From: Acidobacteriota bacterium
Lineage (GTDB): Bacteria > Acidobacteriota > Polarisedimenticolia > J045
DNA length: 42,881 nucleotides
Assembly (NCBI GenBank): GCA_003696075.1
Contig: RFHH01000141.1
Location: 1 to 42,881 of the forward strand
Direction of reading: 5' to 3'
Part shown: positions 1 through 42,881 of the stretch, piece after piece
Layout of the letters: each line of letters starts with the position of its first letter
Numbering within the stretch: position 1 is the stretch's first letter
Notes under the pieces: model-generated
Databases searched by the model: none
The model's input: only the letters and a program-made list of their open reading frames with translations
What the model was told of the DNA's origin: nothing
Position numbers and translations under genes: made by a program

Positions 1-6
1 CCCCCC

Positions 7-48
7 CGCCTGACAGTCCGTCAGGCGCGCCTGCCAGCCTGTCAGCCG
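7..48. repeat. Two adjacent 21-nt palindromic repeats
   Basis: Positions 7-27 and 28-48 are two back-to-back 21-nt copies with 17 of 21 bases the same by eye. The first is a near-perfect palindrome: GCCTGAC (8-14) pairs with GTCAGGC (20-26) across a 5-nt loop; the second is a degraded version. The exact 21-nt spacing is two helical turns. It lies about 150 nt before the first gene of the redox operon, so it may be an operator or the terminator of an unseen upstream gene. Function is inferred. Confidence 0.5.
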
Positions 49-195
49 CCCTCCCCCGGCCCGGCGGAAAGCGGAGAGCCAAGTTGCTGGCTCGGCTGAG
101 GTTGCAGCCCGACCGCCCGACGCGGTCCGGGTGGCCTCGCGTTTGCTCGTAGCCCCGCCCTCGGCGATGTCGGAGGACCGAGGGAGGAGGGGCCC

Positions 196-708
196 GTGGG
201 GCCGGCGCAACGACTGTTCATCGGGCTGCTCGCCGCCGTCTGTCTGGTGTTCGGCATCGCGGCAGGACGCATCGCGTTCCGGCCGCGCCATCCGGTGACG
301 CAGCCGATCGCCTTCAACCACAAGATCCACACCGAACTGCTCGAGTGCTCCGATTGCCACAAGTACTACCAGGAGCGGGCTCACTCGGGGCTCCCGGGGC
401 TGTCGACCTGCATGGACTGCCACGAGGAGCCGGTCACTGAGAGTCCCGAAGAGCAGAAGGTGCGCGACCTCGCGGCGGAGGGCAAGGAGCAGGTGTTCAA
501 GAAGACGTTCCGCCTGCCCGACAGCGTGTTCTACACGCACCGCCGCCACGTCACCGTCGCAGGGCTCGAGTGCTCGACCTGCCACGGAGCCATCGCCGAG
601 AGCGAGGCCCCCCCGGAGGTCCCGCTGGTGCGGATCACGATGAACTTCTGCCTCGAGTGCCACGAGGAGCGCGGCGTGACGACCGACTGCGTCGCCTGCC
701 ACCGGTGA
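196..708 (+). CDS. Membrane-anchored pentahaem cytochrome c (ActA/QrcA-like position)
   Basis: A 170-residue protein with one N-terminal hydrophobic helix (about residues 7-27), probably an uncleaved anchor, and five CXXCH haem sites at residues 51, 72, 126, 152 and 165. Extra histidines (for example 41, 45, 115 and 118) can serve as distal ligands. The start is GTG, chosen because an AGGAGG-type ribosome site sits just upstream (about 184-190). It is first in an operon with a MopB-family protein, a ferredoxin and an NrfD protein, which is where Alternative Complex III places pentahaem ActA and Qrc places multihaem QrcA. The inferred role is periplasmic electron exchange with the complex. The haem count is seen directly; the complex assignment is inference. 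Confidence 0.88.
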   Translation: MGPAQRLFIGLLAAVCLVFGIAAGRIAFRPRHPVTQPIAFNHKIHTELLECSDCHKYYQERAHSGLPGLSTCMDCHEEPVTESPEEQKVRDLAAEGKEQVFKKTFRLPDSVFYTHRRHVTVAGLECSTCHGAIAESEAPPEVPLVRITMNFCLECHEERGVTTDCVACHR

Positions 709-721
709 GCGGAGGAGCGCG

Positions 722-3034
722 ATGAGCATCGGCCGCAGAGAGTTCCTGACCGGGCTGGGCGCGTTCGGCGTCGGGATGGGCATCGGCGCCGTCTCGCACG
801 TGTTCCCGCTGGCTTCGCCGCACGTGGGGCCGGATTGGAGCCCGGGGGACGAGTCGTATCGCCCTTCGACCTGCCTGCTCTGCCCCGCCCGCTGCGGGAT
901 TCTGGGGCGTGTCGTCGACGGAAAGCTCGTCCGCATCGACGGCAACCCGCTCCATCCGGTGAGCCGGGGCGGGCTTTGCCCGAAGGGACGGGCCGGAATC
1001 CAGCTCCTGTACCACCCCCGGCGGCTGCGCGGCCCGCAGCAGCGCTCCGGGGGCGAGGGCGGCGGGTTCGAGCCCGTGGCCTGGGAAGCGGCGCTGGAGC
1101 GTGTCGGAGGCGAACTCCGCCGGATCCGCGAAAAGGGTGGCGCGGGCCGCGTCGCGATCGTCGCGGGGCACGTCACCGGGATCATGCGGGAGCTCCTCGA
1201 GAAGTTCGCCGCCGCCTACGGGGCACGGCTGTTCCTCGAGGACTACGGCGACGGATCGGAGCAGGTGCTGGAGCTCACGCAGGGGACGGCGGTTCTGCCG
1301 GCGTTCGATCTCGAGCGCGCCGACGTCGTCCTCTCGTTCGGCGCCGCGCTCGGGGAGAGCTGGTGGTGCCCGCCCCAGGCGGCCCGCGCACGGGCCCACG
1401 ACCGGAAGCGGCCGAGGTGGATCCAGGTGGACACGCGACTTTCGCGGACGGCCGTCGCCTCCGACGAGTGGCTTCCGATTCGCCCCGGCACCTACGGCGA
1501 TCTGGCGCTGGGAATCGCCTACGTGCTGCTGAAGGAAGGCCTCTATGACGAATCGGCGGTCCACCGCGCCGTGTCGGGATTCGAGAGCTGGACGGACGAG
1601 CGCGGGCGCCGCTATCCGGGCTTCCGGTCGATCGTGCTCGAACACGGGCGCACCGAGCGCGTCGCCGAGAAGACGGGGCTGCCCGCCGAGCGGATCATCG
1701 CCGTGGCCAAGCAGTTCGGCTCCGCCGAGCGGGCTGTCGCCGTGTGGGACCACAATGTCACCTGGCAGGCGGGCGGCCTGGCACAGGCGCTCGCGATCCA
1801 CGCCCTCAACGTGATCCGGGGCAGCGTCGGCCGCCGCGGGGGCGTCATCGTGCGCCCACCGCTCCCGGCGCCGGCGATCGACGGCGGCCCGTCGAATCCG
1901 GAGGTCGCCCCCCCGCCGCAGGACTGGGTCGCCGAGCTGGAGAGCGCGAAGGAACCCCCCGAGGCGATCTTCTTCTACTACGCCAATCCGGCGGCTTCGC
2001 ACCCGGAGCCGGAGCGTGTGGCCAAGCTCCTGGCCCGCGTCCCGCTGGTCGTCTCCTTCTCCCCGTTCCTCGACGAGACCGCGCGGCTTGCGCACGTCGT
2101 CCTGCCCGACCACATCTACCTCGAGCGGTGGCAGGACGCGCCGGCGCCGGCCACGGTGCCGTACACCGCCTGGGGCGTGGTCCAGCCGCTGGTCGAACCC
2201 CGGCACGACACGCGGGCGACCGGCGACGTGCTGCTCGACCTCGCGGCGCGCGCCGGAGAGGATGTTTCCCGCGCCCTACCGAAAGGGCCGATGGAAGCGC
2301 TCGTGCGCACCCGCGGGAAGGCGCTCGCCAGCGTCCAGCGGGGAAGTCCCTTCGTCCCCGCTTTCCGTCAGGCCGAGCTGGCGGAACTGGAAGCGCGTGG
2401 GTGGTGGATCCCCCACGGGTTGGATCCCGACCGGTTCTGGGAGGCGGTCCTCAGCTCCGGAGGCTGGTTCGACCCGTTCGTGGAGGAGGCGTCGCCGCGC
2501 GAGATGTCGGAGCTGCCGGACGGGAAGCTGGCGATCCTCTCCCCCGAGGCGCGGCGCCGCCTCTCCGGCACGGCCGGCGCCCCCGAATGGCTCGCCCTCC
2601 CCGGCAAGCGGCCCGCGCAGCCGGCCAAGGAGAGCACCGAATATCCGCTCCGGTTGATGCCGTACCGGCTGCTCACCCTCTCCTCAGGAACGACGACGCT
2701 CACGCCGTGGCTGCTCGAGCGGCAGGAGCCCCTCGTCGGCGCGGCGTGGGAGGTGTGGATCGAGATCAACCCGGAAACGGCCCGGGAGTTCCGGGTGCGT
2801 GACCGCGAGGAGGTGAAGGTCGTCTCGCCGCGCGGCAGCTTCCGGGCGCGCGTGCACGTCTTCGACGGCGCCCAGCCGGGGGTGGTGAACGTCCCGTACG
2901 GCCTGCACATGGGCGTCGACGGCTGGGGTCGACTCGATCCGGTCAATCCGCTCGTCGCGGCGGGCTCCGCCCGCGACGAGGCGAGCGGCCTTCCGGACTG
3001 GTTCTCGGCGCGCGTGCGCCTCGAGCGCGCCTGA
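722..3034 (+). CDS. Tat-exported molybdopterin oxidoreductase-family (MopB) subunit
   Basis: A 770-residue protein of the DMSO-reductase/MopB superfamily. The N-terminus has a twin-arginine signal (RREFLTG, residues 5-11, then a hydrophobic stretch), so it should act outside the cytoplasmic membrane. Cysteines 51, 54, 58 and 86 form the classic CX2CX3C...C site for the first [4Fe-4S] cluster, which ActB1 and QrcB are reported to have lost. A C-terminal dinucleotide-binding domain is visible (around LSSGTTTLTPW and EINPETAREF). In the stretch where relatives carry the Cys, Ser or Asp that binds molybdenum (around residues 175-195) I see DYGDGSEQ and no cysteine. Whether it is catalytic or only an electron-transfer scaffold is therefore open. 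ATG start with GGAGG upstream, 13 nt after the pentahaem gene. Confidence 0.88.
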   Translation: MSIGRREFLTGLGAFGVGMGIGAVSHVFPLASPHVGPDWSPGDESYRPSTCLLCPARCGILGRVVDGKLVRIDGNPLHPVSRGGLCPKGRAGIQLLYHPRRLRGPQQRSGGEGGGFEPVAWEAALERVGGELRRIREKGGAGRVAIVAGHVTGIMRELLEKFAAAYGARLFLEDYGDGSEQVLELTQGTAVLPAFDLERADVVLSFGAALGESWWCPPQAARARAHDRKRPRWIQVDTRLSRTAVASDEWLPIRPGTYGDLALGIAYVLLKEGLYDESAVHRAVSGFESWTDERGRRYPGFRSIVLEHGRTERVAEKTGLPAERIIAVAKQFGSAERAVAVWDHNVTWQAGGLAQALAIHALNVIRGSVGRRGGVIVRPPLPAPAIDGGPSNPEVAPPPQDWVAELESAKEPPEAIFFYYANPAASHPEPERVAKLLARVPLVVSFSPFLDETARLAHVVLPDHIYLERWQDAPAPATVPYTAWGVVQPLVEPRHDTRATGDVLLDLAARAGEDVSRALPKGPMEALVRTRGKALASVQRGSPFVPAFRQAELAELEARGWWIPHGLDPDRFWEAVLSSGGWFDPFVEEASPREMSELPDGKLAILSPEARRRLSGTAGAPEWLALPGKRPAQPAKESTEYPLRLMPYRLLTLSSGTTTLTPWLLERQEPLVGAAWEVWIEINPETAREFRVRDREEVKVVSPRGSFRARVHVFDGAQPGVVNVPYGLHMGVDGWGRLDPVNPLVAAGSARDEASGLPDWFSARVRLERA

Positions 3035-3047
3035 AGAGGAGGTTGGT

Positions 3048-3731
3048 GTGCCTCGCTGGGGAATGGTCATCGATCTCGACCGGTGCAACGGCTGCCAGGC
3101 GTGCGAGGTGGCCTGCCGGACGGAAAACAACATCGCCGTCGGCGGTCCGGAGCGCGCGCGCGAGGATCGGACGATCTCCTGGATCCAGGTTCGCTCGGAG
3201 GTCGAAGGGGAGTGGCCGGATGTGCGCTCTCGTTTCATCCCGGTCCTCTGCATGCACTGCGATCGCCCGCCCTGTGTGACGGTGTGCCCCACTCACGCCA
3301 CGCAAAAGAGCGCCGACGGCCTGATCGGGCAGATCTACCCGCGCTGCATCGGCTGCCGCTATTGCGCCAACGCCTGCCCGTACACGATCAAGTCGTTCAA
3401 CTGGTTCGCCCCCGAGTATCCACCCGAAACGCTCGACGGCCTGAACCCCGACGTGTCGATCCGGCCGGCGGGCGTGATCGAGAAGTGCACGTTCTGCTAT
3501 CACCGGCTCCAGAAGGCCAAGGACCAGGCCCGCGCCGAGGGCCGGCCGCTCCGGGAAGGCGACTACGTGCCGGCCTGTGTCGAGAGCTGCCCGACCGAGG
3601 CGATGGTCTTCGGCGACCTCGACGATCCTCAGCACCGCGTCCATCACCTCGCGCGGGATCCGAAGGCGTTCCGCCTCCTGGAGGGGCTCAGCACCGAGCC
3701 GAAGGTGTTCTACCTGGCGGAGGAGAAGTGA
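3048..3731 (+). CDS. Four-cluster ferredoxin subunit (NrfC/PsrB/ActB2/QrcC type)
   Basis: A 227-residue protein with four cysteine groups: 13/16/19/23, 68/71/76/80, 100/103/106/110 and 147/150 with 177/181, typical of the electron-wire subunit of CISM complexes such as polysulfide reductase B or NrfC. There is no signal peptide, as usual for this subunit, which is co-exported with its Tat-bearing partner. The GTG start at 3048 is preferred because an AGGAGG motif lies just upstream and the next residues run directly into the first cluster motif. It would carry electrons between the MopB subunit or haems and the NrfD-like quinone site. In Alternative Complex III this domain is fused to ActB; here it is a separate gene, as in Qrc. 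Confidence 0.93.
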   Translation: MPRWGMVIDLDRCNGCQACEVACRTENNIAVGGPERAREDRTISWIQVRSEVEGEWPDVRSRFIPVLCMHCDRPPCVTVCPTHATQKSADGLIGQIYPRCIGCRYCANACPYTIKSFNWFAPEYPPETLDGLNPDVSIRPAGVIEKCTFCYHRLQKAKDQARAEGRPLREGDYVPACVESCPTEAMVFGDLDDPQHRVHHLARDPKAFRLLEGLSTEPKVFYLAEEK

Positions 3732-3732
3732 G

Positions 3733-5085
3733 ATGTCCGACCTGGAGAAGATCGAGGGACTGCCGGCCGATCAGCGCATCCTTCTCCGCCCGCTGGTCAG
3801 GACCACGCGCGTGTTCTGGTTCTGGGCCGGGCTGATGGCGGCCATCGCTCTGTGGGGTCTTTTCGCCTACTCCCTCCAGCTTCGGTGGGGACTGGGCATG
3901 ACCGGGCTCAACGTGCCGGAGTACTGGGGGATCTACATCATCTGTTTCGTCTTCTTCATCGGTATCTCCCACGCCGGCACGCTGATCTCCGCCATCCTCC
4001 GCATCAGCAAGGCGGAGTGGCGGCGGTCGATCACCCGTTCGGCCGAGTTCATCACGGTGCTCGTGATCGGATTCGGTGCCATCCAGCCGATCATCGACCT
4101 CGGGCGCCCCGACCGGGTGCTGAACGTGATCCTCTACGGGTCGGTCACCTCCCCCCTGCTGTGGGACGTCTGCAGCATCTGCCTGTACCTGACGGCGAGC
4201 AGCATCTACCTGTACATCCCCATGATCCCCGACCTGGCGCTCATCCGGGACCTCGGAATCCGGCCGCGATGGCTGTACTGGTTCCTCGCCCTCGGGTACG
4301 AGGGAAAACCGCACCAGAAGGAAGTCCTGGAGAAGATCATCTCGGTGCTCGCGGTTGCGGTGATCCCGATCGCGGTCTCGGTCCACACCATCATCGGCTG
4401 GATTTTCGCCCTCACGCTGCGTCCGATGTGGCACAGCACCATCTTCGGGCCCTACTTCGTCGTCGGCGCGATCTACTCCGGAATCGCGGCGCTGATCCTG
4501 GCGATGGCCGTGCTGCGGCGCGTGTACGGGCTCGGGAACTACTTCAAGGACATCCATTTCAACAACATGGGCCTGATGCTGCTGCTGATGTCCTGTCTGT
4601 GGTTCTACTTCACCTTCGCCGAGCACCTGACGGCATGGTACGGCGGAGAAGAGGCGGAGATGGCGACCCTGTGGTCGAAGCTGACCGGGGAATACGCCTT
4701 TCCCTTCTGGCTCATGGTCGCGTCCTGCTTCTTCATCCCGTTCGTGCTGATGTGCCGCCAGGCGACCCGCGGGGTCTGGGGCACGTCGATCGCATCGTTC
4801 TTCGTGGTCCTCGGCATGTGGCTCGAGAGGTTCAACATCGTCGTGCCGACGTCCCAGAACCCCCGGCTTCCGCGCGAGGTGGTGCACTACGTGCCTTCCT
4901 GGGTCGAGCTGTCGATCATGGCGGGCACCTTCGCCGGGTTCATCCTGGTCTACATGCTCGCTACCAAGTTCTTCCCCATCATCTCGATCTGGGAGATCGA
5001 GGAGGGGCGGGAGCTGTCGGTCAAGGAGGTCTCCGAGCGCGTGGCGAGTTACCTGCCCGACGCCATCGAGGAGGCGACGGCATGA
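3733..5085 (+). CDS. NrfD/PsrC/ActC-family quinone-binding membrane subunit
   Basis: A 450-residue integral membrane protein with about ten hydrophobic helices and a short cytoplasmic C-terminal tail. The length and ten-helix count fit the ActC/QrcD-like group rather than eight-helix NrfD. The motif GISHAGTLISAILR in the second helix is characteristic of this family, whose members bind menaquinone or ubiquinone. The ATG at 3733 lies one base after the ferredoxin stop, and GGAGGAGAAG within the ferredoxin end supplies the ribosome site. The open frame extends further upstream, but that part overlaps the ferredoxin gene and is not credible protein. Its stop overlaps the next start (ATGA at 5082-5085), so the cytochrome that follows is translationally coupled to it. 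Confidence 0.93.
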   Translation: MSDLEKIEGLPADQRILLRPLVRTTRVFWFWAGLMAAIALWGLFAYSLQLRWGLGMTGLNVPEYWGIYIICFVFFIGISHAGTLISAILRISKAEWRRSITRSAEFITVLVIGFGAIQPIIDLGRPDRVLNVILYGSVTSPLLWDVCSICLYLTASSIYLYIPMIPDLALIRDLGIRPRWLYWFLALGYEGKPHQKEVLEKIISVLAVAVIPIAVSVHTIIGWIFALTLRPMWHSTIFGPYFVVGAIYSGIAALILAMAVLRRVYGLGNYFKDIHFNNMGLMLLLMSCLWFYFTFAEHLTAWYGGEEAEMATLWSKLTGEYAFPFWLMVASCFFIPFVLMCRQATRGVWGTSIASFFVVLGMWLERFNIVVPTSQNPRLPREVVHYVPSWVELSIMAGTFAGFILVYMLATKFFPIISIWEIEEGRELSVKEVSERVASYLPDAIEEATA

Positions 5086-6272
5086 CACGACCGAATCGGA
5101 CACGCTGGATCGCGCGCGGGGCGGCGCTCGCCGCTGCCCTGTCCCTCCCCGCGGCCGCTGCGACGGACACGACGGTCTTCGGCGACCCCGCCAGGGGGCG
5201 GGCGCTCTTCGAGACGAAGCAGTGCGTGCGCTGTCATGCGGTCTGGGGTCACGGCGGAAAGGTCGGCCCGGACATCGTGCGGGCGGTGGCCGGGAAGTCG
5301 GTGCCGGAACTCGCGGGCGCCTTCTGGAACCACACGCCGCGCATGATCAGCGAGATGCAGACCCAGGGACACCCGTGGCCCTCGCTCGAGCGCGACGAGA
5401 TGGGAGACCTCCTCAGCTACCTGTACTATCTGCGGCTTTTCGACGCCCCCGGGGACGCGGTGCAGGGGGCGATCTCGTTCGGGCGTCTGGGTTGCAGCGC
5501 GTGTCATGACGTCGGTGGCGACCAGGGGGCGATCGGAGGCAGCCTCGATCGCTTCTCCCGCTACGCCTCCTCGGTGCCGCTCGCCCAGGCGATGTGGAAC
5601 GCCGCACCGCGGATGCAGGCCACGCAGTTGGGAAGAGGGCGGCCGATCCCGACCTTCACGGGGACGGAGGTGGCCGACATCCAGGCCTACCTCCGCGAGG
5701 AAGGTTCGCGGGGCGGCGAGCGGACCGTTCTCCTTCCGTTGCCCGACCCGCATCGGGGCCAGAAGCTGTTCCGCTCGAAGGGGTGCGCGAAGTGTCACGA
5801 AGGTGCCGGAGCGGTGATCGACCTCGCCGACGCCGCCCTGCATCGCTCCGTCTCCGAGATCGCCGGCGTGCTGTGGAACCACAGCTATGCCATGCGCGAC
5901 CGCATGCGCGAGAGCGGGATTCCCTTCCCGCGCTTCTCCGGAAACGAGATGGCGGACGTCATCAGCTACGTCTATTTCAAGGGGTTCCTCGGCCAGCACG
6001 GCGATCCGAAGCGAGGGGGCCGGGTGTTCCGGGACCGCGGGTGCGCGGGTTGCCATACCGGCGAGGACGCCATCGGACCGGATCTCGGCCGCGCACCGGT
6101 CGACGATCCGGTGGCACTCGCCTCCGCCATGTGGAACCACGCCCCGGAGATGCACGAGCTGATGGGGCAGCAGGGCGTTCCGTGGCCCAAGTTCGAAGAG
6201 GGGGAGATGGAGGATCTCGTCAGCTACCTCCAGGCCCTCCAGCGCCGGCGGCGCGCCTCCGTGGGGCGCTGA
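5082..6272 (+). CDS. Four-domain (tetrahaem) class I cytochrome c
   Basis: A 396-residue secreted protein: signal peptide about residues 1-27, then four tandem cytochrome c domains with CXXCH at residues 48, 138, 235 and 321. Each domain has the helix FWNHTPRM-like motif (WNH.P.M at about 82, WNAAPRM at 172, WNHSYAM at 265, WNHAPEM at 351). Domains 1, 3 and 4 then have an EM.DL.SY helix typical of monohaem class I domains, so the protein looks like a fourfold duplication. The second domain has Ala for His in the WNH motif. It is the last gene of the operon and overlaps the NrfD stop, suggesting an electron acceptor or donor for the complex. Its last codons lie inside the first unit of a 67-nt tandem repeat. 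Confidence 0.9.
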   Translation: MTRPNRTRWIARGAALAAALSLPAAAATDTTVFGDPARGRALFETKQCVRCHAVWGHGGKVGPDIVRAVAGKSVPELAGAFWNHTPRMISEMQTQGHPWPSLERDEMGDLLSYLYYLRLFDAPGDAVQGAISFGRLGCSACHDVGGDQGAIGGSLDRFSRYASSVPLAQAMWNAAPRMQATQLGRGRPIPTFTGTEVADIQAYLREEGSRGGERTVLLPLPDPHRGQKLFRSKGCAKCHEGAGAVIDLADAALHRSVSEIAGVLWNHSYAMRDRMRESGIPFPRFSGNEMADVISYVYFKGFLGQHGDPKRGGRVFRDRGCAGCHTGEDAIGPDLGRAPVDDPVALASAMWNHAPEMHELMGQQGVPWPKFEEGEMEDLVSYLQALQRRRRASVGR

Positions 6273-6546
6273 AGGAGAGACGCACTCGTCAGCTCCAGTC
6301 CCCCTCCAGCGCCGGCGGAGCGTCTCCGCGGGGCGCTGAAGGAGAGACTCACTCGTCAGCGCCGGTCCTCCTCCAGCGCGGACGGCGCGCCTCCGCGGGG
6401 TGCCGAGGGCGAGCCGCACTCGTCAGCGACCTCCAGCCCACCACCGCCGGCAGTGCGCCTCCCCGGGGCGACGAGGACGAGTCGCACTCGTCGGCGACCT
6501 CCACGGCCCTCCAGCGCGGGCGGCGCGTCTCCGCGGGGCGCTGACC
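6235..6546. repeat. Degenerate tandem repeat, five units of 67-70 nt
   Basis: Units start at about 6235, 6302, 6369, 6437 and 6507 (spacings 67, 67, 68, 70). Each begins CCCTCCAGCGC or a variant, continues with CTCCGCGGGGCGCTGA-like sequence and, in units 1-4, ends near CACTCGTCAG or CACTCGTCGG. The fifth unit is partial. The first unit overlaps the last ~12 codons and the stop of the four-domain cytochrome gene, so the natural stop codon is part of the repeat. The units are not multiples of three and contain stops, so this is not a repeated protein domain. Confidence 0.8.
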
Positions 6547-6634
6547 CCGCGCGCCTCCGGTTCCGCCCGACGCGGCGGATGCAGCCCCGGGGCCCCGTGC
6601 CCGCGGCGGCGCCGCCCCGAACCGAAAAGAGCGG

Positions 6635-6779
6635 GGTGCATCCGCAATGGTGCGTCGGCCCGCCGAACTCGTTGGAAGATCGGAGGATTCGATCTCGAAT
6701 GGATCGATGACCGGGGATCGGGCCAAAGTGTAGGTCGTGCGTCGAGTTGCGTGGCGCTTCGCGCCATCGAGGAAGCACC
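6635..6779. repeat. MITE-like element, copy 1 (inverted ends)
   Basis: A 145-nt element whose ends are imperfect inverted repeats: GGTGCATCCGCAATGGTGCG at the left, and GGTGCTTCCTCGATGGCGCG read inward on the other strand from 6779 (16 of 20 the same). The similarity continues inward for about 40 nt on each side. A second copy of almost the same length (146 nt) is at 26926-27071. The inner right arm contains a perfect hairpin, TGGCGC-TTC-GCGCCA (6752-6766). No coding sequence is apparent in it. Confidence 0.65.
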
Positions 6780-6929
6780 TGCAGAAGACAGCGGCGGGCC
6801 GGCGGAACCGCGCGCCGCGGACGCCCGCTCGCTCCCGCGGGTGGCACCGGCGCGCAGGCGGACGCCGGGAAGTCGGGGGGAACGGGGGCCACTCCTCCCG
6901 GAGGCGGTCGCCGCTCCGGGATCACCCTG

Positions 6930-7034
6930 TCGCGGGACGGCGATCGGGTCTTCCCCGCTCGACGTTTCTGCGGTGAAAAATGGCCAGCGTGTGTCGCCTT
7001 TCGCGGGACGGCGATCGGGTCTTCCCCGCTCGAC
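6930..7034. repeat. Perfect 34-nt direct repeat pair with 37-nt spacer
   Basis: Positions 6930-6963 and 7001-7034 are identical over 34 nt (they begin TCGCGGGACGG and end TTCCCCGCTCGAC). The 37-nt sequence between them is unrelated. Repeat and spacer lengths match a CRISPR unit, but there are only two copies, internal symmetry is weak (GCGGG near one end, CCCGC near the other) and no cas gene lies in the window. It could be a regulatory tandem site or a small dispersed repeat. Confidence 0.75.
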
Positions 7035-7341
7035 ACCGAGAGCGCTCCCCGCGGCGCTCCCCGGCGCGAACGCCGCTGGCGGGACCGGCACCGCCGGGCC
7101 GCAGCGCCCCGGGGAGAGGCGCTTCGCGACTGGCCTCGCCGTTCGCAGACTCGGGGCCGTCCGCCACGCGCGCCCGTGCGGGAACGCCCACCGCTGGCCG
7201 CCCGGAACACGCCCGCGCCCGGCCCCTTCCCTCCCGGGCGGGTGCCAACGGCCGGGCCGGCGCGACCTTACGCCCCCTTCCGGCGGCGCGACCGCGGCCC
7301 GCGTGGCAGCCGCCAGGCGCCCCGTGAGAGCGCGCCGTCGC

Positions 7342-9093
7342 TCAGGGGCCGGGGGCCGAGCGCATCGCGGCGCGCTCCTGCTCGATCCGCTCGAGCGAGA
7401 GCTGGCGGACCTTCAGCGCGAGCCCGATCAGCACCAGCACGATGACCACCAGCGAGACCGCCAGCCACCGGCGGCGCAGCTGGAGCTCCTCGAGCGCCTT
7501 CTTGCCGTAGTCCAGTGCCGCCGCGGCGTGCGCCTGGCCCTCCTCGAGCCCCTTGGCGAACTCGCTTCCCTCGGAGACGTCGAAGGTGTGGACCATCACT
7601 TCCAGGCCGATCTGGGCGTCCACGGCCTGCTCCAGTTCGCTCTGTCCCCGTCCGATCTCCACGCCGCCCCGGCGGGCCGCCAGCAGGGCCCGCTCCGCCC
7701 GGGCGCTCACGACGGTGAGCTGGGACATGCCCTCGACGAACTTCCGGGCCGTGCTCATGCCGACACCGTCGGGAGTGTCGGGGTGGCAGTCCGAGCAGCG
7801 GCGCACCCGCTCCTCGATCACCGCCCCGGTGTCGGGATCTTCGAACACGTGCTTCGTCTTGCCGATGCGGAACTTCGTCAGCAGGTTCGCGAACTCCGGC
7901 CGGAGGCGGCGCGGCTGTCCCTTCTCGCCCTCGAAGGTGTGGAATTCCAGCTCCTGAGAGCGATCGACCAACCAGTCGAAGCGGGCTTCACCGGTGAGGT
8001 TCTTCGAGGCCGCCTGGGCGAGCAGGCCATCGCGGACCTTCTCGTAGCGCTCCTTCGCTCCCGGCCGGTCGAAGGACGAACTCGCGGCGGCATTGATTCC
8101 CTCGTGGCAGAAGACGCACGGCGTCTCGGGAAGCGGCGCGAGCATCGCCACGCTCGGGCGGAGGACGGCGTGGTTGCTGTGGCAAACGACGCACTCGCTG
8201 AACTCGCGCACGTCGGTGCGCTGCGCCTGCGGGCTGCCCGGCTCGTGGCAGGAGGCGCACCCCTCCCCGCCCGCTTCGGCGAGAAACTCGTTGTGCCGCT
8301 GGAAACCGTCGTGTTTTCCGCTCGCCCGGAACAGCCGCGCCTCCCGGCCGTGACACTGCCCGCACACGAAGGCGACCGAGGCGATGCCCGGCGGGTTCGC
8401 TCCATGGTTGCCGTGGCAGTCGTTGCAGGTCGGGGCGAAGAGGTCCCCCTTCTCCAGCAGAGCCTTCGCGTGCACGCTCTGGCGCCAGCGTGCGTACTGG
8501 TCCGTCGGCAGAGGCCGCCCGTCGGCGGTCTTGTACCCTCTCATGTGTTCCGGATCCGCATGGCAGCTCCGGCACGTCTCCGCCACCCGCGTCGGGTAGA
8601 CGCTGGACTCCGCGTCGTCCTTGCCGCGGATCCCGTGGGCCCCGTGGCAGTCGATGCAGGTCGCCACCCGCTCGTCACCCTTCGCCAGGAGCTTCCCGTG
8701 GTGGCTCGTCCAGTACTCGCGCTCCTGGTCCACGCGGGCGTCGGGGCGAAAGCGGCGCATGTAGTCGGGATCCGAGTGGCACCGGCCGCAGAAGCGGGGA
8801 ATGTCGCGCCGCGCCGGCCGCCCGCGGTAGGGATTCCCGTCGAACCCCTCGTCCATCGCCGCGCCCGGATCGTCCGCGACCGCCGGGTCGGGGTTGCCCC
8901 CGTGGCAATCGTGGCAGGACAGGCCCGCCGCGGCGTGGACGCTCTGCGCCTCCTTCCGGACGAACTGCAGCATCTCCTCGTCGAAGAGCTCTTTGTCCTG
9001 GTGGCAGGTCAGACAGGAGCTCTGCTCCTGGGCTCCCGCCCAGGCGGTGGCCACCAGCGCCACTGCAGCGGCCGCAATCGCTCGCCTGTTCAC
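7342..9093 (-). CDS. Undecahaem cytochrome c with C-terminal membrane anchor (bc-complex partner)
   Basis: A 583-residue protein with a signal peptide (about 1-21), eleven CXXCH sites at residues 27, 60, 102, 146, 174, 223, 244, 279, 301, 326 and 433, a helical haem-free segment (about 440-540) and one C-terminal transmembrane helix (about 543-560) followed by a basic tail. The start is GTG at 9093, overlapping the cytochrome b stop (GTGA, 9090-9093); the frame is open further upstream but there it only overlaps cytochrome b. Being third after Rieske and cytochrome b, it occupies the place of cytochrome c1 or f and probably takes electrons from the Rieske centre and passes them to periplasmic carriers. 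That role is inferred from position. Confidence 0.9.
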
Positions 9094-10256
9094 TTTCGTC
9101 CCCTCATCGACGGGCGGTAGGTGCCCACGCCCAGCGCCGCGATCAGGGCCGCGGTCGCCAGCACGACCCAGATGGGCGCGAGGGAGTGGTAACCCCACGC
9201 CGTCATCACCACGACATAGACGACTCCGATGACCCCGACAGCAGTGAACCCGGGGCTCTTTCCCCGCGTGACGATTCCCCTGTCGAGAAACGGCACGAGC
9301 AGCAGGAGGAGCCCCACCAGACCGAAGCCCATGATCGGGATCGCCTCGTACTCGATGCCGAAGATCTCCCCGCCCGGAACCAGTTTCAGGGTCTGGAACA
9401 TGAACATGAAGTACCACTCCGGGCGGATGTTCTGATACGCCGGCGCGAACGGGTCCGCCTTCTCGCCCAGCTCCCAGGGGAAGAGGGCCGCGAGAGCGGC
9501 CAGGACGCCGAGCGCCATCGTCCACCCGAAGAGGTCGCGGAGGAGGAATCCGGGGAAGAACCGCATCGGACGCCGCAGCTTCCCCTCTCGCTCGATCTTG
9601 GGCGGAATGCTCATTCCCTGGAGCTGTACGAGAAGGAGATGCAGCCCCAGGACCGCGAACATCAGGGCGGGCAGGATGGCCACGTGCCAGCCGTAGAAAC
9701 GGGAGAGAGTGCCTCCCGTCACCCGGTCGCCGCCTCGGAGGAAGCGCAGCATGAACTCACCGACGATCGGCACCGATCCGGCGATGTCCGTGCCGACCTT
9801 GGTGGCGAAGAAGGCGAGCTTGTTCCACGGCAGGAGGTATCCGGAAAACCCGAACCCCATGGCGAGGAAGAGCGCGAGGCAGCCGGTCACCCACGTCAGC
9901 TCCCGCGGCTTGCGGTAGGCCTTCAGGAAGAAGACGCTCACCAGGTGGAGCATCGCGAAGTAGATCATCAAGTTCGCGGACCACGAGTGGATCGACCGGA
10001 TCAGCCAGCCGAAGGGGACCGTGGTCATGATGAACTCGACCGACTCGAAGGCCTCGTCCGCGGAGGGCCGGTAGTAGAGCATCAGCAGGATGCCGGTCAT
10101 CACCTGGCAGATGAAGAAGAACAGCGTCATCCCGCCGAGGTAGTAGAAGACGGTGTACTTGTGCACGGGGACCGTCTTCTTCGCCATCAGCTCCCGCACC
10201 GCGGACAGCGGCACGCGCTCGTCGAGCCAAGCCTGGACCTTCGCCGCAACGCTCAT
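9090..10256 (-). CDS. qcrB: Cytochrome b of a Rieske/cytochrome b complex, b6-type spacing
   Basis: A 388-residue polytopic protein with about eight transmembrane helices, combining the haem-binding N-terminal half and the C-terminal (subunit IV-like) half. Haem ligands are His90/His104 and His191/His206. The second pair is 15 residues apart, as in cytochrome b6, rather than 14 as in mitochondrial bc1. The quinol-site motif PEWY is at 279-282, inside [15 protein letters not shown]. It oxidises quinol at the outer face and passes electrons to the Rieske centre. It lies 4 nt after the Rieske gene and overlaps the undecahaem gene, so all three should be co-translated. The symbol follows bacterial usage; petB/petD-like naming would be equally defensible. 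Confidence 0.95.
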
Positions 10257-10260
10257 CGTG

Positions 10261-10725
10261 TCAGCTCCTCGAGATGACGATGCTCGGGGGCTGGCCCGCC
10301 CCCCGGCGCACGAGGTTGACCTTCAGCGGTGTCAGCGGCTTCGGGGGAGGTCCCGCAATGTTGCGCCCGCTGAGGTCGTACTGCCCGTCGTGGCAGTTGC
10401 ACCAGATCAGGCGCTTGTCCTTCCGGTACTCGACGATGCACTCGAGATGGGTGCAGGTCGCGGTGAAGGCCCGGAAATCGTTCTCGCCCGCCTTGATCAG
10501 GATCACCGGCTCGGCGCCGAACCGTACGATCTTGAACCCCTTCTCCGCCAGTTCCGGATCGGTGACCGGTCCGGCGTCGACCTCGTTGGTGGTCGCCTCC
10601 GGCATCTTCGGCGGACTGATGAACCTCAAGACGGGATACAGGATCGACAGAACCAGTGCGCCGACCGACGTGCCGAGAAACCAGTTGACGAAGCGCCGGC
10701 GCGTGGTGGACAAGGATGCGCTCAT
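10261..10725 (-). CDS. qcrA: Rieske [2Fe-2S] protein of the cytochrome b complex
   Basis: A 154-residue protein with a Tat-type N-terminus ([12 protein letters not shown], residues 7-18) forming the single membrane anchor, and a Rieske domain. Cluster ligands are Cys91/His93 in CTHLEC and Cys109/His112 in CNCHDG; Cys96 and Cys111 can form the usual disulfide. The usual CTHLGC has Glu in place of Gly, and the second box reads CNCHDG rather than CPCHGS. The ATG at 10725 is preferred over the upstream frame because GGGAGG lies about 9 nt before it and the Tat signal follows at once. First gene of the three-gene complex operon. Confidence 0.95.
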
Positions 10726-11326
10726 TCCGCGGGCCTCCCTTCGTCGCTCACCACGTCTTCGAGGATTCCGGCGCCCATCCGGGCGCCGCACGAACATCCC
10801 GGCCATCGCGGGCGGGCGGACGCTACCGAAGGAAACGCTTGCCTGTCAAGCGTCCGCTGGGGCCGGGCCCGACTCAGCCGGCGGCGGAGTGTAAAGCCTG
10901 TGGCGTCAGCTTGGTTTGATATGAGTCAAGCTTGCGCCTGCGCCCGCTCAGCGGCGAGCGCAGCGCCCTCGACGCCGGCCCGGAGCGGTGCTCGGCGGAT
11001 CGCGCTCCGGAACGGCCGCGGCCGCGGCGCGCCACCAGCCCCGCCGTCAGGACGCCGTCCCCCTCGTTCCCGTCGAACCGCTCGCTGCCGCACGAGCCGT
11101 TGGGAATGCCTGCCGGCACCGGGACGAGCGTCCGGGCGCGTCTTTTGGCCCCGCGGGACGACCCGCCCGGCGGGCGCGCGGGGCACCCGGGAAAAGGCCT
11201 TCGGGGCCCTGCCCTTTGAAGATCCGCGCGCACCGGCGCGCGGCGCGGGGGTCCGGGCACACCGGAAGCTTCGCCGCGGGGCGCTCCGGCGCCACCGGCC
11301 GGACGGATGTCGCGGCGCTTCCGCGG
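10726..11326. other. Intergenic region, about 600 nt, no gene seen
   Basis: It lies between the Rieske gene (its upstream side) and the end of the secreted unknown protein. Besides the candidate promoter at 10820-10849 I see an 8-bp hairpin, CCGGAGCG (10980-10987) with CGCTCCGG (11003-11010), which may terminate the cluster ending at 11327. An AT-richer patch lies at 10895-10930. I see no supported coding sequence. Confidence 0.5.
10820..10849 (-). promoter_or_regulatory. Candidate sigma70-like promoter for qcrA-qcrB-cytochrome operon
   Basis: On the minus strand TTGACA (10849-10844) is followed after 18 nt by TAGCGT (10825-10820), or after 17 nt by a poorer box. Transcription would start about 85 nt before the Rieske ATG. 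The -35 is perfect and the -10 poor. A similar arrangement (TTGACA, 17 nt, TAGTCT) precedes rplM at 38515-38543. Confidence 0.4.
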
Positions 11327-11980
11327 TCAGGCGGGATGCCGCCCCCGAGCTCCGCTCCGGCCGGGCCGCAGGGAAGCGATCAGGGCGTCGAACGCCTTCC
11401 GCTGCGCTTTCACCGTCTCCGCCGGGCCGGTGAGCTTGAAGAACCAGTTCGCGTCGGGGCCCTTGGCGATGGCGCCGAGGAGCATGTACCCGGGCTTCGG
11501 CGGGCCGCCGCCCATCATGCCGACGTAGGTCCCCTCGATCTCCACCACGAGGACCTCGACGCCGCCGACGCGGCGGGTTTCGGTCTTGAGCGCCTCTTCC
11601 GGCGTCTTCCCTCCCGCCGGACGGAATTGGCCGGCCCACCGCAGCGCGTTCGCGCGGGGCTCGCCGCCCAGACCCGGACCGAAGTAGAAGACGACGCACT
11701 GGGCCTCGCCTCCCGGGCCCGGGATCCGGTACTGCGCCCGGCGCATCGGGTTGGCCGGCTTCTCCGCGACCCACCCGGCCGGAACGTCCCAGGTCAGCGC
11801 CTTGTCCCCCTGTCCCGCTCCCGGCGGCGGAGGCTCGATGGCAAACGGCCGGGCGCCGCCCACCGGCGGATGGCCGGGGGGAAGCGGCTTGTCGCCCGCG
11901 AGCGCCGCGGCCTCGAGGCCGCCGGCGAGCAGCAAGGCCGCCAGCGCCCCGGCGAGGCCGATCTTCGTCCTCATCGTCAT
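11327..11980 (-). CDS. Secreted protein of unknown function
   Basis: A 217-residue protein with a clear signal peptide (about residues 1-28, hydrophobic core LAGALAALLLAGG). The mature part starts with a proline-rich segment and then has a compact mixed domain (ALTWDVPAGW, VVFYFGPGLGG, VEVLVVEIEGTYVGMMGG, NWFFKLTGPAETV). The overall pattern, ending with a segment like FDALIASLRP, resembles small periplasmic lipid- or ligand-binding-type proteins found in GC-rich bacteria, but I do not recognise a family. It has no haem motif. It follows the c554-like gene on the same strand after 90 nt containing a strong hairpin. A start at the second Met (11974) is also possible; the ribosome site is weak for both. 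Confidence 0.75.
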   Translation of the reverse strand: MTMRTKIGLAGALAALLLAGGLEAAALAGDKPLPPGHPPVGGARPFAIEPPPPGAGQGDKALTWDVPAGWVAEKPANPMRRAQYRIPGPGGEAQCVVFYFGPGLGGEPRANALRWAGQFRPAGGKTPEEALKTETRRVGGVEVLVVEIEGTYVGMMGGGPPKPGYMLLGAIAKGPDANWFFKLTGPAETVKAQRKAFDALIASLRPGRSGARGRHPA

Positions 11981-12020
11981 CGTCCGTCCCCATTTCAGGC
12001 CGCTCGCGGCCCAATATGGC

Positions 12021-12048
12021 GGCGGCGGCGCTGTCCCGCGCCGCCGCC
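12021..12048 (-). terminator. Strong GC hairpin between cytochrome and secreted protein genes
   Basis: GGCGGCGGCGC (12021-12031) pairs perfectly with GCGCCGCCGCC (12038-12048) across a 6-nt loop. It lies 22 nt after the stop of the c554-like gene. No T-run follows, so it may be an attenuator or an mRNA 3' stabiliser rather than an intrinsic terminator. Confidence 0.45.
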
Positions 12049-12070
12049 CGGAATCGCCGGCTCCGGCCGG

Positions 12071-12646
12071 TCAGTGCTGGTACTTGAGCGGATAGTGTTC
12101 GTGGGTGCCCTTGTCCTTCCGCTCCTCGAAATTGAACGCGTACTTGCCGCCGTGGAAGGGGCTCTCTTCGTTGTGACAGGCGAGGCACTGCTTCTCCGAC
12201 ACCTTGTCCACCATACCGGCGGCCACCGCGTCGGCGTGCTTGAAGTTCTTGTTCTTGAGGCTCATCACGTCGGGCTTCGTGTAGTCCTTGCCCGCGCCGT
12301 GACACATTTCACAGCCGACGCCGGCACGGTCGGGCGTGGAGGCGATGTCCTTGAAGCCGCCGGGCTTTCCGTATCCCGTCGTGTGGCACTTCAGGCAGTT
12401 CGGATCGGTCGTGTAGTCCTTCTGAGGATCGAGCCCCGCCGCCTTCTTCGCCTCCGCCCGCTCGCCGGGCTTGAGGATGTCGAACGCCTTGGCCATGCGC
12501 GTCTGGGACCAGCTCTTCCACTGCTTGATGTGGCACTTCTTGCACGTCTTGGTCCCGACGAACTCGTGCTCCGCGGCGAGCGCCATACCGCCCGCGAGGA
12601 ACGCGAGTGCCGCGACCGCCGCGAAACCCTTGCGAATTCCGGTCAT
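12071..12646 (-). CDS. Cytochrome c554-like tetrahaem protein
   Basis: A 191-residue periplasmic protein: signal peptide about residues 1-25, then CXXCH at 35, 84, 112 and 154. The order FVGTKTCKKCH, QWKSWSQTRMAKAF, CLKCHTTGYGKPGGF and VGCEMCHGAGKDY matches the cytochrome c-554/c' family, known from ammonia oxidisers and many metal- or sulfur-cycling bacteria. The start at 12646 is chosen because AGGAGG lies 8 nt before it. It is separated from the preceding nine-haem gene by 139 nt with a weak promoter candidate, so it may be expressed partly on its own. No hydroxylamine oxidoreductase lies in the window, so a nitrification role is not supported; a soluble periplasmic shuttle fits the context. 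Confidence 0.9.
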   Translation of the reverse strand: MTGIRKGFAAVAALAFLAGGMALAAEHEFVGTKTCKKCHIKQWKSWSQTRMAKAFDILKPGERAEAKKAAGLDPQKDYTTDPNCLKCHTTGYGKPGGFKDIASTPDRAGVGCEMCHGAGKDYTKPDVMSLKNKNFKHADAVAAGMVDKVSEKQCLACHNEESPFHGGKYAFNFEERKDKGTHEHYPLKYQH

Positions 12647-12717
12647 TGCGTGCCTCCTGTCCCCCGCCGATCCGCGCGAAGGCGATCGGGCGGGGTGAAG
12701 CCTGTGTGGCCCACCTG

Positions 12718-12746
12718 ATTGTCCTAGACCAGGCGGATCCGCGCAA
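12718..12746 (-). promoter_or_regulatory. Weak promoter candidate upstream of c554-like gene
   Basis: Minus strand: TTGCGC (12746-12741), a 17-nt spacer, then GACAAT (12723-12718), about 70 nt before the ATG. Both boxes are imperfect; this is only a suggestion. Confidence 0.22.
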
Positions 12747-12785
12747 TGGAACATGGAACGTCATGCCTGTAAGCCGCTGCGGCGG

Positions 12786-13688
12786 TCACGAGCCGCCCGC
12801 GGCCGTTTCCGCGCCTCCGCGGTGGTACTCGCGCTGCTCGTGGCAAGCGACCGCGCAGCGGCCGCCGTCGGCAAGCGGCTCGTAGTCGATCGGAAGATCC
12901 CATTGGCCGAACGGGGCGCGGCTGCGGATCAGGTGGGCTGCCCCACCGTGCGGCGAGTGGCACAGAGCGCACGAGCGGCTCTTCTCGCGCGCCACGTGCA
13001 CGCGGTGAAGGTTCTTCTGCTCGTTCCGGAATCCGGTGTCCGCACCCTCTTCCAGCATCGTCTCGTCGTGGCAGGCGAAGCAGAGCGCGTAGCTTCCCTC
13101 CGCCCCGCGGGCGTAGGGGCCGTCCGGAAACGCGTCCGTCACGAGCCGGCCGTAGTCCGAGGCGTGCGGCGGATGGCAGGTGTCGCACCCCGCATCGACG
13201 GCGCCGTGCGGCAGCTCCGCCGTTTCGATCTCCTCCTTCACGTTCCTCACCGGGCGGCGCCCCTCCCACGTCTGCACGCGCCCGTGGCACCGCCAGCACA
13301 ACTCCGGCGAATCGGCCCGCAACAGCTTCCCGCGGTCCGACCGGTGCGGATCGTGGCACCCGGTGCAGCGGCCCGCCGCCACCGGGCCGTGCACGTGTCC
13401 CGTCATCCCCCCCGCCGGATCGTCGTGACAGCCGAGGCAGGTCTCGCCGATCGGGTCGGGCGTGTCGAAGGCGTGCCCGGTCGCCCGCGGCGTGTGGCAC
13501 AGGTCGCACGCCTCGTCCTCGACCGGCATGTGCACGACCGCCCCTTCCGCCAGGTTCGCATGGCAGCCGGAGGTCAGGCAGTTGCCCTCCCCGGCGTCCG
13601 GGGGCGGGGCCGCCTGCTGGGCGGCGGCCGGCCAGGCGGCGGCCAGCAGGAACGCGGCGACGCAGCGCCTAGTAGCTCTTCCGGTCAT
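12786..13688 (-). CDS. Nine-haem periplasmic cytochrome c (doubled-CXXCH type)
   Basis: A 300-residue protein with a signal peptide (about 1-24). It has seven CXXCH sites (residues 61, 84, 108, 131, 168, 203 and 240) plus two unusual ones: CX4CH at 37 (CLTSGCH) and CX3CH at 278 (CAVACH). The spacing of paired motifs with CHDPH-like and CHPPH-like sequences is that of the doubled-CXXCH family. The module GPVAAGRCTGCHDPHRS is closely matched by GPVAAGLCTACHLPHRS in the pentahaem lipoprotein of the same operon. The start overlaps the end of the 12-haem gene by 20 nt (13669-13688), so translation is coupled. The inferred role is a periplasmic electron carrier for the outer-membrane conduit. Confidence 0.88.
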   Translation of the reverse strand: MTGRATRRCVAAFLLAAAWPAAAQQAAPPPDAGEGNCLTSGCHANLAEGAVVHMPVEDEACDLCHTPRATGHAFDTPDPIGETCLGCHDDPAGGMTGHVHGPVAAGRCTGCHDPHRSDRGKLLRADSPELCWRCHGRVQTWEGRRPVRNVKEEIETAELPHGAVDAGCDTCHPPHASDYGRLVTDAFPDGPYARGAEGSYALCFACHDETMLEEGADTGFRNEQKNLHRVHVAREKSRSCALCHSPHGGAAHLIRSRAPFGQWDLPIDYEPLADGGRCAVACHEQREYHRGGAETAAGGS

Positions 13689-15351
13689 GGTCCTCCCCGT
13701 GGCATTTCAGCGAGCAGGATCCCCGGTGCGTGCCGAGGTCCTCGAACCGGAGGATCCCCTTCCTGTTGGGCGAGACGATGCGCGTGTCGAAGCTGATCAG
13801 ATGCGTGTTGCCGGTCGGATCTCCGGCGACCGACGAAACCCCGTGCGGGTCGTGGCAGGCCGAGCAAGGGGCGTCCTCGCCGACGACGTGCTTCTTGTGG
13901 AGCTTGAAGCCGCTCTGGTTCTTGCTCAGCAGGACACTGCGGCTGTGGCAGCGGTAGCACAGCGCGTAGGCCTGGCTGCTCTCCGGCGTGTAGTCGTCGG
14001 TGTCGTAGTTGAGCCGCAGGATGAACGGGTTGACGCTGCCGTGCGGGCCCTGCGAGCCGCCGCTGTCCGCCTGGTCCGAGGCGTGACAGTCGGTGCAGTA
14101 GATCTGGCTCGACTCGGTCAGCGGCGGGATCAGCGACGGAACGTCCGGGTTCTTGCCCGGTTGGGCGACCGGGTGGAACGAGATGGCGTCCGGCGCGAAC
14201 TCGAGGCGCGTGTTGATCTCCCCCGCCGTCCTCGGTATCGCCTGAGTGGCGTTGGTCGTGTCGGCGTGGCACTTGAAGCAGACCTCGTACATGAACTGCA
14301 CCGGCTTCACCGGCTGTCCGTCGATGTCGATTCCGCTGGTTCCGCGCAGCGCCCCCGAGGCCGCCGGTGGCGAGGCCGGCGCGTGCCACGCCTGGTGCGG
14401 CTCGTGGCAGTCGGCACACTCGACGTGCCGCGCCATCAGGAACGGATCCTCGTCCGGCTCGTGCACGCCCTGCGTCACGTCGATGGGATGCGTGTAGCTC
14501 TTCTGGAACTCGGCTTGGATGTCGAGCGTCGCCACGTGACCGTTGTGGCAGGCGTAGCAGGCCTCCTCCTCCGGCGCGCGCTTGACCAGCCGCTCCGGCT
14601 GCGCCGCCGTGTGCGGCGTGTGGCACGACCGGCAGGCGTTGTCGGCGACGGTGCGGTCCGACGACCCCGGCCAGGGATCCGGCGGGGTGCCGTCCCATTG
14701 GGCCGTCGAGGTCGCATGGACCGACGTGTCCCAGTTGGTCTTGTCGTGGCAGGAGGTGCACAGCTGGCCGCCGGTGTCCGACGTGAGGAGGAACTTGCCG
14801 TAGGTGTCGTCGTGCGGGTCGTGGCACGAGGTGCACTGGAGCTGCGAGCTGCTGTCCAGATGGACGGGCGGCGGGATCGCCTGAGGGTCGCGCAGCTCCG
14901 GGTCCTGCGAGACCAAACCCGAGTCGTACACGAAGGAGATCGGGTGGTCGTCACCCAGGTCCGTCCCGAGGCTCCCCGTCGTCTCGTCCAGGTAGCGGTG
15001 GCCCGCCGGGAACTCGATCTCCGACGGCTCGGAGTGCAGATCCCCCAGCGCCACCGTCCCGTCGTGGCAGGACAGGCACATCCGGCTCGCGCCGGTGGGC
15101 TGGTCCGGCAGCGCGTCGAGAGTGGTCGAGTCGTAGAGGAGATAGGTCGCGGTGCTGTCCTCGCGGTTCCACAGCGGCGCCTGCGTGCGGGCCCGGTGCG
15201 GGGCGTGGCAGAAGATGCAGATGCGCTCCTCGGTCAGCGCCTTGACCTCGCCCGGTCCCGTGGTGCCCAGGTTGTGCTTCGTCTGGTCGATGCCGGCCAG
15301 CGCCGTGGCGCAACCGGCCGCCAGCAGCGCTGCACCCCAGCGGATCCTCAT
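13669..15351 (-). CDS. Twelve-haem secreted cytochrome c
   Basis: A 560-residue protein with a signal peptide (about 1-20), eleven CXXCH sites (residues 45, 92, 173, 198, 240, 265, 312, 358, 419, 465 and 496) and a CX3CH at 546 (CSLKCH). The first ~200 residues resemble the whole tetrahaem cytochrome at 20079-20771: ICxxCHxPH, then a Leu-Trp-Asn motif, TLDA...PTG.S.MCL.CHDGTVA, then HP.S.VYD and QC.SCHD.H. The rest is an added eight-haem region. ATGA overlap (15348-15351) with the preceding NHL gene. No membrane anchor or lipobox is obvious, so it is exported to the periplasm and possibly beyond. An extracellular or outer-surface role is inference. Confidence 0.9.
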   Translation of the reverse strand: MRIRWGAALLAAGCATALAGIDQTKHNLGTTGPGEVKALTEERICIFCHAPHRARTQAPLWNREDSTATYLLYDSTTLDALPDQPTGASRMCLSCHDGTVALGDLHSEPSEIEFPAGHRYLDETTGSLGTDLGDDHPISFVYDSGLVSQDPELRDPQAIPPPVHLDSSSQLQCTSCHDPHDDTYGKFLLTSDTGGQLCTSCHDKTNWDTSVHATSTAQWDGTPPDPWPGSSDRTVADNACRSCHTPHTAAQPERLVKRAPEEEACYACHNGHVATLDIQAEFQKSYTHPIDVTQGVHEPDEDPFLMARHVECADCHEPHQAWHAPASPPAASGALRGTSGIDIDGQPVKPVQFMYEVCFKCHADTTNATQAIPRTAGEINTRLEFAPDAISFHPVAQPGKNPDVPSLIPPLTESSQIYCTDCHASDQADSGGSQGPHGSVNPFILRLNYDTDDYTPESSQAYALCYRCHSRSVLLSKNQSGFKLHKKHVVGEDAPCSACHDPHGVSSVAGDPTGNTHLISFDTRIVSPNRKGILRFEDLGTHRGSCSLKCHGEDHDRKSY

Positions 15352-16304
15352 GCTCCTTCTCCCAGCATCCGGAAGACCTGCACGCGGTGGTTGTAGGCGT
15401 CGGCCACGAAGAGGCGGCCCTCCGGACCGATCGCGACGCCGGCCGGCATCCAGAACTGGCCCGGGCCGCGACCGCGCCGGCCCACGGCGAGCAGGAGGCG
15501 CCCCTCCGGGTCGAAGATCTGCACGTTGTCGAACAGGGCGTCGGCCACGAAGATCCTCCCCTCGCCGTCCACGCCGAGTCCCCGGGGCCTCGAGAAGGTC
15601 CCCGGACCGTCACCGGCGAATCCGAACGACGAGACCGGCGTTCCCGCCGCATCCAGAATCTGGACGCGGAAGTTCATGGCGTCGAGAACGAACAGGCGGC
15701 CGCGGGGACCGACGGCGACGTCGATCGGGTAGTTGAACTGCCCGGGACCGGATCCCCGGCCGCCGATGGCCGCCACCCGGCGGCCCTCGAGATCGAGGGC
15801 GACGATGCGGTGGCCGAGAGCGTCGGCCACCCACAGCCGGTCGCGGTTCCGGTCCAGCGCCATCCCCGTCGGGCGCTCGATTGCGTCGGCAGCCGTCCGC
15901 CACAGCTCCTCGCCCCGCGCGTCGAAAGCGACCACGCTTCCCGCCGCGGAGTCGGCGACGAAGAGCCGGTCGCCGAGCAGGACGCAGTCGATCGGGCTGA
16001 CGAGGTGCCGCCGCCCCACCGCCCGGCCGGGCCGGCCCGGGTCGTGCAGCCACACGACCCGCGCCCCGGGATCGGCCACGCAGACACGGCCCTCCGGCCC
16101 GACGCCGACCCCGTGGGGACGCACGTAACCCCGGCCCCGGGCGGCGTACTCGCCGGACCACGCCACGCGCGGGCGGGCCGGAGGAGAGGGCCAGACCGGG
16201 CCCGGCCCCTCCGCCGCCCGGTAGGCGGGGGCACGGACGCTTCCGCATCCCAGCGACGCGGCCACGACGGCCGCGGCGATCGCCGTGACGGCGGCCAGCC
16301 TCAC
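15348..16304 (-). CDS. NHL-repeat six-bladed beta-propeller protein, exported
   Basis: A 318-residue protein. The N-terminus is a signal with a possible, non-ideal lipobox (ASLGC, Cys at about 20). The remainder has NHL repeats with recurring phrases such as YVRPHGVGVGPEGRVCVAD, PIDVAVGPRGRLFVLDAMNFRVQI, RPRGLGVDGEGRIFVAD and MPAGVAIGPEGRLFVADAYNHRVQV, consistent with a six-bladed propeller. The GTG start at 16304 overlaps the stop of the beta-barrel gene (16301-16304) and has GAGGAGG about 12 nt upstream; the longer open frame upstream is antisense-like coding noise. NHL propellers are commonly encoded next to outer-surface multihaem cytochromes and are thought to act in assembly or binding; which applies here is unknown. 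Confidence 0.87.
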   Translation of the reverse strand: MRLAAVTAIAAAVVAASLGCGSVRAPAYRAAEGPGPVWPSPPARPRVAWSGEYAARGRGYVRPHGVGVGPEGRVCVADPGARVVWLHDPGRPGRAVGRRHLVSPIDCVLLGDRLFVADSAAGSVVAFDARGEELWRTAADAIERPTGMALDRNRDRLWVADALGHRIVALDLEGRRVAAIGGRGSGPGQFNYPIDVAVGPRGRLFVLDAMNFRVQILDAAGTPVSSFGFAGDGPGTFSRPRGLGVDGEGRIFVADALFDNVQIFDPEGRLLLAVGRRGRGPGQFWMPAGVAIGPEGRLFVADAYNHRVQVFRMLGEGA

Positions 16305-18250
16305 CGGAAGTACCTCCTCAAGAGCAGGACGACCTCGTCGCGGTCGTCTCGCCCCGAAAGCTCGATGTCCTGCAGGCGCCGGCGCGCCCGGGCGACCAGT
16401 TCGAAGGCCCGGAACCGCCAGTCGAGCTGCAGGTGGGCTTCGAAGTAACGTCCCTCCCGGTCGAGCACGAATTCGTCCCACCGGTCCAGCCCCGCCGTCA
16501 GCCGCGTCCGGCGCAACCGCAGCCTCAGGTCGACGCCAGCCCGTTCGAGGTCGATCCGCTCGCCGGGGCGGTCGGGGAACGTCGTCCTCTGCTTCATCGC
16601 GTCGAAGTCGAACTGGAGGAATCGCGTCTCCACGATCCCCCACCTCAGCGACGCGTTCCAGCGGGCGAACGGCAGGATGAAGCTCTTCTTGGTGTGCCGC
16701 GTGCCCTCGATCTGCCACCTCCGCCGGCTCACGCCGCCGGAATAGATCTTCTCCAGAGTCTGGTCGATCCGGCCGTCCGGCGTTCCGGCGATGAGGTCCT
16801 GCGCCTGCTTGGTCCGGCTGAGCCGGAACCAGACCCCGCTCCGGTCCCGCCACCCCAGCAGGTACCGGTTCGACCGGGTCCTCACGTCGAGCGCCGGGCT
16901 GGTGGTGACCGCGAAACGGACGAGGATCGTGTCGCCGGCCTGGATCGCGCTGCCCGGGAGGATCCGCAGCTCGACCACGCCGCCCGCCGCGAGAACCTCG
17001 TAATCGATCCCCTCCGTGTAGACGACCGTTCCGGTGACGTCGGTGACCTCGATCGTGTCGGGCTCGATCCCCGGCGTGTCGAGGAGGATCGGCAGCCCGT
17101 CCTCCACCAGGTGCTCTTCGGAGACGATCCTGCGGCGCGCGGGGAGATCCTGGTCGTCCCGGCGCAGCCGGCGGCCCACGGCCAGGTGGAGGGTGCCGGC
17201 GGTGAGGTGGCGCGTGTAGTCGAGCCCCGCGCGGTACTCGCGGAGGGTTTCGGTCCCGGCCTCCGGAAGATCGGTGTCCTGCAGGTCGGCCGCCGCCGTG
17301 GTGACCAGCGAGCCCCACAGCCGGTGCTCGAGCCCGATCGAACCGCGCCGCGTCACGAGGCGCCCCAGGAGGTCCTCCTGCTCCAGGCGCTCGAGCCGGC
17401 CCCCGAGCTGGAAATCGTCGTTCGGGCGCCACTCGACCGACTCCGCGCCGATCGCGTAGCGGAAATCGGCGGTTCCCGCCCGGTCGTAACCGAAGAGGGT
17501 CGTGTTGAACGTCAGCGTGCGGGAGGCGAGGGCGCGGTAACGGTGGGAGAGCGAAACGCGGACCTGCCGGTAGTCCTGGCGCGTGGAGCGCTCGACATAG
17601 TCCTGGAGCTCGCTCTCCAGCCGCATGGTGGAGAACCGCCCCCGCTGGTCGAGCTGGAATCCCCAGCTCGTGCGCCGCTCGTCCCGCGGGTCCCCCTCGA
17701 TCCCTTCGGTCCGCGCGCGGTCGGCGTAGAAAGTGAGGGGCCAGACGCGCGAGCGGCGGCGGAGAGTGGCCCGGAGCTCGCGGCGCAGGACGCGCCTCGT
17801 CGGGGCAAACGTGCTGTCGATGTCCTGGATGGACTGGTGGCCGGTGATCTCCCCGTTCCAGCGGAAGGCCGGCGCGATCCCGAGGCGCACCCGGTACTGG
17901 CTGGCATCGGCGTTCCTCGAGCCCTGGAACACGCCGGTGTTGGCGTCGATCTCGCTCCGCCGCAGCCGCAGCGTGCCACCCACCGAGAACGGCAGCAGGG
18001 ACGGGTGCAGGAACGACCCGGTGATGTCTCCGCCGATCCCGTACAGCAGCGCCCCCTCCTCCTGCCGGAACAGCTGCCCGTCGACCGGAGGCTCCCTCTC
18101 CTGCCGCTCGAAGTCGTAGCCCAGCTCGAGGAAGCCGGTGGCGTCCCGGAACCGCACGGGACGGACCAGGCGGACCGCCTGCCCGTACGCGTCGCTCCCG
18201 GCCAGTGCGGCCAGGACGAGCGCCGCCAGCACCGCACCCGGCCGCCTCAC
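16301..18250 (-). CDS. Outer-membrane beta-barrel (porin-like), candidate electron-conduit sheath
   Basis: A 649-residue protein with a signal peptide (about 1-24, ending AYGQA). The mature part is made of alternating amphipathic segments of 10-12 residues rich in Arg, Glu, Tyr and Phe (for example FLELGYDFER, GGTLRLRRSEID, RVRLGIAPAFRW, LTFNTTLFGYD, FEAHLQLDWRF), as expected for a large beta-barrel. A non-barrel insert around residues 375-440 looks like an immunoglobulin-like domain (IEVTDVTGTVVYTEGIDY). The sequence ends YFR rather than with a terminal Phe, so the usual C-terminal barrel signal is imperfect. It is flanked by haem proteins with stop/start overlaps on both sides, which suggests a porin-cytochrome conduit. 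The barrel is inferred from sequence pattern only. Confidence 0.8.
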   Translation of the reverse strand: MRRPGAVLAALVLAALAGSDAYGQAVRLVRPVRFRDATGFLELGYDFERQEREPPVDGQLFRQEEGALLYGIGGDITGSFLHPSLLPFSVGGTLRLRRSEIDANTGVFQGSRNADASQYRVRLGIAPAFRWNGEITGHQSIQDIDSTFAPTRRVLRRELRATLRRRSRVWPLTFYADRARTEGIEGDPRDERRTSWGFQLDQRGRFSTMRLESELQDYVERSTRQDYRQVRVSLSHRYRALASRTLTFNTTLFGYDRAGTADFRYAIGAESVEWRPNDDFQLGGRLERLEQEDLLGRLVTRRGSIGLEHRLWGSLVTTAAADLQDTDLPEAGTETLREYRAGLDYTRHLTAGTLHLAVGRRLRRDDQDLPARRRIVSEEHLVEDGLPILLDTPGIEPDTIEVTDVTGTVVYTEGIDYEVLAAGGVVELRILPGSAIQAGDTILVRFAVTTSPALDVRTRSNRYLLGWRDRSGVWFRLSRTKQAQDLIAGTPDGRIDQTLEKIYSGGVSRRRWQIEGTRHTKKSFILPFARWNASLRWGIVETRFLQFDFDAMKQRTTFPDRPGERIDLERAGVDLRLRLRRTRLTAGLDRWDEFVLDREGRYFEAHLQLDWRFRAFELVARARRRLQDIELSGRDDRDEVVLLLRRYFR

Positions 18251-18906
18251 GGCCCCCTCCCCCCCATCAGAGGCGCGTGCGGGTCGTGACAGTCGAGACA
18301 GCCGGCCCCCTCCGGCACGGGCGGGCCGGTGAGGTGGCTTTCGCCGTGACACCCGAGGCAGATCGTCTCCGGAGCCGCTCGCAGCAGCTTGACCTCGCGG
18401 CTCCGGTGGGGAAGGTGGCAGGCCGTGCACAGCCCGGCCGCTACCGGACCGTGCCAGCGGACGTCGTCTCCCCAGGTGAGGCCGGCGCGCAGGGTGCGCC
18501 GCTCGTGGCACGACACGCACAGCTTCTCGACCGGGCGCCGCAGGCGCGCCGCTTCGGCGCCCTGGGCCGGGTTCGCTCCGGTCGCGGCCACGTGGCACGC
18601 CTGGCACAGCCGGGCGGCCACGGGACCGTGCTGGGAGCCCCGCCAGACCGGCCGCGGCACCCGCCGCGCTTTCCGGGCGGTCTGGGGTGGGGCCGGATTG
18701 GCCCGGGCCCTCTCCTCCTCGCGGGCCCGTCGCTTGCTCGGCGGGTCGTCGAACAGCGCTTCGAGCACCTTCTGGCGGGAAGCCGCGCTGCACCCGGCAG
18801 CGCCCGCCACCAGCGGGACGAGCAGAAGGCACGACAGCAACCGCACCGCGGCGCGGCGACCGGTCCGCCCCCGCGGAACGGCGGCCCCACGCCGCGGCCG
18901 GCTCAC
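18247..18906 (-). CDS. Pentahaem cytochrome c lipoprotein
   Basis: A 219-residue protein with an N-terminal signal and lipobox GAAGC (Cys39), a charged Arg/Glu/Ala linker (about 50-85) and five CXXCH sites at residues 101, 130, 160, 183 and 203. The paired modules GPVAARLCQACH and GPVAAGLCTACH show internal duplication of the doubled-CXXCH type. Lipid anchoring would place it at the inner face of the outer membrane or on the cell surface, next to the beta-barrel encoded immediately downstream (GTGA overlap 18247-18250). By analogy with porin-cytochrome complexes it could be the periplasmic plug that feeds electrons into the barrel; that is inference. GTG start, overlapping the preceding stop by 4 nt. 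Confidence 0.87.
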   Translation of the reverse strand: MSRPRRGAAVPRGRTGRRAAVRLLSCLLLVPLVAGAAGCSAASRQKVLEALFDDPPSKRRAREEERARANPAPPQTARKARRVPRPVWRGSQHGPVAARLCQACHVAATGANPAQGAEAARLRRPVEKLCVSCHERRTLRAGLTWGDDVRWHGPVAAGLCTACHLPHRSREVKLLRAAPETICLGCHGESHLTGPPVPEGAGCLDCHDPHAPLMGGRGP

Positions 18907-20009
18907 GATCCCTTCCCCTCGCGTCCCGCCCCCTCTCCGGCCGGATCGCCGAAGACGTAGATGTTCAGTTTGTGCGGGCCGCTCTGGTTGGTGACGAGAA
19001 CGAGGTACTTCGGCTTCAGCTTCGGTGAAATGCGGTGCTTGAAGTAGCCGAGCAGCGAGCGGTCGATCGTGATCTCGAACGGCAGGTACATGTGGCCGGC
19101 GAAGTTCCCGTAGCCGCCGTAGAAAGTCGCCGGCTGGCCGTCCGGCAGGAAGATCTGCGCGTTCTCGAAGCCGGCGTCCAGGACGTGGACCAGGCCCTCC
19201 TCGTCCACCGCCACCCCCTTGGGGCGCGTGAAGCTCCCGGTCCAGTCGCCGAGCTTGCCGAAGGAGGCGAGCGGCTCCCCCTCGGGGGTCAACTTCTGGA
19301 CGCGGAAGTTCATCGAATCGGTGACGTAGAGGTTCCCGTCGGGGGCGGCATAGATGGCCACCGGGTACTTGAACTTGCCCGGCTCCGCCCCCTCGCCGCC
19401 GAGGGTGCCGACCTTTCGGCCGGTCTCCTTGTCGAAGACCTCGATCTCGTGGTCCTTGGCGTCGGTGACGTACAGCCTGTCGCCGAGGACGGCGACGTCG
19501 GTCGGACGGAGCTCGTCGGGGTTTCCGTATCCCTTGAGGACCGCTCCCGTCTCCGTGTCGTAGGCGACGACCTGGCTCCGGCCGGCGTCGGCGACGAAGA
19601 GGCGGCCTTCGTCGTCGATGTCGAGGCCGAGGGGGTTGCCGAGGCCCTCGGCGAAAAGGTCGAACCGCTTGCCGGGCAGGTCGATGCGGACGATCGCTCC
19701 GAGGCGGCCGTCCGCGACATAGATCACGCCGTCATGGACACCCACCCCGCGCGGCCGCACGAGCTGCCGCGTGGGCGCGTCTCCGAGAAGGGCGGCGGTG
19801 AGACCCTTGCGCAGGCCCGGGACGTCCTTGTCGGACGTCACGGCCATCAGGAACTGCAGCCGGGGCTCGTCGGGCGGGGGCGGGAAGAAACCCTCCTGGG
19901 GGCCGGGTTTCTTCGTCTCGACACTCGCGCAGCCGGCGATGCCGGCCGCCAGCAACACGAGCGCCGCCGTCCGTCCCCGCGGACGGGCCCGCTTCGTCGT
20001 CTTCTTCAT
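18903..20009 (-). CDS. NHL-repeat beta-propeller lipoprotein
   Basis: A 368-residue protein with a lipoprotein signal (KKTTKR..., lipobox GIAGC, Cys at about 27), a Pro-rich spacer and an NHL beta-propeller with repeats such as RPRGVGVHDGVIYVAD, NPLGLDIDDEGRLFVAD, YPVAIYAAPDGNLYVTDSMNFRVQ and RPKGVAVDEEGLVHVLD. Its C-terminus (about residues 300-350) adds a non-repeat segment with KLKPKYLVLVTNQSGPHKLNIYVFG. The start at 20009 is chosen because it gives a normal lipoprotein signal; its ribosome site is weak, and a start at 20069 is possible. It is a paralogue of the NHL protein at 15348-16304. GTGA overlap with the pentahaem lipoprotein gene. Confidence 0.86.
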   Translation of the reverse strand: MKKTTKRARPRGRTAALVLLAAGIAGCASVETKKPGPQEGFFPPPPDEPRLQFLMAVTSDKDVPGLRKGLTAALLGDAPTRQLVRPRGVGVHDGVIYVADGRLGAIVRIDLPGKRFDLFAEGLGNPLGLDIDDEGRLFVADAGRSQVVAYDTETGAVLKGYGNPDELRPTDVAVLGDRLYVTDAKDHEIEVFDKETGRKVGTLGGEGAEPGKFKYPVAIYAAPDGNLYVTDSMNFRVQKLTPEGEPLASFGKLGDWTGSFTRPKGVAVDEEGLVHVLDAGFENAQIFLPDGQPATFYGGYGNFAGHMYLPFEITIDRSLLGYFKHRISPKLKPKYLVLVTNQSGPHKLNIYVFGDPAGEGAGREGKGS

Positions 20010-20078
20010 GGGATTCGCCCTAACGCGCCGGGGAAGGGGCCGCGCGGGCTCCGGCCCCTCTCCCCTCATGGCGCAAGG

Positions 20079-20771
20079 CTACTTCGCGTGGCAGGTCAGG
20101 CACAGACCGGACGGGCTCCCGCCCTGATTGGTGGTCTGCGCGACGCGAAGGAGGTGCGTGTTCGGCACCGCCTCGCCCGGGCTGTCGTGCACGTCGTGGC
20201 ACGAGCTGCACTGGACCTTGCCGTTCTGGAGGACGTCGGCGATCGTCCCGGAGGTCCCCATCGGATCGGTCTTCGGGTGCAGGCCGGGATCCGCGTTCTC
20301 GTCGTAGACGATCGACAGCGGGTGCGTGGCCCGCAGGTCGGTGCCCTCACCGCCCGGGACGTTCGGGATCCGGGCATCCGGATCCTCGTCCTGGATGTAG
20401 AGCGTGCCGCCGCTTCCGATGTTCTTGTCGAACTCGTCGATGGCGACCGTGCCGTCGTGGCAGCCGAGGCACATCTTGCTGATGCCGGTCGGCTCGGCAT
20501 CGATCGCGCCGTCGAGCGTGTCCGACGAGTACATGGTGTAGGCATGGTTCGGCAGCGCGTGGTTCCACAGCAGGCCGACGAGGCCGATGTCCCGGCCGTG
20601 GTCGTGCGGCACGTGGCAGACCCGGCAGATCTCCTGGCGGAAGTTCCACGACTCCGCCGAGAAGTCGTGCGGGCTGCCGACGATGCCGTTGCCGGACCCG
20701 TTGGCGAGCGCCGCCGGCGCGACGAGCAACGCAAGGGCACAAGCGGCGTACAGCAGCTTGGGGGTTCTCAT
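20079..20771 (-). CDS. Secreted tetrahaem cytochrome c, first gene of the conduit cluster
   Basis: A 230-residue protein: signal peptide about 1-23, then CXXCH at residues 49, 101, 188 and 224. Other marks are GSPHDFS near the mature N-terminus, ICRVCHVPH, LLWNHALP, TLDGAIDAEPTGISKMCLGCHDGTVAID and HPLSIVYDENAD. It matches the first third of the 12-haem protein downstream in the operon. The size, four haems and neighbourhood of NHL propellers recall OmcE-like cytochromes that polymerise outside the cell, but I cannot confirm this by comparison. ATG start with GGGAGG upstream; a candidate promoter and a 14-bp inverted repeat lie in the leader. The next gene begins 69 nt later. Confidence 0.89.
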   Translation of the reverse strand: MRTPKLLYAACALALLVAPAALANGSGNGIVGSPHDFSAESWNFRQEICRVCHVPHDHGRDIGLVGLLWNHALPNHAYTMYSSDTLDGAIDAEPTGISKMCLGCHDGTVAIDEFDKNIGSGGTLYIQDEDPDARIPNVPGGEGTDLRATHPLSIVYDENADPGLHPKTDPMGTSGTIADVLQNGKVQCSSCHDVHDSPGEAVPNTHLLRVAQTTNQGGSPSGLCLTCHAK

Positions 20772-20837
20772 GGTGGTTTCGCCCTCCCGGTGCCCGGCCC
20801 CGGGGCCGAGCACGGATTACGAGTTGGACCTTGAGTT

Positions 20838-20888
20838 GGGAAAGGAACGCCAAACCGTTTCCGGCTGGCCCGCGGGCGTTCCTTTCCC
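20838..20888. repeat. 14-bp perfect inverted repeat in cytochrome-cluster leader
   Basis: GGGAAAGGAACGCC (20838-20851) and GGCGTTCCTTTCCC (20875-20888) are exact reverse complements separated by 23 nt. It lies about 67 nt before the ATG of the tetrahaem gene and just downstream of a TATAAT box on that strand. It may be an mRNA leader hairpin or a two-half-site operator. Confidence 0.7.
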
Positions 20889-20906
20889 CGTTCCTCTGCG
20901 CCGGGA

Positions 20907-20948
20907 ATTATACTACTAAATGGTCACATAATCCTAATTAGTTATACA
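20907..20948. promoter_or_regulatory. AT-rich divergent promoter region
   Basis: This is one of the few AT-rich patches in the window (about 20905-20955) and it lies between divergent operons. On the minus strand there is a perfect TATAAT (20912-20907) with no good -35. On the plus strand TGGTCA (20921-20926), 16 nt, then TATACA (20943-20948) could drive resB, leaving a leader of about 140 nt. Confidence 0.4.
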
Positions 20949-21098
20949 CTTTTTTCGACCGGCCGGGACGGCGGCGAGGGCCCCCCGGCCCAGGGGTCCG
21001 GGGCCGTTTGCCCCAGCCGGGAGCGGAAGGTAAAACCAACCCTTCCAGCCCGGTTTGAGGCACCCCCCATACGACACACCTCGAAGAGAGGTTTCCTC

Positions 21099-23459
21099 AT
21101 GTCCATCAGGAATCCGAATCGACCCGGCGGCGCGGCCGCCGCGGCCCCGCGGGGCGCGCTCGATCGCATCCTCGACGCGGTCGGCAGCCTCACGTTCGGC
21201 ATCGTCATCATGACCGCGATCCTGATCTACTGCTGGATCGGATCCGCGGGCTTCGCCCCCTTCTCCGACTGGTTCGTCCGGCAATCGTTCGAAAAGACGG
21301 AGATGGAGTGGTTCAACTGGTGGCCGTTCCACGTGCTGCTGGCCCTGATGTGCCTTTCGCTCGTGGTGGCCACCGTGAGGAAGGTCCGCCTCGATCTGCC
21401 GCACCTGGGCCTGTGGCTCACCCACGGCGGGATCCTCGTGGTGGTGCTCGGCACCGTCTATTACTTCGGCATGAAGCGCGAGGGCGACGTCCTCGTGTAC
21501 CGGCGCCAGGCCGTCATCACCCTCCCCGGCGGTTCTCCCGCGGCGATGACGTTGCGCCCCGGGGAAGCGGTGACCGTCCGCGGCGAGGGCAAGGCCTACC
21601 GCGTGCAGGTGGCCGACCTCAATCCGCACTACCGGCTCCGCTCCGGCGACGACGCCGGCAAGGAGACCTACGCGGCGCAGCTCTTCTTCCAGCCGCTGGA
21701 GGGGGATGCCCATCCCTTCATCCGGCAGCTCCTGGTGGGCTACCCGCAATACACGGAGGATGTCCTCCCGGGCCGCGGGCGGGCGGTCAAGGTGACCGGC
21801 GAGAAGCTCGTCGACAAGGACGTCGAGGTCGAGCTGAGGTACGCCCCCGCCGACCGGATCTACCTGCGGGACACCGCTGCGATCCACGTGCGGCCGGCGG
21901 GCGCCGGGGACGATGCGTGGATCGAACTTCCGGTTCCCGGCCTGCCGCACTACAACGAATACGCGCTCGCCGCGGCGGACGTGGTCGTCCCGCCCGGCGA
22001 GGAGCACCCGCTGCGCCGCCTGGAAATCCCGGTGGACGCCTCTCCGGCGGCACGACTGCTCGGTGAGGGCACGCGGGTCCGCGTGACCGGGTTCCTGCCG
22101 TTCGCGCATCTCGAGGAGCGGTGGGAGCCGGGCGGCGACGAGTTCCACCCTCTCATGCGCTTCGCGCTCCACATCGGCAACACCAATGCGAGCGGAACGC
22201 TCCACGCCGACGCGCCGCATCCGCATCACGTCCAGGTGGGGCGCCAACTGCTCGACGTCTCCTTCAAGTGGATCGAGTCGCAGGAGGAGCTCGACCGATT
22301 GATCGCTCCCGGCCCGTCGACGCTCGTCGTCTCGGTCCCCGAGCGGCACGTGACGCGGCGGATTCGCCTCGCCGATGCCCAGGAACGGGCGGTGGCGGTT
22401 CCGGGAACCGGGTACAAGCTCCAGGTCCTGGAGGTGCAGCCGCACTGGACGCTGGCCGGCGAGGAGGGCGGCGTGGCGTCGATGGTGCTCGTCCGCGTGA
22501 CGAAGGGCGACCGCAGCTTCCTCCGGGCGGTCGTGACGCCCCAGGTCGAACTCTCGCAGGACATCGACGAGAGCGGACACCAGGCGGGCCGAATCCTCGA
22601 CGATTCGATCCGCATCGAGGTGGAGAACCTCTCCTTGCCCGGCCTCACGCTGGTCGCCGGGCCCGTCGGGCTGCACGCGATCGTCGTCGACGGCGCCGGC
22701 CAGGTGACTCACAGGCCGGCGAAGCTGGGCGTGCCGGTGGTGTTCCCCTTCGACGATCTCCAGGTGACGATCGCGGCGGTCAGCGAGAAGGCGAGGAAGG
22801 TGCTGCGGCCGGTGGTGATTCCGTGGCGCGAGCGCGACCGGAAGGCCGGCATGGCGTACGCCGCGGTGCAGGTCGAGATCGCGGGCCCGCAGGGCGCCGA
22901 GCGCTATTGGGTGCGCTACAGCCACTACGCGCATCCCAGCCGGGCCGGGTTCTTCCCGCAGCGGGTGACGCTCCCCGACGGCCGGGCCATCGAGCTGCTC
23001 TTCTCCCGCCGCACGCTGCCCCTCCCCGCGCCGGTGGCGCTGGAGGCGTTCCAGCTCGAAACGTACACCGGCGGAACGCGGGAGCGGGACTACATCAGCC
23101 TGGTCCGCTTCCGCGAGGACGGCGGCTGGTCCGACATCAAGGAGATCCGCAGCAACCAGCCGACCGCCTACCGCGGCTGGTGGTTCTTCCAGAGCACCTG
23201 GGATCCGCCCGTTCCCCAGGCCAACTACGCCGGCATGAACTACACGGGGCTCGGTGTCGGCAATCGGCACGGCGTCGCGATCATGCTCTGGGGGAGCCTG
23301 CTCACCGTTTTCGGCACCTTCTGGGCCTTCTACATCAAGCCGATCCTGCTCCGCCGGAGGCGCGCGGCCGAAGCCGTCGCGGCGCCCGCGGCGCCGGCCC
23401 CCGAACCGGAGCTCGAACCGGTGGCCGTCGGCGGCTCGACGAGCCGGTCGGACGCGTGA
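21099..23459 (+). CDS. resB: ResB/Ccs1-family cytochrome c biogenesis protein
   Basis: A 786-residue membrane protein. Three N-terminal transmembrane helices (about residues 28-50, 73-92 and 105-125, the third containing the LWLTHGG histidine) are followed by a large periplasmic domain (about 130-715) and one more helix near the C-terminus (about 725-750, MLWGSLLTVFGTFWAFYI). This is the layout of ResB, the partner of CcsA in system II cytochrome c maturation, which delivers haem to CXXCH apocytochromes outside the membrane. It is longer than the typical 450-650 residues. The ATG follows GAAGAGAGG. It is 16 nt before ccsA and divergent from the cytochrome cluster it probably serves. No CcdA/ResA thiol protein is visible here. 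Confidence 0.88.
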   Translation: MSIRNPNRPGGAAAAAPRGALDRILDAVGSLTFGIVIMTAILIYCWIGSAGFAPFSDWFVRQSFEKTEMEWFNWWPFHVLLALMCLSLVVATVRKVRLDLPHLGLWLTHGGILVVVLGTVYYFGMKREGDVLVYRRQAVITLPGGSPAAMTLRPGEAVTVRGEGKAYRVQVADLNPHYRLRSGDDAGKETYAAQLFFQPLEGDAHPFIRQLLVGYPQYTEDVLPGRGRAVKVTGEKLVDKDVEVELRYAPADRIYLRDTAAIHVRPAGAGDDAWIELPVPGLPHYNEYALAAADVVVPPGEEHPLRRLEIPVDASPAARLLGEGTRVRVTGFLPFAHLEERWEPGGDEFHPLMRFALHIGNTNASGTLHADAPHPHHVQVGRQLLDVSFKWIESQEELDRLIAPGPSTLVVSVPERHVTRRIRLADAQERAVAVPGTGYKLQVLEVQPHWTLAGEEGGVASMVLVRVTKGDRSFLRAVVTPQVELSQDIDESGHQAGRILDDSIRIEVENLSLPGLTLVAGPVGLHAIVVDGAGQVTHRPAKLGVPVVFPFDDLQVTIAAVSEKARKVLRPVVIPWRERDRKAGMAYAAVQVEIAGPQGAERYWVRYSHYAHPSRAGFFPQRVTLPDGRAIELLFSRRTLPLPAPVALEAFQLETYTGGTRERDYISLVRFREDGGWSDIKEIRSNQPTAYRGWWFFQSTWDPPVPQANYAGMNYTGLGVGNRHGVAIMLWGSLLTVFGTFWAFYIKPILLRRRRAAEAVAAPAAPAPEPELEPVAVGGSTSRSDA

Positions 23460-23475
23460 CCCGAGGAGACGCGCC

Positions 23476-25314
23476 ATGAGCAACCAGAAGCGTAGATTCC
23501 CCCGCACCGGCGGCGCCCTCCTGCTCGCGGCGAGCCTCGCCGCGGCCGGGATCTCGCCGCTCCTCGCCGCCGGCGAGCCGGCGATCGAGCTCTCCGTGAG
23601 CAAGTCGTTCGCCGCCGCGCTCGACCTCGATCCGATCCGGCTGGCGGCCGTCCAGGACGGCGGCCGGCTGAAGACGGTCGACTCCCTCGCCCGCGAGAAG
23701 CTGAAGTACGTCAACAGCTCCCGGGCGATGAGGAAGCTCGATCCGGTGCTGGTGTTCCTCGACCTGATGCTGGTCCCGGAGCACTACGCCGGCACGAACA
23801 TCGTCTACATCCGAAAGAAGCCGTTCCGGCAGCAGCTCGTGCAGAAGATCCGCAGCGTCACCTCCCGCGACGAGCGGACGGGGCCGATCTCCGATCCGGA
23901 GCTGGACCGCATCGAGGAGACGGGGTTCGTGTCGCTGATGTTCCTCGACCACCCCGTCGTGCGTGACGTCCTCTCCGAGCTGCAGCGGGACCTCATGCGC
24001 GCGAACAAGGAGGTCCAGAAGCTCGAAGATGCCCGCGCCCTGGCGGACGCCCGCGTCCTGCGCTCGATCTTCCGCGTGATTCCGCCCCCGGGCGGCACGC
24101 CGCTGGATCCGTGGTACTCGATCGACGCGATCGAGCGCCCGCAAATGCCCGACATCCCCGCCCACGCCGGGATGCGCTCCGGCGGCGGGGTCCCCGGGTT
24201 GCCGGAGGAGGTGGCCGCGAAGCTGCGCGAGGCCTGGACAGGGCTGGCCGAGGCGTGGCGCTTCCAGGACGCCGCCAAGGCGAACGAGTCGATCCGAACG
24301 CTCGCCGAAACGCTCGCCTCCGTGGAACCGTCGCTTTACCCGTCGGAGCGGCGCCGGGCGTGGGAGCACTGGTACTACCGCAACAACAAGCTGACGCAGA
24401 CGTGGATCCTCTACTTCCTCGCCCTCCCCTTCCTGCTGATGGCCACCGCTTACGGGTTCCGCTGGGCGAGGGCGGTGGGGCTCCTGCTGTTCGTGGCCGC
24501 GTTCCTGCTGCACACGCTCTCCATCGGCCTGCGCTGGTACCTCGCCGGACGGATCCCCAACGCGAACATGTTCGAGGCGATCACCGCTTCCGCCTGGTTC
24601 GGCGGCGCGGCGGCCCTGGTGATGGAGCTGGTCCTGCGGCGCTGGCCGGTGAAGAACCTCCCCGCCCTCGGAGCGTCGGCCTACGCGATGACGGCGATGA
24701 TGGTCGCCAACTTCATGCCGGTCGCTCTCGACTCCGACATCGGCGTGCTGATGCCGGTGCTCGACCGGACGATCTGGCTCTACATCCACACGAACATCGT
24801 CATCGCCTCCTACGCCCTGATCTTCTTCGCGGCGGTGACCGCGCTCCTCTACCTCGGGCTGCGGTTCGCGATGACGTTCAGCACTTCCTCCCGCCTGCGG
24901 GAGGTGTGGGCCGGCAGCGGGGGCAGCGCCACCGTGGCCGTCGAGGGGGGAGCGGCCTCCCTCATCCTCGGCCGCCGCATCCGGCCCGGCGAGGCGCTGA
25001 ACGTGGGCCTGGCGAAGAGCCTCGACGGCGCGACGATGATCTTCCTCGAGGTGGCGTTCCTCGCCCTGTGGGTGGGGACGATCCTCGGGGCGGTGTGGGC
25101 CGACGTGTCCTGGGGGCGTCCCTGGGGCTGGGACCCCAAGGAGGTCTTCGCCCTCAACACCTGGATCGTCTTCCTCATCCTCCTGCACGTGCGGCTGAAG
25201 GTGAAGGACAAGGCGTTCTGGACGGCGATCCTCGCGATCGTCGGATGCGCCGTGATGCTGTTCAACTGGATCGCGGTGAACTTCGTGATCGTCGGGCTCC
25301 ACAGCTACGCCTGA
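23476..25314 (+). CDS. ccsA: CcsA/ResC-type haem handling protein for cytochrome c assembly
   Basis: A 612-residue protein with two parts. Residues 1-300 begin with a signal-like helix and form an extracytoplasmic region rich in charged residues, not part of classical CcsA. The C-terminal half (about 310-605) has about eight transmembrane helices and the tryptophan-rich haem motif WGRPWGWDPKE, with histidines such as in LLHTLSIGLRWY, WLYIHTNI and VGLHSY available as haem ligands. Together with ResB this forms the system II haem lyase. The ATG at 23476 is preferred because CGAGGAGA lies 8-15 nt upstream and it follows the resB stop; the frame upstream overlaps resB. The large N-terminal domain is the odd feature, with a repeated theme of VQDGGRLKTVDSLAREKL that recurs in similar fused forms. 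Confidence 0.9.
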   Translation: MSNQKRRFPRTGGALLLAASLAAAGISPLLAAGEPAIELSVSKSFAAALDLDPIRLAAVQDGGRLKTVDSLAREKLKYVNSSRAMRKLDPVLVFLDLMLVPEHYAGTNIVYIRKKPFRQQLVQKIRSVTSRDERTGPISDPELDRIEETGFVSLMFLDHPVVRDVLSELQRDLMRANKEVQKLEDARALADARVLRSIFRVIPPPGGTPLDPWYSIDAIERPQMPDIPAHAGMRSGGGVPGLPEEVAAKLREAWTGLAEAWRFQDAAKANESIRTLAETLASVEPSLYPSERRRAWEHWYYRNNKLTQTWILYFLALPFLLMATAYGFRWARAVGLLLFVAAFLLHTLSIGLRWYLAGRIPNANMFEAITASAWFGGAAALVMELVLRRWPVKNLPALGASAYAMTAMMVANFMPVALDSDIGVLMPVLDRTIWLYIHTNIVIASYALIFFAAVTALLYLGLRFAMTFSTSSRLREVWAGSGGSATVAVEGGAASLILGRRIRPGEALNVGLAKSLDGATMIFLEVAFLALWVGTILGAVWADVSWGRPWGWDPKEVFALNTWIVFLILLHVRLKVKDKAFWTAILAIVGCAVMLFNWIAVNFVIVGLHSYA

Positions 25315-25324
25315 GGAGCGGCCG

Positions 25325-25355
25325 CGGCGGGGGCCCCGTCCTCGGGCCCCCGCCG
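25325..25355. terminator. Perfect 12-bp hairpin between convergent genes (first of two)
   Basis: CGGCGGGGGCCC (25325-25336) pairs exactly with GGGCCCCCGCCG (25344-25355), 7-nt loop. It lies 10 nt after the ccsA stop. No T-run follows. The symmetrical position suggests a two-way terminator. Confidence 0.6.
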
Positions 25356-25360
25356 GCGGC

Positions 25361-25390
25361 GCCGCCCCCGGCCCCGTGCCCGGGGGCGGC
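25361..25390. terminator. Perfect 11-bp hairpin between convergent genes (second of two)
   Basis: GCCGCCCCCGG (25361-25371) pairs exactly with CCGGGGGCGGC (25380-25390), 8-nt loop. It lies 11 nt from the stop of the minus-strand tetrahaem gene, so each of the paired hairpins is next to the end of one convergent gene. Confidence 0.6.
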
Positions 25391-25401
25391 CCGGCGAATC
25401 G

Positions 25402-26427
25402 TCAATCGCAGCGGTTGGCCAGGTCCTGCGGGAACGGGCAGAGCGTGCTGGAGGTGTCTTCCGGGCGTTCGGCGCCGCCGCTGTCCACCCCGTAGGAGCC
25501 CTCGACCGAGCCGTCGTTGGCGACCACCACGAAGAAGAGCGACGCCGGCGAGGACGGCGGCATCCAGTCGTAGCTCCCGGAGTTGCCGATCGCGCACTCC
25601 TGCCCGCTGTAGGCGTAGCTGGCCACCTGATCGAGCGGTCCGTACTCGATCACGTTGTCGGTGGCGGCGCAGGCGGGCGCGTAGGTGATGTGGATCGCGC
25701 CGGAGGCGAGCCGTTCCGCCGTCATCTGCGCCAGCGAGCCTCCCGACACCTCTCCCGGTGTCGCCGAGGGCCCGCAGTCCGGATCGGCGGTGTCGTAGGA
25801 CAGGTCGCCGTCGTTGTCGAGTCCCTCGAGCGCTCCCGCCTTGTTCTCGGTGTAGTCGGGCGGCGGGTTGCACGGGTCCTTCGGGATCCTCGGCCATCCC
25901 GGCTTTCCGTAGTACGGCGGCAGGACCGTTTCACCGACGGGCGTGTACGAGGCGGGATCGGCGTCCGGATGGCACAGGCCGCACTCGGTCACCCCTGCGC
26001 GCCAGTGATGCTGGCGCAGCCCGGCGCCGAACCCCTGGGTGCCCGTTCCGGACCCGTCCTCGGCGCGGCCGTGGCATCCCGAGCATCCGTAGGGCGGGAG
26101 GTTCGCCACCCCGCTCGACTCGCCGATCCGGACGGGGAACTTGCCCCCCTTGTGGCAGGCGTCGCACTCGCCGTCCAGCATGTCGTAGCGGTGGATGTTG
26201 TGGAGATTGCCCCAGTCCTGGCCGTCGGTGTTCGAGATGTAGTGGTTGCTGCGGAAATCTCCGTGACAGGCGCGGCAGTTCGTCGCGTCACGGTTCTCCG
26301 AATAGGTCTGATACGCCAGAGCCGCTCCGGTCGCGCCCGCGGCGACCAGAAGCGCGGCCCAGAACACGAACCAACGGTCGCCGGCGCTCCGCGCCGGACG
26401 CTCCCGCTTCCCCTCGATGCGTCGCAT
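25402..26427 (-). CDS. Anchored tetrahaem cytochrome c with C-terminal non-haem domain
   Basis: A 341-residue protein. A basic N-terminus is followed by one hydrophobic helix (about residues 19-39), then CXXCH at 51, 88, 115 and 149 within the first 155 residues. A spacer (about 170-240) has the acidic segment LDNDGDLSYDTADPDCG, which resembles a thrombospondin-3 or dockerin-like calcium motif. The C-terminal part (about 240-340; AERLASGAIHITYAPAC, IEYGPLDQ, LFFVVVANDGSVEGSYG) looks like a fibronectin-type III-like beta domain with paired cysteines. ATG at 26427 has AAGGAGG just upstream, which decides it over the longer frame. It is convergent with ccsA and stands alone. The placement outside the membrane is inferred. 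Confidence 0.85.
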   Translation of the reverse strand: MRRIEGKRERPARSAGDRWFVFWAALLVAAGATGAALAYQTYSENRDATNCRACHGDFRSNHYISNTDGQDWGNLHNIHRYDMLDGECDACHKGGKFPVRIGESSGVANLPPYGCSGCHGRAEDGSGTGTQGFGAGLRQHHWRAGVTECGLCHPDADPASYTPVGETVLPPYYGKPGWPRIPKDPCNPPPDYTENKAGALEGLDNDGDLSYDTADPDCGPSATPGEVSGGSLAQMTAERLASGAIHITYAPACAATDNVIEYGPLDQVASYAYSGQECAIGNSGSYDWMPPSSPASLFFVVVANDGSVEGSYGVDSGGAERPEDTSSTLCPFPQDLANRCD

Positions 26428-26925
26428 GCCGCCTCCTTCGGCGCCGCGCGACCGCACCGCCCTCGCACGCACGTGCCCTCCGCGCACGCCGCTGCCGGCG
26501 TGCCGCGGGCCTTGCAGAGGGCAGGGGAACGTGGATCTGCGGTGCGGGCCGGCGCGCCACGTGCGGGCCCGACGCGCGTCGACTCGCGTCGTCTCCCACC
26601 GCAGAGGAAACGAGTCTAGTCAGCTCGGAGCACGCCTGCCCGCGCGCCGGTGCGTTCGATCACGGCCGTCCGTGATGGCGGTCAAGGATCTGATCCGGGC
26701 GGATCACGCACGCGAAAGCGGCCGACGCGGCGAGGGCCTTGCGCGCAGCGGGGGCGACGAATGCCGCGACGGGACTCGGGGCGGCGCGATCGGCGGTGCG
26801 GCGGCCGGCTTCCTCCCGCTCGTCACCGGCCCTCCCGCGAGTGGATCGTTTCCCCGAACTGCCCGGCGATCGGTTGGGCCGCGCTCGGTGCGGCGTGGCC
26901 GGCCCTGTTTCGAAAGCCTTGGAGG

Positions 26926-27071
26926 GGTGCTTCCCCGATGGTGCGTTCTCGCACCGAAACCATTGAGCACTCGGAGGTTATGACCTCGGGCGGCCGCGTG
27001 GCCGCGAGATCGTCCCGGAGTCTCTACCTGCCGTTGAGTTGCGGAGCGTTTCGCACCATTGAGGGTGCACC
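26926..27071. repeat. MITE-like element, copy 2 (inverted ends)
   Basis: A 146-nt element related to 6635-6779. Left end GGTGCTTCCCCGATGGTGCG; right end read inward on the other strand GGTGCACCCTCAATGGTGCG (16 of 20 the same). By eye the two copies agree at about two thirds of the left ~65 nt and three quarters of the right ~44 nt without gaps, while the centre has diverged. Internal hairpins include GGTGCG-TTCT-CGCACC (26939-26954) and GAGGT-TATG-ACCTC (26974-26987). Confidence 0.65.
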
Positions 27072-27088
27072 TCCGAAGCCTTGCCGCG

Positions 27089-27123
27089 GACCGCTCGGGT
27101 TTCGTGCGGGCCATCGAGCGGTC
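27089..27123 (-). terminator. Hairpin downstream of the radical SAM operon
   Basis: GACCGCTCG (27089-27097) and CGAGCGGTC (27115-27123) are exact inverse repeats with a 17-nt loop, about 57 nt past the stop of the last gene of the operon. The loop is long and no T-run is present, so this is a tentative terminator. Confidence 0.35.
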
Positions 27124-27179
27124 TGATGCGGCGTTTCGCTACGGTGTTTCCGGGCGATCCGGCCCAGGAGCGTATCGCC

Positions 27180-28097
27180 TCAGACGGCACGCGCCGTCCG
27201 GCCGGCGCCGGCCGCCCTCTCGGCGAACTCTCGCACGAGCCGGACCATCCCCTCCTCCACCGTGATCCGCGCGCGCCACCCGAGGATCCGCTCGGCGCGC
27301 CGCGGGTCGCCGAAGAACCGCTCGACGTCGAACCGCCGCGGAGGTGCGTCGACCACCGTCAGCCCCGGGGCCGCGTTCGCGGCGGCGAGCGCAGCCAGGC
27401 GACCGAGCGTGGTCGGCCGTCCGGTGAGCAGGTGGACGTGCGGAAGGCCTCGCTCGCCGTCCAGAAGCAGGTGGACGAGGGCGACGACGCCGCGCGCGGC
27501 GTCCTCCACGTGCGTGAAGTCGAAGCAATTCGACCGGCCGCAGATCCGGATCGTCCCTCCCTCCGCCGCGGTGCGGGCGAAGGCCGGGACGACCCGGTCC
27601 GGATGATCGTCCACGTCGCCGTAGACGTTGGACAGTCGGACGACCGCCGTCCGGAGGCCGAGGCGGCAGGCGGCCAGGACGTCTCGCTCGGCGATCAGCT
27701 TCGACCGGCCGTAGACGTTGACCGGTGCGAGCGGCGCGTCTTCGGTGGCCGGAAGGTGGCGGGATCGGCCGTAGACCTCCCGGCTGCTGGCGAACAGGAC
27801 GAAGGGCCGCGAGGGGGACCGCAGCGCCGCGTCGAGGACGCGGCGCGTCCCGAGGACGTTCTGCCGCAGGCAGTTCCGGGGAGCGCGCTGGCCCCACACG
27901 ACGCGGCTGACACCGGCGAGGTGCACGATCCCAGCACAGCCTTCGGCCGCCCGGAGGAGCCGGTCGCGGTCGAGCACGTCGCACCGTTCCGGACCGCGCA
28001 GGTCGTACCGCCTCACCGGAACGCCTTGCGCCTCCAGGACCCGCCGCAGCCCTCGACCGACCAGCCCCTCGGACCCGGTGATCAGGATCGGTCCCAT
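27180..28097 (-). CDS. NAD(P)-dependent epimerase/dehydratase (extended SDR)
   Basis: A 305-residue cytoplasmic enzyme of the extended short-chain dehydrogenase family that acts on nucleotide sugars. The N-terminal nucleotide-binding motif GSEGLVG (residues 8-14) follows the first beta strand. The catalytic YxxxK is in NVYGRSK (about 128-134), with the preceding SSREVYG segment at the active-site serine position. Motifs RLSNVYG and FDFTHVEDAARGVV are typical of UDP-glucose epimerase-like enzymes. The exact substrate is not readable. It is the last gene of the five-gene operon, 4 nt after the VOC-fold gene. Confidence 0.9.
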   Translation of the reverse strand: MGPILITGSEGLVGRGLRRVLEAQGVPVRRYDLRGPERCDVLDRDRLLRAAEGCAGIVHLAGVSRVVWGQRAPRNCLRQNVLGTRRVLDAALRSPSRPFVLFASSREVYGRSRHLPATEDAPLAPVNVYGRSKLIAERDVLAACRLGLRTAVVRLSNVYGDVDDHPDRVVPAFARTAAEGGTIRICGRSNCFDFTHVEDAARGVVALVHLLLDGERGLPHVHLLTGRPTTLGRLAALAAANAAPGLTVVDAPPRRFDVERFFGDPRRAERILGWRARITVEEGMVRLVREFAERAAGAGRTARAV

Positions 28098-28101
28098 GCC
28101 T

Positions 28102-28551
28102 TCAGCCCCGCTCGATCAGCTCGACGAGCCCGTACTCCCGGCTCAGCACCCAGACGATACGCCGCCCTCCGAACTCCGGCACGGCCCGCACCGGCGAGAT
28201 CCGGTGGAATCCCTCCGGCCGGCAGGTCTCCAGCGCGCTCTCCAGGTCGCCGACCTCGAAGCAGACGTGGAGCAGCTTCCTCCCTTCCGCCAGCGAACGG
28301 GCGATCGGGGAGCGCTCGCCCAGCGGCTCGAGGAGCTCCAGCAGTGCCCCGCCGACGCGGACGAACGCCATCCGCACCCCCTCGGTGCGGTTGGGCGTGA
28401 TCGCCTCCTCCGGCACGAGATCCGGCAGGCGCTCCACGGCGAGGCCGACGTGGTGGAAGCGGGCATCCGGTCCGAAGAACGCGCGGTCGACGGGGCCGGG
28501 GACGGGAAGGTCCGGCGAGTGCCCCGCCGCTCCCGCGCCGTCGCGCACCAC
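28102..28551 (-). CDS. VOC-fold protein related to methylmalonyl-CoA epimerase
   Basis: A 149-residue protein of the vicinal-oxygen-chelate (glyoxalase/epimerase) family. HHVGLAVERL (about 33-42), MAFVRVGGALLELLEPL, SPIARSLAEGRKLLHVCFEVGD and YGLVELIER follow the order of methylmalonyl-CoA epimerase; the metal-binding His (in HHVG), His (in LLHVCFEV) and Glu (in LVELIE) are present. The N-terminal 25 residues are extra. No mutase or carboxylase of the propionate pathway is nearby; instead it lies between an acyl carrier protein gene (4 nt upstream) and an epimerase gene. It may therefore act on an acyl group carried by that ACP. The GTG start at 28551 is the only convenient one. Confidence 0.8.
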   Translation of the reverse strand: MVRDGAGAAGHSPDLPVPGPVDRAFFGPDARFHHVGLAVERLPDLVPEEAITPNRTEGVRMAFVRVGGALLELLEPLGERSPIARSLAEGRKLLHVCFEVGDLESALETCRPEGFHRISPVRAVPEFGGRRIVWVLSREYGLVELIERG

Positions 28552-28555
28552 CCGG

Positions 28556-28855
28556 TCACTCCCCGCGCGGGCCCAGGCGGCGGGCGATGCGGCGCGCGAG
28601 GGCCTCGACCGTCAGTTGCTCGCCGGCGGCGATCAGATCCATCACGCTGATCGTCTCGCCGTAGCGGCGATCGAGTTCCTTCTCCAGGTTGAGGGCGAAC
28701 ATCACGAACGTCATCGAGTCGAGCAGCGGATCGTCGCCCACCAGGACCGTATCGGGTGTCCGGCCGGGCCCGCCCGGCTCGACCGGCTCCCGCGTCGCTT
28801 CGTCGATCGCTGCGTAGATGGCCCGCTCGATCTCGCTCGTCTGCGTCGTTTCCAT
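28556..28855 (-). CDS. Acyl carrier protein
   Basis: A 99-residue acidic protein with the phosphopantetheine attachment site in LLDSMTFV (Ser47) followed by the helix FALNLEKELDRRYG, as in acyl and peptidyl carrier proteins. It is longer than fatty-acid AcpP (about 78 residues) because of an N-terminal helix and a Gly/Pro-rich loop (about 25-35). It is not near fatty-acid synthesis genes, so it is probably a dedicated carrier for the product of this operon. ATG start; 4 nt before the VOC-fold gene and 15 nt after the acyltransferase gene. Confidence 0.86.
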   Translation of the reverse strand: METTQTSEIERAIYAAIDEATREPVEPGGPGRTPDTVLVGDDPLLDSMTFVMFALNLEKELDRRYGETISVMDLIAAGEQLTVEALARRIARRLGPRGE

Positions 28856-28870
28856 CGAGGTCGCTCCTGG

Positions 28871-29578
28871 TCACCGCTCCTGGGACTCACCGCGCCCCGC
28901 CGGCTCCGGCTGCGGCGTGCCGAGATCGGGCGGCACCTTGGCCCGCAGCTTGAGCGCGCGGCCGGGGACGCCCATCACCGTCTCCCCGGCCTCGATCCGC
29001 TGGACCACCATCGAGCAGGCGCCGACGGTAGCCCAAGCGCCGATCTCCACCTCCGGCAGGATGGCGGCGCAAGAGCCGACGTAGACCCCCTCCCCCAGGT
29101 GCACGCGGGCGTTGATGGCGGCGTTCGGGGCCACCACGCAGCCGCGCTCGAGGATCGCCTCGTGTCCGACCACCGCCCCCATGAACACGCAGCATCCGTC
29201 GGCGATGCGCGCCTCGGGGCCGATGGTCGCATAGCGGTAGACGATCACGTCGGTCGCCAGCTCCGCGCCGCTCGTGTCCACCTCCGGGTCGACGAGGCGG
29301 GCGAACGGCAGGCCGTAGGAGGCGATCTTGTTTCTCGCCCGCCAGCGCCGGACGGTCGTCCGCGCCACGAGATTGGCCACCCACGAGCGCTTCGGATCGG
29401 CCTCCGCGAGAACGCCGAACCCGCCGATGCACGGAACCCCCATGAACTCGCGCCCGTGCTTGGCGGGATCGTCGTCGAGCAGCACGATCCGGTCCCAGCG
29501 CTTCTCGACCTCGTTCACGCGCAGCGCGAGGCGGACACCTTCAGGGTTGCCGCCCCCGCACAGGTACAGCGTCCTCAT
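28871..29578 (-). CDS. NeuD/PglD-like acyltransferase with left-handed beta-helix
   Basis: A 235-residue protein with an N-terminal Rossmann-like sugar-binding domain (LYLCGGGNPEGVRL..., IVLLDDDP about residues 31-38) and a C-terminal hexapeptide-repeat acyltransferase domain (about 100-210; for example VIVYRYATIGPEARIADG, VVGHEAILERGCVV, INARVHLGEGVYVGSCA, VMGVPGRALKLRAK). This is the architecture of NeuD and PglD, which transfer acetyl groups from acetyl-CoA to sugar amines or hydroxyls. The usual catalytic His sits in the VVGHEAI segment. With an ACP next to it, the acyl donor could be an acyl-ACP instead of acetyl-CoA; that is inference. Confidence 0.85.
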   Translation of the reverse strand: MRTLYLCGGGNPEGVRLALRVNEVEKRWDRIVLLDDDPAKHGREFMGVPCIGGFGVLAEADPKRSWVANLVARTTVRRWRARNKIASYGLPFARLVDPEVDTSGAELATDVIVYRYATIGPEARIADGCCVFMGAVVGHEAILERGCVVAPNAAINARVHLGEGVYVGSCAAILPEVEIGAWATVGACSMVVQRIEAGETVMGVPGRALKLRAKVPPDLGTPQPEPAGRGESQER

Positions 29579-29587
29579 GGCACCGCC

Positions 29588-30526
29588 TCAGGCCTGGGCC
29601 CGGCGGCCGTCCGCGGCGGCCTCGGGCCGGATCCGCTTGGCGGCGCCCGTCATCCAGTCCTTGCAGCTCTGACAGCGCTCCGGCAGCTCGGAGAAGCGGT
29701 GCTCGAGATGGAGCCGGCGGTACTTGCCCAGCCGCGCCCAGAGCGTGGCCAGCGGCTCGTCCCAGGCGTTGCCGACGCCCTCCTCCCCCTCGGTGTCGCC
29801 GGGGCAGCGGGGAACGCGGCCGTCCCAGAAGACGTGCATCATCGTCATCGCCCACGGGCACGGAATGCGCTCCTCGAACGGCACGCAGACCGGCGTTTCG
29901 AACTTCCCGCCCCAGCTCAGCTTGTTCCTCACCTTGAGCGTCGCGCCGCGCTCGAGCCAGTAGCGGCTGAACTGCTCCAGCTCGTGCTCGTTCTCGTCCA
30001 TCTCGATGAACTGCACCTGGATCTCGGTGGGAGCGTTCTTGGCGTCGCGGATCTTCAGCAGCGCCTCGGTGTTGGCGTAGACGACGTCGCGGTCTCCCCC
30101 GCAGCGCAGCTTCGAGTAGACCTCGGCCGAGAAGCCGTCGATGCCGATGACGATCAGATCGACGCCCGTGTCGAGGAGCGGACCGGCGACGTCCGGCGTG
30201 AGGAGCATCCCGTTGGTGTTGACGTTGAGCGACTGGAGGCCGACCTCCTTGCCGTACCGGAGCATGCGCATCAGCCGCTCCGGCTCGAGCAGCGGCTCGC
30301 CGCAAAACGAGAACCAACAGGCGGTCTTGGGTGCGATGGCCGCGATCTGGTCCGCGCAGCGCTTCCACAGCTCGAAGGGCATGTTCCCCTTGGGCCGCCG
30401 CATGAACGGGTGATGGCACATCGAGCACGCGAGGTTGCACTCGGCGCAAATCTCGACGGCGAAGCGCGTGGGGAACGGGATCTCGCGCAGCGTCCTTTCG
30501 ATCTTCGACAGTTCGGGATCGATCAC
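29588..30526 (-). CDS. Radical SAM protein with SPASM-like C-terminus
   Basis: A 312-residue enzyme with the radical SAM motif C30-x3-C34-x2-C37 (CNLACSMC) that binds the [4Fe-4S]-SAM cluster, followed by FCGEPLLEPERL, NVNTNGMLL and DLIVIGIDGFS, all typical of the family. The C-terminal part has two further cysteine groups (CVPFEERIPCPW with VPRCPGD, and CQSCKDW), an SPASM/twitch auxiliary cluster pattern. The GTG start at 30526 is preferred over an upstream GTG (30619) because CGGAGG lies about 8 nt before it. Relatives modify peptides, sugars or lipids; the substrate is not evident. It is the first gene of the five-gene operon and ends 9 nt before the acyltransferase start. Confidence 0.9.
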   Translation of the reverse strand: MIDPELSKIERTLREIPFPTRFAVEICAECNLACSMCHHPFMRRPKGNMPFELWKRCADQIAAIAPKTACWFSFCGEPLLEPERLMRMLRYGKEVGLQSLNVNTNGMLLTPDVAGPLLDTGVDLIVIGIDGFSAEVYSKLRCGGDRDVVYANTEALLKIRDAKNAPTEIQVQFIEMDENEHELEQFSRYWLERGATLKVRNKLSWGGKFETPVCVPFEERIPCPWAMTMMHVFWDGRVPRCPGDTEGEEGVGNAWDEPLATLWARLGKYRRLHLEHRFSELPERCQSCKDWMTGAAKRIRPEAAADGRRAQA

Positions 30527-30674
30527 GTCGGCGTCCTCCGATGGACCGCGGCGAGGGGGTCGGCTGAGGCGCACTCCCCTTCCCGGCGGCCCCCGTCCGC
30601 CCAGGACCTCGTGGCTCACTAAGTACGGCGAGACCGTCCCCGAATCAAACCCTCGTTTCCTCGCGCCTTGCTAA

Positions 30675-30703
30675 ATAATCCATAAATCTCCGCGGTTTTT
30701 CAC
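30675..30703 (-). promoter_or_regulatory. Candidate promoter of the radical SAM operon
   Basis: Minus strand: GTGAAA (30703-30698), 17-nt spacer, GATTAT (30680-30675), in one of the few AT-rich patches of the window (about 30660-30705). A leader of about 140 nt would follow. The divergent XRE gene begins 127 nt to the right, so this patch may serve both. Confidence 0.35.
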
Positions 30704-30829
30704 GCCGAGACCGTCCCGGCGGGGCCTTCCGGCCAGCGCTCGGCCCCCTCGCCGGCGGGCCGTCGTATATTGCGGCGGGGTGCCGGGCCTGCGGGGAACG
30801 CGGCCGGGCGCCCGCAGGGGGGGTGCCAC

Positions 30830-31285
30830 GTGAGCCTCGGCAAGAAGCTCCTCCGCCTCCGGCTGGAGGCGGGCCTCACGCAGCAGGAGGTCGCGTCGGC
30901 GGCCGGGATCTCCGTTTCCTACCTGTCGCGGCTGGAGAACGACCGCGCCGCCCCGTCCCTCAGGACCCTGGCGCGCCTCTCCTCGGCGCTCGGGCTGGAC
31001 GTCGCCCATCTCTTCGAAGCCGGTCCCGGAGAGGACCGCCCCGAGCGCTGCCCGGTGAGCCTGAGCGGGCGCTGCATCCTCGAGCAGCTCGTGGCGGGAC
31101 GCGGCCGGCGGCCGGAGGGGAACGACGAGCACTACTCGACCGAGCAGCTGGAACTCCTGCGCGCGACGAACTTCCTGCTCCACAGCGACGACCACCAGGT
31201 CGTCTCGGCCCTCAAGGTGCTCCTCCGCTCGCTGCTCCGGCTCGCCTCGACCGAGCAGGCACCGGAATCGGCGGGCGGGCGTTGA
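30830..31285 (+). CDS. XRE-family transcriptional regulator
   Basis: A 151-residue protein. Residues 3-65 form a helix-turn-helix of the XRE/Cro type: LGKKLLRLRLEAGLTQQEVA, SAAGISVSYLSRLENDRAAPS and LRTLARLSSALGLDVAHLF. The remaining part has four cysteine/His-containing or acidic segments (CPVSLSGRC) and a helical tail and is not a recognised ligand domain. The GTG at 30830 with a G-rich ribosome site is chosen because it starts directly at the HTH; an upstream start adds about 20 Gly/Pro-rich residues of no family resemblance. It is divergent from the radical SAM operon and may regulate it, but it could also act on its own gene only. Confidence 0.85.
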   Translation: MSLGKKLLRLRLEAGLTQQEVASAAGISVSYLSRLENDRAAPSLRTLARLSSALGLDVAHLFEAGPGEDRPERCPVSLSGRCILEQLVAGRGRRPEGNDEHYSTEQLELLRATNFLLHSDDHQVVSALKVLLRSLLRLASTEQAPESAGGR

Positions 31286-31304
31286 CGGGGGCCGCCCGGT
31301 CCCG

Positions 31305-32192
31305 TCACGGCTCGTGCGGCTCGACGTGGACCATGACGTAGCGGACCCGCGGATGGCGCTCGTGGATGCGGTCGCGCACCCGGTGCGCGATGGCATGGCC
31401 CTGGGCGACGGTCAGCCCCGGGTCGACCTCGACGTGGATGTCGGCGAAGTACTCCAGGCCGGACTTGCGGAGCCACAGCGTCTCGACGCCGCGGACCCCC
31501 GGATCCTCGAGCGCGACCCGCTCGACCTGCCGCACCAGCTCCGGGTCGGCCTGGCGGTCGAGGAGCTCGCTGGCGGCCCGCCACAGAAGCTCTCCCGCCG
31601 ACCAGACGACGGCCGCCACGACCACCAGCGCCGCCAGCTCGTCGGCCCAGGGAACCCCCAGCCAGCGGACGGCCGCCAGCCCGACCAAAACGGCCAAGGC
31701 GCTGAAGGCGTCGGCCCGGTGGTCCCAGGCGTTGGCCAGAAGGGCCATCGATCCGGCGCGCCGTCCGAGCGCCGACTTGTAGCGGTAGAGCGCCTCTTTC
31801 ACCACGACGTTCGCGCCCGCCAGGAGCAGCGCCCACGCCGGGACCTCCGGCGGCTCTTGGCCGATGCGCCGCAGCGCGTTCCAGCCGAGGGCCGCCGCCG
31901 AGAGGATCACCAGCAGCGCGACGTTCGCGCCCGCGACCGCTTCGGCGCGCGTGTGGCCGTACGGGTGCTCCGCATCGCCCGGCCGCTGCGCCACGCGGAG
32001 GGCAGCGAGCACCGCCGCGGAGGTGACGGTGTCCCCGAGGGAGTTCACCGCGTCGGCGAGGAGCGCGTAGGAGGACAGCGTCAGCCCGGCCCCGAGCTTG
32101 AGGACTCCCAGGAGGAAGTTCACGCCGAGACCGAGCAGGGCCGCGCGCTCCGCCGCGCGATAGAGCGTCCGGGTCGCCGGGGAGGGTCTCAT
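31305..32192 (-). CDS. CDF-family divalent metal exporter, NDDD-type site
   Basis: A 295-residue inner-membrane protein with about six transmembrane helices and a C-terminal cytoplasmic domain (about 205-290) ending HPRVRYVMVHVEPHEP. CDF landmarks are ADAVNSLGD in helix 2, HPYGHTRAE after it and WDHRADA in helix 5. The transport-site residues read Asn50, Asp54, Asp157 and Asp161. This N-D-D-D set is described for manganese-exporting CDF proteins (MntE type), whereas zinc exporters have His or Asp at the first position. Mn(II) export is therefore the best guess; Fe or Zn is not excluded. It converges with the XRE gene 19 nt away. Confidence 0.88.
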   Translation of the reverse strand: MRPSPATRTLYRAAERAALLGLGVNFLLGVLKLGAGLTLSSYALLADAVNSLGDTVTSAAVLAALRVAQRPGDAEHPYGHTRAEAVAGANVALLVILSAAALGWNALRRIGQEPPEVPAWALLLAGANVVVKEALYRYKSALGRRAGSMALLANAWDHRADAFSALAVLVGLAAVRWLGVPWADELAALVVVAAVVWSAGELLWRAASELLDRQADPELVRQVERVALEDPGVRGVETLWLRKSGLEYFADIHVEVDPGLTVAQGHAIAHRVRDRIHERHPRVRYVMVHVEPHEP

Positions 32193-32296
32193 CGCTCTCG
32201 ATCCCCGCGGATCGTACCAGCCCTCCCGGCGTGAATCGCGCCCTTTCGGCGCGTCCGCCGAACGGGGACGCGCGGCGGCGGCCGGAGGCGCCTGCC

Positions 32297-32320
32297 GGGC
32301 GGTCCCGCCGGGGACCGTCC
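32297..32320 (-). terminator. Hairpin after gap
   Basis: CGGTCCC (32300-32306) pairs with GGGACCG (32311-32317) over a 4-nt loop; after one mismatch two more pairs extend the stem (32297-32298 with 32319-32320). It is about 9 nt past the gap stop. A second hairpin, CGCGCC-CTTTC-GGCGCG, is at 32237-32253. Together they probably end the long housekeeping transcript. Confidence 0.5.
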
Positions 32321-32328
32321 CGTCGGGC

Positions 32329-33342
32329 TCAGGCCGCGAAGGCCCCCAGCCGCACCGCGAGGTCGACCAGCCTGGCCGAGTAGCCCCACTCGTTGTCGTA
32401 CCAGACGACCAGCTTGAGCAGGCGGCCGTTCAAAAGGCGCGTGCTGGTCGCGTCGACGATCGAGGAGTGCGGATCGCCGACGATGTCGCGGGAGACCAGC
32501 TCCTCCCGCGTGACCCGGAGGATGCCCTCGAGGCGCGGCCCGCGGGCCGCCTCCTCGAGGTGGTCGTGCACCGCCTCGACGGTGGCCGGCGAGCGCAGGC
32601 GGACGACGAGATCGGTCACCGAACCGTCGGGGACCGGCACCCGCATCGCCATCCCGTCGATCTTCCCCTCGAGCTGCGGGAGGACGCGCTCCACCGCGCG
32701 CGCCGCGCCGGTCGTGGTGGGAACGATCGACAGGGCCGCCGCCCGGCCGCGGCGCCGCTTCCGGATCGGACGATCCATCAGCGACTGGCTCGCCGTGTAG
32801 GCGTGCACCGTGGTGAACATCGCCTCCTCCACTCCGAAGGCCTCGTCCAGGACGGCCAGCGGCGGGGCGACACAGTTCGTCGTGCAGGAGGCCATCGACA
32901 GGACGCGGTGCCGGGCGGGATCGAGGCGGTCGTCGTTCACACCCAGGACGAAAGTGCCGTCGGCGTCGTCGGAGGGGGCGGAGATGACGACGTACCGCGC
33001 GCCGGCCTCGAGATGACCCGCCGCCGCCGCCCTCCGGCGGAACACCCCGGTCGCCTCGATGACCACCTGGGCGCCGAGATCGCCCCACGGGATCGATCGG
33101 GGGTCGCGGTGGGCGAGGATCGGCACGGAACGCTCGTCGACGTGGAGGACGCCGTTGTCGTGCCAGACCTTGCTCTTGTACCAGCCGTGGACCGAGTCGT
33201 ACTTGAGCAGGTAGGCCAGATCGTCCGGGTCGGCGAGGTCGTTCACGCCGGCGATCTCGACGTCGCCGCGGGCCGCCAGCTGCTTGAAGGTGCACCGCCC
33301 GATCCTGCCGAACCCGTTGATTCCCACGCGAACCTTCGCCAT
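32329..33342 (-). CDS. gap: Glyceraldehyde-3-phosphate dehydrogenase (type I)
   Basis: A 337-residue NAD(P)-dependent glycolytic enzyme. The N-terminal nucleotide-binding motif INGFGRIGR is at residues 8-16, and the acidic VNDL at 33-36 suggests NAD preference. The catalytic segment SMASCTTNC holds the active-site Cys (about residue 154), and the partner His is in TTVHAYTASQ. SIVPTTTGAARAV and WYDNEWGYSARL are conserved family marks. The length is normal. It is the last gene of the housekeeping block, 22 nt after ispDF, and is followed by two hairpins. Confidence 0.96.
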   Translation of the reverse strand: MAKVRVGINGFGRIGRCTFKQLAARGDVEIAGVNDLADPDDLAYLLKYDSVHGWYKSKVWHDNGVLHVDERSVPILAHRDPRSIPWGDLGAQVVIEATGVFRRRAAAAGHLEAGARYVVISAPSDDADGTFVLGVNDDRLDPARHRVLSMASCTTNCVAPPLAVLDEAFGVEEAMFTTVHAYTASQSLMDRPIRKRRRGRAAALSIVPTTTGAARAVERVLPQLEGKIDGMAMRVPVPDGSVTDLVVRLRSPATVEAVHDHLEEAARGPRLEGILRVTREELVSRDIVGDPHSSIVDATSTRLLNGRLLKLVVWYDNEWGYSARLVDLAVRLGAFAA

Positions 33343-33364
33343 GAAACCTCCTCGCCGGCGGCGG

Positions 33365-34600
33365 CTATGCCGGATCGCCGGCCCGCGGCGCGCGGCCCTC
33401 CTCCCCGCCGGCCGCGTCCGCCGCCGGAGGGGCGGGGCGCGCCGGGGCGATCCGCGCCAGCGCGTGGCAGGCGACCCCGGCCCCGCCGGCCAGCGCTCCC
33501 AGTCCCTCGGTGCGTTTCGCCTTGACCGAGACCGCCTCCGGGGCCAGGCCGAGCGCGGCCGCCAGGGCCTGCCGGATCCGGTCTCTCGCCGGCGCCCGTT
33601 TCGGCCGGTCGAGCACGAGGACGGCGTCGACCTGGACCGGCCGCCAGCCCGCGCCGGCGAGGTGGCGAACCGTCCGCCGGAGGAGTTCGTCGCCCGCCAT
33701 CCCTGCGCACGCCGGATCGTCGTCGGGAAACAGCTCGCCGACGTCGCCCAGGGCCGCGGCTCCGAGCAGCGCGTCGGCGACCGCGTGCGCGAGCGGGTCG
33801 CCGTCGCTGTGGCCGGCGGGGCCCCTGGAGGGATCGACGGTGACGCCGGCGAGGCGGAAAGGACGCCCCTCCGCGATCGGATGCACGTCCCAGCCGATGC
33901 CGGCCCGCTCGGAGCCCGGCCCTCCCCCCCGCGCCGCCAGGATCGCCTCGGCGCGGGCGAGATCCGCGGGCCAGGTGATCTTCAGGTTCTCCGGATCGCC
34001 AGGCACCAGGGCCACCTCGTGGCCGCAGCGGCGCACGACGGCGCCGTCGTCGGGGGCGTCCCAATCGCCGGGCGCGGCGTCGTGGCAGCGCCGGAGGAGC
34101 GGCGCGTCGAACCCCTGCGGCGTCTGGACGGCGCGCAGTCGGCCGCGCTCGATCTCCGCCTCCACGCGGCCGTCCCGCTCGCGCACGAGGGCGTCCGGCA
34201 CCGGGACGGCGGGCACCGCGGCCCCGGCGCGCTCCGCGGCGCGGGCGACCCGCTCGACGAGCGGGACGGTCACGAGGGGCCGGGCCGCGTCGTGGACGAG
34301 CACGGTCCCGTCGCCGGCGAGCCGCAGACCGGCGGCCACCGAGTCGCGTCGCCGGGGTCCGCCCTCCGCCCACTCGCACGGAACGGCAAGGCCCGCCAGG
34401 GCGTCGCGCCAGACGCGCTCCGGCGAGCCGGCCGGGTAGACGACGATCAGGCGCGAGAGGCCGGGCGTGCCGGCGAGCGCCTCCGCCGACCAACGCACCA
34501 GCGGCCGCCCCGCCAGCGGCACCAGCGCCTTGGGGCACCCGGCTCCCAGCCGGCGCCCCGCGCCGCCGGCGAGCAGGATCGCCGCCAGGGGTGACGCCAT
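33365..34600 (-). CDS. ispDF: Bifunctional IspD/IspF, MEP isoprenoid pathway
   Basis: A 411-residue fusion. Residues 1-220 are IspD (2-C-methyl-D-erythritol 4-phosphate cytidylyltransferase), with LAGGAGRRLGAGCPKAL near the N-terminus and TVLVHDAARPLV in the middle. Residues about 230-390 are IspF (MECDP synthase), with the zinc-binding GWDVH at the start, GHSDGDPLAHAVADALLGAAALGD, and VKAKRTEGLG near the end. The two steps flank the IspE kinase reaction in isoprenoid synthesis. The ATG shares one base with the frr stop (TGATG), so it is translationally coupled. The last ~25 residues are Ala/Pro/Gly-rich and not conserved. Confidence 0.95.
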   Translation of the reverse strand: MASPLAAILLAGGAGRRLGAGCPKALVPLAGRPLVRWSAEALAGTPGLSRLIVVYPAGSPERVWRDALAGLAVPCEWAEGGPRRRDSVAAGLRLAGDGTVLVHDAARPLVTVPLVERVARAAERAGAAVPAVPVPDALVRERDGRVEAEIERGRLRAVQTPQGFDAPLLRRCHDAAPGDWDAPDDGAVVRRCGHEVALVPGDPENLKITWPADLARAEAILAARGGGPGSERAGIGWDVHPIAEGRPFRLAGVTVDPSRGPAGHSDGDPLAHAVADALLGAAALGDVGELFPDDDPACAGMAGDELLRRTVRHLAGAGWRPVQVDAVLVLDRPKRAPARDRIRQALAAALGLAPEAVSVKAKRTEGLGALAGGAGVACHALARIAPARPAPPAADAAGGEEGRAPRAGDPA

Positions 34601-35157
34601 CAGAACTCCAGGAGCTCCTTCTCCTTCGCCTTGGCGAGGTCGTCGATGGCCTTGATGTGCTCGTCGGTCAGCTTCTGGATCTTCTCGAGCCCGCGGCGGG
34701 CGTCGTCCTGCGACAGCTCGCCGTCCTTCTCCGCCTTCTTGATGCGCTCGTTGGCGTCGCGCCGGATGTGGCGGATGGCGTTGCGCCCCTCCTCCGCGAT
34801 CTGCCCGACGCGCTTGGCGAGCTGCTTGCGCCGTTCCTCGGTGAGCGGCGGGATCGGGATCCGGACGACCTTCCCGTCGTTCGACGGGTTCAGCCCGAGA
34901 TCGGCCGCCAGGATGGCCTTCTCGATTTCGCCGATCAGCGACGGGTCGAACGGCTGGGCGACGATGAGGCTCGGATCGGGAACGGAGAGCTTGCAGACCT
35001 GGTGGAGCGGGGTCTTCTGCCCGTAGTAGTCGACGCTGACCCCCTCGAGGATCGCGGTGCTCGCCCGGCCGGTGCGAAGCTGGGCCAGGTCGCGCCGGAT
35101 CGCCTCGATGGTCTGGTCCATGCGTTTGCCGGTCGACGCGAACAGCTCCTCGAGCAT
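34600..35157 (-). CDS. frr: Ribosome recycling factor
   Basis: A 185-residue protein, the exact usual length. The family pattern is clear: MDQTIEAIRRDLAQLRTGRAST, PLHQVCKLSVPDPSLIVAQPFD, IEKAILAADLGLNPSNDGKVVRIPIPPLTEERRK and the C-terminal helix ending AKEKELLEF. It splits the ribosome after termination together with EF-G. The start at 35157 is preferred to the ORF extension because GGAGGAG lies upstream and homologues begin with MLEEL or similar. It lies 4 nt after pyrH, in the common pyrH-frr order. Confidence 0.97.
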   Translation of the reverse strand: MLEELFASTGKRMDQTIEAIRRDLAQLRTGRASTAILEGVSVDYYGQKTPLHQVCKLSVPDPSLIVAQPFDPSLIGEIEKAILAADLGLNPSNDGKVVRIPIPPLTEERRKQLAKRVGQIAEEGRNAIRHIRRDANERIKKAEKDGELSQDDARRGLEKIQKLTDEHIKAIDDLAKAKEKELLEF

Positions 35158-35161
35158 CTCC

Positions 35162-35923
35162 TCACTCCTCCGCCGGCCGGGCAACCGTGCCGGGCGCGCC
35201 CTCGCGGACGATGGAGCCGATGCGCCGCCCGAGGACGATCGCCCGGATGTTGCCCGGTCGCCTCAGACTGAAGACGACGATCGGCATGCGGTTGTCGCGG
35301 CACAGCGTCACCGCGGTGGCGTCCATGACGCCGAGACGCTCCGTGAGCACCTGCTGGTAGGTCAGCTCCGGGATCATCTTCGCGTCCCGGTGTCGCTCGG
35401 GATCCTTGTCGTACACGCCGTCCACCTTGGTCGCCTTCAGCAGCACCTCGGCCCGCAGCTCCATGGCGCGGAGGGCGGCGGCGGTGTCGGTGGTGAAGTA
35501 GGGGTTGCCGGTGCCGGCGGCGAGGATGACGACCCGGCCCTTCTCCAGGTGGCGGATCGCCCGCCGCCGGATGAACGGCTCGGCGACCTTCTGCATCTCC
35601 ACCGCGCAGAGCACGCGGGTGTCGAGCCCCGCCGCCTCGAGCGCGTCCTGGAACGCCAAGGCGTTGATGACGGTGGCGAGCATGCCCATCTGGTCGCCGG
35701 TCACCCGGTCGACACCGCCGCGCGCGGCCTCCGAGACGCCGCGGAAGATGTTCCCGCCGCCGACGACGACGCCGATCTGGACCCCGAGCGCGTGGACGTC
35801 GGCGATCTCCCGCGCGATCCGCTGGACGGTCCCGGGGTCGATGCCGAACGGCTTGTCGCCCAGCAGCGCCTCGCCGCTCAGCTTGAGCAGGATGCGCCGG
35901 TATTTCGGCTCCTCGTCAGCCAT
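35162..35923 (-). CDS. pyrH: UMP kinase
   Basis: A 253-residue enzyme phosphorylating UMP to UDP. Conserved segments are [15 protein letters not shown] (N-terminal phosphate loop region), [64 protein letters not shown] and [13 protein letters not shown]. The C-terminus has about 15 extra residues beyond the usual end. It is the fourth gene of the rplM-to-gap block after tsf, 24 nt downstream of it, and its stop lies 4 nt before frr. Confidence 0.97.
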
Positions 35924-35947
35924 GTCAGCACCGCCCCCGGGCGGAGA

Positions 35948-36544
<597 letters not shown>

Positions 36545-36588
36545 CGTCTCGTCCCTCCCGGCGTTCGTTCTCGATCCGGCCCGGCCGC

Positions 36589-37497
36589 TCAGGCGTCGTT
36601 GGCCGGCGGGGCAGCCGGCGCGGTCTCCGGAGGCGTCTCCGACGGCGCGGGGGCGGCTCCCTCACCGCCCGCGGCCGCCTCGCGGGCGCCGGCGGCCTTG
36701 CCCGGCTCCGCGCCGGCCGGCACCTCGATCTCGCGGGGCGGCTCCCGCCTGGCCGGGGCGCGGCGCCGCCCCGTGCGAGCCGCCCGCTCCGGGCGGGCCG
36801 CCCGCCACCGCGCGCGACCGTCGAGGATGGCGTCGGCCACGCGGGTGACGAGGAGGTCGATCGACCGCATCGCGTCGTCGTTGGCCGGAATCGGGTAGTC
36901 GATCACGGTCGGATCGGAGTCGGTGTCCACGATCGCGACGACGGGGATGCCGAGCTTGTTCGCCTCGGCCACCGCGATCGCCTCGCGCCGCGCGTCCACC
37001 ACGAACAGCGCGTCGGGCCGCCGCCCGATCTCCTTGATGCCCCCGAGGACCGCCGACAGGCGCGCGCGCTGCTTGGTCAGCCGCAGCCGTTCCTTCTTCG
37101 TCAGGTGCGCGAACCGCTCGTCCGACTCCACGTTGTCCAGCTCGCGAAGCCGGTCGATCGACTTCTTCACCGTCTGCCAGTTCGTCAGCAGGCCGCCGAG
37201 CCACCGCTTGGTGATGTAGAACATCTCGCAGCGCTTCGCCTCGCGCTCGACGATCTCCTGCGCCTGCCGCTTCGTGCCGACGAAGAGGATCAGCTTGCCC
37301 TGCGCGGCCAGCTCGTTGAGGAAGGTCAGCGCCTCCTTCAGCATCACGACCGTCTTCTGCAGGTCGATGATGTACACGCCGCCACGGAGGCCGAACACGT
37401 AGGGCCTCATGCGGGGATTCCAACGGGACTTCTGGTGACCGAAGTGGGCGCCGGCCTCGAGGAGGTCGCGCAACGACACGTCGAAAGAGGTTTCCAC
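36589..37497 (-). CDS. rpsB: 30S ribosomal protein S2, with C-terminal extension
   Basis: A 302-residue protein; the first ~225 residues are standard S2: LLEAGAHFGHQKSRWNPRM, YIITKRWLGGLLTNWQT, PDALFVVDARREAIAVAEA and PIPANDDAMRSIDLL. The remaining ~75 residues are a low-complexity tail rich in Ala, Pro, Arg and Glu; such tails occur in S2 of some phyla. S2 binds the 30S subunit near S1. The ATG at 37497 has GGAGGGTTT upstream. A small hairpin lies in the 69-nt gap after rpsI. Confidence 0.96.
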   Translation of the reverse strand: METSFDVSLRDLLEAGAHFGHQKSRWNPRMRPYVFGLRGGVYIIDLQKTVVMLKEALTFLNELAAQGKLILFVGTKRQAQEIVEREAKRCEMFYITKRWLGGLLTNWQTVKKSIDRLRELDNVESDERFAHLTKKERLRLTKQRARLSAVLGGIKEIGRRPDALFVVDARREAIAVAEANKLGIPVVAIVDTDSDPTVIDYPIPANDDAMRSIDLLVTRVADAILDGRARWRAARPERAARTGRRRAPARREPPREIEVPAGAEPGKAAGAREAAAGGEGAAPAPSETPPETAPAAPPANDA

Positions 37498-37526
37498 GAA
37501 ACCCTCCGGGTCAGGCGGCCGGCGAG

Positions 37527-37543
37527 GGCGGCGCCGCGCCGCC
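37527..37543 (-). other. Hairpin between rpsI and rpsB
   Basis: GGCGGCG (37527-37533) pairs with CGCCGCC (37537-37543) across a 3-nt loop, about 24 nt past the rpsI stop and 30 nt before rpsB. It could be partial terminator or part of an S2 leader; no S2-binding consensus was recognised. Confidence 0.35.
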
Positions 37544-37566
37544 TTGGGTTGACGCCAGCGGAGCGT

Positions 37567-37962
37567 TTACCGCTTCGAGAACTGGAAGCGGGCCCTGGCT
37601 CCCCTCTGGCCGTATTTCTTGCGCTCGACCTCGCGCGCGTCCCGCGTCAGCAGTCCCTCCGCCTTCAGCTTGGGACGGAGTTCCGGATCGCTGGCGACGA
37701 GCGCCCGGGCGATGCCGAGGCGCAAGGCGCCGGCTTGGCCTGACAGGCCGCCGCCGGTGATGTTGGCGATGATGTCGAACTTGCCTTTCGTCTCCGTCAC
37801 CGCCAGCGGCTGCTCGATCATCAGCCGCAGGGTCGGCTGCGGAAAGTACTCCTCGAAGCCGCGCTTGTTGACCCGGATCTGGCCCGTTCCCGGGCGCAGG
37901 TAGACCCGCGCCACCGCGGTCTTGCGTCGCCCCGTGCCGTAGTACTGCTCCGCCACGCCCAT
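37567..37962 (-). CDS. rpsI: 30S ribosomal protein S9
   Basis: A 131-residue protein with the usual marks: [21 protein letters not shown] at the N-terminus, [22 protein letters not shown] in the middle and the basic C-terminal tail [19 protein letters not shown] whose end contacts P-site tRNA. The ATG at 37962 gives the standard length; the open frame further upstream only overlaps rplM. It lies 8 nt after rplM, the near-universal rplM-rpsI pair. Confidence 0.97.
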
Positions 37963-37970
37963 CGCGCTCC

Positions 37971-38417
37971 TCAGACCCGGCCGCGGCCGTCGATCGGCAG
38001 CGGTTCCGGCTTCTGCGCCTGATGCCGGTGCTCCGGCCCGGCGTACACCTTCAGCTTGGTGAACATCTTCCGGCCCAGCCGCGTCTTCGGCAGCATCCGC
38101 TTCACGGCCAGTTCGATCGCACGCTCGGGCCGCGTGGCGAGCAGCCGCCGGGCGACGATCTCCTTCAGGCCGCCCGGGTGGCCGCTGTGCCGGCGGTAGA
38201 CCTTCTGGTCCAGCTTCCGCCCGGTGAGCCGGACCTTCGCCGCGTTGACGACCACCACGTGGTCGCCGCAGTCGAGGTACGGCGTGTACTGCGGCTTGTG
38301 CTTGCCGCGAAGCCGGTGGGCGACGATGCTGGCGAGGCGGCCGAGCGGGACGCCGTCGGCGTCCACCAGCCACCAGCGGCGCGGAATCTCTCCGGGAGAC
38401 GGCACGTAGGTCTTCAT
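37971..38417 (-). CDS. rplM: 50S ribosomal protein L13
   Basis: A 148-residue protein, slightly above the typical 142-145. Signature segments include [18 protein letters not shown] near the N-terminus, [34 protein letters not shown] and [29 protein letters not shown]13 is an early assembly protein of the large subunit. It is the first gene of the minus-strand housekeeping block, with a promoter and a leader hairpin upstream (38482-38543). Confidence 0.97.
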
Positions 38418-38481
38418 CTCGCCTTCGCTTCACCCTGGACGCCGGCCAGGGACAAGGGGCCTCGGCGCGTAGACGACGCGG

Positions 38482-38503
38482 GCGCACGACACCCGTCGTG
38501 CGC
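38482..38503 (-). promoter_or_regulatory. 9-bp perfect hairpin in the rplM leader
   Basis: GCGCACGAC (38482-38490) pairs exactly with GTCGTGCGC (38495-38503) over a 4-nt loop. With the predicted promoter the RNA would begin at about 38508, so the stem is at its 5' end. Possible autoregulatory leader or 5' stabiliser; also a possible operator. Confidence 0.45.
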
Positions 38504-38514
38504 GAGGCCGGGAG

Positions 38515-38543
38515 AGACTACCGCCGGGCCCCCCGGGTGTCAA
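38515..38543 (-). promoter_or_regulatory. Candidate promoter of the rplM-rpsI block
   Basis: Minus strand: perfect TTGACA (38543-38538), 17-nt spacer, TAGTCT (38520-38515). Start about 90 nt before rplM. The -10 is weak (3 of 6) but the -35 and spacing are ideal. Confidence 0.5.
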
Positions 38544-38622
38544 GCCGGCGGCCGCCCGAACGGCTCGCCCCGCCCGGGCTTCGCGGGGCTACCATAGGCC
38601 GCCCGTCCTCCGGAGACGCGCC

Positions 38623-39783
38623 GTGTCGCGCCGTACCCTCCTCCGCCTCGCCGTCGCCGCCGGCCTCCTCGCCGCGGGAGCCGCCGCCCTCCGCTGGGCC
38701 GCCCGCCCGCGTCCGGTTCCCGTCGTCGCCGCCCGCGTCGACCGCGGCACGGTCGTCGCCTCGGTGGCCAACACCCGCGCCGGGACGGTGAAGGCGTGCC
38801 GGCGGGCGCGCCTGGCCCCCCAGATCGGGGGCCGCATCGCGCGCTTGCCGGTGCACCGGGGCGACCGTGTCGAGAAGGGCGACCTGCTGCTCGAGCTGTG
38901 GAACGACGATGTCGAGGCGGAGGCGGCGATCGCCGAAGCCGAGGCGCGCGCCGCCGCCGCGAACGCCGAGCGGCTCTGCGCGCGCGCGGCGTTCGCCGAG
39001 CGCGAGGCGGCCCGGACCGAAAGGCTCGCGCGCGACGACGTGGCCGGCGAGGGCCGGCTCGACCGCGCGCTGACCGAACGCGACACCGCCCGCGCGGCGT
39101 GCGCCGCCGCCCGGGCGCAGGCGGAGTCGGCCCGGGCCCGGATCGCCGCCGCGCGCGCCGCCGTGGCGCGCACGATCCTGCGCGCCCCGTTCGACGGCGT
39201 GGTGGCCGAGGTGAACGGGGAGCTGGGCGAGTTCGTCACCCCCTCCCCGCCCGGCATCCCGACCCCACCGGCGGTCGATCTGATCGAGGAGAACTGCCTG
39301 TACGTCGCCGCGCCGCTGGACGAGGTGGACGCCCCGCGCGTGGCCGCCGGGCAGCGGGCGGAGGTCACCCTCGACGCCTACCCCGGCCGGAGCTTCCCCG
39401 GGCACGTGCGGCGGGTCGCACCGTACGTGCTGGACGTGGAAAAGCAGGCCCGCACCGTCGAGGTCGAGGTCGAACTCGACGACCCGCAGGCCGCCCCCGG
39501 CCTGATGCCCGGCTACAGCGCCGACGTCGAGATCCTCCTCGACTCCCGCGAGGACGTCCTGCGCGTGCCCACCGACGCCCTCGTCGACGGCCGGCGCGTC
39601 CTCGTCGTCGAGGGTGGCCGGCTCGCCGCGCGCGAGGTGCGGACCGGTATCGCGAACTGGCGGTGGACGGAGATCCGCGACGGGCTGCGCGAGGGAGAGC
39701 TGGTCGTCGTCTCGCTCGATCGCGAGGGTGTGGCGGCGGGAGCGCGCGTGGCGGTGGAGCGGATCGTCGGGCCGGAGCCGTGA
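38623..39783 (+). CDS. Periplasmic adaptor (MacA/HlyD-like membrane fusion protein)
   Basis: A 386-residue protein with one N-terminal hydrophobic segment (about residues 6-24, anchor or signal), a lipoyl-like region (RLAPQIGGRIARLPVHRGDRVEKGDLLLEL), an Ala/Glu/Arg coiled-coil hairpin (about 100-185), then the second lipoyl half (TILRAPFDGVVAEVNGELGEFV), a beta-barrel domain and a membrane-proximal domain. It would link the inner-membrane ABC transporter to an outer-membrane channel, which is not in the window. GTG start. It lies 205 nt from divergent rplM; its stop overlaps the ATPase start (GTGA, 39780-39783). Confidence 0.9.
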   Translation: MSRRTLLRLAVAAGLLAAGAAALRWAARPRPVPVVAARVDRGTVVASVANTRAGTVKACRRARLAPQIGGRIARLPVHRGDRVEKGDLLLELWNDDVEAEAAIAEAEARAAAANAERLCARAAFAEREAARTERLARDDVAGEGRLDRALTERDTARAACAAARAQAESARARIAAARAAVARTILRAPFDGVVAEVNGELGEFVTPSPPGIPTPPAVDLIEENCLYVAAPLDEVDAPRVAAGQRAEVTLDAYPGRSFPGHVRRVAPYVLDVEKQARTVEVEVELDDPQAAPGLMPGYSADVEILLDSREDVLRVPTDALVDGRRVLVVEGGRLAAREVRTGIANWRWTEIRDGLREGELVVVSLDREGVAAGARVAVERIVGPEP

Positions 39784-40466
39784 TCGAGCTCACCGGTGTC
39801 GGCCGGCGCTTCCGCGTCGGCGACCAGTTCGTCGACGCCCTCAAGGAGGTCGACCTGACGATCGCCTCCGGCGAGTACGTGTCGGTGATGGGGCCGTCCG
39901 GCTCCGGCAAGTCGACTCTCCTGCACATCCTCGGCCTGCTCGACCGCCCCACTTCGGGCCGGTACCGGCTGGGCGGCCGCGACGTGGGCAGTCTGGGCGA
40001 AGCCGAGCAGGCGCGGGTGCGGCGGGAGCGGGTGGGGTTCGTGTTCCAGTTCTTCCACCTCGTCCCGCGGATGACGGCGGCCCAGAACGTCGAGCTGCCG
40101 CTGCTTCTGGCCGGTGTCCCGGCCGCCGAGCGGAGGCGGCGCGTGGAGCGGGCGATCGAGGCGTTCGGACTCGCCGACCGCGCGAACCACCGCCCCGATC
40201 AGCTCTCCGGGGGGCAGCGGCAGCGGGTGGCCATCGCGCGCGCCACCGTGATGGAACCGGAGCTGCTCCTCGCCGACGAGCCCACGGGCAACCTCGACCG
40301 CGCCTCCGGATTCGAGGTGCTCGAGTTGCTCGAGGAGCTCAACGCGCGCGGCATCACGCTGGTGGTGGTGACCCACGACCCGGAGATCGGCGGGCGTGCC
40401 CGCCGCTGCATCCGCCTGATGGACGGCCGGATCGTCGAGGACCGGCCGAGGGAGACGGCCGAGTGA
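39780..40466 (+). CDS. ABC transporter ATPase (MacB/LolD-like)
   Basis: A 228-residue ATPase with Walker A GPSGSGKST (about 39-47), Q-loop FQFFHLVPRM, signature LSGGQRQR, Walker B LLLADEPT and the D-loop/H-loop (NLD, THDPE). The compact size and RVGFVFQFFHLVPRMTA segment are typical of the MacB/LolD/FtsE family that drives mechanotransmission rather than transport across the membrane. GTG start inside the adaptor stop; its own stop overlaps the first permease start (GTGA, 40463-40466). Confidence 0.94.
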   Translation: MIELTGVGRRFRVGDQFVDALKEVDLTIASGEYVSVMGPSGSGKSTLLHILGLLDRPTSGRYRLGGRDVGSLGEAEQARVRRERVGFVFQFFHLVPRMTAAQNVELPLLLAGVPAAERRRRVERAIEAFGLADRANHRPDQLSGGQRQRVAIARATVMEPELLLADEPTGNLDRASGFEVLELLEELNARGITLVVVTHDPEIGGRARRCIRLMDGRIVEDRPRETAE

Positions 40467-41668
40467 CGGCGGCGGACCTGGCGCGGTTCACGCTCGGCAG
40501 CCTCGGGGGGGCGCGCCTCCGGTCCGGCCTCACCCTGCTCGCGATGGCGATCGGCGTGGCCTCGGTGGTGGTCCTCACCGGCCTGGGGGAGGCGGCGCGG
40601 CGCTACGTCACCGGGCAGTTCGCCGCGCTGGGCACGCACCTGCTGATCGTCCTGCCGGGGCGTTCGGAGACGACCGGCGGCCCGCCGCCGATCCTCGGGG
40701 AGGTGCCGCGCGACCTGACGATCGACGACGCGCTCGCCCTGCTGCGCTCGCGGGCCGTCCGGCGCGTCGCGCCGATCGCCGTCGGCGCGGCGCCGGTGTC
40801 CCACGGCCCCTACGAGCGGGAGGTGACGATCATCGGATCGACGGCGGACTTCGCGCCGATCCGGAGGCTGAGGATGGCCTCGGGACGGTTCCTGCCGCCG
40901 CGCGACCCCCACCGCCCGTCCGCGGTCGCGGTGATCGGCGGGACGGTGCGGCGCGAACTCTTTCGGGGAGAAAACCCCCTCGGGCGATGGATCAGGATCG
41001 GCGACCGGCGCTACCGCGTGATCGGCGTGCTCGCCTCCTCCGGCCGCGCCCTGGGCCTCGACCTCGACGAGATGGTGGTCATCCCGGTCGCTTCGGCGCT
41101 GTCGCTGTTCGACACCTCGTCCCTGTTCCGCATCCTCGTCGAGGCGCGCGGGCGCGACGCGATCCCGGCGGCCCGCCGGGCGGTGGTCGAGATCATCCGG
41201 GAGCGGCACGACGGCGAGGACGACGTGACGGTGATCACCCAGGACGCGGTGCTGGCGACGTTCGACCGGATCCTGCGGACGATGACGCTCGCGGTGGCCG
41301 GCATCGCCGCCGTCAGCCTGGCCGTCGCCGGCGTGCTGGTGATGAACGTCATGCTCGTCTCCGTCACCCAGCGGACCGAGGAAGTCGGCCTGCTCAAGGC
41401 GCTCGGCTCCCCGCCGGGCCAGATCCTGCGGCTGTTCCTCGCCGAGGCCGCGGCCCTGTCGCTTCTCGGCGCCGCCGCGGGCACCGCGCTGGGCTACGCC
41501 GGTGCAGCGCTCGTGCACCGCCTCTATCCGATCCTCGACACGGTCCCTCCCGTCTGGGCGCCCGCCGCGGCGGCCGGGATCGCCTTGGCGGCGGGCCTTC
41601 TGTTCGGGGTCGCGCCGGCGCGCCGGGCGGCGGCGCTCGATCCCGTCGCGGCGCTGGGCCGGCGATGA
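40463..41668 (+). CDS. MacB-type ABC permease, first copy
   Basis: A 401-residue membrane protein with the MacB/FtsX layout: one N-terminal helix (RSGLTLLAMAIGVASVVVLTGL, with the GEAARRY continuation), a large periplasmic domain (about 45-270) and three C-terminal helices (about 275-305, 325-350 and 370-390). Conserved marks are VTQRTEEVGLLKALGSPPGQILRLFLAEA and the closing GVAPARRAAALDPVAALGR. It pairs with the ATPase by overlap and with a second, related permease that follows. GTG start. Confidence 0.92.
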   Translation: MTAADLARFTLGSLGGARLRSGLTLLAMAIGVASVVVLTGLGEAARRYVTGQFAALGTHLLIVLPGRSETTGGPPPILGEVPRDLTIDDALALLRSRAVRRVAPIAVGAAPVSHGPYEREVTIIGSTADFAPIRRLRMASGRFLPPRDPHRPSAVAVIGGTVRRELFRGENPLGRWIRIGDRRYRVIGVLASSGRALGLDLDEMVVIPVASALSLFDTSSLFRILVEARGRDAIPAARRAVVEIIRERHDGEDDVTVITQDAVLATFDRILRTMTLAVAGIAAVSLAVAGVLVMNVMLVSVTQRTEEVGLLKALGSPPGQILRLFLAEAAALSLLGAAAGTALGYAGAALVHRLYPILDTVPPVWAPAAAAGIALAAGLLFGVAPARRAAALDPVAALGRR

Positions 41669-42873
41669 ACGGTCCCCGCACCGTCGATCTCGCCGCCTTG
41701 GCCCTCGGCGCGGTGCGCGCCCACCGGCTGCGCTCCGGCCTCACCGCCCTCGGCATCGCGGTCGGCGTCGCCGCGGTGGTCCTGCTCACGTCGATCGGGG
41801 AGGGCGTGCAGCGCTACGTGCTCAGCGAGTTCACCCAGTTCGGCACGACGCTCATCGCGGTCAACCCGGGCAAGACGACGACCTTCGGCGTGTCGGGGGC
41901 GCTGATCGGGACTGTGCGCCCGCTGAGCCTCGACGACGCCCTGGCGCTGCGGCGCCTTCCGTACGTCGACGGGGTCGTTCCGGTGGTGCAGGGCAACGCG
42001 GCGGTCGAGGGGAACGGGCGCACGCGGCGCACGATGGTGCTCGGCGTGGGCCCGGAGATGCCCTCGGTCTACCGCTTCCGCGTCGCCGCCGGGCGCTTTC
42101 TGCCGGAGGACGACCCCAGCGCCCCGCGGGCGCTCGCCGTGCTGGGGGCGAAGGTCCGCGACGAGCTGTTCGGGGCGGCGAACCCGCTGGGACGACGCAT
42201 CCGCATCGGGGGGGAACGCTACCGCGTCGCCGGGGTGATGGAATCGAAGGGCCAGGTGCTCGGGTTCGACCTCGACGACGCCGTCTACATCCCCGCGGCC
42301 CGCGCCCTGGAGATGTTCGACCGCGAGGGGTTGATGGAGATCGACGTGCTCTACAGGCCCGGCGCCCCCGAGGACGAGGTCGTCGCCTCCCTGCGGAGAA
42401 CGCTCGTCGCCCGCCACGGGAGGGAGGACTTCACGATCACCACCCAGACGCAGATGCTGGAGGTCCTCGGATCGATCCTCGACGTCCTGAAGTTCGCCGT
42501 CGGGGCTCTCGGCGGAATTTCCCTCCTCGTGGGCGGCATCGGCATCCTGACGATCATGACGATCGCCGTCGGCGAGCGGACCCCCGAGATCGGCCTGCTG
42601 CGCGCGCTCGGGGCCGAGCGGGGCGACGTGCTCAGGCTCTTCCTCGGCGAGGCGATCCTCCTCGCCGCGATCGGAGGCGCCGCCGGACTCGTCCTCGGCG
42701 CCGGGGGTGGACGCCTGCTGGCGCTCGCGCTTCCCGGCCTGCCGGTGCACACGCGCTGGAGCTTCGCCGTGCTGGCCGAGGCGATCGCCGTCGCGATCGG
42801 CCTCGCCGCCGGAATCCTCCCCGCCCGGCGCGCCGCCCGGCTCGATCCGATTCTCGCCCTGCGCGAGCCGTGA
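41665..42873 (+). CDS. MacB-type ABC permease, second copy
   Basis: A 402-residue paralogue of the preceding permease with the same layout: N-terminal helix (LRSGLTALGIAVGVAAVVLLTSIGE is split by the family pattern), periplasmic domain with RVAAGRFLPEDD, then VGERTPEIGLLRALGAERGDVLRLFLGEA and GILPARRAARLDPILALR at the end. ATGA overlap (41665-41668) with the first permease. The two permeases could form a heterodimer driven by a shared ATPase. The stop lies 8 nt from the window end, so later genes of the operon are not seen. Confidence 0.92.
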   Translation: MNGPRTVDLAALALGAVRAHRLRSGLTALGIAVGVAAVVLLTSIGEGVQRYVLSEFTQFGTTLIAVNPGKTTTFGVSGALIGTVRPLSLDDALALRRLPYVDGVVPVVQGNAAVEGNGRTRRTMVLGVGPEMPSVYRFRVAAGRFLPEDDPSAPRALAVLGAKVRDELFGAANPLGRRIRIGGERYRVAGVMESKGQVLGFDLDDAVYIPAARALEMFDREGLMEIDVLYRPGAPEDEVVASLRRTLVARHGREDFTITTQTQMLEVLGSILDVLKFAVGALGGISLLVGGIGILTIMTIAVGERTPEIGLLRALGAERGDVLRLFLGEAILLAAIGGAAGLVLGAGGGRLLALALPGLPVHTRWSFAVLAEAIAVAIGLAAGILPARRAARLDPILALREP

Positions 42874-42881
42874 CCGCGCCG

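What the first reader, a model, noticed from the sequence alone, without database searches (positions are those of the whole stretch)
12786..20009. Six translationally coupled genes for a trans-outer-membrane electron conduit with beta-propellers
Seen: 4-nt overlaps at 18903-18906, 18247-18250, 16301-16304 and 15348-15351 and a 20-nt overlap at 13669-13688 join NHL lipoprotein, pentahaem lipoprotein, beta-barrel, NHL protein, 12-haem and 9-haem cytochromes. Known: porin-cytochrome complexes pair a barrel with a periplasmic and a surface cytochrome. Adding two NHL propellers in one coupled chain suggests a distinct, possibly undescribed conduit type.
Basis: partly seen in the sequence, partly recalled or inferred. 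Interest (0 to 1): 0.72.

Follow-up and report, generated by a model that had tools for sequence, protein, structure and literature searches.

The report
Outer-membrane wire with nanowire-like cytochromes
An uncultivated Acidobacteriota bacterium carries a tight seven-gene cassette that looks like a complete electrical outlet through its outer membrane (a barrel, haem proteins that resemble a known bacterial nanowire, and two propeller proteins each paired with a nanowire-like protein); the same cassette recurs across about a dozen bacterial phyla, and a close relative, Uet, has already been described.

Summary
In detail: five gene junctions overlap by exactly 4, 4, 4, 4 and 20 nt, and a relative (G004) has the identical five.

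The 649-aa protein models as a 28-strand outer-membrane barrel (pLDDT 92); the closest solved fold is MtrB. The '12-haem' protein is an OmcE-nanowire-fold module (1.9 A over 178 residues to OmcE) fused to an octahaem part; all 12 haem motifs and 12 further histidines are invariant in 75 homologues.

Of 53 complete loci from about a dozen phyla, 32 have the same gene order. Where order changes, two pairs stay together: propeller 1 with the tetrahaem, propeller 2 with the dodecahaem. The propellers are two ancient clades.

So this is a trans-outer-membrane conduit, but not an undescribed type: the Uet cluster (Tenderiales, Gallionella) already combines a barrel, tetrahaem, 'undecahaem' and two NHL proteins. 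The window is a variant with a pentahaem lipoprotein and nonahaem in place of Uet's trihaems, isomerase and TPR protein. New here: the OmcE module in the dodecahaem, and one propeller per OmcE-fold protein, suggesting a nanowire with its base. Function is inferred.

The parts
   Evidence: phmmer to OmcE 7tfs E 3.9e-9 and 9yuq E 7.7e-7; 4 haem His and 4 further His (35, 56, 150, 195) 98-100% conserved in 47 sequences; upstream neighbour of NHL1 in most relatives
18903..20009 (-). NHL1: NHL beta-propeller lipoprotein (P0002; lipobox IAGC)
   Evidence: Pfam NHL 6.5e-25; own clade distinct from NHL2; beside the tetrahaem in 52 of 61 relatives
18247..18906 (-). pentahaem lipoprotein (P0003; lipobox AAGC), Paired_CXXCH, MtrA-like
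   Evidence: Pfam PF09699 7.9e-23; nearest solved chain MtrA 6r2q_A E 2e-4; 5 haem His and 4 distal His invariant in 39 sequences
16301..18250 (-). outer-membrane beta-barrel, 649 aa, GTG start (P0004)
   Evidence: AF2 with 60 homologues: pLDDT 92.0, 28 long strands; Foldseek best hit MtrB 6r2q_B E 1.6e-9, VIA Z 20.0, rmsd 8.4, 432 residues; homologues mostly end in Phe
15348..16304 (-). NHL2: NHL beta-propeller lipoprotein (P0005; lipobox SLGC)
   Evidence: Pfam NHL 7.7e-33; next to the 12-haem gene in 72 of 86 relatives
13669..15351 (-). dodecahaem cytochrome (P0006): residues about 25-204 OmcE fold, 205-560 octahaem part; UetJ-like
   Evidence: 7tfs phmmer E 1.3e-31; AF2 pLDDT 92.1, pTM 0.88; residues 25-203 superpose on OmcE, Z 15.9, 1.9 A, 178 residues; 12 haem His + 12 other His 100% conserved in 75 sequences
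12786..13688 (-). nonahaem periplasmic-type cytochrome (P0007), MtrA-like; most relatives have about 13 CXXCH (15 CX2-4CH)
   Evidence: Pfam PF09699 2.4e-32; nearest solved chain MtrA 6r2q_A E 1.3e-7
12071..12646 (-). c554-type tetrahaem cytochrome (P0008), downstream neighbour, probably not a core part
   Evidence: Pfam PF13435 8e-28
20772..21098 (.). A+T-richer divergent intergenic region, the likely promoter region of the cassette
   Evidence: sequence; no consensus sigma-70 site found; inference

Best explanation
The seven genes 20771 to 12786 encode one trans-outer-membrane electron conduit with its extracellular, nanowire-type cytochromes: a Uet-like system of the pentahaem/nonahaem variety. 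Electrons pass between the periplasm and the surface along MtrA-like cytochromes (nonahaem, then pentahaem lipoprotein) housed in or docked to the 28-strand barrel, reach the dodecahaem protein outside, and from its OmcE-fold module pass to the tetrahaem OmcE-type protein, which by homology may polymerise into a filament. Each NHL lipoprotein is the dedicated partner of one OmcE-fold cytochrome (NHL1 of the tetrahaem, NHL2 of the dodecahaem), most likely as an assembly, export or docking factor. Shown: gene content, overlaps, barrel fold (model), OmcE fold of the dodecahaem's N-terminal module (model and sequence), invariant haem ligands, conserved pairing and synteny. Inferred: localisation, complex formation, which cytochrome sits in the barrel, polymerisation, NHL function, and the direction of electron flow.
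For: Barrel model and MtrB match; pentahaem and nonahaem nearest to MtrA; OmcE homology of P0001 and P0006; 12 of 12 haem and 12 of 12 distal His invariant; synteny in 53 complete loci of about a dozen phyla, 32 canonical; in the 21 rearranged loci NHL2-dodecahaem stays adjacent in 20 and tetrahaem-NHL1 in 19, and NHL1 is never beside the dodecahaem; NHL1 and NHL2 split cleanly (1 misfit of 146); second cassette in the same genome with the same logic; neighbouring Rieske/cytochrome b/11-haem genes, a Mo-oxidoreductase/FeS/pentahaem module and a ResB-like cytochrome c maturation gene fit an electron-transfer island; the published Uet cluster has the matching core.
Against: No experiment on this lineage. 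No complex was modelled, so docking of pentahaem or nonahaem in the barrel is untested. VIA Z for MtrB (20.0) is only slightly above TonB-dependent barrels (18.6), so the fold says 'large OM barrel', not proof of an electron conduit. Deleting cytochromes of NHL-containing clusters in Desulfovibrio ferrophilus did not impair Fe(III) oxide reduction, though homology to this cassette was not tested. NHL-cytochrome adjacency could in part reflect inherited gene order.
Confidence: 0.72

Rival explanations
1. A plain MtrCAB-type porin-cytochrome conduit in which the OmcE-like proteins are ordinary surface cytochromes and never polymerise; the NHL proteins merely bind minerals or the cell surface.
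For: Barrel nearest MtrB, two cytochromes nearest MtrA. An earlier author suggested NHL proteins might bind mineral nanocrystals. OmcE fold alone does not prove polymerisation.
Against: Two OmcE-fold proteins per cassette and the pairing of each with its own NHL clade are not expected if NHLs only bind minerals; no MtrC-family surface cytochrome above cut-off.
Confidence: 0.25
2. The cassette works inward: it takes up electrons from outside (Fe(II), electrode, partner cell), as proposed for Uet in cathode-grown Tenderia and iron-oxidising Gallionella.
For: Uet literature is about electron uptake; the genome has two haem-copper oxidase genes.
Against: Conduits of the Mto/Mtr sort are described as reversible; the only RuBisCO match is weak and partial, so autotrophy is not indicated; relatives include Geobacteraceae such as Geomonas.
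Confidence: 0.3
3. The barrel serves mainly to export the cytochromes or NHL proteins to the surface, and electron transfer across the membrane is secondary or absent.
For: The NHL and OmcE-fold proteins must reach the surface by some route, and OM barrels of this size include export and assembly channels among structural matches.
Against: The pentahaem MtrA-like lipoprotein gene directly precedes the barrel gene in 48 places among the 50 loci that have it, as expected for a cytochrome-plugged barrel.
Confidence: 0.1

Closest known systems
Uet (undecahaem electron transfer) cluster, uetABCDEFGHIJ, of Tenderiales; also Gallionella
   Same: Barrel, extracellular tetrahaem, 'undecahaem' (11 CXXCH) cytochrome, two NHL proteins. 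Trihaem-bearing, Uet-like loci of Gammaproteobacteria (L128, L129) encode homologues of the window's barrel, NHL2 and dodecahaem.
   Different: Window has a pentahaem lipoprotein and nonahaem and lacks the trihaems (UetDEG), peptidylprolyl isomerase (UetB) and the TPR gene. Direct sequence comparison with Tenderia itself was not possible.
OmcE tetrahaem nanowire of Geobacter sulfurreducens (PDB 7tfs)
   Same: Fold and haem spacing of P0001 and of residues 25-204 of P0006.
   Different: In P0006 the OmcE module is fused to an octahaem part with no close solved fold found; polymerisation unknown.
MtrCAB / MtoAB porin-cytochrome complexes (PDB 6r2q)
   Same: Barrel closest to MtrB; pentahaem and nonahaem closest to MtrA.
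   Different: 28 strands in the model (MtrB has 26, from general knowledge); the MtrA role is probably shared by two proteins; no MtrC-family member; NHL propellers added.
Geoalkalibacter ferrihydriticus locus Ga0056053_02426-02431 and Desulfovibrio ferrophilus DFE_0448-0451 / 0461-0465
   Same: Multihaem cytochromes (an OmcE homologue in Geoalkalibacter) beside NHL proteins.
   Different: No barrel gene was reported there; homology to this cassette not tested here.

Membership tests
Uet conduit (uetABCDEFGHIJ) | extracellular tetrahaem cytochrome (UetA) | tested here: met
   P0001, 4 CXXCH, OmcE-type, secreted; extracellular location itself not tested
Uet conduit (uetABCDEFGHIJ) | beta-barrel porin (UetC) | tested here: met
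   P0004 model; homologous barrel in trihaem-bearing gammaproteobacterial loci
Uet conduit (uetABCDEFGHIJ) | undecahaem cytochrome (UetJ) | tested here: met
   P0006 has 11 CXXCH plus an invariant CX3CH; homologues in Uet-like loci
Uet conduit (uetABCDEFGHIJ) | two NHL proteins (UetH, UetI) | tested here: met
   P0002 and P0005
Uet conduit (uetABCDEFGHIJ) | three periplasmic trihaem cytochromes (UetD, E, G) | tested here: not met
   none in the window; pentahaem and nonahaem instead
Uet conduit (uetABCDEFGHIJ) | peptidylprolyl isomerase (UetB) and TPR protein (UetF) in the cluster | tested here: not met
   the eight genes of 12071-20771 fill the stretch; none matches
Uet conduit (uetABCDEFGHIJ) | sequence homology to the Tenderia proteins themselves | not tested
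   the defining paper is not held and no Tenderia record was identified
OmcE-type nanowire | tetrahaem OmcE fold with bis-His haems | tested here: met
OmcE-type nanowire | polymerises into an extracellular filament | not testable with these tools
   needs cryo-EM
MtrCAB/MtoAB | MtrB-type barrel | tested here: inconclusive
   best match, but Z 20.0 against 18.6 for unrelated barrels
MtrCAB/MtoAB | MtrA/DmsE-family decahaem plug | tested here: not met
   P0003 and P0007 hit TIGR03508 only below its cut-off (33.9 and 53.0 vs 192.2 bits)
MtrCAB/MtoAB | OmcA/MtrC-family surface decahaem lipoprotein | tested here: not met
   no cassette protein reaches the TIGR03507 cut-off
Geobacter OmbB-OmaB-OmcB / Ext conduits | homology to their barrel and cytochromes | not tested
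   no such sequences were compared

The most novel reading that the evidence does not exclude
If so, it shows how an OmcE-type filament is anchored and charged, in about a dozen phyla.
Probability: 0.33. Interest if true: 0.8.

Novelty: new variant of a known kind. Interest (0 to 1): 0.5.

Why it matters
How extracellular cytochrome filaments are connected to, exported through and charged across the outer membrane is, to my knowledge, unresolved. This cassette links a barrel, MtrA-like cytochromes, an OmcE-fold adaptor and an OmcE-type subunit in one operon in about a dozen phyla, including culturable strains (Geomonas paludis, Desulforhopalus sp. IMCC35007, Aestuariivivens sediminis), which makes the question directly testable. 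It also shows that the 'undecahaem' protein is a dodecahaem, and it suggests that extracellular electron transfer may be missed in genomes annotated only by MtrCAB or Omb-Oma-Omc markers.

Tried and rejected
Viral contigs hold no relative. The 'phage tail tube' hit to the barrel (NF052337, 33.5 bits, cut-off 60) covers only the roughly 80-residue insert and is rejected as an annotation. A pentahaem-nonahaem fusion in Verrucomicrobia looked like a Rosetta-stone link but is better read as repeat expansion of the doubled-CXXCH unit. PCC3/PCC4 have no NHL proteins in the text and were set aside. Consensus promoters: none found. The Uet paper and the OmcE paper themselves are not held. A search of 369 genomes of the class of a Thiohalobacter MAG for a Tenderia-like locus gave trihaem-bearing relatives (L128, L129) but no identified Tenderia. 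Pfam gave no family for the barrel. The octahaem part of P0006 had no clear solved match in the whole-model search; it was not folded alone.
Full report
OBSERVATION. The six genes lie on the minus strand at the stated places. The junctions read GTGA, GTGA, GTGA, ATGA (4-nt overlaps) and a 20-nt overlap between the 12-haem and 9-haem genes, each with a purine-rich stretch just before the start. Genome G004 of the same family has exactly the same five overlaps, 4/4/4/4/20, and three further genomes keep most of them. The overlaps are therefore real and conserved. A seventh gene, 20079-20771, ends 69 nt before the first NHL gene and is part of the same cassette in relatives. The window lies in a 3.3-Mb genome in 231 contigs. 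One relative listed as 'same phylum' (G044) has the same best-hit coordinates as the genome behind L084, a record titled 'Acidobacteria bacterium', so the phylum is taken to be Acidobacteriota.

PARTS. P0001 (tetrahaem) and the first 204 residues of P0006 (12-haem) match the OmcE nanowire of Geobacter (7tfs), with E 3.9e-9 and 1.3e-31. The AF2 model of P0006 (75 sequences, pLDDT 92.1, pTM 0.88) has residues 25-203 on OmcE at 1.9 A over 178 residues, Z 15.9 (Foldseek E 2.7e-11); the octahaem remainder found no close solved relative. In 75 sequences all 12 haem-motif histidines, including the C-terminal CX3CH, and exactly 12 further histidines are invariant, which indicates twelve bis-His haems; the usual 'undecahaem' count misses one. 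P0004 has no Pfam family, but the model is a 28-strand barrel with an insert at about 373-453 (pLDDT 92.0). MtrB of the Mtr complex is the best solved match both by Foldseek (E 1.6e-9) and VIA (Z 20.0, rmsd 8.4, 432 residues), though other large barrels are close behind. P0003 (pentahaem, lipobox) and P0007 (nonahaem) have MtrA as nearest solved sequence. P0002 and P0005 are NHL propellers, both with a lipobox.

SYNTENY. Profiles of each gene show NHL2-dodecahaem adjacency in 72 places, tetrahaem-NHL1 48, pentahaem-barrel 48, barrel-NHL2 45 and NHL1-pentahaem 42. Of 53 loci with the five core genes, 32 are in the window's order; in the 21 others the modules are moved or inverted, but NHL2-dodecahaem stays together in 20 (not L077) and tetrahaem-NHL1 in 19 (not L041, L078). 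NHL1 is never beside the dodecahaem. NHL1 and NHL2 are two clades with one misfit of 146. The same genome holds a second cassette on contig 64: NHL, tetrahaem, a candidate barrel gene (553 aa, not matched by the barrel profile), NHL2, 12-haem, 8-haem. In the phylum 22 of 297 genomes carry the 12-haem protein. Loci were ranked by similarity to the query and are not independent, so these counts describe, and do not test, the pairing.

MECHANISM. The simplest reading is a conduit: periplasmic nonahaem to pentahaem lipoprotein in or at the barrel, to the dodecahaem outside, to the tetrahaem. That the dodecahaem carries an OmcE module, and that both OmcE-fold proteins own a separate NHL protein, suggests that the dodecahaem is the junction between conduit and nanowire-type protein and that the NHLs serve assembly, export or docking. 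Localisation, stoichiometry, filament formation and direction are inferred. The surroundings fit an electron-transfer island: Rieske (10261-10806), cytochrome b (9090-10256) and an 11-haem cytochrome (7342-9525) on the same strand, a pentahaem/molybdopterin/FeS module at 196-3731, and a ResB-like gene at 21099. The genome has two haem-copper oxidases and only a weak partial RuBisCO match.

KNOWN. The Uet cluster of Tenderiales and Gallionella has barrel, tetrahaem, undecahaem, two NHL proteins, trihaems and a peptidylprolyl isomerase (PMC10734462; PMC12575090; UetJ also in PMC13386937; trihaems, a TPR gene and an undecahaem with nearby locus tags in PMC5371394). Gammaproteobacterial loci with trihaems beside the barrel encode homologues of the window's barrel, NHL2 and dodecahaem (L128, L129), which links the two kinds. 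Geoalkalibacter has an OmcE homologue with two NHL proteins (PMC12016550); Desulfovibrio ferrophilus has NHL genes in cytochrome clusters whose deletion did not stop Fe(III) oxide reduction (PMC9769857). Hence: a new variant of a known kind. The pairing rule and the OmcE module in the UetJ-like protein were not mentioned in the papers I could read, but the primary Uet and OmcE papers were not available, so priority is not claimed.

Noticed in passing
G000 contig C64, locus L106 3760-11149: Second, divergent cassette in the same genome: NHL, tetrahaem OmcE-like, candidate barrel gene of 553 aa (not matched by the barrel profile), NHL2, 12-haem, 8-haem.
   Followed up: partly
window 7342-10806 (-): Rieske, cytochrome b and an 11-haem cytochrome in a row: a bc-type complex with a multihaem partner, possibly the quinol-side donor of the conduit.
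   Followed up: partly
window 196-6272 (+): Pentahaem c7-type cytochrome, molybdopterin oxidoreductase, 4Fe-4S protein and a cytochrome c protein: looks like an alternative complex III or Qrc-like module.
   Followed up: partly
window 21099-23459 (+): ResB-like cytochrome c maturation gene divergent from the cassette.
   Followed up: no
A4 (75 homologues of P0006): 'Undecahaem' UetJ-type proteins have an invariant twelfth CX3CH haem that CXXCH counts miss.
   Followed up: yes
L030 5148-6833, L058 4855-6789, L096 2979-4841: In Verrucomicrobiota the pentahaem lipoprotein is expanded to 18-21 haems by repeats of the doubled-CXXCH unit, in the same place before the barrel.
   Followed up: partly
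L026, L036, L047, L121, L122: Gammaproteobacterial cassettes lack the pentahaem and are followed by 8-, 7- and 3-haem cytochromes, another NHL2-type protein and an 18-24-haem cytochrome: again an NHL protein beside a large cytochrome.
   Followed up: no
G321 (genome of L084): One Acidobacteriota genome has ten places matching the 12-haem profile, nine of them only its OmcE-like N-terminal region.
   Followed up: no
P0003 family: Five invariant haems but only four invariant distal histidines, so one haem may be ligated by something else or be open.
   Followed up: no
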